Shown piece after piece: positions 1-46,063 of a DNA stretch of 46,063 bases (position 1 is the first letter of the stretch; every line of letters begins with the position of its first letter). A program made the translations under genes and the position numbers. Source of the DNA: an uncultured Alphaproteobacteria bacterium (GTDB lineage: Bacteria; Pseudomonadota; Alphaproteobacteria; HIMB59; GCA-002718135); contig CACHBB010000007.1 in NCBI GenBank assembly GCA_902577945.1, positions 1 through 46,063 on the forward strand, in the 5' to 3' direction. The notes beneath the pieces are model-generated. The model saw nothing but the letters and a program-made list of their open reading frames with translations. It ran no database searches and was not told where the DNA came from.

Positions 1-884
1 AATGTAGGAAATTTTGTTTTAATCTTTATTTCACTAGCAAAATCTAAATGTGGGGAAGAAGGCATACCTTGAGTTGGTATTACTTTAGTTAGTGATGCAT
101 CAGTATCAATATGTCCGCGAATTATATTTAAAAAATCTATGTTGTTTGTTGATATCAATTTATTTGCTATCCACAATCCATCTTCTTTTGATAAACCTTT
201 GTCCCAGTCTTCATCGGCCACCATCCTCACACCTATAATAAAATCATTGCCTACAGATTTCCTAATTTCTTCTATAACATTTAAAGAAAACCTTATTCTA
301 TTATCTAAACTTCCACCATATTCATCATTACGCTTATTTGTTGCAGGAGACCAAAATGAATCTAAAAAATGTCCATAAGCTTCAATTTCAATTCCGTCCA
401 TATTAGCTTCCTTCATTCTTGAAGCTGCTTCTCCATATTTTTTTATTATTCTTGTAATATCCCAATCCTCTGCTTCTTTTGGAAAAGCGCGATGAGCTGA
501 CTCTCTAATATGTGAAGCAGAAAGAATTGGAAGCCAATCAGAATGGTTCCAATTTGTTCTTCTTCCTAAATGAGTTATTTGTATCATTACCTTAGATCCA
601 TAATCATGACACTCTGTTGTTAACTGTTTAAGCCATGGTATTATTTCATCTTTGTAGGCATGCAAATTTCCGAAAGTGGAAGGTGAATCAGGAGATACAA
701 CTGCACTTCCTGCTGTCATAGTTAAACCTAATCCACCCTTTGCTCTCTCAACATGATACGACTTATATCTTTCTTTAGGTAACCCATCTTCAGCATAAGA
801 AGGCTCATGAGCAGAAGTCATTAATCTATTTTTAATTTCTAGATTTTTAATTTTATACGGGGTTAGAAGTGGATCATTATTCAT
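1..884 (-). CDS. NADH:flavin oxidoreductase, Old Yellow Enzyme / TMADH-type (partial, N-terminal part)
   Basis: The reverse strand is open from an ATG at 884 to the window edge, giving about 294 residues of an FMN-binding TIM barrel; the C-terminus lies outside. Visible family features are the N-terminal LTPYKIKNLEIKNRLMTSA stretch, a block with THLGRRT after the YGSKVMIQI strand, and the NDEYGGSLDNRIRF motif typical of 2,4-dienoyl-CoA reductase, trimethylamine dehydrogenase and dimethylglycine demethylase relatives. In that family the barrel is often followed by a 4Fe-4S and a Rossmann domain; whether this protein has them cannot be seen. The beginning resembles DgcA/N-methylproline demethylase proteins more than classical OYE, so a role in demethylating methylated amines or betaines is plausible but is inference only. 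Family assignment is firm; the substrate is unknown. Confidence 0.85.
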   Translation of the reverse strand, partial: MNNDPLLTPYKIKNLEIKNRLMTSAHEPSYAEDGLPKERYKSYHVERAKGGLGLTMTAGSAVVSPDSPSTFGNLHAYKDEIIPWLKQLTTECHDYGSKVMIQITHLGRRTNWNHSDWLPILSASHIRESAHRAFPKEAEDWDITRIIKKYGEAASRMKEANMDGIEIEAYGHFLDSFWSPATNKRNDEYGGSLDNRIRFSLNVIEEIRKSVGNDFIIGVRMVADEDWDKGLSKEDGLWIANKLISTNNIDFLNIIRGHIDTDASLTKVIPTQGMPSSPHLDFASEIKIKTKFPT

Positions 885-1042
885 TAACTTAAATTTTTAT
901 ATTATTTTATTATTAATTTATTATTTACATTCATTTTATTCAAATCAATATAATTTAGATTTTAGAAAATGACCAGAGCGCTCCCTTTATAAAAACGGCA
1001 TAATTAACATGATATCTTAAAATAATAATTGCTAAAGAAAAG

Positions 1043-1118
<76 letters not shown>

Positions 1119-1171
1119 ACAAAACATCAGATAAAGTATTTATAATTTAATGCAATTAAAAATAGAATATT

Positions 1172-1351
1172 TTAATCAGTTTTTATTTCCAAACCGTGCT
1201 CATCATTAAGCCATTTCATAAGATCAAGATTTGCACATTTTTTTGAGCAAAAAGGGATGAACGGTTCCCTGGAAACTTTTTTACATGTTGGACACTTTGA
1301 TTTTTTTTTAAGAGAAATAATATTATTTTTTTTTGTTTTTTTTACTTCCAT
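1172..1351 (-). CDS. yacG: YacG-family zinc-ribbon protein (DNA gyrase inhibitor family)
   Basis: This is a 59-residue ORF. It has a lysine-rich N-terminus, then CPTC (Cys20, Cys23), PFCSKKC (Cys35, Cys39) and the DLMKWLND block. This is the four-cysteine zinc-binding layout and DLxxWLN signature of the YacG (DUF329) family. In E. coli YacG binds GyrB and inhibits gyrase; that role is family knowledge, not shown here. The ATG overlaps the last 10 nt of infA (stop at 1342-1344), which suggests translational coupling. In many alphaproteobacteria yacG sits near infA and maf; no maf gene lies between them here. The length is normal for the family. Confidence 0.88.
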
Positions 1352-1560
1352 CTAAAAGTAATTCTACCTTTTGTTAAATCATAAGGTGTCATTTCTACTG
1401 TAACTTTATCACCAGCTAATACCCTTATTCTGTTTTTTCTCATCTTTCCAGATGAATGAGCTAGAATTTCATGATCATTTTCTAATTTTACTTTAAACAT
1501 TGCATTTGGGAGAAGCTCTAAAACAACTCCTTGAAATTCAATCGATCCTTCTTTTGGCAT
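1342..1560 (-). CDS. infA: Translation initiation factor IF-1
   Basis: The 72-residue protein has the length and the single S1-like OB fold of IF-1. Signature stretches are [48 protein letters not shown] and [12 protein letters not shown]-1 binds the A site of the 30S subunit during initiation, with IF-2 and IF-3. It is read on the minus strand 25 nt after hisD ends, and its 3' end overlaps yacG. The full length is conserved and nothing is unusual. Confidence 0.98.
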
Positions 1561-1585
1561 AAAACTAATAAGCTTATAGTAAAAT

Positions 1586-2866
1586 TTATTTCTTTTGTCT
1601 AATTCTTACTGATAATTTGTGTCCATCTAAACCTTCAAGTCCAGACAATTTTTGAGTATCATCTGAAAACATATTATAAGATTTTTCATTCATCTCAACG
1701 ACAGAGTTTCTTTTCATAAAGTCTAAAACACCTAATCCTGATGAAAATTTAGCTGCTCCAGATGTAGGTAATACATGGTTGGTTCCAACAATATAATCGC
1801 CAAAAGCTTCAGCAGAATATTCACCTAAAAAAATACCACCAGCGTTATTTATCTTTGATAATAATCCTTTATAATTAGAAATATGTAAATGTAGATGCTC
1901 TGGTGCAAAAAAATTTATAATTTCTGCAGCAAGTTCTATTTTGTCAACTAAAACAATAATTCCATTGTTTTTTAAGCTTTTTTCAATTATTTTCTTTTTT
2001 GTTAAATTTTTTTTAATTTTTCTAATTGAATTAATAACTCTAGTAGCAAAATTTTTATCATCCGTAATTAAAATTGACTGTGCATTTTCATCATGTTCTG
2101 CTTGCGCTATAAGATCAGATGCAACCCAATTTGGATTATTGTCCTTATTAGCAACAACAACTATTTCTGATGGCCCTGCCAACAAATCAATTCCAACTTT
2201 CCCATATAATTGTTTTTTTGCTTCTGATACATAAGCATTGCCAGGACCAAAAATTTTGTTAACTGGTTTAATTGTTTTAGTGCCAAATGTTAGTGCACTA
2301 ATTGCTTGAGCCCCTCCTACAAAGTACGTTTCTTTAATACCTAATTCTTTAATTAATTTTATAAAATATGGATTAATAGATTTGGTTGGAGGTGTTATAC
2401 ATACAATTCTTTTTATTCCAGCTATAATTGCCGGTACTGCATTCATAATTAAAGAGGATGGGTAGAACGCTTTTCCTCCAGGAACGTATAAACCGACTGA
2501 GTCTATTGGCTTCCATTCAGATTTTAATGTTATTCCATTATTTTTATAAATAATATTTTTAGGTAATTGTCTTTTATGAAAAGATGAGATGTTTTTTATT
2601 GCTTTTTTAAAACTATTAAAAATTTGAGGATCAATTTTTGATTTAGAGTTTGTTTTAGACAGATCAAATGAAAGATCTTTTTTACTAATTTTAACTTTAT
2701 CAAATTTTGCAGCATATTTAATCAGTGCTTTATCGCCATTTTTTTTAACATCATAAATAATTTTTTTTACATCATCTTGTATTTGTTTATTTGATGATGA
2801 ATTTCTTTTTTCAATTTTTATTTGAAGTTGATTATAAATATTTTTATTAAACTTTATTATTTTCAT
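1586..2866 (-). CDS. hisD: Histidinol dehydrogenase
   Basis: This 426-residue enzyme catalyses the last two steps of histidine synthesis, oxidising L-histidinol to L-histidine with NAD. Recognisable blocks are [51 protein letters not shown], the zinc/catalytic region [12 protein letters not shown], and FAPEHLHLH with [20 protein letters not shown] near the C-terminus. The length is typical. Its ATG shares one base with the hisG stop codon (TAATG), so the two are probably translated as a coupled pair. Confidence 0.97.
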
Positions 2867-3510
2867 TAAACAAAAGTACCTATCTCATTAATAATTTTTG
2901 AAACCTCTTTCATATTTGTTTTGTAAGCAGAGCGGTTTACAATTAATTTAGATTGGATATTCATTATTTCTTCAATTTCAGTCAAACCATTTTCCTTTAA
3001 TGTTTTCCCAGTAGACACTAAATCTACAATTCTCCTACACATATTTAAAGAAGGTGCTAGTTCCATTGAACCACTCAATTTTATAATTTCAACTTGTATC
3101 CCCTTGTTATAAAAAAATTTTTTAGTAATATTTGGATATTTTGTAGCAATTCTTATATTACTCCAAGTTTCTGGATCTTCTTTTTTTAATAATGATTTAA
3201 GAGCAGCTACAGAAATCCGACAATGACCGATATTTAAATTAAGTGGGGCATATATTTCAGAGTAATCAAATTCATTAATTACATCCTCACCAGCTATACC
3301 TATTTGTGCTGCACCAAATGCGACAAAAGTACATGCATCAAAAGCCCTAACTTTTATATATTCAATGTTCCTTTTTTTTGATTTAAAAGTTAATTTTCTT
3401 GTATGCTTATCAAATAATAAGGGGTCAGGAGCAAAACTTGTTTTTAACAACAAGTTTTTACATTCTTTCGTAATTCTTCCTCTTGGTACCGCAATTATAA
3501 TTTTGCTCAT
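2866..3510 (-). CDS. hisG: ATP phosphoribosyltransferase, short form (HisG-S)
   Basis: The 214-residue protein catalyses the first step of histidine synthesis, condensing ATP with PRPP. It begins IIAVPRGRITKEC and contains the GIAGEDVINE and CRRIVDLVSTGKTLKENGL blocks; the latter is the PRPP-binding loop. The length marks it as the short form, which lacks the C-terminal regulatory domain and in other organisms needs HisZ as regulatory partner. No hisZ is seen in this window. It sits between murA and hisD on the minus strand, an order common in alphaproteobacteria. Confidence 0.95.
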   Translation of the reverse strand: MSKIIIAVPRGRITKECKNLLLKTSFAPDPLLFDKHTRKLTFKSKKRNIEYIKVRAFDACTFVAFGAAQIGIAGEDVINEFDYSEIYAPLNLNIGHCRISVAALKSLLKKEDPETWSNIRIATKYPNITKKFFYNKGIQVEIIKLSGSMELAPSLNMCRRIVDLVSTGKTLKENGLTEIEEIMNIQSKLIVNRSAYKTNMKEVSKIINEIGTFV

Positions 3511-3556
3511 AAATGGCAGGCTTTTATATTGTGATTAAAGAAAAAACTAGGAAAAG

Positions 3557-4813
3557 TTAATTTTTCTTTCTTTTTATTTTTACACCCAAACTACTTAATG
3601 TTTTTTCGATATTTTCGTATCCTCTATCAAGATGATAGACTCGGTTTAATGTTGTTTGACCATTTGCATTCATAGCAGCTAGTACTAAACTGATACTAGC
3701 TCGTAAATCACTAGCCATCACCTGAGCCCCTTTAAATTTTTGATTTCCTAAAATGGTAGCTGTATCTTTTTCTACTGTAATATTTGCTCCTAATCGATTT
3801 AATTCAGGCACATGCATAAATCTATTTTCAAAAATAGTTTCTTTGATTTTTGATTTGCCATTAGATAAACACATCAATGACATTAATTGAGCCTGTAAAT
3901 CAGTTGGAAACCCAGGATATGGGCTAGTTGATACACTAGTAGATTTTAGTTTTGGACCTTTTAAAACTTTTATAGAATTTTCATTTATTTTTAAATTTGC
4001 ACCCATTTTTTTTAAAATATTAATTAAAGATTTTAAATATAATGTATTAAATTTTTTTATTTCTAGGTTCGAATTTAATATTAAGGCTGCAATAATAAAA
4101 GTACCTGCTACTATCCGATCAGAAATTATCTGATGTTGTGCTTTCTTTAGTGTTGTAACACCTTGAACATAAATAGTATTTGATCCCTGCCCCTCAATTT
4201 TTGCTCCCATTTTTATAAGACAATTTGATAAATCTTCAATTTCTGGTTCTCTTGCAGCATTTATAATTTTTGTTTCACCTTTTGCTAAAACAGAAGCCAT
4301 TAATATATTTTCAGTTGCCCCAACACTTGGAAAGGGTAATTTAATTTTATTTCCTACTAATTTAGATTTAACACTTCCAACGACAAAACCATTTTGGATT
4401 TCAAAATTAGCTCCGAGCTTTGATAATCCTGAAAGATGAATATCTATTGGTCTAGTTCCTATTGCACATCCACCTGGCAAAGATATTCTAGCTTCTCCAA
4501 ATCGAGAAAGTAGAGGTCCTAGGATTAAAATAGATGCTCTCATTTTTCTTACGACATCATAATCAGCCGATAAGTTATTAATTTTTTCAGGATTGATTTG
4601 AAGTTTATTTTTATTATGTGCAATTTTAACACCATAATTTTTTAGTAGTTTAATTAAATTTAGTACGTCAACAACATTAGGTACATTTGAAAGATATAAA
4701 GATTTTTCAGATAAAAGAGAGGATACAATTATGGGTAATGCAGAATTTTTTGACCCATGAACATTAACTGATCCAGAAATTTTAGAATTTCCACTTATTA
4801 TTAACTTATCCAT
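3557..4813 (-). CDS. murA: UDP-N-acetylglucosamine 1-carboxyvinyltransferase (MurA)
   Basis: This 418-residue enzyme makes the first committed step of peptidoglycan synthesis, moving enolpyruvate from PEP to UDP-GlcNAc. The N-terminal GSVNVHGSKNSALPII block carries the conserved Lys/Asn pair. The catalytic cysteine is Cys116 in LPGGCAIGTRPID, so the enzyme should be of the fosfomycin-sensitive cysteine type. The C-terminus has FMHVPELNRLGANI and DLRASISLVLAA. Its start overlaps the end of the small ORF remnant upstream by 8 nt. Confidence 0.97.
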   Translation of the reverse strand: MDKLIISGNSKISGSVNVHGSKNSALPIIVSSLLSEKSLYLSNVPNVVDVLNLIKLLKNYGVKIAHNKNKLQINPEKINNLSADYDVVRKMRASILILGPLLSRFGEARISLPGGCAIGTRPIDIHLSGLSKLGANFEIQNGFVVGSVKSKLVGNKIKLPFPSVGATENILMASVLAKGETKIINAAREPEIEDLSNCLIKMGAKIEGQGSNTIYVQGVTTLKKAQHQIISDRIVAGTFIIAALILNSNLEIKKFNTLYLKSLINILKKMGANLKINENSIKVLKGPKLKSTSVSTSPYPGFPTDLQAQLMSLMCLSNGKSKIKETIFENRFMHVPELNRLGANITVEKDTATILGNQKFKGAQVMASDLRASISLVLAAMNANGQTTLNRVYHLDRGYENIEKTLSSLGVKIKRKKN

Positions 4814-4956
4814 TTTTATTAATAGCTTTCTTTCTTTTTAAAATATTTGATTTGAGTTGTTTTTCTAACCTTTTTAATCTTGCTGAACGTAAATTTTTTT
4901 TAGAATCATCTTTTAAATGATTAGAATTATTTTCTTTATTTAATTTATTTGTCACA
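4806..4956 (-). pseudogene. Small basic ORF upstream of murA, apparently frameshifted
   Basis: Two minus-strand frames join into one plausible short protein. From a GTG at 4956 one frame reads TNKLNKENNSNSFKR and stops. The neighbouring frame continues as a basic helical stretch, NLRSARLKRLEKQLKSNI followed by LKRKKAINKNG, ending at 4806 with an 8-nt overlap into murA. The second frame has no ATG, GTG or TTG of its own. The total, 151 nt, is one base more than a multiple of three, so a single inserted base would explain the break. A short arginine/lysine-rich protein before murA occurs in other alphaproteobacteria as far as I recall. A sequencing error or real decay are both possible. Confidence 0.35.
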
Positions 4957-4964
4957 AATAAGAA

Positions 4965-5156
4965 TCAATTTTTATTATTATTATTATTTTTTATTCCGCT
5001 TTTAGAACATTTCTTAGAACAATATAAAACATTTTTCCAATCTCTTTCCCATTTTTTTCTCCAAGAGAAAGGTTTATTACAAACAACGCATATTTTATAG
5101 GGTAAATTTTTATCCAAGATTCTACTCAAATAAAAAGAAATATCCATATGCAACAA
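4965..5156 (-). CDS. DUF2256 zinc-ribbon protein
   Basis: This 63-residue protein contains [20 protein letters not shown] followed by [12 protein letters not shown]. The CxxC...CxxxC cysteines with the FxWRKKWxxxW block between them are the hallmark of the DUF2256 family, small proteins of unknown function. The C-terminus is a run of asparagines and lysines. The start may be the ATG at 5156 or a second one at 5147. Either way the gene overlaps the 3' end of the upstream transporter gene by 26-35 nt, so it is probably co-transcribed with it. Confidence 0.8.
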
Positions 5157-6273
5157 CCAGCGCAGGTACTGCGCTATAAAGAGTGGCTAAAATGGCTGCT
5201 TTTGGAGCAAGAGCTATAGCTGGGAATAAGGCGTCTCCATCATTTGAAATTGCATTTCCAAGTTCTGCAGAAAGAGGAATAAATCCATTTAGATAAAATG
5301 TGGCTACCACAACTTGTGGTCCACAACCAGGTAAGAAACCAAATAATATTGCTACTAATGGAACAAATGGAAGCCATAAATCAAAAAATATTTTTAAATC
5401 CAAGCTCGTAAAGTACATAAAAATTTCAAATACAAGAAAGCCACTAATTACCCAAGTCGTCACAAAATTTGTAGTATCTACTACCCTAGACAGATATCCC
5501 CTACTTTTATCAGTTGAACATTGAAAATCACTTAAAGGATTCAAAGACCACATAAATATTGAGAGAATTGCACCTGCAGATGCTATGAATACTAAAAATG
5601 TTTTATAAATGTTTGAATCAAATTCAATCTGAAATGCAACAAGGATACCTAATATAAAACCAGGAATAAATAAAAAAAGCCAAAAATAATTGAAATTAGA
5701 TACGAAAGTTTTGTTTATTTTTTCAAATTCAACTTTTATTTTTGTCTCAGATTGCATAAAATTTCTGCCATGAACAAAATCAATAATATAGCCTGAGAAT
5801 GAACCTACAATAATACCTATCCCGAAAATTAAAAAACCAGTTGAGGGTTCAATAGCAAGTATAAGAAATGCTGCATCACCCATTGTTGCAGTTAATACCG
5901 CTACCAAGGATCCAAACGAAATACGACCTTGAATATATTGAGTAACAACTATTATGGCCCCGCCACATCCTGGAATTGCTCCTAAAAATGCAGCTATACC
6001 AACGTGAAATTTTTGTGTTTTATTTAAAAAATTTTTTACATTAAATTTTGTCAAACTATCTAATCCAATAAAAACAAATAGAGTAAATCCAACAAAAACA
6101 GATACTTGAATATATGCATCAATAATTGAAGATCTGATTACCTCCCCAAACTCACCTCCTTGAAAAACAAGTGAGAGAAGTAAAAGACCAAAAAAAGATT
6201 TTTTTAATAGTCTTCCATCATTTTGAAGAATGATTTTAGTTTTTTCATTTATAGCATTAATTAAAGCATTCAT
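5122..6273 (-). CDS. Putative manganese exporter, 10-TM ArsP_2-type permease
   Basis: This 383-residue, strongly hydrophobic protein has about ten membrane segments in two halves. Each half carries a proline-glycine-cysteine motif, GAIPGCGGA and GFLPGCGPQ, characteristic of the putative 10-TM heavy-metal exporter family (ArsP_2), often annotated as a putative manganese transporter. GDAAFLILA in the first half and [15 protein letters not shown] in the second look like an internal repeat. The gene is divergent from mntR and a perfect inverted repeat lies between them, which supports a manganese role. Export rather than uptake follows from family annotation. Metal specificity is inferred from context. 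Confidence 0.78.
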
Positions 6274-6294
6274 TAATATTATCTATATAGCTAA

Positions 6295-6318
6295 AAAATA
6301 TAGCTATGGCTATATTTT
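6295..6318. promoter_or_regulatory. Probable MntR operator (perfect inverted repeat)
   Basis: The arms AAAATATAGC and GCTATATTTT are exact reverse complements separated by TATG. The site lies 22 nt upstream of the exporter start and 38 nt upstream of the chosen mntR start. A partial extra half-site (ATATAGCT) lies just to the left. Position, symmetry and the TAGC/GCTA core fit a DtxR/MntR-family binding site controlling both divergent genes. Binding is inferred. Confidence 0.7.
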
Positions 6319-6355
6319 GTATTAATTTTTTTCGTTTTTTGTGTTAAACAAGCTA

Positions 6356-6745
6356 ATGTCATTTAGCAAAGTCCGAAATGCTCATAAAACTGAAAATACT
6401 GAAGATTACTTAGAACTTATAGCAGAGCTGCTAAATTCTAAGGGAGAAGCTCGTATTGTAGATATCGCTGATAATTTAGGTATAGCTCAAGCTACAGCTA
6501 ATAAAACAATACAAAGATTACAAACACAAGGTTATATAAAGAGAGAGCCTTATCGCTCTATTTTTTTAACATTTAAGGGTCAAAAAATAGCTAGTGAATC
6601 AAAAAAGAGGCATAATATAGTTTTTAATTTTTTAGTAAATCTTGGATTAGATAAGAAGACAGCCTCTGAAGATGCCGAAGGAATAGAGCATCATGTAAGT
6701 GAGAAGACATTAAGAAAGATGGATATTTTTAACTCAAAAAAATAA
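6356..6745 (+). CDS. mntR: Manganese-responsive transcriptional regulator MntR (DtxR family)
   Basis: The 129-residue protein has an N-terminal winged helix (EDYLELIAELLNSKGEARIV, then DIADNLGIAQATANKTIQRL), a basic wing (GYIKREPYRSIFLTFKG) and a metal-binding/dimerisation part. That part contains KKRHNIVFNFLVNLG and DAEGIEHHVSEKTL, whose His and Glu residues are the usual Mn ligands. I chose the ATG at 6356; an in-frame GTG at 6341 would add five residues that the family lacks. No SH3-like domain is present, as in MntR. It probably represses or activates the divergent exporter in response to Mn, and may autoregulate. Confidence 0.9.
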   Translation: MSFSKVRNAHKTENTEDYLELIAELLNSKGEARIVDIADNLGIAQATANKTIQRLQTQGYIKREPYRSIFLTFKGQKIASESKKRHNIVFNFLVNLGLDKKTASEDAEGIEHHVSEKTLRKMDIFNSKK

Positions 6746-6779
6746 ATTTTTTAGCAAATCAATTAAAAATAGTTTATAA

Positions 6780-6815
6780 AAAAAGAAGGGACACGGCGAT
6801 ATACCCCTTCTTTTT
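6780..6815. terminator. Bidirectional Rho-independent terminator
   Basis: Arms AAAAAGAAGGG (6780-6790) and CCCTTCTTTTT (6805-6815) are perfect complements around a 14-nt loop. An A run on one side and a T run on the other serve both strands. It lies 35 nt after mntR and 90 nt after the methyltransferase stop on the opposite strand. Confidence 0.8.
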
Positions 6816-6905
6816 AAGAATATAGCTTATTTTAATAATAAACTTATTTATCTTCTACCCGATTCTCTTTTTAGTAACAAATCTTATAACAATTAAATAA
6901 CGAAA

Positions 6906-7529
6906 TTAACATTTTTGTAATAAAACAATTCGTATTTTTATTTTATTTTTAAAATCTTTATTCAATGGCAAATAATTATAAGGTCTTGAAATATTTAAAA
7001 TTTTAAAATCTTTTGAAAATTTTTGTAATATTTTATCAAAATCCTGATTGAGCCATAAATCTAATCGGTGGGAAAATATAAAAATACCCTTTTTTTTTAA
7101 ATAAAATTTAACATTCTCAAATAATTTATCAAAATTTTTACAATAAGTCATTGAGCCTATCATTGAGACTAGATCAAATTTTATTTGATAAATATGTTTA
7201 TTTTCAAAATTATATTTTTCTAAATTATCATAAATTTTTTTTTGTTTTGCAATTTGAATACTTTTATAAGAAATATCAGATCCATAAATTTTTGATTTTT
7301 GATATATTTTTTTTAATTCAATACCAAAAAGCCCAGTTCCACATGCTAAATCAAGAATATAATCTGGCTTAATTTTAATTTCTTGTTTTAATAAAAAAGA
7401 ACTCTTTTTAGGTGCTTGATATTTCCACTGATCCAGAGTTTGATCATATTTTTCTGACCAGTCATCATAATATTTTTTAGTTATAGAAATGCTTCCTATT
7501 CCGTCTAACAAAGATTTAGGCTTAGTCAT
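6906..7529 (-). CDS. Class I SAM-dependent methyltransferase
   Basis: This 207-residue protein has the SAM-binding motif I YILDLACGTGLFGIEL near residues 58-73, a motif II-like acidic strand end in KIYGSDISYKSI, and a later DLVSMIGSMTYCKNFDKLF region. The N-terminal KYYDDWSEKYDQTL block is shared with predicted TPR-repeat-type methyltransferases. No substrate-recognition domain is recognisable, so the substrate is unknown. The start overlaps the upstream amidase gene by 8 nt, so the two form a coupled pair. Lysine and asparagine content is high, matching local base composition. Confidence 0.8.
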   Translation of the reverse strand: MTKPKSLLDGIGSISITKKYYDDWSEKYDQTLDQWKYQAPKKSSFLLKQEIKIKPDYILDLACGTGLFGIELKKIYQKSKIYGSDISYKSIQIAKQKKIYDNLEKYNFENKHIYQIKFDLVSMIGSMTYCKNFDKLFENVKFYLKKKGIFIFSHRLDLWLNQDFDKILQKFSKDFKILNISRPYNYLPLNKDFKNKIKIRIVLLQKC

Positions 7530-8328
7530 AATTAAGTGATGGTATTTTTTTTCTAGCTTCAGATACTTCAGATAAATTAATTTTAGTATTGAGAATTTTT
7601 GGTTTACTGTAACATTTACTCAATATTTTTCCCCATGGATTTATAAGAAGTGAGTGGCCATAAGTTTTTCTACGAGTATGGTGAATTCCACACATATTAG
7701 TAGCAACTATAAATGTACTATTTTCTATTGCTCTAGCTCTCACTAAAATTTCCCAATGATCCCTGCCAGTTGGTACTGTAAATGCGGCAGGCATTAAGAT
7801 TATTTGAGCCCCTTTTTTTGCTAATTTTCTAAATAAAGATGGGAAACGTAAGTCATAACAAATTGTGAAGCCAAACGTAATATCTTTAATTTTGTTTATA
7901 ATTATTTTATTTCCAGGCTGAAAAGAATCAGATTCTTTGTGATTTTCTTTATTATTAATTTTAACATCGAACATATGAATTTTATCATATGAAACTTTTA
8001 CGTTACCATTTGCTCCTATAAAAAATGATCTATTAACTAATTTTTTTTGATTTTGTTCTCTTAATAAAAGTGAGCCAATATTTATAAAAATTTTATTTTT
8101 ATATGCAAATTCTTTAGACATATTTAATATGGGACAATCTTCCTCATAATTTGTAAATTTTAATAAATGTTTTTTATCGTTTGTAATGATATTAGAACAT
8201 TCAGGAGTACATATTAAATCAGGTTTATAATTTAGGCTTTTTTTATAATAATTATATAATTGATCACAATTTTCTTGAGGTGTCGCCTTAGCTTCAAACT
8301 GTATTTGGGAAATTCTCAAATTTTTCAT
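7522..8328 (-). CDS. Carbon-nitrogen hydrolase, Nit1-like (probable deaminated glutathione amidase)
   Basis: The 268-residue nitrilase-superfamily enzyme shows the catalytic triad: Glu43 (ICTPECSN), Lys116 (YDKIHMFDV) and Cys157 (GFTICYDLRFPSLFR). The KIHMFDV block followed by a PGN stretch matches Nit1-type omega-amidases, which hydrolyse deaminated glutathione, a metabolite-repair function. Other omega-amidases are alternatives. The gene overlaps the downstream methyltransferase by 8 nt and is divergent from the aldolase gene across a 98-nt AT-rich spacer. Confidence 0.85.
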   Translation of the reverse strand: MKNLRISQIQFEAKATPQENCDQLYNYYKKSLNYKPDLICTPECSNIITNDKKHLLKFTNYEEDCPILNMSKEFAYKNKIFINIGSLLLREQNQKKLVNRSFFIGANGNVKVSYDKIHMFDVKINNKENHKESDSFQPGNKIIINKIKDITFGFTICYDLRFPSLFRKLAKKGAQIILMPAAFTVPTGRDHWEILVRARAIENSTFIVATNMCGIHHTRRKTYGHSLLINPWGKILSKCYSKPKILNTKINLSEVSEARKKIPSLNYD

Positions 8329-8426
8329 TAAGATTACTTATAATAAAACTTCAGATACAAAGAAATTAAATTTTTAATTTTATTTTACTATTCTATTATT
8401 TTTACAAAAGTATATAGATCCATTCA

Positions 8427-9212
8427 ATGAATAATTTACTTAACCTTTGGGAAGCAGATAAAGCAGTAATTAATGCTTGGTTATCAATACCTAATTCATT
8501 TACAGCTGAAGCTTTTGGAAAAATGGGATGGGATTGTGTTACAATTGATCTACAACATGGTCAAAGCGACTATCAATCAAGTATATCAATGCTTCAAGCA
8601 CTATCAGATAGTCAATCAGTTCCAATGGTTCGTGTTCCTTGGAATGAACCAGGCATCATTATGAAAATGTTAGATTTAGGTGTTATGGGTATCATTGCAC
8701 CAATGATTAACACAAAAGAAGATTGTGAAAAATTTGTTTCATATTGCTATTATCCTCCTAATGGACAAAGAAGTTTTGGGCCAATGAGGGCTCAACTGTT
8801 ACATGGTTCAAATTATTTTAAAGATGCAAATAAAAATATTCTTAGTTTTGCTATGATAGAAACGAGACAAGCAGTTGAAAATCTTGACAAAATTCTTTCT
8901 GTTCCAAATCTTACTGGTGTTTATATTGGTCCTGCAGATATGAGTTCGTCTTATGGTTTACCACCTAAGTTTGATGTTAGGGAAGATCCAGTATTTTCAA
9001 ACATAAAGCTAATTGCAAAAAAAGCAAAAGAATATGGTAAAATAGCTGGAATACATAATGGTTCTACTAAGTACGCAAAAGAAATGATAAATATCGGATA
9101 CAAGTTAGTAACTATACTCTCAGATTTCAGAGTTATGAGTTCTAGTGCACAAAAAATAGTTGATGATATGAAGAATAAAGATACTGATCAGTCCGGTTCT
9201 TCATCTTATTAA
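8427..9212 (+). CDS. HpcH/HpaI-family aldolase (2-dehydro-3-deoxyglucarate aldolase-like)
   Basis: The 261-residue class II (metal-dependent) aldolase has the family blocks TIDLQHGQSDY, PMVRVPWNEPG, GVMGIIAPMINT, YYPPNGQRSFGPMRA, the metal-ligand regions FAMIETR (Glu) and IGPADMSSSYG (Asp), and AGIHNGS. Members cleave 2-keto-3-deoxy sugar acids or 4-hydroxy-2-oxo acids to pyruvate and an aldehyde. The exact substrate cannot be read from the sequence. It stands alone on the plus strand between minus-strand genes. The last ten residues are polar and serine-rich. Confidence 0.88.
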   Translation: MNNLLNLWEADKAVINAWLSIPNSFTAEAFGKMGWDCVTIDLQHGQSDYQSSISMLQALSDSQSVPMVRVPWNEPGIIMKMLDLGVMGIIAPMINTKEDCEKFVSYCYYPPNGQRSFGPMRAQLLHGSNYFKDANKNILSFAMIETRQAVENLDKILSVPNLTGVYIGPADMSSSYGLPPKFDVREDPVFSNIKLIAKKAKEYGKIAGIHNGSTKYAKEMINIGYKLVTILSDFRVMSSSAQKIVDDMKNKDTDQSGSSSY

Positions 9213-9219
9213 TATTTTA

Positions 9220-9378
9220 TTATTTTTTTATAAAAAAAGGTATTAGAAAAACTATACATGCAATAAAAAAAAATAAACTGCCTGCCATTGACCAAAAATT
9301 GCCAATACTAGAAATTATAAAGCAAATTGAAGAAATAATAAAAAGTATCCATCCAAAAAAATTTATATTATTCTTCAT
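9220..9378 (-). CDS. Small two-helix membrane protein, hypothetical
   Basis: This 52-residue ORF encodes two hydrophobic segments, around residues 8-26 (GWILFIISSICFIISSIG) and 31-49 (AGSLFFFIACIVFLIPFF), with a short lysine tail. Its ATG overlaps the end of uup by 11 nt, so it would be translated from the uup transcript. I do not recognise the family. The intact frame through long T runs and the overlap favour a real gene. Confidence 0.55.
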   Translation of the reverse strand: MKNNINFFGWILFIISSICFIISSIGNFWSMAGSLFFFIACIVFLIPFFIKK

Positions 9379-11182
9379 TACTTTTTTTTAATTTTTCTTC
9401 TATTTCTAAAACTTCTAACCATCTTTCTTCTTTTAAAGTCAATTCTTTATTTAAATTTTCCATTTTTTTAATTACTTCAGTGTATCTTTCATAATTTTCT
9501 AAATATAGGTTTGATTCTTTCAATTCTTTTTTAAGTTGATTTAAACCATTTTGAATAACATCAATTTCTTTTGGAAGTTGTGTTAATTCAAATTGGTATT
9601 TATAAGAGAGTTTCAAAACCTTATTTTCTTTTTTATTTTTTTTAGCTCTATTAGATTTTTTTTCTGAAATAATATTATTTTGATTTTTTAAAAAATCAGT
9701 ATAGCCACCAAAGAATAAAGAAACGAGACCATTTGTATCAAAATAAAGAATTTTATTCACTGTCTGGTCTAAAAAATCTCTGTCATGTGAAACAATTAGT
9801 AAAGTCCCTTTATAATTTGAGAGCATTTCAGTTAATAAGTCTAGAGTTTCTAGATCTAAATCATTTGTTGGTTCATCTAAAATTAAACCAGTCTTAGGAT
9901 TTGCTAATACTTTAGCAAGAAGTAATCTATTTTGCTCACCTCCTGATAATGTTTGAATTGTGTGATTCACATTTTTAGGATCAAATTGAAAATCTTTTAC
10001 ATAGCTACAAACATGTCGTTCTTTATCTTGTACTTGCAAATAATCTCCACCAGACGGAACCAAAATATCTTTTATTGATTTTCTTCCATTTAAATCATTT
10101 CTCATTTGATCAAAATAAGAAAATTCTAAATTTTTTTTTAATTTTATTTTTCCGCTATATATTGGCATTTCCTTTAATAATGTTTTTAAAAAAGTAGATT
10201 TTCCAGTTCCATTTTTGCCTAAAATTCCAATTCTGTCATTTTTTGCAATTTTAATTGAGAGATTTTCAAAAAGATTTTTTCTTTGCTCTGGATACCTAAC
10301 ACTAACATTGTTAAATTCAGCTATAAACCTTGATTGATCTATTGCTTTTTTAGCAATTTGAGGTTTTAATGATTTAACTGCACTTCGATATGATGCCTCA
10401 TCTTTTTCTAACTGTAATTTTAGAAGTTTTGCTCTTTTCAAACGCTTTTCATTTCTTTTTACTCTAGCCTTAACACCCTTATTTGCCCATTCTAATTCAA
10501 GATTAACAAATTGTTTTCTATTTTTTAATTCTCTGTATTCTTGATCTAAAAGTTCTTCAGACCATTGATCAAAATTTTTAAATCCACTTGGGCTAATTCT
10601 TAAACTGCCCCTATCTAGCCAAAACACTTTATTTGTAAAATTACTTAAAAATGTTCTATCATGACTTACACAAATAACTGTCTTGTTTAAATTTCTTAAA
10701 TAATTTTCTAACCATTGGATGCATTCTAAATCTAAGTGATTGGTCGGCTCATCAAGCAACAAAACATCTGAGTCTTTTAATAGAGAGCGTACCAAATAAA
10801 CTTTTCTTATTTGCCCTCCCGACAAACTATTTATTTTTGAACTTTTATCTAAATTTAATTTTTCACAATAAATATCAATATAATGTTGATTTTTTTCATC
10901 AATTAAATCAGCAAAATTTTCCAAAATTGTCAAATTTTCCAATTTAACAAATTTTTGATTAAAATAACTTACTTTAAGATTTGGAAAATTCCAAATTGTT
11001 CCATAATCAATTTCTTGTTCTCCATTAATTGTTTTCATTAAAGTACTCTTACCTACTCCATTCTTTCCAACCAAAGCGATCATATCGCCTTTATGAAGAT
11101 TAAGATCTAAATTTTGAAAAATAGTTTTCTTTCCAAATTTAATTTCAACCTCTCTTAAAGAAAAAATTAAATTACTAACCAC
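9368..11182 (-). CDS. uup: ABC-F ATPase, Uup type
   Basis: The 604-residue soluble protein has two ABC cassettes in tandem. The first has Walker A LVGKNGVGKST, signature LSGGQIRKVYLVRS and Walker B DVLLLDEPTNHLDL. The second has GILGKNGTGKSTF, LSGGEQNRLLLAKV and GLILDEPTNDLDL. A basic linker (KARVKRNEKRLKRAKL) joins them, and the charged C-terminal 90 residues look like the coiled-coil DNA-binding domain of Uup. ABC-F proteins act on ribosomes; Uup is also linked to transposon excision and replication stress in E. coli. There are no membrane segments, so this is not a transporter. Confidence 0.93.
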   Translation of the reverse strand: MVSNLIFSLREVEIKFGKKTIFQNLDLNLHKGDMIALVGKNGVGKSTLMKTINGEQEIDYGTIWNFPNLKVSYFNQKFVKLENLTILENFADLIDEKNQHYIDIYCEKLNLDKSSKINSLSGGQIRKVYLVRSLLKDSDVLLLDEPTNHLDLECIQWLENYLRNLNKTVICVSHDRTFLSNFTNKVFWLDRGSLRISPSGFKNFDQWSEELLDQEYRELKNRKQFVNLELEWANKGVKARVKRNEKRLKRAKLLKLQLEKDEASYRSAVKSLKPQIAKKAIDQSRFIAEFNNVSVRYPEQRKNLFENLSIKIAKNDRIGILGKNGTGKSTFLKTLLKEMPIYSGKIKLKKNLEFSYFDQMRNDLNGRKSIKDILVPSGGDYLQVQDKERHVCSYVKDFQFDPKNVNHTIQTLSGGEQNRLLLAKVLANPKTGLILDEPTNDLDLETLDLLTEMLSNYKGTLLIVSHDRDFLDQTVNKILYFDTNGLVSLFFGGYTDFLKNQNNIISEKKSNRAKKNKKENKVLKLSYKYQFELTQLPKEIDVIQNGLNQLKKELKESNLYLENYERYTEVIKKMENLNKELTLKEERWLEVLEIEEKLKKSNEE

Positions 11183-11187
11183 TATTT

Positions 11188-11304
11188 TTAAAATTTATAA
11201 TAAAGAAAAATAAAATCTAAAATTCCAAATATAATAAAAAGAACAATAACTCTAGTTATAGACCATTGACCTTTGGGAAAAATATAATTAAACATTTTCA
11301 TCAT
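11188..11304 (-). CDS. Very small single-helix membrane protein, hypothetical
   Basis: A 38-residue ORF starting MMKMFNYIFPKGQWSITRV has one hydrophobic segment (IVLFIIFGILDFIFLYY) and ends just upstream of uup on the same strand. Three possible ATGs lie at 11304, 11301 and 11295. I do not recognise it. The amphipathic start followed by one helix is typical of small membrane proteins, but an ORF this short could occur by chance in AT-rich DNA. Confidence 0.42.
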   Translation of the reverse strand: MMKMFNYIFPKGQWSITRVIVLFIIFGILDFIFLYYKF

Positions 11305-11482
11305 CTTTTTTATTTTATTTAAGTTACTTTAAATTCAATAATAATAATTTAAAGATTAATTAAAATATTTCTACTAATTATTAACAATTATCTAATACTA
11401 TCTTAAGCATAAATAAATAATGTGCTTTTAATAATTAAATCTGACTTGAGTTTTAAAAAAGTTATTAGGTAAACAATTAATA

Positions 11483-11511
11483 AATATTAGTGGAGTAAAT
11501 CCACTAATATT
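11483..11511. terminator. Hairpin downstream of a small membrane-protein gene
   Basis: Arms AATATTAGTGGA (11483-11494) and TCCACTAATATT (11500-11511) are perfect 12-bp complements with the loop GTAAA. It lies 15 nt after the stop of the 11527-11892 gene on the minus strand and is followed there by a weak T-rich stretch, so it is a probable transcript-end hairpin. The rest of the 11305-11526 spacer shows no further feature. Confidence 0.55.
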
Positions 11512-11526
11512 AATACATAAATCTAT

Positions 11527-11892
11527 CTACCTGCTGTAAAAGTAAAAGGCTACAGTAAAGAGTGCAGTTAAAACAACATTAATATATGGTGTTGCACCAG
11601 CAATAGCTCCTGTTATTATGTGAAATAAAATTATAGCAGTAAATAATAAACCACCGAGAGCAAATAACATTCCAATTGATTTTAGGTTTTCACTTGCAAT
11701 ATCGGGGAATCTCCAACTCCAAATTCCATTTACAAGTAACACAACACCTACAAATTGACCAAAAGTTATTAAATCTGGGGTTGACTCCCATCCAGTACCT
11801 TGAGAAATCCATAAAGAGCCTAGAAAAAGGGATCCTAATCCATTTATAATAAGTACAATACCTTGTGCTTTAAAAATTACATTTAAATTCAT
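11527..11892 (-). CDS. Hypothetical four-helix integral membrane protein
   Basis: The 121-residue protein has about four hydrophobic stretches: IVLIINGLGSLFLGSLWI, FGQFVGVVLLVNGIW, IGMLFALGGLLFTAIIL and YINVVLTALFTVAFYFY. I chose the ATG at 11892 because GGAG lies 6 nt upstream; an in-frame ATG at 11916 would add eight residues without such a site. I do not recognise the family. Codon choice is less lysine-heavy than that of its neighbours. The good ribosome-binding site and downstream hairpin suggest a well-expressed monocistronic gene. Function unknown. Confidence 0.7.
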   Translation of the reverse strand: MNLNVIFKAQGIVLIINGLGSLFLGSLWISQGTGWESTPDLITFGQFVGVVLLVNGIWSWRFPDIASENLKSIGMLFALGGLLFTAIILFHIITGAIAGATPYINVVLTALFTVAFYFYSR

Positions 11893-12059
11893 ATAAACTC
11901 CAATAAAATTAAACAATACAATAAGATTCTACTAAAAAAGAGATTTTTTATAATAATATTTTTAAAATATTGTTTTCTATAATTATTTTTGTTCAGTTTA
12001 GTAAATTTAAACTTAAAATAGTTATTGATATATTGAAATTTTCGTATTAAATTTTTTCA

Positions 12060-13025
12060 ATGCAATTAAGTAGAGAAGATTTATTAAAAGCATACAAAGG
12101 TATGTGTGAAATTAGAGAATTTGATGATGCAGTTCACTATGAATTCGCTGCAGATGCAATGCCTGGTTTCGTTCATTTATATGTTGGTGAAGAAGCATCT
12201 GCTATGGGTATATGTATGCATCTTAATGAAAAAGATACAATAGCAAGTACACATAGGGGGCATGGTCATTGTATTGCCAAAGGTTGTGACATTACAGATA
12301 TGATGAAAGAGTTATATGGAAAAAAAGATGGAATATGCGGAGGTAAAGGCGGCTCAATGCATATAGCAGATCTTTCAAAGGGAATGCTTGGAGCAAATGG
12401 CATAGTAGGTGGTGGACCTCCTATAGTTCTGGGTGCAGCTTTAACATATAAAACAAAAAAGACGGGTAATGTATCAGTTGGTTTCTTTGGTGATGGCGCA
12501 TCTAATCAGGGATCAATATCTGAGTCAATGAATATGGCTACAGTTCTTCAACTTCCTGCAATATTTGTATGTGAAGATAATGGTTATGCTGAATCAACAG
12601 CAAAAGAATATGCTGTAGGCGGAAGTATATTAGATAGAGGAAAAGCATTTGGATTAGATTCACATGAAGTTGATGGAAATGATTTTTTTGCAGTTCATGA
12701 TGCGGCAAAACATGTAATTGATAACGCAAGAAATGGTAAAGGTCCTGCTTTGCTACATATAAAAACAAGTAAAGTGTACGGACATTTTGAGGGGGATGCA
12801 ATTTCTTACAGAACTAAAGAAGAAAATGAAAAAATTAAAAATGAAGAAGATCCCCTAAAAATTTTTAAAAAGAAAGTAACTGAATCTGGTCTTTTAGAAT
12901 TATCTCAATTAGAAAAATTAGAAAGTGATGCAAAAGAACAAGTAAAAATTGCTGTTGAAGAATCTAAGAAAGCAGATTTTCCAACTGAAAAAGATTTATT
13001 AACAGACGTTTATATAAAATATTAA
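12060..13025 (+). CDS. acoA: Thiamine-dependent 2-oxo acid/acetoin dehydrogenase E1, alpha subunit
   Basis: The 321-residue protein is an E1 alpha subunit. It has the phosphate/E1 block THRGHGHCIAKG, KGGSMHIAD, and the TPP-Mg motif GFFGDGASNQGSISESMNMA followed by CEDNGYAEST. This subunit binds thiamine diphosphate together with the beta subunit. The next gene encodes E1 beta and the third a lipoyl/alpha-beta-hydrolase E2, the arrangement of acetoin dehydrogenase systems. Pyruvate dehydrogenase E1 alpha is the alternative, but the third gene argues for the acetoin type. Spacing to the next gene is 14 nt. Confidence 0.88.
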   Translation: MQLSREDLLKAYKGMCEIREFDDAVHYEFAADAMPGFVHLYVGEEASAMGICMHLNEKDTIASTHRGHGHCIAKGCDITDMMKELYGKKDGICGGKGGSMHIADLSKGMLGANGIVGGGPPIVLGAALTYKTKKTGNVSVGFFGDGASNQGSISESMNMATVLQLPAIFVCEDNGYAESTAKEYAVGGSILDRGKAFGLDSHEVDGNDFFAVHDAAKHVIDNARNGKGPALLHIKTSKVYGHFEGDAISYRTKEENEKIKNEEDPLKIFKKKVTESGLLELSQLEKLESDAKEQVKIAVEESKKADFPTEKDLLTDVYIKY

Positions 13026-13039
13026 TAAAAGGAAAAATT

Positions 13040-14041
13040 ATGTCAGTAAAATCATATAGAGATGCAATTAATGAAGCTCTTCTGCAAGAGATGAAAAAAG
13101 ATGAGAATGTAGTTGTAATGGGTGAAGATGTTGCTGGAGGTGCAGGTACAAATGGTGAGCAAGATGCTTGGGGAGGAGTTCTAGGAGTTACAAAGGGTTT
13201 ATTAGGACATTATGGAAGAGAAAGAGTAATTGATACTCCTATTACAGAAACAGCAATACTAGGCATGGCTTCCGGTGCTGCGTTAACAGGATTACGTCCA
13301 GTTGCTGAATTAATGTTTGTAGATTTTATGGGTGTATGCTTTGATCAAATACTAAACCAAACTGCTAAATTTAGATATATGTTTGGAGGTAAGGCTGTTA
13401 CTCCTGTAACTATAAGAACAATGTATGGTGGTGGTTTAAGAGCTGCAAGTCAGCATAGTCAATGTTTATATCCTATGTTTACTCATGTGCCAGGAATAAA
13501 AGTAGTAGTACCTTCTTGCGCATATGATGCCAAGGGTTTGTTAATACAATCAATTAGAGATGATGACCCAGTTATTTATATGGAACATAAAAATTTATAT
13601 GACGTAACTCAAGAAGTTCCAGATGAGTCTTATACTATACCTTTTGGTGAAGCTAATTTTACAAGAGAAGGAAAAGATATAACATTTATTGGAATGGGCC
13701 AAACTGTTGGAATTTGTAATAAAGTTGCAGACAAATTAAAAAGTGAGGGAAAATCAGCAACAGTCCTTGATTTGCGAACTCTCTCACCTCTTGATGAAGA
13801 TTCGGTTTTGGAAGCAGCTGAAGAGACGGGCAAGGTTGTTATAGTTGATGAGTCTTACCCAAGATGTAATATGGCTACTGATTTATCAGCACTTATATGC
13901 CAAGAATCTTTTTCATCTCTGAAAGCTCCTATAAAAATGGTCACTCCACCTCACACTCCTGTGCCATTTTCTCCTCCTTTGGAAGATTTATATCTCCCAA
14001 GTGAGGAAAAAGTTTATAACGCAGCTAAAGAAATACTATAA
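13040..14041 (+). CDS. acoB: Thiamine-dependent 2-oxo acid/acetoin dehydrogenase E1, beta subunit
   Basis: The 333-residue E1 beta subunit has the N-terminal pyrimidine domain (MGEDVAGGAG, RVIDTPITETAILGMASGAA, RPVAELMFVDFMGVCFDQI) and the C-terminal transketolase domain (ATVLDLRTLSPLDEDSV, KVVIVDESYPRCNM). It pairs with the preceding alpha subunit to form the heterotetrameric E1. A good ribosome site (AGGA, 8 nt before the ATG) is present. Length and domain order are normal. Confidence 0.9.
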   Translation: MSVKSYRDAINEALLQEMKKDENVVVMGEDVAGGAGTNGEQDAWGGVLGVTKGLLGHYGRERVIDTPITETAILGMASGAALTGLRPVAELMFVDFMGVCFDQILNQTAKFRYMFGGKAVTPVTIRTMYGGGLRAASQHSQCLYPMFTHVPGIKVVVPSCAYDAKGLLIQSIRDDDPVIYMEHKNLYDVTQEVPDESYTIPFGEANFTREGKDITFIGMGQTVGICNKVADKLKSEGKSATVLDLRTLSPLDEDSVLEAAEETGKVVIVDESYPRCNMATDLSALICQESFSSLKAPIKMVTPPHTPVPFSPPLEDLYLPSEEKVYNAAKEIL

Positions 14042-14048
14042 ACATAAA

Positions 14049-15164
14049 ATGTCTGAAAGTTTAATTGCCATAACTATGCCTAAGTGGGGCTTAGCAATGA
14101 AAGAGGGGGCAATTTTACAATGGCTTAAAAATGAGGGTGATGAAGTAAAAAAAGGTGAAACATTAGTAGAAATAGAAACAGATAAAGTTGTTAACGAAAT
14201 GGAATCTCCAGAAGATGGTAAATTATTAAAAAAATGTATAGAAACTGACATCAGAGTTCCTGTAGGTTCTTTAATTGCTGTTTATGGCAATGAAAGTATT
14301 TCTGATGAGGAGATTGAAAAATTTATTTCTGAATTTAATGAAAATTTTGTAGTTGAAGATGATGAAGCCGCGGGAGAGGCGAATAAGTATGAAAAGATCA
14401 TGTTAGGTGATATTGAAATTAATTTTAGCAATATAGGGGAAGAAAAAGAAAAAAATATTTTATTTATTCATGGTTTCGGTGGTGATTTGAATAATTGGAT
14501 GTTTAATCAGGAGGAGCTATCTAAAGATTATAATACCTTTGCCATAGACTTACCAGGTCATGGACAATCATCTAAAAATGTAACAGATGGTTCACTAAAA
14601 AATATGGCAAAAATTATTAATGATTTTTGCTCAAAAAATAATATTAGCAAAATAAATTTAGTTGGTCACTCTTATGGAGCTGGAATAGCAATACAAGCAG
14701 CATGTGATTTTAAAGACTTAATAGAATCTCTTACATTAATTAGCCCCATAGGTCTTGGAAAAGAAATAGATGACTCTTATCTTGAAGATTTTATCACTTC
14801 TGAGTCAAGAAGAGATTTAAAGCCAGTATTGGAAAAACTTTATGCTAATAGTGAAATTATTACACGTGATATGGTTAATGAAGTTTTAAGTTATAAAAGA
14901 ATTGATGGCGTTGAAAATTCTTTAAAAATTATGAAAGATCAAATATCAAAATCAAATACTCAACATAATGAACTAAAAGATCAACTAAATGCTTTAGAAA
15001 TTCCTGTAAGTATAATTTGGGGTAAAAATGATAATATAATTCCTTCAAATCATACAGAAAAGCTAAATGAAAAAATTTCAATTCAAATTATTGAAAACTG
15101 TGGGCATATGGCACATACAGAATACGCCTCCAAAGTGAATGAAATAATTAAAAGTACAAATTAG
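14049..15164 (+). CDS. acoC: AcoC-type E2: lipoyl domain fused to alpha/beta hydrolase
   Basis: The 371-residue protein begins with a lipoyl domain (ITMPKWGLAMKEGAI; lipoylated Lys46 in EIETDKVVNEMES). After an acidic linker it continues as an alpha/beta hydrolase with oxyanion-loop FIHGFGGD, nucleophile motif LVGHSYGAG, acid in IWGKNDNIIP and base in CGHMAHTEY. It has no classical acyltransferase (CAT) domain. This architecture is that of AcoC of acetoin dehydrogenases, which transfers acetyl to CoA. I chose the ATG at 14049, 7 nt after acoB; a start at 14001 would add 16 residues overlapping acoB. No E3 gene is nearby, so a shared lipoamide dehydrogenase is presumed. Confidence 0.88.
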   Translation: MSESLIAITMPKWGLAMKEGAILQWLKNEGDEVKKGETLVEIETDKVVNEMESPEDGKLLKKCIETDIRVPVGSLIAVYGNESISDEEIEKFISEFNENFVVEDDEAAGEANKYEKIMLGDIEINFSNIGEEKEKNILFIHGFGGDLNNWMFNQEELSKDYNTFAIDLPGHGQSSKNVTDGSLKNMAKIINDFCSKNNISKINLVGHSYGAGIAIQAACDFKDLIESLTLISPIGLGKEIDDSYLEDFITSESRRDLKPVLEKLYANSEIITRDMVNEVLSYKRIDGVENSLKIMKDQISKSNTQHNELKDQLNALEIPVSIIWGKNDNIIPSNHTEKLNEKISIQIIENCGHMAHTEYASKVNEIIKSTN

Positions 15165-15166
15165 AC

Positions 15167-15763
15167 TTAAAGTGTTTTAATCCATTTAATACAATCTTCT
15201 AATCTATCATCACCCCAAAACACTTCTTTTTGATAAATAAAAGTTGGGCTACCAAAAACACCACTTTTATATGCTTTATCTGTATTAGTTAAATATTGAT
15301 CATTAATTTTAGATGACTTTGCTTTGTTAAGAGTATCTTCTTTATCTAAATTTAATTCCTGAAGTATTTCTGAAAGATTAGGTTCTGTTGCAGGTTCTTT
15401 TCCTTCTTGAAACCATTTTTTATAAGTTAAAGTTACATAATCTATGCCCCAACCCTCTTCCATTCCTAAAATTGCCAATTGGTTTGCCAAATCAAATTCC
15501 TTCAAAGGATAGGGTGCTGGTACTTTTGCAAAAAATCCATAAAATTTTGCTCTTCTCTCTATATCTCTCCACATATAATCTGATTTAATTTTTTTTGATG
15601 GTGGCGTAAAAGGAATATTATCCATATCCATCATAATCTTTCTAACACTGAAAGGATACCAATTAAACTTAATGTTATCTTTTTGAGAAACATCGGCTAG
15701 CCTGTTAACAGAAAGATAAGTATAAGTACTTCCAATTGAAAACCAAAAATCTACTTCTTTCAT
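15167..15763 (-). CDS. DsbA-family 2-hydroxychromene-2-carboxylate isomerase-like protein
   Basis: The 198-residue thioredoxin-fold protein starts EVDFWFSIGSTYTYLSVNRL, the usual N-terminal strand and serine-containing loop of HCCA isomerase/GST-kappa proteins. It ends GVFGSPTFIYQKEVFWGDDRLEDC, the conserved cis-proline and final helix region. Family members use glutathione; the real substrate here is unknown and need not be an aromatic compound. An in-frame ATG at 15802 would add 13 residues, but the family begins at the chosen start. The stop lies 2 nt from the acoC stop, tail to tail. Confidence 0.82.
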   Translation of the reverse strand: MKEVDFWFSIGSTYTYLSVNRLADVSQKDNIKFNWYPFSVRKIMMDMDNIPFTPPSKKIKSDYMWRDIERRAKFYGFFAKVPAPYPLKEFDLANQLAILGMEEGWGIDYVTLTYKKWFQEGKEPATEPNLSEILQELNLDKEDTLNKAKSSKINDQYLTNTDKAYKSGVFGSPTFIYQKEVFWGDDRLEDCIKWIKTL

Positions 15764-15855
15764 AAAAACTACATATATATTATTTGTAAAAAATTGTATC
15801 AATAAATTTATTATTAGAAAACAATGATAATTATTAATTGGAGAATCTAAGAGAA

Positions 15856-17019
15856 ATGCAATCTGAATTTAAAAATGAAATACTTACATGTTTTGGTGGA
15901 GCATTTTTAATCATGTTTATGATTGGTATTTACTTTGTTTACCTTCCTTGGAATATGGAAAGATTAAATATTTCTGAGACTCAACTCGGTGTCTCTATTT
16001 GTGCTTTTGGTTTTGCAAATCTTTTTGCTAATCAACTTGGTGCCAGAATAATCGTCCCAAAAATTGGAACTTCATACACAATCATAGCAGGAACAATAAT
16101 ATTTGCTTATATCCCAATGATAATTGCAAGTGTTCCAAATTACTTCTATTTTACATTATTTTTTATCCCAATAGGAATTGGTGCGGGATTAATTTTTCCA
16201 GTTTTAAATTCACAAATGGCAATAATTGAACAAAAAACAAATAAAATATTAATTCCTTTTACCCAAGCTTGCTTTTCAGCGGGCTCATTATGTGGTGCTT
16301 TAGGTGCTGGTTTTTTTATTAAATTAATCCCAGATCCAAGGATAACTTTCTTAATTGTTGGTACTTTATTTTTATTTTACTCTGCTTGTTTTTATTTCTT
16401 TGGTCTCAAGAAAAAATATGAGAATGATGAAAAAGTAGATCAATTTAAATTACCTGAGAGCAATATTCTAATTTATGGATTTTTGTTAATGATGAACTTT
16501 GCAACATTAGGAATTATAATTGATTGGTCTCCAGTATGGTTGACTAAAGATTTAGGTGCCCCTTTATTTTTAGGAGGATTAATTATTATTTTCTTTAATG
16601 GTGGAGAAATATTTGCAAGAGTTTCAGCAAGTAATTTAATTAAAAAATTTGGTGACATAATTGTTGGAAGTTATTTTAGTATAATTTCTTGTACCATTTT
16701 ATTTTTATCGATTTTAACATCAAATCTATATATAATTTTGTTTGGAATCATAATATTTGGCTTTGGGACAGCAAATTTTGTTGCTGTAGTTTTAAGACAG
16801 GCAATTAGTGAAACAAAAGAGTCGATTGGTCTTACAGTTTCAAATTTATTAACATTAGGCTTTGCAGGTTTTATTTTTGGCCCGGCTATAGTTGGATATT
16901 TAGCAGAATTAGTAAGCTTAACATTTAATATGTATTTGTTGTCAGTAATTTGGGCTTTTAATGGGTTGGCACTTTTATACTTAATCAATAAAAATAAATT
17001 AAAAAAAAATAATTTATGA
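15856..17019 (+). CDS. MFS transporter
   Basis: This protein of about 387 residues has 12 predicted membrane segments. It shows the two-half layout of the major facilitator superfamily, with a central polar loop near residues 185-205 (KKKYENDEKVDQFK) and a GARIIVPKIG stretch in the loop between helices 2 and 3. The ATG at 15856 is preceded by AAGAGA; an in-frame TTG at 15838 is an alternative. It resembles YbjJ/fucose-permease-like members. The substrate cannot be inferred. It is divergent from the HCCA-isomerase-like gene and is followed by tRNA-Thr. Confidence 0.83.
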   Translation: MQSEFKNEILTCFGGAFLIMFMIGIYFVYLPWNMERLNISETQLGVSICAFGFANLFANQLGARIIVPKIGTSYTIIAGTIIFAYIPMIIASVPNYFYFTLFFIPIGIGAGLIFPVLNSQMAIIEQKTNKILIPFTQACFSAGSLCGALGAGFFIKLIPDPRITFLIVGTLFLFYSACFYFFGLKKKYENDEKVDQFKLPESNILIYGFLLMMNFATLGIIIDWSPVWLTKDLGAPLFLGGLIIIFFNGGEIFARVSASNLIKKFGDIIVGSYFSIISCTILFLSILTSNLYIILFGIIIFGFGTANFVAVVLRQAISETKESIGLTVSNLLTLGFAGFIFGPAIVGYLAELVSLTFNMYLLSVIWAFNGLALLYLINKNKLKKNNL

Positions 17020-17036
17020 TATTATATTATTTTCAG

Positions 17037-17111
17037 GCCGCAGTAACTCAGGGGTAGAGTAACTCATTGGTAATGAGTAAGCCGGCAGTTCGAATCTGCC
17101 CTGTGGCACCA
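17037..17111 (+). tRNA. tRNA-Thr (GGT)
   Basis: This is a 75-nt cloverleaf. GCCGCAG pairs with CTGTGGC (one G-T), the D stem is ACTC/GAGT around AGGGGTA, and the anticodon stem ACTCA/TGAGT holds the loop TTGGTAA, anticodon GGT. The T arm is GGCAG-TTCGAAT-CTGCC. Discriminator A and CCA are encoded. It begins 18 nt after the MFS gene stop. Confidence 0.95.
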
Positions 17112-17125
17112 GCTATCAAAAAAGA

Positions 17126-17536
17126 TTAATATTTTTCAGATGTTCTGAATTTAGGCAAACTAGGATCAATTTTATAATAATCTAACTTATCTTTAATAAA
17201 TATATTTGAATGCGTTTTAAGTTTAGTTGGATTAGTAAACATACCTGCTGAAATACTTATATTATCACTTTTTTTAATTTTATAAAATACACTAGCTCCA
17301 CATTTAGAGCAAAAACCTCTCTTTGCAAAATTTGAAGAATCATACCACCGTAAAGTACTTTTACTAATGTACGTGATATTCGCTTCAAGGCTGTTAGTGT
17401 AAGCGGCAAAATTGCCATGTGTTTTCATACATTGAGAGCAATGACAATTAATCACTTGTCGAAGTTTACCAACAATCTTAATTTTGATACCTCCACAAAG
17501 ACATTTGGCAATTTTAGAAGAAGATTTCTTTTTCAT
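17126..17536 (-). CDS. GFA (glutathione-dependent formaldehyde-activating/CENP-V) family protein
   Basis: The 136-residue protein has the zinc-binding cysteine pattern of the GFA fold: CLCGGIKIKI, CHCSQCMKTHG and RGFCSKCGASVFYK. The name comes from a formaldehyde-glutathione adduct enzyme, but most members have no proven activity. The gene ends beside tRNA-Thr on the opposite strand and starts 1 nt after the next upstream gene stops, so the two are probably one transcript. Confidence 0.85.
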   Translation of the reverse strand: MKKKSSSKIAKCLCGGIKIKIVGKLRQVINCHCSQCMKTHGNFAAYTNSLEANITYISKSTLRWYDSSNFAKRGFCSKCGASVFYKIKKSDNISISAGMFTNPTKLKTHSNIFIKDKLDYYKIDPSLPKFRTSEKY

Positions 17537-17537
17537 A

Positions 17538-17936
17538 TTACAATTTATTATAACTTCTAAAAATTAATATACCCGAAAAAAGTGCAATGATCGTAAAAAG
17601 ATATGCATTTGTTGTAATAATTTCAATTTTTGTTTCTCCAGGACTATCTGTAATAACATATCTCCAAAAATTGACAGCACAAGCTATTTGAAAAACAAAA
17701 ATTGACAGAAAAATTGGTAATTGTTTTTCAACATTTCTAAATAAAATAATTATTAAACCAATCACAAAAGTTAAAAATATTATTCCTAATATTTCTGATA
17801 AACCTGCTATAGCATGATTAAAAAAACCAAGATTTGCTAGTGCAAATTCATTTGTAAATACTAGAAGTTGAATTGAATAATAGCTAAAAAAAAATATATT
17901 CATAATGATAATTAATATATCTATTTTTTTAGTCAT
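17538..17936 (-). CDS. Hypothetical four-helix membrane protein
   Basis: The protein of about 132 residues has hydrophobic segments at its N-terminus (IDILIIIMNIFFFSYYSIQL), in the middle (two, around SEILGIIFLTFVIGLIIILF and LPIFLSIFVFQIACAVNFW) and at the end (AYLFTIIALFSGILIF). I do not recognise a family. The start may be the ATG at 17936 or one at 17954; the shorter form leaves 36 nt to the divergent GST gene. It precedes the GFA gene directly. Confidence 0.6.
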   Translation of the reverse strand: MTKKIDILIIIMNIFFFSYYSIQLLVFTNEFALANLGFFNHAIAGLSEILGIIFLTFVIGLIIILFRNVEKQLPIFLSIFVFQIACAVNFWRYVITDSPGETKIEIITTNAYLFTIIALFSGILIFRSYNKL

Positions 17937-17972
17937 TTTTATATATGGTAACATTTATTAATCATTCGTAAC

Positions 17973-18629
17973 ATGAAAATAACTCTATATTATTTTAAAA
18001 TTCCATTTTGGAGAGCAGAAGTTACCCGGCTATCTTTATATATAGGCAATATTCCTTTTGAAGATTATAGAATTGAAGGTGAAGACTATGATAAATTTAA
18101 GAAAACAGGTGAATTACCAAATAAAAAAATTGCTCCTTTCAAACAACTACCAGTTATAGATGTTGATGGCAAAATTTTTGCACAAACTGGTGCCATAGCA
18201 AGATTTTGCGGCAAGCTTTCAGGATTGTACCCAAAAAATGATGACTATAAGGCTGCTTTGATTGATCAGATTATCGAAGGAGCTCAAGATATAAATTATC
18301 TTGTAACTCTTTCTGGTAGAGATAAGGATGCAGAGAAAAAAAAGGTAGCAAGAGATATACTTGCTACTAGACATCTTCCCAAGTGGTTCCAATTTTTAGA
18401 GGATCTATTAAAACAAAATACTAAATCTGTTTATTTTGTAGAAAGCGATTTAACTATAGCTGACTTAGCTATATGGAGATTACTTGGTTGGTTAAAATCT
18501 GGGATGTTAGATGGAATTCCTACAACCATATTAGATAATTATCAAAATCTCAATGCACTTAGAGAAGAAATTTATAAAAATCCAAAAGTAATAAAATGGA
18601 TGGATGAGGTATACGGTAAAATCATTTAA
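17973..18629 (+). CDS. Glutathione S-transferase family protein
   Basis: The 218-residue protein has an N-terminal thioredoxin-like domain (LYYFKIPFWRAEVTRLSLYI) with the glutathione-binding stretch PFKQLPVIDVDGKIFAQTGAI, followed by an all-helical C-terminal domain containing SDLTIADLAIWRLLGWL, the family's N-capping motif. The layout is closest to sigma/alpha-like GSTs, with Tyr3-Tyr4 as candidate catalytic residues. The substrate is unknown. It leads a tight plus-strand run, GST-pdxJ-lysE, with a 4-nt gap to pdxJ. Confidence 0.85.
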   Translation: MKITLYYFKIPFWRAEVTRLSLYIGNIPFEDYRIEGEDYDKFKKTGELPNKKIAPFKQLPVIDVDGKIFAQTGAIARFCGKLSGLYPKNDDYKAALIDQIIEGAQDINYLVTLSGRDKDAEKKKVARDILATRHLPKWFQFLEDLLKQNTKSVYFVESDLTIADLAIWRLLGWLKSGMLDGIPTTILDNYQNLNALREEIYKNPKVIKWMDEVYGKII

Positions 18630-18633
18630 CAAC

Positions 18634-19371
18634 ATGACAGCTTTAAGTGTTAATATTAATAAATTTGCTTTAGTGCGTAATGCTAGAGGAGCCGATATGC
18701 CTAATATAATTAGTATTAGTGAGAAGTGCCTTCAATATGGAGCAGATGGAATAACTGTTCATCCAAGACCAGATGAAAGACACGCTAAATTTTCAGATTT
18801 GTCACCTTTGCAAGAACTAGTCTCAAAATATCAAAATAAAGAATTCAATATCGAAGGTTATCCCTCTGAGAATTTTATTGAAAAAGTAATTAATGTAAAA
18901 CCTCACCAAGTTACACTTGTTCCGGATCCTCCTGGTGCATTAACATCATCTTTTGGATGGGATTGTGAAAAAAATAAAAATTTTTTATCTGATGTTATTA
19001 AAGAATTTCATAATAATCAAATAAGAGTTTCAGTTTTTGTTAATCCTTCTAAAGAGACATTAGAAAATTTAGATATTATTGCTACAGACAGAGTAGAACT
19101 TTATACCTACGAATACGCTCATAATTATTTAGCAAATAAATCTGAAGCTATTAAATCTTATATTGAGGTATCTCAATTTATAAAAAATGAGTTTCCAAAA
19201 ATAGAATTTAATGCTGGACATGATCTGAACTTAGAAAATTTGGAGTATTTTTTAAGATCAATAAAAAACATTAAAGAAGTATCAATTGGACATGCATTAA
19301 TTTGTGATACTTTTGAATTTGGATTAGAAAAAACAATAAAGAAATATTTAGACATTTCCTCTAAATTATGA
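18634..19371 (+). CDS. pdxJ: Pyridoxine 5'-phosphate synthase (PdxJ), atypical subtype
   Basis: The 245-residue TIM-barrel enzyme closes the ring of pyridoxine 5'-phosphate from 1-deoxyxylulose 5-phosphate and aminoacetone phosphate. It begins LSVNINKFALVRNARGADMP and has DGITVHPRPDERH, FNIEGYPSENF, VTLVPDPPGALTSSFGWD, DRVELYTYEYA, FNAGHDLNLENL and SIGHALI; catalytic His, Arg and Glu positions are retained. The LVPDPP...TSSFGWD segment replaces the LVPE..EV.TEGGLD block usual in proteobacteria. The ATG at 18634 fits the family start; an upstream ATG at 18604 overlaps the GST gene. The stop overlaps lysE by 4 nt (ATGA). Confidence 0.92.
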   Translation: MTALSVNINKFALVRNARGADMPNIISISEKCLQYGADGITVHPRPDERHAKFSDLSPLQELVSKYQNKEFNIEGYPSENFIEKVINVKPHQVTLVPDPPGALTSSFGWDCEKNKNFLSDVIKEFHNNQIRVSVFVNPSKETLENLDIIATDRVELYTYEYAHNYLANKSEAIKSYIEVSQFIKNEFPKIEFNAGHDLNLENLEYFLRSIKNIKEVSIGHALICDTFEFGLEKTIKKYLDISSKL

Positions 19372-19976
19372 CTTTAATATTTTGGTTTCAGTTCGCTGCA
19401 GTGTGTATTGCTGGCGCTATGTCTCCTGGTCCTAGTTTAGCATTAATTATTAGGAATAGTTCTAAATATAATAGACTTGGTGGAATACTAAGTGCTGTGG
19501 GCCATGGACTAGGCATGGGTGTGTATGCAATTTTTGCTGTTACTGGTTTAAGCATTATTATTTTGACTAATATTTATATTTTCAAGTTAATACAGATAGT
19601 TGGCATAGCATTTCTATTTGTCTTTGGTATTTTATTCATTTTTCAAAAAAATGAAAAAATTGATTTTAATGTTTCTCAAAATAAGCTGAATTCTTTTTTA
19701 CAAGGTTTCTCAATATCAATACTTAATCCTAAGATTTTAATTTGGTTTTCGGCTGTTTTTTCTCAATTTGTAAAAAATGAATCTACTTTTTTAACAAATT
19801 CTATTTTAGTTATAACTGCTTCTGCAATTGATTGTATTTGGTATATTTTGGTAGCATTAATTGTAACTAGCTATGGTTTAAAAGATTTTTTTCAAAAAAG
19901 AATAAATGCGATTCAAAAAATATCTGGAACAGTTTTAGTCATAATTTCAATTTTACTAATAATTAATTTCTTCTAA
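19368..19976 (+). CDS. LysE/RhtB-family amino-acid exporter
   Basis: The 202-residue membrane protein has six hydrophobic segments and the family signature near the N-terminus, AGAMSPGPSLALIIRNS followed by GILSAVGHGLGMGVYA. The middle carries FSISILNPKILIWFSAVF, the second conserved LysE block. Members export amino acids or homoserine lactones; the substrate here is unknown. The start overlaps the pdxJ stop by 4 nt. The 3' end overlaps the opposite-strand dipeptidase gene by 21 nt. Confidence 0.88.
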   Translation: MTLIFWFQFAAVCIAGAMSPGPSLALIIRNSSKYNRLGGILSAVGHGLGMGVYAIFAVTGLSIIILTNIYIFKLIQIVGIAFLFVFGILFIFQKNEKIDFNVSQNKLNSFLQGFSISILNPKILIWFSAVFSQFVKNESTFLTNSILVITASAIDCIWYILVALIVTSYGLKDFFQKRINAIQKISGTVLVIISILLIINFF

Positions 19977-21038
19977 TACTCTTAAAATATTTTTACCCAT
20001 AACTTTTTCTATTTCTTCTTGCTTATATCCCCTGCTTTCTAACCCTTCAGCTATTTTAATGTGATCTCTGCAGTCATTCCAGCCTTTAGGTAAACAATCA
20101 AGTCCATCATAATCACTCCCAACTCCTACATAATCGATACCTATAAGCTTTATGATGTATTCCATATGATCAAGGAATATATCTATATCGGGGCATATAC
20201 TAACCAATTCTTTTTGAAAAAAATGCTGTTTAGCTAACCATTGAGATGATTTTTTAGCAAATTGTACTTCAATTGATTTTATTTTTTCTTTATGCTTATT
20301 TCTTACTTTTAGCTCTCTTTCTTTAAATGTTGGGTCAATAAAAAATGGGTAAGGATTTATTCCTATAAGACCTTTTTTATTTTTAATCGCAATTATCTGA
20401 TCATTATGTAAATTCCTGAAATGTGGGCAAATTTTATAAACACTTGAATGAGAGGCAATAAATGGTTTGTGAGAAATCTTTTCTATGTCCCAGAAACTTG
20501 CTTCACCAATATGGGAAACATCAATTAATACTTTATTTTCTTGGCATATATTTATTACTTCTTTTCCAAATTCACTTAACCCAATAGTTTTAATTTTATC
20601 TTTATTATATTTTTCATCATAATTTGAAGAGACCCAATCGAGTGAATGATTCCATGTAGGGCCTAAATAAAATAAACCTCTGTTAATAAAATGGTACAAG
20701 TATTCTAGATTGTTTTCTATTGCCTCACCACCCTCCATTGATATGGGTAGAAGAAGTTTATTATTTTTAATACCATCTAAAATATCTTGTAAATTTTTAG
20801 GAATTACAACATTCTTGTTTTTTGATAATTTTTCAAGCTCATCATACATCATATTTGCTTTATTAAAAAAATTAGGTTCGGCTGATTTACTTGATACCCA
20901 AATTATTAATATTTGAAGATTGATACAAGACTCTCTAAGCCTGGGTATATCAGAGTGACCATGAGATGTGTGCTTAGTAACATCTTCACCTTCAATTATT
21001 CTTTGCACAAGATCATTGTGCAAATCTGCAACAAACAT
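19956..21038 (-). CDS. Membrane dipeptidase-like metallopeptidase (peptidase M19)
   Basis: The 360-residue protein starts VADLHNDLVQRIIEG, giving the HxD zinc motif. Further ligands appear in LLPISMEGGEAIENN (Glu), VLIDVSHIGEASFWDI and PFIASHSS (His), and VGVGSDYDGLD near the C-terminus. This is the renal-dipeptidase family, which hydrolyses dipeptides, including those with D-residues. No signal peptide is present, so it is probably cytoplasmic. The start lies 4 nt after the stop of the cyclophilin gene on the same strand. Confidence 0.88.
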   Translation of the reverse strand: MFVADLHNDLVQRIIEGEDVTKHTSHGHSDIPRLRESCINLQILIIWVSSKSAEPNFFNKANMMYDELEKLSKNKNVVIPKNLQDILDGIKNNKLLLPISMEGGEAIENNLEYLYHFINRGLFYLGPTWNHSLDWVSSNYDEKYNKDKIKTIGLSEFGKEVINICQENKVLIDVSHIGEASFWDIEKISHKPFIASHSSVYKICPHFRNLHNDQIIAIKNKKGLIGINPYPFFIDPTFKERELKVRNKHKEKIKSIEVQFAKKSSQWLAKQHFFQKELVSICPDIDIFLDHMEYIIKLIGIDYVGVGSDYDGLDCLPKGWNDCRDHIKIAEGLESRGYKQEEIEKVMGKNILRVLEEINY

Positions 21039-21042
21039 TTAA

Positions 21043-21609
21043 TTAATCAATAATTTCCATTTTGATAATTTTATCAGGATCAGCAGGTGGTTCTCCTCTT
21101 TTAATGCTGTCAACATATTCCATTCCTTCTATAACTTTTCCCCACACACTATATTGTCCATCTAAAAAAGAACAGTCGTTAAAGCAGATAAAAAATTGAC
21201 TGTTTGCACTGTTTGGATCTTGTGCTCTTGCCATTGATACAGCACCACGACCATGATTAACATCTGAAAATTCAGCTTGTATATTTGGTAAAGAAGATCC
21301 ACCCGTTCCGGCTCTTGAAATATTAAAAGCATTATTTGAAGAATTGCCAAACTCTACGTCACCTGTCTGCGCCATGAAACCATCAATTACTCTATGAAAA
21401 ACGACACCATCGTATTGTCCATCACTTATTAACTTTTTAATTTGTTCAACATGCTTTGGCGCTACATCTGGTCTTGTCTCTATTACAACCGAACCATCTT
21501 TAAGTGTCATCTGAATTTTATCTCTTTTATCATCAGCCATTAATTTACTCCCTAATAATATTGTTGAGACAAATAGGCTTAAAAAAATAATTTTATTTAA
21601 TTTAATCAT
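21043..21609 (-). CDS. Periplasmic cyclophilin-type peptidyl-prolyl isomerase
   Basis: The 188-residue protein has a Sec signal peptide (IIFLSLFVSTILLGSKLMA) followed by a cyclophilin domain with FHRVIDGFMAQTGD, RGAVSMARAQDPNSANSQFF, FLDGQYSVWGKVIEGM and a C-terminal DKIIKMEI strand. FHR and the QFF stretch match the active site; the cyclosporin-contact Trp lies in SVWGKV. The enzyme would assist folding in the periplasm. It is followed by the M19 peptidase after 4 nt. The symbol ppiA or ppiB cannot be fixed. Confidence 0.92.
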   Translation of the reverse strand: MIKLNKIIFLSLFVSTILLGSKLMADDKRDKIQMTLKDGSVVIETRPDVAPKHVEQIKKLISDGQYDGVVFHRVIDGFMAQTGDVEFGNSSNNAFNISRAGTGGSSLPNIQAEFSDVNHGRGAVSMARAQDPNSANSQFFICFNDCSFLDGQYSVWGKVIEGMEYVDSIKRGEPPADPDKIIKMEIID

Positions 21610-21654
21610 ATTTGTTTTCTTTACCTTAGCTAAAATTGTTTTATATATACCTTA

Positions 21655-22119
21655 ATGCACATGTTTGAAGAAAATATCAACAAATTAGGCATAGAAATAC
21701 CTGATATGCCATCTCCACTTGCAAATTATGTGCCTTATAAAGTTTCAGATAGTGTTGTTTATGTATCTGGTCAAGCTCCTGTTAAAAATGGCGAACTAAT
21801 ATTTAAAGGCAAAGTTGGTGAAGATATTACCATAGATGATGGAATTAAGGCTGCTGAACTATGCTGTATTAATATTGTTGCTGCTCTTAAAAAGAGTATT
21901 AATGGCGACTGGAATAAACTAGACAGTTTTTTAAAACTTGGTGGATTCGTTAATTGTAATGATAATTTCTATGATCAACCAAAAATTATTAATGGAGCAT
22001 CAGATCTATTAGTAAAAATATTTGGTGATCAAGGAAGACATGCTAGGTTTGCAGTTGGGTCAAATACTTTACCAATGAATATATCTGTTGAAATAGACGC
22101 TATTATAAAAATAAAATAA
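21655..22119 (+). CDS. RidA/YjgF-family protein
   Basis: The 154-residue protein belongs to the longer RidA-like subgroup, with NYVPYKVSDSVVYVSGQAP, GKVGEDITIDDGIKAAELCCINIVAAL, FVNCNDNFYDQP and a C-terminal ARFAVGSNTLPMNISVEIDA. The Arg that binds carboxylates in true RidA (usually in the ..R.AV... stretch) is present in RHARFAV. Family members deaminate reactive enamines/imines or have unknown roles. An ATG two codons later is an equally likely start. The gap to the next gene is 9 nt. Confidence 0.87.
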   Translation: MHMFEENINKLGIEIPDMPSPLANYVPYKVSDSVVYVSGQAPVKNGELIFKGKVGEDITIDDGIKAAELCCINIVAALKKSINGDWNKLDSFLKLGGFVNCNDNFYDQPKIINGASDLLVKIFGDQGRHARFAVGSNTLPMNISVEIDAIIKIK

Positions 22120-22128
22120 ATATATTCT

Positions 22129-23262
22129 ATGAGTGAATTTTTTTTTTGCTCTTCATTAAATTTAATTGATAAAAATAAGTGGAATACATGTATTGGTAAC
22201 GATCATCCATTTCTTCAATATGAATTTTTAAATGCTCTTGAAAAAAGTGGTAGTGCAACAACTAAAACTGGTTGGCAACCATACCACTACATTGAAAAGA
22301 AGAATGGAGAGATAATTGCAATATGTCCCCTTTATATCAAAAATCATTCATTTGGTGAGTATATTTTTGATCACTCTTGGGCAGATGCGTACCATCGATA
22401 TGGACTAAATTATTACCCTAAATTACAATCTGCAATTCCATTTACACCAGTAAGTGGCGATAGAATAATAATTAATAAAAAATATAAAGAAAAAAATGGA
22501 TTAGAAAATAATGTAGTTAAAAATATAATTGCTGAAGCAAAAAAATTAAATGTATCTTCATTACATTTTAATTTCATAAGAAATCCATCTCAATGGGAAA
22601 ATAATAAAAATTTAATGCTAAGGTCTGGAATTCAATTTCATTGGAAAAACAATAATTATAAAAATTTTAATGAATTTCTTGAGAGTTTGTCTTCAAGAAA
22701 AAGAAAAATAATTAAAAAAGAAAGGCTTTGTATTACTAATAATAATTTAAGAGTAGAATTGTTAAATGGTGATTTAATCAAAGAGGAACATATTCAGTTT
22801 TTTTATGATTGTTACTTAGATACAACTGGCAAAAAATGGGGGTCTACTTATTTATCTAAAAATTTTTTTTATGAATTACTCTTAAACTTCAAAGATAAAA
22901 TTTTATTAATATTGGCCCTTCAAGGAAACAAAAAAGTTGCTTCAGCTATAAATTTTTTAAGTAAGTCTCACTTATATGGAAGGTTATGGGGAGCAAAATA
23001 TGAAATTCCATTTTTACATTTTGAAATATGTTATTATCAAGCAATAGATTATGCAATTAAAAATAATATAAAAATTGTGGAAGCTGGTGCTCAAGGTGAG
23101 CATAAATTACAAAGAGGATATATTCCAACAAAAACATGGAGTGCTCACTGGATTAAGGATAAGGAGTTTAGCAATGCAATTAAGAGTTTTTTAAATAAGG
23201 AGGGTGAACTAATTGACAGTCAAAAAAATGACCTTGATATTTTGTCACCTTATAAAAGTTAG
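22129..23262 (+). CDS. FemAB-like/GNAT protein (DUF482)
   Basis: The 377-residue protein matches the DUF482 group, related to peptidoglycan-bridge acyltransferases (COG3146). Blocks are HPFLQYEFLNALEKSGSA, GWQPYHYIEK, FDHSWADAYHRYGLNYYPK, SAIPFTPVSGDR, RKRKIIKKER, LYGRLWGAKYEIPFLHFE and EAGAQGEHKLQRGY. It contains two GNAT-like halves. The biochemical function of this group is unproven. The gene follows RidA closely and its stop overlaps clpA tail to tail by 4 nt. Confidence 0.85.
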   Translation: MSEFFFCSSLNLIDKNKWNTCIGNDHPFLQYEFLNALEKSGSATTKTGWQPYHYIEKKNGEIIAICPLYIKNHSFGEYIFDHSWADAYHRYGLNYYPKLQSAIPFTPVSGDRIIINKKYKEKNGLENNVVKNIIAEAKKLNVSSLHFNFIRNPSQWENNKNLMLRSGIQFHWKNNNYKNFNEFLESLSSRKRKIIKKERLCITNNNLRVELLNGDLIKEEHIQFFYDCYLDTTGKKWGSTYLSKNFFYELLLNFKDKILLILALQGNKKVASAINFLSKSHLYGRLWGAKYEIPFLHFEICYYQAIDYAIKNNIKIVEAGAQGEHKLQRGYIPTKTWSAHWIKDKEFSNAIKSFLNKEGELIDSQKNDLDILSPYKS

Positions 23263-25532
23263 ACTAATTGTTTTTTCTCTTCTTGTTTATTTGAAAAGTT
23301 AAATAATATCTCTTTATTTTTTAATGAAATTTCTACATGGCCACCTTTAGATAACTTGCCAAAAATTAATTCTTCAGCCATGGGTTTTTTTACTTTTTCC
23401 TGAATTACCCTTCCCAATTCTCTTGCTCCATAAACTTCATCATACCCTTCATTTGCTAAATATTCTTTAGCATCTTTATCAATTGACAAAGAAACACCTT
23501 TATCTTCAAGTTGAGCTTCTATTTCAATTATGAATTTATCGACAATAGAAAGAACTACTTTTTTAGATAAGTGATTGAAATGGATTATCGAATCAATTCT
23601 ATTTCTAAACTCTGGAGAGAATATTCTATTTATGCTGTCAGAACTATCATCACTTGATCTTACTGAGTTAAAACCAATTCTTTTTTTCGATACATCGATG
23701 GCTCCTGCATTTGTAGTCATAATAAGAATAACATTTCTAAAATCTACAGACTTGCCATTATGGTCAGTTAATTTACCATAATCCATCACTTGTAATAATA
23801 TATTAAAGAGATCGTAATGTGCTTTTTCAATCTCATCTAATAATAGAACACAATGAGGGTTTTGATCAATACCATCTGTTAATAACCCACCTTGATCAAA
23901 TCCTACATAACCTGGAGGAGCACCAATTAGTCTACTTACAGTATGACGTTCCATATATTCAGACATATCAAATCTTAAAAGCTGGATACCTAATGTTTTA
24001 CTGAGTTGTCTTGCAACTTCGGTTTTTCCAACTCCTGTAGGACCTGAAAAAAGATATGATCCAATTGGTTTTCCATCATCTCTTAAACCAGCTCTTGCTA
24101 ATTTTATGGATGATGCAAGTTCCGTAATTGCCTTGTCTTGACCAAATACAAAATTTTTGAGATCTCTCTCTAAATTTTTTAGTCCATCTTTATCACTTTG
24201 ATTAACTGACTTAGTGGGAATTCTTGCCATTAGTGCAATTACAGTTTCAATATCTTTAGAGAGAATGATTTTTTTTCTTTTTGTTTCTGGAAGTAGGTAT
24301 TGTGAAGCTCCTGCTTCATCAATTACATCAATCGCTTTGTCAGGAAGTTTTCGATCTCCAATATACTTGCTGGATAATTCTACTGCACTTATAATTGCTT
24401 CAGGAGAATATTTAATGTTATGATGTTCTTCATAATATGTTTTCAGACCTTCTAATATTTTAATTGTCTCATCCTTAGAGGGTTCTTTAACGTCAATTTT
24501 TTGAAACCTTCTAACTAAAGCCCTATCCTTTTCAAAATAGTTTTTAAATTCTTTATAGGTAGTTGACCCAATACATCTTAAAGATCCATTACCTAATGAA
24601 GGTTTTAATAAATTACTTGCATCCATTGAACCTCCACTAGTGGCGCCAGCCCCAATAACAGTATGAATTTCATCAATGAACAAAATTGCTTTTTCTTCCT
24701 TTTGTAGATCCTTGAGTACTGCTTTTAACCTTTCTTCAAAATCTCCTCTATATCGAGTACCAGCAAGAAGTGATCCCATATCTAATGAATAAATAGTTGC
24801 ATCTTCCATTATTTGAGGAACTGTTTTTTCAATAATTCTTTTAGCCAACCCTTCTGCTATTGCAGTTTTGCCAACACCTGGATCTCCAACAAACAAGGGG
24901 TTATTTTTTTGTCTTCTACATAAAATTTGAATAGTTCTATCTAATTCAGCACTTCTACCAATTAATTTATCTATTTTTCCATCTTGAGCTTTTTTGTTTA
25001 AATTAATGCAAAATTGATCCAAAGCTCTTTTTGAATTTTTTGATTGGCTATTTTCATCTATGTTATCTCTTGAGATATCATCAGTTTCCAAATCATCATT
25101 GGATTTTGAGATACCATGTGAAATGTATTGAACTGCATCAAGTCTACTCATATTTTGCTGATGCAAAAAATATACTGCGTGGCTTTCTTTTTCAGAAAAT
25201 AAAGCCACTATCATGTTTGCACCTGTAACACTTTCTCTTCCACTTGATTGAACATGAATGGCGGCTCTTTGCAGAACTCTTTGAAAACCGTTTGTTAATT
25301 TTGGTTCACCTGTAAAATTTTCTTTTAAGTTATCTAAATCTTTTGAAATAAAGTTCTCAATATTTACTTTTAAAGAATTTGTATCTACTGCACATGCTTT
25401 AAGAACGCTCAACGCATCCTTGTCATTAAGGAGAGATAAAAGAAGATGTTCAAGTGTAACATATTCATGTTGTTTAGTTGTTGCTAATTGATAGGTGTCT
25501 CTTAATGTTTTTTCTAAATTTGGAGAGAGCAT
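23259..25532 (-). CDS. clpA: ATP-dependent Clp protease ATP-binding subunit ClpA
   Basis: The AAA+ unfoldase of about 757 residues has an N-terminal Clp N domain (residues 1-145), then D1 with GDPGVGKTAIAEG and LFIDEIHTVIGAG, and D2 with SGPTGVGKTEVAR and LLLDEIEKAH. The RIGF sequence after TTNAGAIDV is the IGF/L loop that docks on ClpP. No middle coiled-coil domain is present, separating it from ClpB and ClpC. The start ATG overlaps the clpS stop (TAATG), so the adaptor and unfoldase are coupled. ClpP is not in the window. Confidence 0.96.
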   Translation of the reverse strand: MLSPNLEKTLRDTYQLATTKQHEYVTLEHLLLSLLNDKDALSVLKACAVDTNSLKVNIENFISKDLDNLKENFTGEPKLTNGFQRVLQRAAIHVQSSGRESVTGANMIVALFSEKESHAVYFLHQQNMSRLDAVQYISHGISKSNDDLETDDISRDNIDENSQSKNSKRALDQFCINLNKKAQDGKIDKLIGRSAELDRTIQILCRRQKNNPLFVGDPGVGKTAIAEGLAKRIIEKTVPQIMEDATIYSLDMGSLLAGTRYRGDFEERLKAVLKDLQKEEKAILFIDEIHTVIGAGATSGGSMDASNLLKPSLGNGSLRCIGSTTYKEFKNYFEKDRALVRRFQKIDVKEPSKDETIKILEGLKTYYEEHHNIKYSPEAIISAVELSSKYIGDRKLPDKAIDVIDEAGASQYLLPETKRKKIILSKDIETVIALMARIPTKSVNQSDKDGLKNLERDLKNFVFGQDKAITELASSIKLARAGLRDDGKPIGSYLFSGPTGVGKTEVARQLSKTLGIQLLRFDMSEYMERHTVSRLIGAPPGYVGFDQGGLLTDGIDQNPHCVLLLDEIEKAHYDLFNILLQVMDYGKLTDHNGKSVDFRNVILIMTTNAGAIDVSKKRIGFNSVRSSDDSSDSINRIFSPEFRNRIDSIIHFNHLSKKVVLSIVDKFIIEIEAQLEDKGVSLSIDKDAKEYLANEGYDEVYGARELGRVIQEKVKKPMAEELIFGKLSKGGHVEISLKNKEILFNFSNKQEEKKQLV

Positions 25533-25864
25533 TATGATTTTTCCATAGTACACTGCAAAGGGTGCTCATTTTTTTTTGCTAAATCTAAAACCGCCTTACA
25601 TTTAGACTCAGCAACTTCATAAGTAAAAGTACCACATACACCAATTCCATTTTTATGAACATGCAGCATTATTTGAGTTGCTTCATCAGATTTTTTATTA
25701 AAAACTTTTTCCAAAACCATAACAACAAATTCCATAGGAGTATAATCATCATTCATTAGCAAAACATTATACATTGATGGTTTTTTAGTTTTTGGTTTTG
25801 ATTCTAAAAGCAGGCCTCTTTGTATATCATTTTGATCATTATTGTTATTTTGGCTTAAATACAT
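25532..25864 (-). CDS. clpS: Clp protease adaptor ClpS
   Basis: The 110-residue N-degron adaptor has the core [17 protein letters not shown], the [24 protein letters not shown] helix/loop and the [12 protein letters not shown] segment. The N-end amino-acid pocket residues (N-D-D-Y-T, M, H-x-x-G) are present. A polar, asparagine-rich N-terminal extension of about 30 residues is normal. It delivers N-end-rule substrates to ClpA, encoded immediately downstream. Confidence 0.96.
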
Positions 25865-25948
25865 ACAGTTTAAATAATATCTTTTTTTATATTTTAAAGC
25901 ATTTTTTATGTTTGTAAGGAGCGAAAAGGATATGTTATTGAAATAATA

Positions 25949-27055
25949 GTGAAAAAAATTGTTACAATAAATATAGCATTATCTACATTCATTGTATTAT
26001 TTTTTTCATTTAATGTCTTAGCTAAAAAAGCTGCTATCGTTGTTGATTTTGATACTAAAGAAGTATTATTTGAAAAAAATGCCGATACAAAAAATTACCC
26101 TGCTTCACTCACGAAAATAATGACTTTATACATAGTTTTTGATTACATTGAAAAAGGTATATTGGAATATGATGATGATATGTATGTGTCAGAAATAGCA
26201 GCTTCTAGATCACCAAGTAAACTATACTTAGAACAAGGTAGCACTATTAAAGTTAAAGATGCTATTAATGCTCTAATTATAAAATCTGCAAACGATGTAG
26301 CGACAGTTGTATCTGAGAAAATAAGTGGATCGGAAAGAGAATTTGCAAAGTTAATGACAAAATATGCAAAAGATCTTGGAATGGATAGTACTACTTTTAA
26401 AAATGCTTCTGGTCTTCCAAATAGAGCTCAATTAACTACAGCAAGAGATATCTATAAATTATCTAATGCATTAATAACAAATTTTCCTCAGGAATATAAA
26501 TTATTTAGTAATACATCATTTGAATGGAAGGGAAAAGTTTACAAAACCCACAACAAATTAATGTTAAGCTATGATGGAGCTGATGGAATAAAAACTGGAT
26601 ATATAAAAGCTTCAGGTTTCCAATTAGCTTTTTCTGCAGTTAGAAAAAACAGAAGGATCATTGGTATATACTTTGGTGGAGATACTGGCAAGCAAAGAAA
26701 TGACCGGCTTAAATTTTATATGAATAGTGCTTTCAATAAATTAAATATTGAAAAACCTATTATTACAAAAAAATTAAATACAACAGATACAAAAAAACAA
26801 ATTACTGTTGACAAAAATAAATATTCAATTGTTGTTGGAACATTTAAGTATAGAAAAAATGCTGAAAAACAAATAAAATTAATTAAAAGCAAATATCCCG
26901 TTACTACAACTAACAAAAAATCAATCATTGTATTTATAGAAGTTTCAGGAAAAAAACTTTATGAATCAAGGTTTACAGATTTTAGTAAAAAAGATGCATA
27001 TCAAGCATGTAAAAGATTAGCAAAATACGGTAGAGATTGTTTTGTTAGATTGTAA
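25949..27055 (+). CDS. D-alanyl-D-alanine carboxypeptidase with C-terminal SPOR domain
   Basis: This 368-residue protein begins at a GTG with a signal peptide ([19 protein letters not shown]). It is a penicillin-binding-protein-type serine enzyme with the three active-site motifs SLTK (PASLTKIM), SAN ([11 protein letters not shown]) and KTG ([11 protein letters not shown]). The C-terminal 75 residues ([19 protein letters not shown] onward) form a SPOR domain, which binds denuded septal glycan. Trimming of pentapeptides at the division site is the likely role. The 3' end overlaps the opposite-strand phosphomannomutase gene by 11 nt. Confidence 0.92.
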
Positions 27056-28451
27056 ATTTGAAATTTACATTGCTTAAATTAAGTTGACTTTCTACCACGC
27101 TTATTAGCTTTTTTAATCCAATTGCAGAAGTTGATTCAACCCTACAAGTAAGTTGATTTTGGGTGTTGCTAGCTCGCATAAGAAACCAACCATCTTCTGT
27201 TTCTACTCTTATACCATCTATGTCTATAATTTTACCTTTAAAATTTTTAAGTCTATCTTTGATTTCATCAATAATTTTAAATTTTTTTGATTCATCAACG
27301 TCAAATCTGATTTCAGGTGTAGAAAAAGTTTTAGGATATTGATCTATTATTTTGTTCAAGTTTTTATTTTTATTACTTAAAATTCTCAAAAGTCTTAAAC
27401 CTACATACATAGCATCATCATACCCATAAAAATCATCGCCATAACAAACATGCCCACTCATCTCTCCAGATAATGGTGATTTTATTTCTTTCATTTTTTC
27501 TTTTATTGGTGAATGTCCAGTTCTTTCCATTACTGGTTGGCATCCTAGTTTTTTTGCTTCATCAAAAAATACTTTACTGCATTTTACATCCATTATAATT
27601 TTAGGATTTTTATATAGATTAGTAATTTCTGAACATAAAACTAACATAAATTGATCAGCCCAAACAATATTACCCATATTATCTACCACACCAAGCCTGT
27701 CTCCATCACCATCAAAAGCTAAACCAATATCACATTCATTTTCTTGAACAGATTTAATAAGTTGTTGCATATTTTTTGGTACAGTTGGATCCGGATGGTG
27801 ACTTGGAAAATTTCCATCTACATCTTGATTTAATAATATGTTTTCCGTGTTTTTAAGTTTTGATATTAATTTATTAATTATTACTCCCATTGCCCCATTA
27901 CCTATATCCCAACTTATTTTTAATTTCTTTTGAATAGAAATATTTTTAAGAATTCTTTCTACATAAGCATCAGTTATATCTATTGTTTCAATTTTACCTT
28001 CTTTTTTTATCAGTTTATTATTCTGCAGTAGCGTTTTAAATTCTTGGATTTTTTCACTGAAAAAACTATGTTTATCCAATACCATTTTGAATCCATTGTA
28101 CTCTGATGGATTATGAGAGCCAGTAATCATTAGAGCTGCATCAGTTTGGAGATAATAATCAGCGAAGTACAACATTGGCGTTGGACAAATACCTATGCTT
28201 TTAACATTTGCACCTGAATGTTTTAATCCAATACTTAATGCCTTATATAATTTTGGGGAAGTTAGGCGACCATCATAACCGAGGGAAATATTATTTGATT
28301 TTAATTTTTCATATACAACATGGCCAAATAATCTGCCTATAGTATATGCAGTATTTTCTGTTATGTTTTTGTCTACTACGCCCCTAATATCATATTCCCT
28401 TAAAACCTCAGGGTCAAATTTTTCGAGTTTATAACTATTTTCCAGTACCAT
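27045..28451 (-). CDS. Phosphomannomutase/phosphoglucomutase
   Basis: The 468-residue alpha-D-phosphohexomutase has the N-terminal LREYDIRGVVD block, the phosphoserine loop MITGSHNPSEYNGFK, the Mg-binding loop AFDGDGDRLGVVD, the sugar-binding loop GEMSGHV and a C-terminal phosphate loop MRASNTQNQL. It interconverts mannose- or glucose-6-phosphate and the 1-phosphates, feeding nucleotide-sugar synthesis, as does the upstream UDP-glucose dehydrogenase. I chose the ATG at 28451; a TTG at 28460 is also in frame. Its start overlaps the restored ugd reading frame by 17 nt, which suggests coupling. Confidence 0.92.
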   Translation of the reverse strand: MVLENSYKLEKFDPEVLREYDIRGVVDKNITENTAYTIGRLFGHVVYEKLKSNNISLGYDGRLTSPKLYKALSIGLKHSGANVKSIGICPTPMLYFADYYLQTDAALMITGSHNPSEYNGFKMVLDKHSFFSEKIQEFKTLLQNNKLIKKEGKIETIDITDAYVERILKNISIQKKLKISWDIGNGAMGVIINKLISKLKNTENILLNQDVDGNFPSHHPDPTVPKNMQQLIKSVQENECDIGLAFDGDGDRLGVVDNMGNIVWADQFMLVLCSEITNLYKNPKIIMDVKCSKVFFDEAKKLGCQPVMERTGHSPIKEKMKEIKSPLSGEMSGHVCYGDDFYGYDDAMYVGLRLLRILSNKNKNLNKIIDQYPKTFSTPEIRFDVDESKKFKIIDEIKDRLKNFKGKIIDIDGIRVETEDGWFLMRASNTQNQLTCRVESTSAIGLKKLISVVESQLNLSNVNFKFTI

Positions 28452-29729
28452 AATATTCAAAACCTAATTTTTCTAATTCTGATGCATCATAAATATTTCT
28501 TAAATCAAATATTTTTTTTACTTTAACTATTTTACCAATCTTAGAAAAATTAAGAGCTCTGAATTCATTCCATTCTGTCCCAATAACGATTGCATCGGCA
28601 TTCTGACAAGATTCGAAAGCAGAATTGAAATATTTAAATTCAGTAAAAAGTTTTTTAGCGCTATCAATAGCAATTGGATCGAAACAATTAATCTTATATC
28701 CTTTTTTAATAAAATAGATGCTAATTTTATAGATGTTGACTCACGAATATCATCAGTGTTTGGTTTAAAACTTAAACCTAGAAATGACAAAACAGAATTT
28801 TTACTTGTATTTTTGATAATTTTATTTGCTATTTTTTTTATTCTGTTTTGATTTGAAAGATGCACTGCGTCAACAATTGATAAATCTACATTAAATTTTT
28901 TTGCTGTTAATGAAAATGCCTTTACATCTTTAGGAAAGCAAGAACCTCCATAGCCAGGACCAGGATTTAGAAATTTTGATCCAATTCTTTGATCAATTCC
29001 CATGGCCTTAGAAACATCTTGTACGTTAGCGCCAACTGCTTCACACAAATCGGCTACTTCATTGATAAATCCAATTTTTGTTGCTAAAAAACTATTAGAG
29101 GCATATTTAATAATTTCTGCAGTCTCAATAGATGTTGAAACCATAGGAGTTTCTCTAAGAAATAGTGGCCTATATAAATCTCTCATAATTTTTTCTGATT
29201 TACTATTTTCAGTACCAACTACAACCCTATCAGGCCTCATAAAATCATCGATAGCTGAACCTTCTCTTAAAAATTCTGGATTTGATACTACATCAAATTT
29301 ATCTTTAGGCGCTATTTTGGCAATAACATTTTTAATTTCTTTTGATGTGCCAACAGGAACTGTTGATTTTGTAACTACCAAACAGTATTTGTTAATATTT
29401 TTACCAATTTCATTTGCAGCTGACCAGACGTGCGTTAGATCGGCATCATCATCTAATCTTTTACTTGGAGTTCCAACAGTTATAAAGATGATATCAGCAT
29501 CGATCATTGACTCTGAGAGGGAGTTAGAAAAAGATAATAATTTTGTGTTTCGCAAATGCTTAAACAATAAATTATCCATACCAGGTTCATAAAAAGGACA
29601 TTTACCTGATTTAAGTGACTCAATTCTTCTAATATCTTTATCTACACAAACAGTTTCATACCCAAACTCCGCAAAACATGCTCCAGAAACTAAACCAACA
29701 TATCCTGTGCCAACTATAGCTAATTTCAT
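28435..29729 (-). CDS. ugd: UDP-glucose 6-dehydrogenase, reading frame interrupted at an A6G run
   Basis: The first 340 or so residues are standard: NAD-binding KLAIVGTGYVGLVSGACFAE, FITVGTPS, TKSTVPVGTS, SNPEFLREGSAI, and catalytic Cys in NPGPGYGGSCFPKD, then FLGLSFKPNTDDIRESTS. After LASILLKK the zero frame becomes an unrelated hydrophobic tail ending at 28527. In the -1 frame the expected C-terminal UDP-binding domain continues: GYKINCFDPIAIDSAKK, DAIVIGTEWNEFRAL, IFDLRNIYDASELEKLGF, ending TAG at 28435. One missing A in the run at 28702-28707 explains this, as would -1 slippage. The enzyme oxidises UDP-glucose to UDP-glucuronate. Confidence 0.9.
28701..28707 (-). other. Slippery heptamer A AAA AAG at the ugd frame break
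   Basis: Read on the minus strand the zero-frame codons are TTA AAA AAG GAT. Tandem slippage by -1 on A AAA AAG gives AAA AAA GGA TAT, exactly the frame that restores the conserved C-terminus. This heptamer is the dnaX type. A homopolymer base loss in the assembly gives the same picture, and I see no obvious downstream stimulatory stem. Confidence 0.5.
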
Positions 29730-29796
29730 TGTGTCCCTATAAACCTGATTACGATTGAATTAAATGAGAATTATGAATAAAAATTCATAATTCCGA

Positions 29797-30816
29797 TTAT
29801 TTGCAAATATGCACTGATCCTCTTTCTATAATTTTAACCTTAGCAAGAAAATTTTCTATTTTATACTTATTTTTATTTCTATTTATTAGAATATTTATGG
29901 CTTTTTTACCCAATTCTTTGACAGGAAAAGAAACCGCTGTAATTGGCGGTGTGCTTAAGTCTCTTACTAAAGGCCCATCAAATGTGATTATAGATATATC
30001 TTTACCAATCTTTAATTTTAAAAAATTACATGCTTTTATTGCACTTAGTGCAGAAAATTCAGTTGAGCAAATAATTGCAGAAATTTTTTTATTTTTTAAT
30101 AACATACGTTTTATAATTTCAAAACTTTTCTCAGGTTCTTCAAGTTTAACTGAAGCATAATAATTTTTGTTAAAATTAATTTTATTTTTTTTTAAAACTT
30201 TTAAAAAAGAGTTCTTCCTCTCACTTGCAAAATTATATTTTTCAGAAATATTAATATAAGCAATATGTTTATGATTTTTTTTAATTAAATAATCAACAAT
30301 GATTTCTATTGCTCCAGCATTATCTAAATCAACCCATGAGAAATTATTTTCAGATTTAGTTTTTCCCCATGCAACATAATTTACTTTATATTTGTTTAAG
30401 AGTTTAATTCTTAAATCATTTGTTTTGATGTTTTGAAGAACTATGTTTTCAATTTTTTGCTCCAAAATTAATTTTTTATAGGCTTTTATTTCTTCGTCCT
30501 CACTTCTTGCAAATAAAATTTGTAATTGAATGCTTTCTGAAAATAACTCATCAGACATTCCTGATATAAATTGAAAAAAATTTCCTTGATTTAGGACACT
30601 ATTATTTGTACCATAAATTGGAAGAACATATCCAACAGTTTTGGTTTTGCCTGTAGCCAAAACACTGGCATATGGATTTGGACTGTAATTATATTTAGTA
30701 GCAAATTTTTTAACTCTTTGACGAGTTTTTTCGCTAACATCTGAATAACCACCAAGTGCTCTTGAGATTGTTGTTATTGAAAGATCTAACTTTTTTGCTA
30801 ATTCTTTGATATTCAT
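29797..30816 (-). CDS. aglR: LacI-family transcriptional regulator, AglR-like
   Basis: The 339-residue repressor has an N-terminal helix-turn-helix with hinge (NIKELAKKLDLSITTISRAL, VSEKTRQRVKKFATKYNYSP, NPYASVLATGKTKTVGYVLP) and a periplasmic-binding-protein-like effector domain. It is divergently transcribed from aglE. A perfect LacI-type palindrome sits between the two starts, in the aglE promoter. The sequence start and the context match AglR of rhizobial alpha-glucoside operons. The effector is probably an alpha-glucoside, by inference. The effector domain is lysine-rich compared with homologues, in line with the genome. Confidence 0.85.
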   Translation of the reverse strand: MNIKELAKKLDLSITTISRALGGYSDVSEKTRQRVKKFATKYNYSPNPYASVLATGKTKTVGYVLPIYGTNNSVLNQGNFFQFISGMSDELFSESIQLQILFARSEDEEIKAYKKLILEQKIENIVLQNIKTNDLRIKLLNKYKVNYVAWGKTKSENNFSWVDLDNAGAIEIIVDYLIKKNHKHIAYINISEKYNFASERKNSFLKVLKKNKINFNKNYYASVKLEEPEKSFEIIKRMLLKNKKISAIICSTEFSALSAIKACNFLKLKIGKDISIITFDGPLVRDLSTPPITAVSFPVKELGKKAINILINRNKNKYKIENFLAKVKIIERGSVHICK

Positions 30817-30861
30817 AGGTTCATTTGAATAAATTATTCACCATAAACAAGCAATAATAAA

Positions 30862-30890
30862 TTGACAACCAAAACGTTTTGGTAAAATAT
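30862..30890 (+). promoter_or_regulatory. aglE promoter with LacI-type operator
   Basis: A consensus -35 TTGACA (30862-30867) is followed at once by the perfect 16-bp palindrome ACCAAAACGTTTTGGT (30868-30883). A -10-like AAATAT (30885-30890) lies 17 bp from the -35. A repressor bound here would cover the spacer. GGAGG precedes the aglE ATG at 30920. Confidence 0.8.
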
Positions 30891-30919
30891 ATGGTATATT
30901 TATAAATATGGAGGAATTA

Positions 30920-32227
30920 ATGAATAAATTAATTAAAATTTTATTAGCTACTTTCTCATCATTTTTCATAAGCTTCTCTGCATTTGCAGGGGGACACTAT
31001 ACTGGGCCAGATTTAACTGGTCAAAAAGTAGTGATGTTTGGTCCTTGGTTATCGCCAGAACAAGAAACAATGAGAGAAGTAGGTGCTATATTTGAAAAAG
31101 CTACTGGAGCAACTTTTGAATATGGTGGTTCAGATAGTTTTGAACAGCAAGTTATGATTGATCTAAAAGCAGGAAGTGCTGCAGATTTAGTTGTGTTTCC
31201 ACAGCCAGGTCTAGCTGCAAACGCAGCAGCAATGGGAGGATTGGTTCCTCTAGGTGATGACATAAAACAAATGGTTTTAGACAACTATGCTGCTGGTCAA
31301 TCATGGGTTGATCTTTCAACATATGCGGATGAAAATGGTAATGACCAGTTCAATGCAATTTTCTTCAGAACAAATGTTAAAAGTTTAGTTTGGTATTCAC
31401 CAGATAACTTCGAAGACAATGGTTATGAAGTACCAGGAACAATGGAAGAATTAATTGCACTAACAAGACAAATGGCTTCTGATGGAAATACTCCATGGTG
31501 TATTGGTCTTGGTTCAGGTGCAGCAACTGGATGGCCTGCAACTGACTGGATGGAAGATATCATGCTTAGAACACATACGCCTGATGTTTATGATATGTGG
31601 GTATCAAATGAAATGCCATTCAATGATCCAAGAGTTATTGAAGCAATGAATTTCTTTGGAACTTTTGCATTGAACGACAAGTTTGTTAATGGTGGATCTA
31701 AAGCAGTAGCAACTACTGATTTTAGAGATGCTCCAAATGGGCTTTTCACTTCTCCTGCAGAGTGCATGATGCATAGACAAGCAAGCTTTATACCTGCATT
31801 TTTTCCAGAAGGTGTAGAAGCTGGTGTTGACTATGATTTCTTTTATTTCCCAGCATATGCAACTAAAGATTTAGGTACTCCTGTACTTGGAGCTGGAACA
31901 TTAGTAGCTGCTACTAATGATAACCAAGCAACAATAGAGTTCATTAAATTTTTAATGCATCCTGAAGCTCATGAATATTGGATGGCTAAAGGTGGCTTCC
32001 TAACTCCACATAAAGGTGTTGATGGAAGCAAATATGCTAGTGAAACTTTTAGAAAACTAGGTGAAATCTTAACAGGAGCTACAACCTTTAGATTTGATGC
32101 ATCTGATTTAATGCCAGGTGCTATAGGCGCTGGTACTTTCTGGACTGGTATGGTTGATTATACCAACGGAAAATCAGCTCAAGATGTAGCTGACGCGATC
32201 CAAGATAGTTGGGACGCTATTAAATAA
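30920..32227 (+). CDS. aglE: Alpha-glucoside ABC transporter, substrate-binding protein
   Basis: This solute-binding protein of 435 residues has a signal peptide (LLATFSSFFISFSAFAGG). Blocks highly characteristic of AglE are GSDSFEQQVMIDLKAGSAAD, FPQPGLAANAAAMGGLVPLG, LVWYSPDNFEDNGYEVPGT, GNTPWCIGLGSGAATGWPAT, DFRDAPNGLFTSP, HRQASFIPAFFPEG and TFRFDASDLMPGAIGAGTF. AglE binds sucrose, maltose and trehalose-like glucosides in Sinorhizobium. I chose the ATG at 30920 because GGAGG lies 8 nt before it, inside a possible longer start at 30908. Codon use is noticeably less AT-biased than its neighbours, consistent with high expression. Confidence 0.93.
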   Translation: MNKLIKILLATFSSFFISFSAFAGGHYTGPDLTGQKVVMFGPWLSPEQETMREVGAIFEKATGATFEYGGSDSFEQQVMIDLKAGSAADLVVFPQPGLAANAAAMGGLVPLGDDIKQMVLDNYAAGQSWVDLSTYADENGNDQFNAIFFRTNVKSLVWYSPDNFEDNGYEVPGTMEELIALTRQMASDGNTPWCIGLGSGAATGWPATDWMEDIMLRTHTPDVYDMWVSNEMPFNDPRVIEAMNFFGTFALNDKFVNGGSKAVATTDFRDAPNGLFTSPAECMMHRQASFIPAFFPEGVEAGVDYDFFYFPAYATKDLGTPVLGAGTLVAATNDNQATIEFIKFLMHPEAHEYWMAKGGFLTPHKGVDGSKYASETFRKLGEILTGATTFRFDASDLMPGAIGAGTFWTGMVDYTNGKSAQDVADAIQDSWDAIK

Positions 32228-32241
32228 TTCCTCTTGTTGAA

Positions 32242-32277
32242 ACAGGCGAACAATTAACTTGTTCGCCTGTCTTTTTT
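32242..32277 (+). terminator. Strong hairpin plus T run after aglE
   Basis: Arms ACAGGCGAACAA (32242-32253) and TTGTTCGCCTGT (32259-32270) pair perfectly over 12 bp with the loop TTAAC, followed by C and six T. It sits between the binding-protein and permease genes, so it is probably a partial terminator or 3'-end stabiliser that raises binding protein over permease. Confidence 0.88.
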
Positions 32278-32293
32278 ATATATTTAATCACTA

Positions 32294-33277
32294 ATGACTA
32301 TCCTGAATTTAGTATTTATCGTTTTTTTAGGAATATTATTTTTTATAGCGTACTTTCATATTTCAAATTATATTTTAGATATTTATGGTAACAAATCTCT
32401 AAAAAAATATAATTTAGAAAATTCTATAAGAGTTGTAGTTTTTATAGCACCTGCATTTATAGTTTTATTTATATTTATTTTGTACCCTGTCTTTGAAACT
32501 ATCAGGCTCAGTTTTTATGATAAGTTTGGAAGAGAATTTGTTGGTCTTTACAACTATAAATGGGCAGTAAATGATCCTGAATTTAGAAGAAGTATATTTA
32601 ATAATTTAGTATGGTTGCTTGTTGTTCCTACTTTAAGTACCTTTTTTGGATTAGTCATTGCTAACTTAGCTGATAGAATTTGGTGGGGCTCAATTGCAAA
32701 ATCTATAATATTTATGCCCATGGCAATATCATTCGTAGGAGCAGGAGTAATTTGGAAATTTATTTATGAATATAGAGGGCCAGAAAATACACAAATAGGA
32801 TTACTTAATGCAATTATAGTTTCACTAGGTTATGAACCACAAGCATGGTTAACAATACCAATGTGGAATAATTTCTTTTTGATGGCTATAATGATTTGGA
32901 TACAGACTGGACTAGCTCTGGTTATTTTTAGTGCTGCATTAAGAAGTATACCAAAAGAAATGCTTGAAGCAGCAAGAATTGACGGTGCCAGTGAATTTAA
33001 AATATTTTTTTCAATTATTATTCCGTATTTAGAACAAACAATCCTCGTTATTTGGACCTTAATTACAATAATTGTTTTAAGAATATTTGATATTATTTTT
33101 GCGATGACAAATGGAGAATGGCAAACAGGGGTTTTAGCTAACTTAATGTATGATTGGATGTTTAGAGGTGGTGGGGACTCTGGGAGAGGAAGTGTTTTAG
33201 CAATTGTTATTATGATTGGTGTAATACCAATCTTAGCGTGGAATTTATATAAACATAGACAGGAACAAAAAATTTAA
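32294..33277 (+). CDS. aglF: Alpha-glucoside ABC transporter, permease AglF
   Basis: The 327-residue permease of the MalF type has a short N-terminal helix, then six core membrane segments and the EAA cytoplasmic loop (EMLEAARIDGASEFKIFFSI) that contacts the ATPase. The region VAPAFIVLFIFILYPVFETI-like (residues 50-72) and TNGEWQTGVLANLMYDWMFRGG near the C-terminus resemble AglF. The last codon overlaps the start of aglG by one base. It imports the sugar delivered by AglE. Confidence 0.9.
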   Translation: MTILNLVFIVFLGILFFIAYFHISNYILDIYGNKSLKKYNLENSIRVVVFIAPAFIVLFIFILYPVFETIRLSFYDKFGREFVGLYNYKWAVNDPEFRRSIFNNLVWLLVVPTLSTFFGLVIANLADRIWWGSIAKSIIFMPMAISFVGAGVIWKFIYEYRGPENTQIGLLNAIIVSLGYEPQAWLTIPMWNNFFLMAIMIWIQTGLALVIFSAALRSIPKEMLEAARIDGASEFKIFFSIIIPYLEQTILVIWTLITIIVLRIFDIIFAMTNGEWQTGVLANLMYDWMFRGGGDSGRGSVLAIVIMIGVIPILAWNLYKHRQEQKI

Positions 33278-34416
33278 TGAAGAAATTTTCTATGTCATCT
33301 CTTTTATCTCAATTATTATTGCTTTTATTTGTGATTATATGGATCATTCCTACATTTGGCCTCTTTATTAGCTCTTTAAGAGATAAAGATTTACTAGCCA
33401 TAAGTGGATGGTGGACATCCTTAACTACAACAGAAGTAAATGAAATTTATAGAATGTCAGGAATGGAAAGCCAAATTGAAGAAGATGGTTATTTTAAAAT
33501 TAAAGGTAAGTTATTTGAAGATAATTCAGGAAAAAAAATAGAAAGTTTTGGAATAACCTCAAAGAATATTAATGAGTTTAATATTGGTGATGTTGCAATA
33601 TTTAAAGATGAGAGTGAAGTGTTTCTAGATGAAAATGGAAATTATGAATGGAGATCAAAATCTGAATTTAAAAAGAAAAAAGGGAAAAGATTATTTACCA
33701 CATCATTAAGTCCCCCTTCGTTTACTTTTGAAAATTATAGAGAAGTTTTATTTAAAGAAGGTATTGGTAGAGCTTTTGTTAATACAATGGCTGTTGCTTT
33801 ACCCTCAACACTAATACCACTAATAATTTGCTCTTTTTTTGCATATTCATTAACCTGGATGAAATTTTATGGAAGAGATACCCTCTTAGCAATAATAATA
33901 GCATCACTTGTTGTTCCTCTTCAAATGTCTTTGATACCAATTCTGACTATATATAATGATTTTGGGGCATTTTTTGGAGTTGCTGCTAAATCTTACCCTG
34001 GTGTTTGGATGGCACATACTGGTTTTGGATTAGCGTCAACTACTTTTCTATTAAGAAATTTTTTAAAAAGCTTGCCCAACGAAATGATGGAAGCAGCAAA
34101 AGTAGATGGTGCCTCACACTATGATATTTTTATTAGAATAATAATACCACTTTCAATACCGGCTTTTGCTTCAATATTTATTTTACAATTTTTATGGTGT
34201 TGGAATGACTTACTAGTTGGGCTAGTATTTTTAGATCAGGTTCCAAGTGAAATTATCTTAACAGCAAAATTAAAAGAATTACTTGGCTCAAGAGGAGAAA
34301 ACTGGGAAATTTTAACAACTGGTGCTTTTGTCTCAATGACAGTCCCTCTTTTTATATTTTTTGCTCTTCAAAGATACTTTATAAGAGGTCTAGTTGCAGG
34401 ATCAGTAAAAGGTTAA
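33277..34416 (+). CDS. aglG: Alpha-glucoside ABC transporter, permease AglG
   Basis: The 379-residue permease of the MalG type has the EAA loop EMMEAAKVDGASHYDIFIRI and a C-terminus ending RYFIRGLVAGSVKG, standard for the family. Between the first helix and the second there is a large hydrophilic, periplasmic insertion at about residues 36-150, which is why the protein is longer than MalG; AglG relatives share this. It overlaps aglF by one base. After aglG the expected aglA and aglK do not follow; aglK lies 8.7 kb further on. Confidence 0.9.
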   Translation: MKKFSMSSLLSQLLLLLFVIIWIIPTFGLFISSLRDKDLLAISGWWTSLTTTEVNEIYRMSGMESQIEEDGYFKIKGKLFEDNSGKKIESFGITSKNINEFNIGDVAIFKDESEVFLDENGNYEWRSKSEFKKKKGKRLFTTSLSPPSFTFENYREVLFKEGIGRAFVNTMAVALPSTLIPLIICSFFAYSLTWMKFYGRDTLLAIIIASLVVPLQMSLIPILTIYNDFGAFFGVAAKSYPGVWMAHTGFGLASTTFLLRNFLKSLPNEMMEAAKVDGASHYDIFIRIIIPLSIPAFASIFILQFLWCWNDLLVGLVFLDQVPSEIILTAKLKELLGSRGENWEILTTGAFVSMTVPLFIFFALQRYFIRGLVAGSVKG

Positions 34417-34468
34417 AAACCAATTTTTTTGACTTTAAAATTATAATATTCAATTATATAATTATCTT

Positions 34469-35476
34469 ATGGAACAAGTTGTTAAGCAAACTCAACCAAG
34501 AAAATCATCTAAAAAGTGGTTTAGGGCCGAAATTGATAAAAATGTTTTCAAAGAATTAACTAAAACTAGTGATCTGCCCGGTTGGAAACATATAATCATA
34601 TTTGCAATTACATTATCTACTCTAGGATACTTATGTGGTTTGTCCTGGGGTTCATGGTACTTTATACCAATTTATCTTGTATACTGTACATTTTGGGGTG
34701 GCGCAGATGCTATCTGGCATGAGTGTGGTCATAGAACTGCTTTTAAATCAAGAAAACTGAATGACTTCTTTTATTATATTGCTAGTTTTATGAATAATTT
34801 CGAACCAATTAGATGGAGATGGTCACATAAACAACATCACAACTATACAGCTTCAATTGACCCTCATGATTTTGAAGTTGAAGAAAGTATATTTTCTAGA
34901 CCAACACTAACCAGCTTTATACTCAGATTTATTCCAGGAATAGGTTTTTTTAAATTAAATAATTCTTTATATAAAGAAATTCTTCAACACGCATTTGGTA
35001 TTGAAACAAAAGTTATTAAGGAATGTATACCTAAAGATCAGAAAAACTTATGTTTTCTAGTTTCTAGAATTTTTGTTTTTCTTTGGATAACCATAATAAT
35101 ATTTTCAATTTATATAAATTCTTTACTACCTATTTTTTTATTTTTAATACCTAAATTTTTTACATCATTAAACGCAGTTTGGGGCTTAACTCAGCATATG
35201 GGTTTAAAAGAAGATACTAAAGATCATAGAGAGTCTACTAGATCAGTTCGTTTAAATCCAATCTTTAGTTTTATTTATTGGAAGATGGAATATCACATCG
35301 AGCATCATATGTTTCCAACGATACCGTCTTACAATTTGCCAAAATTGCACGAACATATTAAAGATCAGCTTCCAAAGCCACAAACACTTTATGAAGCATA
35401 TAAAGACATAATACCTGCAGTAATTAAAAAATCTAAAAACCCGGATTATTATATTCCAGTAAAAATTCCTGCTTAA
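34469..35476 (+). CDS. Fatty-acid desaturase family membrane protein
   Basis: The 335-residue integral membrane protein has the three histidine boxes of di-iron desaturases: HECGHR, HKQHH and HIEHH, with four hydrophobic segments between. The final box, EYHIEHHMFPTIPSYNLPKLH, is the classic front-end/acyl-lipid desaturase sequence. Beta-carotene-type hydroxylases/ketolases and omega-hydroxylases share the boxes, so the substrate is uncertain. It begins 52 nt after aglG on the same strand and may be read from the agl promoter. The flavodoxin on the opposite strand ends 10 nt beyond it. Confidence 0.83.
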   Translation: MEQVVKQTQPRKSSKKWFRAEIDKNVFKELTKTSDLPGWKHIIIFAITLSTLGYLCGLSWGSWYFIPIYLVYCTFWGGADAIWHECGHRTAFKSRKLNDFFYYIASFMNNFEPIRWRWSHKQHHNYTASIDPHDFEVEESIFSRPTLTSFILRFIPGIGFFKLNNSLYKEILQHAFGIETKVIKECIPKDQKNLCFLVSRIFVFLWITIIIFSIYINSLLPIFLFLIPKFFTSLNAVWGLTQHMGLKEDTKDHRESTRSVRLNPIFSFIYWKMEYHIEHHMFPTIPSYNLPKLHEHIKDQLPKPQTLYEAYKDIIPAVIKKSKNPDYYIPVKIPA

Positions 35477-35486
35477 ATAAAGATAT

Positions 35487-35924
35487 TTATATTAAACTTA
35501 AAAACTTTTCGGACCATTCCATTGATCCCTCGGTATCAAAATCACACTCTTGCCTATCTAAAATTCTGTTTGCTCCAAGTTCTTTAAGCTTATCATCAAT
35601 AATCTTACCTGCATTGCAGAAGTCATAGTGAGATGAGTCACCAAGAGCCAGTACACCGTATTTTAAGTTAGAAAGATTTAATTTAGTCAAACTAGACAAA
35701 TTTTCCCAAAAAGTTAATCCATTGTCAGGAACTTCTCCATCACCAGTTGTGGAAGTTACAATCATAAGTTTGCTAATTTCTTGAAGTTTATCCATACTAA
35801 TATCGTCAAGTTCAAAAACTTGGCAACTTACCCCTTTATCTTTTGTCAATTTTTCAATATCAAAAGCTAATTCCTCAGCAGTACCTGTTTGAGTGCCGTA
35901 AACTATATGCAAAATACCTGACAT
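35487..35924 (-). CDS. Flavodoxin-domain protein (MioC/CPR-FMN type)
   Basis: The 145-residue single-domain flavoprotein has the FMN phosphate loop YGTQTGTAEELA, the isoalloxazine loops TSTTGDGEVPDNG and ALGDSSHYDFCNAG, and a C-terminal helix. It resembles MioC and the FMN domain of cytochrome P450 reductases or sulfite reductase more than long-chain flavodoxins. It is a cytoplasmic electron carrier, partner unknown. It is convergent with the desaturase and divergent from the aldehyde dehydrogenase across a 129-nt AT-rich spacer with no other visible feature. Confidence 0.9.
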   Translation of the reverse strand: MSGILHIVYGTQTGTAEELAFDIEKLTKDKGVSCQVFELDDISMDKLQEISKLMIVTSTTGDGEVPDNGLTFWENLSSLTKLNLSNLKYGVLALGDSSHYDFCNAGKIIDDKLKELGANRILDRQECDFDTEGSMEWSEKFLSLI

Positions 35925-36053
35925 ATTTATTAAATAATAAGATTAATATTATTTCAAGTAGTGTTTTATTGCTATTGTTTTAACAAATTTGTAATTATAA
36001 TGAAGATTTTATTGATTATAAGTCGTTTAAATATTACCTTTTTTTTTATATAA

Positions 36054-37490
36054 ATGGAAAATAGAAACTTTATTAATGGAAATTTTATTGACTCAATTTC
36101 AAATAAGAGTGTCGATGTAATTAATCCAGCAAATCAATCTTTAGTTGGTAGCATAAATGAAGCAATGGACGATGAGATAGATCTAGCAATAGATTCTGCA
36201 AAAAATGCTTTTCAAAAAAGAATTCTTCAAGACATGGATGCAAAAGTTAAATCAAAAATGATGAGAGCAATAGGTGCTAAACTTCGAGAATATAGTGTTG
36301 AAGGAGGTAAACTTTTAAGTTTAGAAAATGGAAAAACTATAAGTCAATGTGTTGGTGAATTTAAAGGTGCTGCAGACACATTTGATTTTTATGCAGGCAT
36401 GACAGATAAAATAGAAAACAAACTTATACCTTCTGGTAAAGATACTTTTAATTACGTAGTACTAGAACCTTTTGGTGTTAGTTTACAAATCATTCCATGG
36501 AATTATCCTGTATCCATTTTCTCTGGCATGGTGGCACAAAATTTAATTGTTGGAAATACAATTGTTATTAAGCCCCCAGAATTATGTCCACTCTCAACAA
36601 ATTTTTATGGAAGAATATTTAAAGAAGTTGGCGTCCCAGAAGGCATAATAAATATTGTTCATGGTCGTGGAGAAGTTACAGGAAGAAAATTAGTCAAACA
36701 CAATGGAATAGATTATATTGTATTTACAGGATCTCCTGAGGTAGCTTCTGAAATTCTAAAAGAAACAGCCGATAGAATTATTCCATGTCATTTTGAATTA
36801 GGGGGTAAGTCTGCAGCAATTATATATCCTGATGCTGATATAGATAAAGCTGTTGATAGTACGGTAAAAGGCATCTTTAAGCCAAATGCTGGCCAAATAT
36901 GTGTTGCTATGTCAAGAGTGATTGTGCACCCTAAAATTAAAGATGAGTACATGTCAAAATTAATTTCTAAAACAAAAAAACTCAAAATAGGTTCAGGTGC
37001 GGATGCTGATACGGATGTTACACCTCTGATTTCAAAAGATCAAATACAAAGGGTATCTAATTATGTTAAGTCAGGCATTCAGTCAGGAGCTGAATTAACA
37101 CTTGGTGGCAATGAACATGATAATAAATTAGGTAATTTTTATGAGCCAACAATTTTTAATAATGTTTCAACTGACTCTACTATTGCTCAAGAAGAAATAT
37201 TTGGACCTGTAACATCTGTATTCGATTTCGAAGATGAGGAACAGGCAATTGACATAGTAAATTCTACAAACTATGGGTTAGCATCTGGTGTATTTACAGC
37301 TGATGATCAAAAGGCTAAATGGACTGCTGAAAGAATTCAAGCAGGTATTATTTGGCATAACGATTGGTTTGTAGATGGAACTAACTTACCAGGTGGTGGT
37401 TATAAAAAATCAGGTTATGGAAGAGATGGTGGAATGGATGGAATCTATAGCCATGGCCAAACAAAAAGAGTAAGTAAAAGACTCTACTAA
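36054..37490 (+). CDS. NAD(P)-dependent aldehyde dehydrogenase
   Basis: The 478-residue enzyme shows the ALDH blocks QIIPWNYPVSIFSGM, KPPELCPLST, FTGSPEVASEIL, general base Glu in CHFELGGKSA, nucleophile Cys in NAGQICVAMSRV, QEEIFGPVTSVFDF and GGYKKSGYGRDGG. The closest type is betaine/gamma-aminobutyraldehyde/lactaldehyde-like ALDH; the substrate cannot be fixed. The next gene starts after a 7-nt gap, so the two form a unit, followed by the second sugar importer. A role in oxidising an aldehyde derived from that substrate is inference. Confidence 0.92.
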   Translation: MENRNFINGNFIDSISNKSVDVINPANQSLVGSINEAMDDEIDLAIDSAKNAFQKRILQDMDAKVKSKMMRAIGAKLREYSVEGGKLLSLENGKTISQCVGEFKGAADTFDFYAGMTDKIENKLIPSGKDTFNYVVLEPFGVSLQIIPWNYPVSIFSGMVAQNLIVGNTIVIKPPELCPLSTNFYGRIFKEVGVPEGIINIVHGRGEVTGRKLVKHNGIDYIVFTGSPEVASEILKETADRIIPCHFELGGKSAAIIYPDADIDKAVDSTVKGIFKPNAGQICVAMSRVIVHPKIKDEYMSKLISKTKKLKIGSGADADTDVTPLISKDQIQRVSNYVKSGIQSGAELTLGGNEHDNKLGNFYEPTIFNNVSTDSTIAQEEIFGPVTSVFDFEDEEQAIDIVNSTNYGLASGVFTADDQKAKWTAERIQAGIIWHNDWFVDGTNLPGGGYKKSGYGRDGGMDGIYSHGQTKRVSKRLY

Positions 37491-37497
37491 TTCAATT

Positions 37498-38292
37498 ATG
37501 AAAAAATTAACCGTTAAAGATATTTTGGAATGCAAAGGAGTAAGAAAACTCTCAGAAGTTTACACTCATAATCCTCTAGAAGCAGAAGCTTGTGAACTTG
37601 CTGGAATAGAAATGATTGTTTCATCAGAAGTAAATGATATCAAAGGTATTAGAGAGGCAGCTAAAAATACTTTTTTGACTGTAGGTCTCCCATATGGAAC
37701 ATACACAAATAATAATGATATTGTTAAAAGATCATTTGAATTAATTAAATTAGGCGCTGATGCAATTTACTGCCCACAAGGACTAAATCTTATAAAAGCA
37801 ATAACAGATGAAGGAATTCCAGTTGTAGGGCATTCAGGATTCATTCCTTATAAGTCAACATTGTATGGTGGCTTTAAAGCATATGGAAAAACATCAATGG
37901 AAGCTCAAAAAATTTATGATCAGTGTCTAATGTTGCGTGACGCTGGAGTGTTTGCTATTGAAATAGAGATAGTCCCATTTAAGGTTGCAGATTTAATATC
38001 TAAAAATATAGATATTTTTATGATTGGTATGGGAAGTGGTACTGGATGTGATGCTCAATATTTATTTGCAGAAGATATCTTAGGGTATAATACAGGTCAC
38101 ATACCAAGACATGCAAAAATATATTCTGATATTGGTGAGGATTATAAAAGAATTAAAAATAAATCTATAGAAGCATTCAAAAAGTTTAAAAAAGATGTTG
38201 ATGAGAAAAAATACCCGTCTAAAGAACACGATATAAATATATCTGATACAGAATTTAATATTTTTACAAAAAAATTTGAGCTTAACAAATAA
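37498..38292 (+). CDS. PanB-fold (ketopantoate hydroxymethyltransferase-like) protein lacking PanB catalytic residues
   Basis: The 264-residue TIM barrel of the PEP-mutase/ketopantoate hydroxymethyltransferase superfamily aligns with PanB at VVGHSGFIPYKSTLYGGFKA, the IEIEIVP glutamate strand and IGMGSGTGCDAQYLFAEDIL. The PanB metal-ligand motifs differ: GDS is SSE (42-44), DLPFGSY is GLPYGTY (63-69), and the KLEGG lysine/glutamate motif is YCPQG (91-95). Genuine PanB activity is therefore unlikely. An aldolase or lyase on a 2-oxo acid is possible but is inference. It follows the aldehyde dehydrogenase and precedes the second importer. Confidence 0.75.
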   Translation: MKKLTVKDILECKGVRKLSEVYTHNPLEAEACELAGIEMIVSSEVNDIKGIREAAKNTFLTVGLPYGTYTNNNDIVKRSFELIKLGADAIYCPQGLNLIKAITDEGIPVVGHSGFIPYKSTLYGGFKAYGKTSMEAQKIYDQCLMLRDAGVFAIEIEIVPFKVADLISKNIDIFMIGMGSGTGCDAQYLFAEDILGYNTGHIPRHAKIYSDIGEDYKRIKNKSIEAFKKFKKDVDEKKYPSKEHDINISDTEFNIFTKKFELNK

Positions 38293-38330
38293 TATATTTT
38301 TAAATTAATTTACTATTTATAATCTTTTAC

Positions 38331-38360
38331 TTGACTTCCAAAACGTTTCGGATTTAATTT
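38331..38360 (+). promoter_or_regulatory. Promoter with second LacI-type operator, before the ribose-type importer
   Basis: The -35 TTGACT (38331-38336) is followed directly by TCCAAAACGTTTCGGA (38337-38352), an imperfect copy of the aglE palindrome, and an AT-rich -10 region near 38354-38360. The geometry is identical to the aglE promoter, so the same LacI repressor, or a close relative, probably controls both. A GGGAGG ribosome site precedes the gene at 38397. Confidence 0.72.
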
Positions 38361-38396
38361 TATTATTATTAAATTTTTTTAATTCTGGGAGGAAAA

Positions 38397-39392
38397 ATGA
38401 AAATTTTAAAAATTATTTTGGCTTCTATTTTTTTTATACCAATTTCGTATCAATCAATAGCAGCCCCAACTGGGCAAGATTTAGGTGATAAATGGTGTTC
38501 AAATGTAAAAATGCATTTTTACGCTGGTGGACCTGAAGCAGGTGGTTTTGCAGGTATTGTTGCAGCTGGTGCCATGAATGCTATTAGAGATACTGGTGCT
38601 GATGCAGAAATCATTTATTCAGAATGGGATTTTGAGAAAATGGTTCGTCAATTAAGAGAGTCTGTAGGACTAGGAGTTGATGCTATCGCAATGATGGGTC
38701 ATCCTGGTGATGAAGCTTTAATGCCTTTAGCTAGACAAGCTGCAGAAAACGGAATTTTAATGACTTATCAAAATGTTGACCCATCAGGTGTAAGAGCAAA
38801 ATATGGCGGTGGTTACGTTGGTGCCAATCTCGCTACTCAAGGTAAAGCATTAGCTAGAGAGGCAATTAGACAATTTGGATTTCAAGCAGGAGATCATGCT
38901 ATAGTTATGGTACCAATAGGTGACTATGCTAGAGCTCAAAGAGAAGATGGTGCAAGAATTATCTTTGAAGAACATGGTATGACAGTCACTGTTTTAGATG
39001 GGGATCCAAAATATGCTTCAGATCCTAATATGACTATTCCAATTTTTTCAGCAGCATTAAATGCTAATCCTGAAACTAAAGTAATTGTTCATTCTGGAAG
39101 CGATATTATGAATGTTGCAGAAGGAATTGCTAAAGCTGCTGGTTATGGACCAAATGAATTACTTCAAATTGGTTTTGATACAAGCCCACAAATTATGTCA
39201 TCATTTGAGAAAGGTTACGTTCACTTAACTTCTGATCAACAACCATTCTTGCAGGGATATTTGCCTGTATTGTCTTTATGTCAAACAGCTGTACTTGGAA
39301 CTGGTGCCATTAATCAAGATACTGGTGCGGGTTTTGTAGACACAAATAATTATCAAGCTGTAAAAGCACTTGCAGACGCAGGTTTAAGATAA
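38397..39392 (+). CDS. Ribose-type sugar ABC transporter, substrate-binding protein
   Basis: The 331-residue type-I periplasmic binding protein has a signal peptide (IILASIFFIPISYQSIAAP). Its core shows two Rossmann lobes: FYAGGPEAGGFAGIVAAGAM, VDAIAMMGHPGDEALMPLAR, GGYVGANLATQGKALAREAI and a hinge QIGFDTSPQIMSSFEKGYV. This is the PBP4/RbsB group that binds simple sugars or polyols; the ligand is unknown. A GGGAGG site and lower AT bias suggest high expression. ATPase and permease genes follow directly, so the importer is complete. Confidence 0.88.
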   Translation: MKILKIILASIFFIPISYQSIAAPTGQDLGDKWCSNVKMHFYAGGPEAGGFAGIVAAGAMNAIRDTGADAEIIYSEWDFEKMVRQLRESVGLGVDAIAMMGHPGDEALMPLARQAAENGILMTYQNVDPSGVRAKYGGGYVGANLATQGKALAREAIRQFGFQAGDHAIVMVPIGDYARAQREDGARIIFEEHGMTVTVLDGDPKYASDPNMTIPIFSAALNANPETKVIVHSGSDIMNVAEGIAKAAGYGPNELLQIGFDTSPQIMSSFEKGYVHLTSDQQPFLQGYLPVLSLCQTAVLGTGAINQDTGAGFVDTNNYQAVKALADAGLR

Positions 39393-39407
39393 TATTAAAT
39401 TCAACAT

Positions 39408-39440
39408 TAACTGACTCATTGAAAATGAGTCAGTTATTTT
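39408..39440 (+). terminator. Hairpin plus T run after the second binding-protein gene
   Basis: Arms TAACTGACTCATT (39408-39420) and AATGAGTCAGTTA (39424-39436) are complementary over 13 bp with a very short loop, followed by TTTT. It ends 8 nt before the ATPase gene start. As after aglE, it probably lowers read-through into the transporter genes. Confidence 0.8.
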
Positions 39441-39447
39441 AATAAAA

Positions 39448-40194
39448 ATGGAAAATATAATTCAACTTAATCAAGTAACCAAAAAATTTGGAGGTATAAC
39501 TGCTTTAAATAAAGCATCACTCCATGTAAAAAAGGGAGAGGTTGTTGGATTAATTGGAGACAATGGAGCAGGTAAATCAACATTGATAAAGACATTGGTA
39601 GGTGTTTATAGTCCTGATGAAGGTGAAATTCTTATCAGAGGGAATAAAACTAGTAGCTGGAATGCATTAAAAGCTAGAGAGGCCGGTATAGAAACTGTCT
39701 TCCAAGACCGGGCTTTAACACCTCAACAATCTATAGTTAAAAATATTTTCATGGGCAAAGAATTAAGGTACCCCTTTGGTTTTATTAGAGAAAAAGAACA
39801 AATTAATGAAGCAAATAGATTGATTAGAGAAATAGGTTTTACATCAAAATTAATAAATGCAGAGTCACCTGTTGGAAATTTATCTGGAGGTGAGAGACAG
39901 GGTGTTGCAATAGCAAGAGCTATATATAACAAAGCAGAATTAATAGTGCTCGACGAGCCAACAAATAATTTATCTTTAAACGAAACTCAAAAAGTTTTTG
40001 ATTTTGTATTAAATGTAAAGAAATCAAATAGATCTGTTCTATTTATCGGTCATAATATTTATCACGTTTATGATATTTCTGATAGATTTGTAATATTGGA
40101 CAGAGGGGAAGTTGTTCACGAGTTAAATAAAGAAGATATATCTACTCCTGAGGAATTGATGAAGATAATGAGAGAAACAATAATCAAGCATTAA
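39448..40194 (+). CDS. Ribose-type sugar ABC transporter, ATPase (single cassette)
   Basis: The 248-residue ATPase has Walker A LIGDNGAGKSTLIK, signature LSGGERQGVAIARA, Walker B LIVLDEPTNNLS and switch His in LFIGHNIYHV. Many RbsA-type ATPases are double-cassette proteins of about 500 residues; this is a single cassette, as in FrcA/XylG-short systems, and would work as a homodimer. The Asn-Asn after DEPT replaces the usual Ala-Ala. It is followed after 2 nt by the permease. Confidence 0.93.
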   Translation: MENIIQLNQVTKKFGGITALNKASLHVKKGEVVGLIGDNGAGKSTLIKTLVGVYSPDEGEILIRGNKTSSWNALKAREAGIETVFQDRALTPQQSIVKNIFMGKELRYPFGFIREKEQINEANRLIREIGFTSKLINAESPVGNLSGGERQGVAIARAIYNKAELIVLDEPTNNLSLNETQKVFDFVLNVKKSNRSVLFIGHNIYHVYDISDRFVILDRGEVVHELNKEDISTPEELMKIMRETIIKH

Positions 40195-40196
40195 AA

Positions 40197-41168
40197 ATGA
40201 GTAATAAAAACTTAATAAATAATGCGTTTCATAAAAATGGACGTGCACTTGGAAGTATTGGTTATTTTATTTTATTAATGGCAATATTTTTTATTGGAGC
40301 ACCAGAGGCCTGGATAAGACCTAATTTACATCAATCAGTATTTGTGATGATGCCAACATTAATTTTTTTAACTATCCCACTTGTTTTTTTAGTTGCATCA
40401 GGTGAAATAGATTTATCTTTTGCATCAACATATGCTGTTGCAGCATATGTATTTGCATTGTTGGTTAAAAATGGTGTGGATCCAGCAATTTGTTTTGTAG
40501 CAGGTGTTTTCACTGGAGCCGCAATAGGGGCACTAGTCGGAACATTGATAGTTGTTTTTCGGCTATCATCTTTAGTTGCTTCACTTGGTGTTTTATTTTT
40601 GTTAAGAGGTGTAATACTACTTTTAACAAAAAGTAGATCAATAACAATTATGGAAGTAGAGAATCATTGGATTTATCCACTACTTGTTGGAAAATTTTAC
40701 GGTTTTCCAATGCAAATATTTTGGGCAGCAATATTCATAATTTTTTGTTACTATTTTTTCAATAAACATGTTTTTGGTATTCATATCCAACATGTTGGAG
40801 ATAATTCAGTAAGTGCAGAGCAAATGGGTATAAATGTCAACGCTGTTAAGATTAAAGCATTTATGTTTGTTGGTGTTGGTGCAGCGCTTGGAGGGATATT
40901 TACTACACTTATAACCTACACCTTTTTTCCTACACAGGGCTTTGGATATTTGTTACTTGCCCTTGCAGCAGTTTTTGTAGGCGGAACTCCTTATTGGGGA
41001 GGTTTAGGCACAATTGTTGGGGCAGTATTTGGAGTAGGAGTAATTGCATATATGGAAGTTGGTATAATTGCAATTGGTTGGAGTGGAGAATGGAGACAAT
41101 TTTTCAATGGTCTAATAATCTTACTTGCCCTTCTTGGTCATAGATTGCATGGAGAAAGAGTAAGGTAA
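40197..41168 (+). CDS. Ribose-type sugar ABC transporter, permease
   Basis: The 323-residue RbsC/FrcC-type permease has 8-10 membrane segments and the family blocks VASGEIDLSFASTYAVAAYV, SSLVASLGVLFLLRGVIL, AEQMGINVNAVKIKAFMFVGVGAALGG and AVFVGGTPYWGGLGTIVGAVFGV. It forms the importer with the preceding binding protein and ATPase. It is followed by thuA after 10 nt. Confidence 0.92.
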   Translation: MSNKNLINNAFHKNGRALGSIGYFILLMAIFFIGAPEAWIRPNLHQSVFVMMPTLIFLTIPLVFLVASGEIDLSFASTYAVAAYVFALLVKNGVDPAICFVAGVFTGAAIGALVGTLIVVFRLSSLVASLGVLFLLRGVILLLTKSRSITIMEVENHWIYPLLVGKFYGFPMQIFWAAIFIIFCYYFFNKHVFGIHIQHVGDNSVSAEQMGINVNAVKIKAFMFVGVGAALGGIFTTLITYTFFPTQGFGYLLLALAAVFVGGTPYWGGLGTIVGAVFGVGVIAYMEVGIIAIGWSGEWRQFFNGLIILLALLGHRLHGERVR

Positions 41169-41178
41169 TAACTTTGAT

Positions 41179-41958
41179 ATGACAAATATAATTGTTTGGA
41201 ATGAAAATATTCATGAAAGAGAAAATCAAGAAGTTAAAAATATTTATCCAAAAGGAATACATAACTGTATCAAAGATTTTTTATCAAACGAAAAATCTTT
41301 TAATATTCAAACTGCAACTTTAGAACAAGATAATAACGGACTTAATGAAGAAAATTTAAGTAAATGTAATGTTCTAATATGGTGGGGGCACAAAGCCCAT
41401 TCAAAAGTTTTAGATAAAACAGTTGATTTAGTACAAAGGCGAGTACTCGAAGGAATGGGTTTAATAGTGTTACATTCAGGGCATCATTCTAAAATTTTCC
41501 AAAGACTAATGGGAACAAATTGTAATCTTACATGGCGCGAATATGGAGAAAGAGAAAGATTATGGATCTGTAATCCCGCACATCCAATTTGCCAAGGACT
41601 TGATCCATATATCGAAATAGAAATGGAAGAAATGTATGGTGAACCATTTCAAGTTCCATCACCTGATGAAACACTTTTTACAAGTTGGTTTGAAGGTGGA
41701 GAAACATTTCGATCAGGGCTTTTATATAAAAGAGGCAATGGTCAAATTTTTTATTTTCGCCCCGGTCACGAAGCTTATCCAACCTACCATAATCTTAATA
41801 TTCAGAAAATTATTAAAAACGCTATAAATTTTGTAAAACCTAAAAATAATAACATATGGGAAGATATTCATTCACCTGTTCCTAAAAGTAACAGACCTAA
41901 ACCTATTGAGGATATTAAAAAAAGAGGTATTTCAGTTGGGCATCCTACTGACAAGTAA
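41179..41958 (+). CDS. thuA: ThuA-family (trehalose utilisation) protein
   Basis: The 259-residue glutamine-amidotransferase-like fold is typical of ThuA: VWNENIHERENQEVKNIYPK, DVLIWWGHKAHSKV-like block (CNVLIWWGHKAH), GLIVLHSGHHSKIFQRLMGT, LTWREYGERERLW, MEEMYGEPF and FRPGHEAYPTYHN. In rhizobia ThuA works with the dehydrogenase ThuB to turn trehalose and related disaccharides into 3-keto derivatives. The ThuB-like gene starts 5 nt downstream. Confidence 0.9.
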   Translation: MTNIIVWNENIHERENQEVKNIYPKGIHNCIKDFLSNEKSFNIQTATLEQDNNGLNEENLSKCNVLIWWGHKAHSKVLDKTVDLVQRRVLEGMGLIVLHSGHHSKIFQRLMGTNCNLTWREYGERERLWICNPAHPICQGLDPYIEIEMEEMYGEPFQVPSPDETLFTSWFEGGETFRSGLLYKRGNGQIFYFRPGHEAYPTYHNLNIQKIIKNAINFVKPKNNNIWEDIHSPVPKSNRPKPIEDIKKRGISVGHPTDK

Positions 41959-41963
41959 ATAAA

Positions 41964-43025
41964 ATGAAAATTGGCATAGTTGGAACAGGAAATATATCAA
42001 CACGACATTTAGAGGAATTTAATAAAATAGATAATGTTAGAGTTGAAGCTGTTTGTGATACCAATAAAGCTAATTTGGACAGATTTTTATCTCTAAACAA
42101 AAGAAATGAAATAAGAGGTTATTCTAATTTAGATGAAATGCTTGAAAAAGAAAAAAACTTTGATGGTATAAGCAATACTACACCGGATAGATTTCACAAA
42201 GATACAACCCTGCAGATTTTAGGTAATGGATATAATGTTTTCTGTGAAAAACCATTAGCAGAAAATTATAAAGATGCAAAAGCAATGGTTGATGCTGCTA
42301 TACGATCTAAAAATATAAATATGGTAAATTTTACTTACAGAGAATCTAGTGCCTACCAAAAACTTGTTGAAATAATTCAATCAGGTGTAATTGGTTTGCC
42401 CAGACACGTAAATGCTTGTTATTATCAATCTTGGTTAACTAGCAATAAATGGGGAAATTGGAGAGATGAAGATAAATGGCTGTGGAGACTTTCAACTAAA
42501 CATGGGAGTAATGGTGCTTTAGGAGATACAGGCGTTCATATATTTGATTTTGCTGTAAACGCTGTAGGAAATATCAAACAAATTTTTGCAGACTTAAAAA
42601 CATATCATGACAAAGGAGAAAAAATTAGAGATTATGTATTAGATGCTAACGATGGTTTTAATTCTTTGGTACGATTTGAAAACGGTGCGATAGGAACAAT
42701 AACTAATTCTAGATATGCAACTGGTCATGCAAATACATTAATTTTAGAGGTTTTTTGTACTAAGGGTAGTATTAAAGTGGAACTTGATGAAGAGAGAAGA
42801 AAGTGGTCAACTCTGCATATTTGTGAAAAAGAAAATGTTAATGAAATGTCCTGGGAGACATTAGAATGTCCAAAAACCCCAAATAATTATCAAAATTTTA
42901 TCAAATCAATACAAAATAACAAAAATATGCAGCCAGATTTTGTTCAAGGTGCAAAAATCCAAAAAATTATTGATTCTTGCATCAAAAGTAATGACAATAA
43001 TTCCTGGATTGATATAAATAACTAA
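41964..43025 (+). CDS. Gfo/Idh/MocA-family dehydrogenase, ThuB-like
   Basis: The 353-residue NAD(P)-dependent oxidoreductase has an N-terminal Rossmann domain (IGIVGTGNISTRHLEEF), the FCEKPLAEN signature with catalytic Lys, NMVNFTYRESSAYQ, and the C-terminal GDTGVHIFDFAV block with a candidate catalytic His. Its position directly after thuA and before aglK matches ThuB, which oxidises C3 of disaccharides. Other inositol- or sugar-dehydrogenase activities remain possible. Confidence 0.88.
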   Translation: MKIGIVGTGNISTRHLEEFNKIDNVRVEAVCDTNKANLDRFLSLNKRNEIRGYSNLDEMLEKEKNFDGISNTTPDRFHKDTTLQILGNGYNVFCEKPLAENYKDAKAMVDAAIRSKNINMVNFTYRESSAYQKLVEIIQSGVIGLPRHVNACYYQSWLTSNKWGNWRDEDKWLWRLSTKHGSNGALGDTGVHIFDFAVNAVGNIKQIFADLKTYHDKGEKIRDYVLDANDGFNSLVRFENGAIGTITNSRYATGHANTLILEVFCTKGSIKVELDEERRKWSTLHICEKENVNEMSWETLECPKTPNNYQNFIKSIQNNKNMQPDFVQGAKIQKIIDSCIKSNDNNSWIDINN

Positions 43026-43077
43026 TTTTGAACTTATGTAAGTTCATCACTTGAAAGATCGCTCAAAGGAGGATGAA

Positions 43078-44157
43078 GTGGCAGATATAAATATAAATAC
43101 AGTTAATAAATATTTTGGTGATGTACATGTAATTAAGGACATATCACTGGATATTAAAAGTCAATCATTTACAGTTTTAGTAGGACCAAGTGGATGTGGT
43201 AAATCTACAATGTTAAGAATGATTGCAGGTTTAGAAGATATAAACTCAGGAACAATTTCAATTGATGGTCAAGTTGTAAATGATCTTCCACCTAAGCAAA
43301 GAAATATTGCTATGGTTTTTCAATCATATGCACTTTATCCTCATATGACAGTTTTTGATAATATGGCCTTTGGTTTAAAATTAGAAAAAAGATCAAAAGA
43401 TGAAATTAATGATAGAGTTAATGAGGCAGCAAGAATATTACAAATTGAAGATTATCTCAAAAGAAAACCAAAACAACTTTCTGGTGGTCAAAGACAAAGA
43501 GTTGCAATAGGAAGAGCAATTACAAGAAAACCAAAAGTATTTCTTTTTGATGAGCCTCTATCTAATTTAGATGCTGCTTTAAGAGTACAAATGAGGGTTG
43601 AATTAGCTAAACTACATAATGAGTTAGAAGCTACAATGATATACGTTACGCATGATCAAACTGAAGCGATGACACTTGCAGATGATATTGTTGTATTAGA
43701 TACTGGTATAGTTTCTCAAAAAGGATCTCCTCTACAGCTTTATGACAAGCCAAATAATATGTTTGTTGGAGGTTTTATTGGCTCACCTAAAATGAATTTT
43801 ATTTCAACAAAAATTACTTCTAAAAGTGGAGACTCTACTGAAGTTGATTTAATGGGTATGTCAAAAATTGCAGTGCCAAAAATATCAGCATCATCTTCAG
43901 AAGGTGACTCTGTTACTCTTGGTATTAGGCCTGAACATCTACTTGTTAATCAAGATTCTGATGGAAGCTGGGAAAGTAAAGTTTTTGTAGTAGAGAAATT
44001 AGGATCAGGTACTTTTTTATATTTAGAAAAAGATGGTGAGCCCTTAGTTGCTGAAACAGAAGGTCATTCTAATATTAAAGTTGGTGATACCGTGAAAGTC
44101 GGATTTCCATCTAATAGGTGTCATTTATTTGACAGCTCAAATCAAGCATTCAAATAA
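43078..44157 (+). CDS. aglK: Alpha-glucoside/multiple-sugar ABC transporter ATPase (AglK/UgpC type)
   Basis: The 359-residue MalK-type ATPase has Walker A LVGPSGCGKSTMLRM, Q-loop MVFQSYALYPHMT, signature LSGGQRQRVAIGRA, Walker B VFLFDEPLSNLD, switch THDQTEAM, and a C-terminal TOBE/OB regulatory domain with SVTLGIRPEHL. I chose GTG at 43078, 7 nt after AAAGGAGG; an in-frame TTG at 43051 would place that ribosome site inside the gene. It is the only MalK-type ATPase here, so it should energise AglEFG 8.7 kb upstream. Confidence 0.92.
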   Translation: MADININTVNKYFGDVHVIKDISLDIKSQSFTVLVGPSGCGKSTMLRMIAGLEDINSGTISIDGQVVNDLPPKQRNIAMVFQSYALYPHMTVFDNMAFGLKLEKRSKDEINDRVNEAARILQIEDYLKRKPKQLSGGQRQRVAIGRAITRKPKVFLFDEPLSNLDAALRVQMRVELAKLHNELEATMIYVTHDQTEAMTLADDIVVLDTGIVSQKGSPLQLYDKPNNMFVGGFIGSPKMNFISTKITSKSGDSTEVDLMGMSKIAVPKISASSSEGDSVTLGIRPEHLLVNQDSDGSWESKVFVVEKLGSGTFLYLEKDGEPLVAETEGHSNIKVGDTVKVGFPSNRCHLFDSSNQAFK

Positions 44158-44175
44158 AAGAATCGTTTATTTTTT

Positions 44176-44210
44176 TGCCCCTTATTTAAGGGGCAATATA
44201 TGATTTTTTT
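44176..44210 (+). terminator. Hairpin after aglK
   Basis: TGCCCCTT (44176-44183) and AAGGGGCA (44188-44195) pair perfectly over 8 bp with the loop ATTT, 19 nt after the aglK stop. A T run follows only after an 8-nt gap (from 44204), so this is an acceptable rather than ideal plus-strand terminator for the operon. Confidence 0.6.
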
Positions 44211-44247
44211 AAGAAATATTAGTACTTATCTGAATATTTAACTAAAA

Positions 44248-44271
44248 TTATATTGGGCAGAGAGTTAGCAT
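44248..44271 (-). other. Seven-codon ORF with strong ribosome-binding site, probable vestigial or leader peptide
   Basis: On the minus strand GGAGG (44283-44279) lies 7 nt before an ATG at 44271, but the ORF reads only MLTLCPI and stops at 44248. The leader looks like those before the two binding-protein genes, without a gene following. It could be a leader peptide, or the remnant of a deleted gene. Confidence 0.35.
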
Positions 44272-44317
44272 ATTATTTCCTCCGATAAGAAGTATTCCTC
44301 TTATAAACTATCTGCCC
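44255..44317. repeat. Long interrupted inverted repeat with nested hairpin
   Basis: GGGCAGA (44255-44261) and TCTGCCC (44311-44317) are outer arms, extended inward by AGTT/AACT with one mismatch. A nested ATAAGA/TCTTAT hairpin lies at 44285-44304. On the minus strand the ribosome site and ATG of the seven-codon ORF lie inside the loop. On the plus strand the right arm is followed by TTTT, so a terminator role is also possible. Confidence 0.45.
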
Positions 44318-44321
44318 TTTT

Positions 44322-44337
44322 ACCAAAACGTTTTGGT
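44322..44337. promoter_or_regulatory. Third LacI-type operator, perfect copy
   Basis: ACCAAAACGTTTTGGT is identical to the palindrome in the aglE promoter. It lies in the spacer between the 3' ends of aglK and glpD, 48 nt from the glpD stop. Neither side has a -35 hexamer in the position seen at the other two sites, so it may be an auxiliary operator or a remnant of a lost promoter. Confidence 0.65.
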
Positions 44338-44384
44338 TTAAATAGAACCTAAATAATTTACCAATTAGATTTGCAAATAAGTTT

Positions 44385-45536
44385 TTAAAGTACTTTTGTA
44401 TCAGTCCAATTCTTAGAATTTTTTATTGGAAGAAATGGTTTCAACGAACTCATTACTTTTTCTGACAACTTTCTATAAGTTGTTAACTTACCACCATAAA
44501 TACTTAATAAAGGCGTATTTTTATTTTTTGTATTTAAGTCAAAAGCATAATCTCTTGTTACTTTAGATGCTTCTTTAAAATCCTCAATTAACGGTCTGAT
44601 TCCAGAATAAGTATCAATTATATCTTTTTTATTCACTTGTTTTTTTAAAAAATGATTAACTGTTTTTATTAAATAATCAATTTCATCTTTATCAATTTTT
44701 GGATTATCTGGAGAAAATACTTCTTTTTCAGTAGTGCCTATTAATGTATATTTTTTTTTGTAAGGTATCACAAATACAATTCTGTTATCATTATTTTGGA
44801 GAGTAAGAGCGTAGTCTTCTTTATATAATTTATTAGTAATAATGTGGCTTCCTTTAACTAATCTAATAGATTTTTTATTCTTTAATTTAATAATATTTTT
44901 AAGGACATCATTTATCCATGGACCTGTTGCATTAATTAAAATTTTTGAATTTAAAATAGTATTATTTTCAAGTTTTATTGACCAAGTTTCTGATTGCCTA
45001 AATACTTCTTTTACTTTTTTATTCTCTATAATTGTTGCGCCTCTTTTTTTGGCATCATTTATATTTAATTCAACTAATTTTTTATCATCCACTTGAAGGT
45101 CATAATATTTAAAACCAATTTTAAAATTATCTTTCAAAATATTTGGTATTTCAGAACTAATACTTATTTTTTTAGACTTGGGTATGGAAGACTTACCTCC
45201 AAGCAAATCATATAGAAATAAACCAAATTTTATAATCCATATTGATCTTTGAGAAGGTGTATGCGGTATTATAAAAGGAATAGGCTTTACAATATCTTTT
45301 GCTATTTTTTTTATGATTTCACGTTCTTTTAAAGATTCTCTTACTAGTCTGAATTCATAATTCTCTAGATATCTTAGACCACCATGAATTAATTTAGTTG
45401 ACCATGAAGATGTAGCTGAGCCAATATCATTTTGCTCAACAACACAAACTTTTAAATTCCTTCCAGAAGCGTCTCTTGCTATACCTGCACCATTAATGCC
45501 AGCGCCAATAATTAAGATATCATAAAGGTCACTCAT
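44385..45536 (-). CDS. glpD: FAD-dependent glycerol-3-phosphate dehydrogenase, C-terminally short
   Basis: The 383-residue protein has the FAD-binding Rossmann start (DILIIGAGINGAGIARDASG), CVVEQNDIGSATSSWSTKLI, HGGLRYLENYEFRLVRESL and the substrate-side blocks YSGIRPL and IYGGKLTTYRKLSEKVM. Aerobic GlpD proteins are usually about 500 residues. This one stops right after NWTDTKVL, where the C-terminal helical domain normally begins. Downstream minus-strand frames show no remnant of that domain. It oxidises glycerol-3-phosphate to dihydroxyacetone phosphate at the membrane if active. It may be co-transcribed with the upstream HAD gene 14 nt away. Confidence 0.85.
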   Translation of the reverse strand: MSDLYDILIIGAGINGAGIARDASGRNLKVCVVEQNDIGSATSSWSTKLIHGGLRYLENYEFRLVRESLKEREIIKKIAKDIVKPIPFIIPHTPSQRSIWIIKFGLFLYDLLGGKSSIPKSKKISISSEIPNILKDNFKIGFKYYDLQVDDKKLVELNINDAKKRGATIIENKKVKEVFRQSETWSIKLENNTILNSKILINATGPWINDVLKNIIKLKNKKSIRLVKGSHIITNKLYKEDYALTLQNNDNRIVFVIPYKKKYTLIGTTEKEVFSPDNPKIDKDEIDYLIKTVNHFLKKQVNKKDIIDTYSGIRPLIEDFKEASKVTRDYAFDLNTKNKNTPLLSIYGGKLTTYRKLSEKVMSSLKPFLPIKNSKNWTDTKVL

Positions 45537-45550
45537 AAAAAAAATTAATG

Positions 45551-46063
45551 TTAAATATAAAATTTAATTTTGTCTCTTATTAATTCAGGCTTATCTAAAT
45601 GTATAGTTTTAAAATTAAGTTTTTTTGCAGCTTCTATATTTTCTATTTTATCATCAATAAAGACTGTTTGTTCAGGATCAAGATTAAATCTATTAATTGC
45701 TAGCAAGTAAATTTCTTTATCTGGTTTAATCATTTGTTCTTTACCTGAAATAATAAGACCATCAAATAAGTTTAAAAATGGATATTCTTTTTCCATATTT
45801 TGAAATGTCTCCCAAGACCAATTAGAAAGAACATAGCATTCAATATTTTTAGATTTTAAAAACTCTAGTACTTTTACTGATTGAGCAAATATTTTTTTAA
45901 ACATTTTTCTATGATTTTTATAATATAATTTTATTTCATAAGAAAATTTTGGGAATTTAGATACTAATTCGTTTTCTGCATCTTTTATTAGTCTTCCCTT
46001 ATCTTGTTTTATGTTCCAATCATTATTGCAGATCTTGGTAAGAAACATATTTCTTTCATCATC
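45551..46063 (-). CDS. HAD-superfamily hydrolase (partial, N-terminus outside window)
   Basis: The frame is open from the window edge for 170 residues. It shows the later HAD motifs: YVLSNWSWETF (motif II, Ser/Asn), the lysine of MIKPDKEIYLLAI (motif III) and VFIDDKIENIEAAKKLNF (motif IV acids). The nucleophile Asp motif and start lie beyond the right edge; the ATG at 46048 is internal because upstream codons remain open. The FLTKICNNDWN stretch resembles the YihX/HAD-IA group of sugar-phosphate phosphatases. Substrate unknown. Confidence 0.85.
   Translation of the reverse strand, partial: DDERNMFLTKICNNDWNIKQDKGRLIKDAENELVSKFPKFSYEIKLYYKNHRKMFKKIFAQSVKVLEFLKSKNIECYVLSNWSWETFQNMEKEYPFLNLFDGLIISGKEQMIKPDKEIYLLAINRFNLDPEQTVFIDDKIENIEAAKKLNFKTIHLDKPELIRDKIKFYI

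Follow-up and report, generated by a model that had tools for sequence, protein, structure and literature searches.

The gene at 37498-38292 of the window (the whole stretch of 46,063 nucleotides that was analysed) encodes a PanB-like protein of a family that has lost the metal and keto-acid site of PanB. The best explanation, which we hold to be somewhat more probable than otherwise, is that the protein is a metal-free descendant of PanB that moves the one-carbon unit from a demethylation onto tetrahydrofolate (THF); it would have abandoned the chemistry on the keto acid while retaining the one-carbon half of what PanB does. A wider proposal, put forward tentatively, is that the PanB-derived family, large and misannotated, is the missing THF-dependent formaldehyde-activating enzyme (5,10-methylene-THF synthase). 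It may act as a plug-in for oxidative O-demethylation with both di-iron and Fe/2OG demethylases, serving C1 recovery from rhizopine in rhizobia and, in up to six copies per small AEGEAN-169/HIMB59-like genome, the harvesting of methylated ocean sugars.

The open reading frame occupies exactly 37498-38292 on the plus strand and encodes 264 amino acids. PF02548 was its only Pfam match (E 2.1e-44, 152 bits), and there was none to PF08714 (Fae). In a Foldseek search with the AF2 model (mean pLDDT 95.1), ranks 1 to 28 were all PanB, and a putative phosphonopyruvate hydrolase came next with lyases of the PEP-mutase superfamily; structural alignments with PanB (1m3u, 1oy0) gave 22% identity. The assignment as a PanB homologue in the preliminary description is thus borne out by both the Pfam and the Foldseek matches. 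The gene starts 7 bp past an aldehyde dehydrogenase gene and ends 104 bp ahead of a gene for a sugar-type binding protein, in agreement with its earlier placement between an aldehyde dehydrogenase and a sugar importer in a sugar operon. The operon and its divergent regulator comprise the following genes.

29797..30816, minus strand: LacI-family regulator, divergent from the operon (PF00356, PF13377)
30908..32227, plus strand: sugar-type extracellular binding protein (PF01547, E 1.1e-14)
32294..33277, plus strand: ABC permease (PF00528)
33277..34416, plus strand: ABC permease (PF00528)
34469..35476, plus strand: MocD-type FA_desaturase-family oxygenase, candidate demethylase (PF00487, E 5.6e-38; histidine boxes HECGH, HKQHH and HIEHH)
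35487..35924, minus strand: flavodoxin, candidate electron donor (PF00258, E 4e-33)
36054..37490, plus strand: aldehyde dehydrogenase (PF00171, E 1.7e-148; ELGG and GQIC motifs present)
37498..38292, plus strand: PanB-like protein, 264 aa, candidate formaldehyde/hydroxymethyl to THF transferase (PF02548, fold, clade)
38397..39392, plus strand: sugar-type periplasmic binding protein (PF13407; best NCBIfam match the rhizopine binding protein NF052284, far below cut-off)
39448..40194, plus strand: sugar ABC transporter ATPase with one ABC domain, RbsA-like (profile matches)
40197..41168, plus strand: sugar ABC permease, RbsC-like (PF02653)
41179..41958, plus strand: ThuA-family protein (PF06283, E 3.7e-32)
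41964..43025, plus strand: Gfo/Idh/MocA oxidoreductase (PF01408, PF22725)
43051..44157, plus strand: UgpC/MalK-type ATPase (NF008653, 470.6 bits, over the cut-off of 432)

The UgpC/MalK-type ATPase probably serves the binding protein and permeases encoded at 30908-34416. Elsewhere in the window, the product of the gene at 14001-15164 joins a lipoyl domain to an alpha/beta hydrolase; the gene lies behind E1 dehydrogenase genes, an arrangement that resembles an acetoin dehydrogenase operon.

Residues are numbered as in E. coli PanB and were compared in an alignment that contained 32 canonical and 49 PanB-like proteins as representatives. From structure work on the E. coli enzyme we take D45, D84 and E114 to be the Mg2+ site and K112 to be a substrate contact. 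PanB depends on a metal for enolising its keto acid and uses 5,10-methylene-THF, according to the available text of PMC7770189. Compared with E. coli PanB, the window protein has SSE at the GDS region, G63 in place of D84 of the DLPF motif, and Y91-C-P93-Q in place of the KxEGG motif. These three changes (GDS to SSE, loss of the second Asp of DLPF and replacement of the Lys/Glu motif) had been pointed out in the preliminary description and are all real; a deletion of about 20 residues in the loop after D45 had been missed. Whereas D45, D84, K112 and E114 were kept in 32/32 canonical proteins, none of the 49 PanB-like representatives had D84, K112 or E114, and only one had D45. The stretch corresponding to E. 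coli residues 46-72 was 27 residues long in all 32 canonical proteins, as against 6-8 residues in 40 of the 49 PanB-like ones. H136 and E181 (E. coli numbering) were retained in all 49. Two further residues, E155 and H205, were invariant in the PanB-like family, and their canonical counterparts were V and F, respectively, each in 31 of 32 proteins. As judged from the alignment, the residue changes are a trait of the whole PanB-like family and not a local accident. We do not favour a metal site rebuilt from E44 of the SSE motif, the residue aligned with D45 being variable (P in 16, E in 8, A in 6, and others, n=49). Since E155 and E157 both lie in a single strand of the AF2 model (153-157), their side chains should be on the same face; H112 lies near the end of another strand (109-113).

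A tree of representatives, built by a "quick" method, placed 32 canonical and 49 PanB-like proteins on opposite sides of one branch (SH-aLRT 100). Each of the 42 members of alignment A1 had a match to the NCBIfam PanB models with an E value no higher than 1e-5. The curated cut-offs, applied to the window protein alone, lay far above its scores (130.6 against 207.55 bits and 139.7 against 272 bits). The nearest named relatives are uncultured marine Alphaproteobacteria and MarineAlpha5; together with the genome size, they make HIMB59/AEGEAN-169 the probable order. Of the 20 genomes surveyed from this order, 16 hold between them 36 strong PanB-like genes, with up to six per genome. Among 72,556 plasmid records, 295 had a match over at least 80% of the query, some of which may be canonical PanB. 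On this sequence evidence, the PanB-like clade is a widespread family separate from canonical PanB.

Public records label the relatives as 3-methyl-2-oxobutanoate hydroxymethyltransferase, which would make the window protein an ordinary PanB for pantothenate synthesis. We reject this reading, against which the preliminary description had also argued: the protein falls below both NCBIfam cut-offs, its canonical metal and keto-acid site is destroyed, and contig 13 of the source genome (G000; 1.2 Mb, 82% complete) carries another panB that is canonical, with D45, S46, D84, K112 and E114 intact. A canonical-type panB match was likewise found in 14 of the 16 genomes of the order that hold a PanB-like gene.

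Removal of L002 and L003 (the window gene again) and of two fragments or distant matches (L024, L180) from 191 ORFs left 155 PanB-like and 32 canonical genes, labelled in the locus counts by the best tblastn query, with which the tree of representatives agrees. The 155 still hold short-flank copies of genes that are also present with longer flanks, and the cleaner figure comes from the 106 loci whose flanks reach 3 kb. Oxygenases were counted by searching every ORF of every locus with profiles, gene calls having missed the window desaturase. An oxygenase was encoded within 3 kb in 97 of these 106 loci, which are mostly from Rhizobiales, include many close Mesorhizobium relatives and are not independent, compared with 0/32 canonical loci, the flanks of which extend only about 1.5 kb; the fair comparison, at 1.4 kb, gave 91/140 PanB-like and 0/29 canonical. 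The profile searches detected no oxygenase in 9 of the 106 loci. The oxygenases found include membrane di-iron proteins (MocD-type FA_desaturase, the most frequent, and FA_hydroxylase) and Fe/2OG proteins (PhyH, and TauD beside PhyH), often accompanied by a MocE ferredoxin and a MocF reductase. On the tree of the PanB-like clade, the oxygenase labels FAHYD, PHYH and DESAT need 4, 5 and 8 changes, respectively. In Rhizobium johnstonii 3841, for example, the genes ahead of the PanB-like gene encode a member of the fatty acid desaturase family, a MocE ferredoxin and an FAD reductase.

Within the 20 genomes of the window's order, a MocD homologue lay within 3 kb of 23 of the 36 PanB-like genes, where 0.79 would be expected, and chance co-location is thereby ruled out. 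In all eight genomes with a single copy of each gene, the pair was 11-2025 bp apart. Several of the other 13 PanB-like genes adjoin PhyH or FA_hydroxylase instead (L125, L129, L130 and L132). Some of these genomes, including L118 (4000-9200), L131, L132, L134 and L135, have dense clusters in which two PanB-like genes share about 10 kb with several genes for desaturase, FA_hydroxylase or PhyH, as if several demethylases had been stacked.

The electron carrier varies even among close relatives of the window. The position of the flavodoxin gene is taken by a MocE-type ferredoxin in five of nine such loci, by flavodoxin in two, and by neither within 6 kb in two, so that two kinds of carrier seem to serve the same oxygenase. 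The window (35487-35924, minus strand) and L034 (7073-7381, minus strand) exemplify this apparent swap of unrelated carriers, flavodoxin and MocE-type Rieske ferredoxin, in one operon. In another close relative, L037, flavodoxin was found and the desaturase was not. L036 has at 8793-10109 a single gene of about 440 codons instead of the ThuA and Gfo/Idh/MocA pair, as do L037-L041 at the same position; in L036 this gene encodes a family 4 glycosyl hydrolase. In L124 (7461-8567) and L137 (9673-10779), the neighbour of the PanB-like gene, at the place of the oxygenase in other loci, is a gene encoding 369 amino acids. The L124 product had no Pfam match, and this gene could be an unrecognised partner of the PanB-like protein. 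Many Mesorhizobium loci, such as L050 (10912-13388, minus strand), have ornithine cyclodeaminase-family and histidine-ammonia-lyase-type genes just downstream on the opposite strand. Three PanB-like members (L175, L176 and L179) have neighbours that are not obviously connected with demethylation.

Importers, regulators and sugar enzymes differ among PanB-like loci, and the oxygenase system is the constant neighbour, joined in some loci by a formyl-THF deformylase. Because the oxygenase system is constant and the sugar genes are variable, the chemistry common to the family more likely concerns a C1 unit than a sugar skeleton. The same observation bears on the function suggested in the preliminary description, that of a new aldolase or lyase for a 2-oxo acid derived from sugar. 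The PanB fold, the retained E181 and H136, and the presence in the operons of genes for sugar import and sugar conversion would fit such an enzyme, its metal site rebuilt or absent; however, the Mg2+ and keto-acid residues are lost throughout the PanB-like family, and we now regard that suggestion as unsupported and quite improbable.

MocDEF removes the methyl group of rhizopine as an O-demethylase. Rhizopine is 3-O-methyl-scyllo-inosamine, and mocDEF participates in its catabolism (available text of PMC10107442 and PMC6668481); word searches of the main texts of these two papers returned no mention of a hydroxymethyltransferase or purU. In three rhizobial rhizopine-type loci, from S. meliloti, R. 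lentis and P. zundukense, the gene order is mocD-mocE-mocF-panB-like-purU with MocR ahead of it, the PanB-like gene directly following mocF and preceding purU (L198 2617-8712, L199 3828-9989 and L117 5614-11730). In S. meliloti RCAM1115 (L117), MocR scored 756.5 bits against the rhizopine equivalog cut-off of 650, MocE and PurU were also over cut-off, and MocE is followed by MocF, PanB-like and PurU; the desaturase of this locus is split over two ORFs. The R. lentis and P. zundukense loci, known by annotation and with MocR unscored, have the same order and one annotated desaturase gene. PurU was found near 9/155 PanB-like genes and 0/32 canonical genes. The window operon resembles these loci in its MocD-type gene, MocA-family oxidoreductase and sugar-binding protein, but it has flavodoxin in place of MocE, no adjacent MocF, and LacI instead of MocR; with its binding protein at 65 bits against a cut-off of 420, we do not class it as a rhizopine locus.

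The rhizopine-type loci also bear on whether demethylation takes place at all. The PanB-like protein might use the hydroxylated oxygenase product itself as the substrate of a different reaction, for instance after hydroxylation of a sugar C-H bond: the top NCBIfam matches of the desaturase-like proteins are GntB and DesB, which are hydroxylases or desaturases, and the oxygenase reaction is itself a prediction. We think this very unlikely, given that the substrate of the rhizopine-type loci, which also carry PurU, is an O-methyl compound (available text of PMC6668481), and that unlike oxygenases have the same PanB-like partner.

Under our preferred reading, the operon would take up an O-methylated sugar or polyol, and the di-iron (elsewhere Fe/2OG) oxygenase, with electrons from flavodoxin or a MocE-type ferredoxin, would hydroxylate the methyl group to give R-O-CH2OH, which would yield R-OH and formaldehyde. 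The PanB-like protein would pass the hydroxymethyl or formaldehyde unit to THF, forming 5,10-methylene-THF through metal-free acid-base catalysis; candidate catalytic groups are H112 and E157, which are retained, and E155 and H205, which are specific to the family. FolD and Fhs (in rhizobia, PurU) would then convert 5,10-methylene-THF to formyl-THF and formate. We infer three parts of this scheme: demethylation by the operon's oxygenase, THF as the acceptor, and the catalytic mechanism. The reasoning is that one active site is conserved while the oxygenase and its electron carrier differ from locus to locus, as do importer and regulator, which argues that the PanB-like protein acts on a shared product. 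That product would be formaldehyde, or the hydroxymethyl hemiacetal preceding it, because it is common to oxidative demethylations. A formaldehyde:THF enzyme is suggested because folate and a carbon acid are the two partners between which PanB moves a hydroxymethyl group; the keto-acid half of this reaction would have been lost and the folate half kept.

The same demethylation pathway could also run without THF, the PanB-like protein promoting breakdown or rearrangement of the hemiacetal, handing formaldehyde to aldehyde dehydrogenase or joining it to another acceptor. This would explain the oxygenase link without a folate site, PurU stands beside only the nine PanB-like genes mentioned, and the aldehyde dehydrogenase encoded 7 bp upstream in the window could oxidise formaldehyde itself, which counts against the THF reading. 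On the other hand, the aldehyde dehydrogenase cluster of the window is near the PanB-like gene in only 10/84 loci, and both the co-location with PurU and the descent from PanB speak for folate; we therefore consider a THF-independent route possible, though doubtful. A folate route to formate exists in the window's order, since FolD was found in 19 and Fhs in all 20 of its genomes, and the Fae and FrmA alternatives are mostly missing: Fae was matched in 0/20 and FrmA was over cut-off in 2/20, leaving 18 with neither, although these are draft genomes and the absences are soft. No PurU at cut-off was found in the 20 genomes.

Compared with canonical PanB, whose known reaction is the transfer of a hydroxymethyl unit, the PanB-like family shares the fold, H136, E181 and the C-terminal motifs; it differs in lacking D45, D84, K112, E114 and the post-D45 loop, in having E155 and H205, in its oxygenase operons and in forming a separate clade. 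The available text of He et al. 2020 (PMC7073904) describes spontaneous condensation of formaldehyde with THF as too slow to matter and leaves open a THF-using Fae variant. PanB was considered there as a promiscuous catalyst, and deletion of panB and ltaE in E. coli had no effect on formaldehyde-dependent growth, so that for canonical PanB the proposed activity is not seen in vivo. Fae (PF08714) resembles the PanB-like protein in the proposed type of reaction, condensation of formaldehyde with a pterin C1 carrier, which for the PanB-like protein is deduced from context, but it belongs to an unrelated family and uses tetrahydromethanopterin (PMC7073904, available text). Another parallel is the P450 demethylation of 6-O-methyl-galactose in marine Flavobacteriia, which likewise involves an O-methyl sugar, an oxygenase with ferredoxin and reductase, and release of formaldehyde. 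That system employs a P450 rather than a di-iron or Fe/2OG enzyme, its neighbouring alcohol dehydrogenases were inactive on formaldehyde, and a PanB-like gene is not mentioned in the available text (PMC10033563).

A literature search limited by licence returned no description of a PanB-like protein in demethylation operons, which is not proof of absence. The toxic formaldehyde from oxidative demethylation needs to be captured, and the conserved pair of oxygenase and PanB-like protein is a concrete candidate, open to assay with material from cultured rhizobia. If the proposal is true, the PanB-like protein would be the folate counterpart of Fae, the meaning of "panB" would be altered in many alphaproteobacterial annotations, and two genes, panB-like and purU, would join the rhizopine pathway. 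Methylated sugars and polyols would then be predicted substrates of marine bacteria that are noted for broad sugar transport (available text of PMC10308909).
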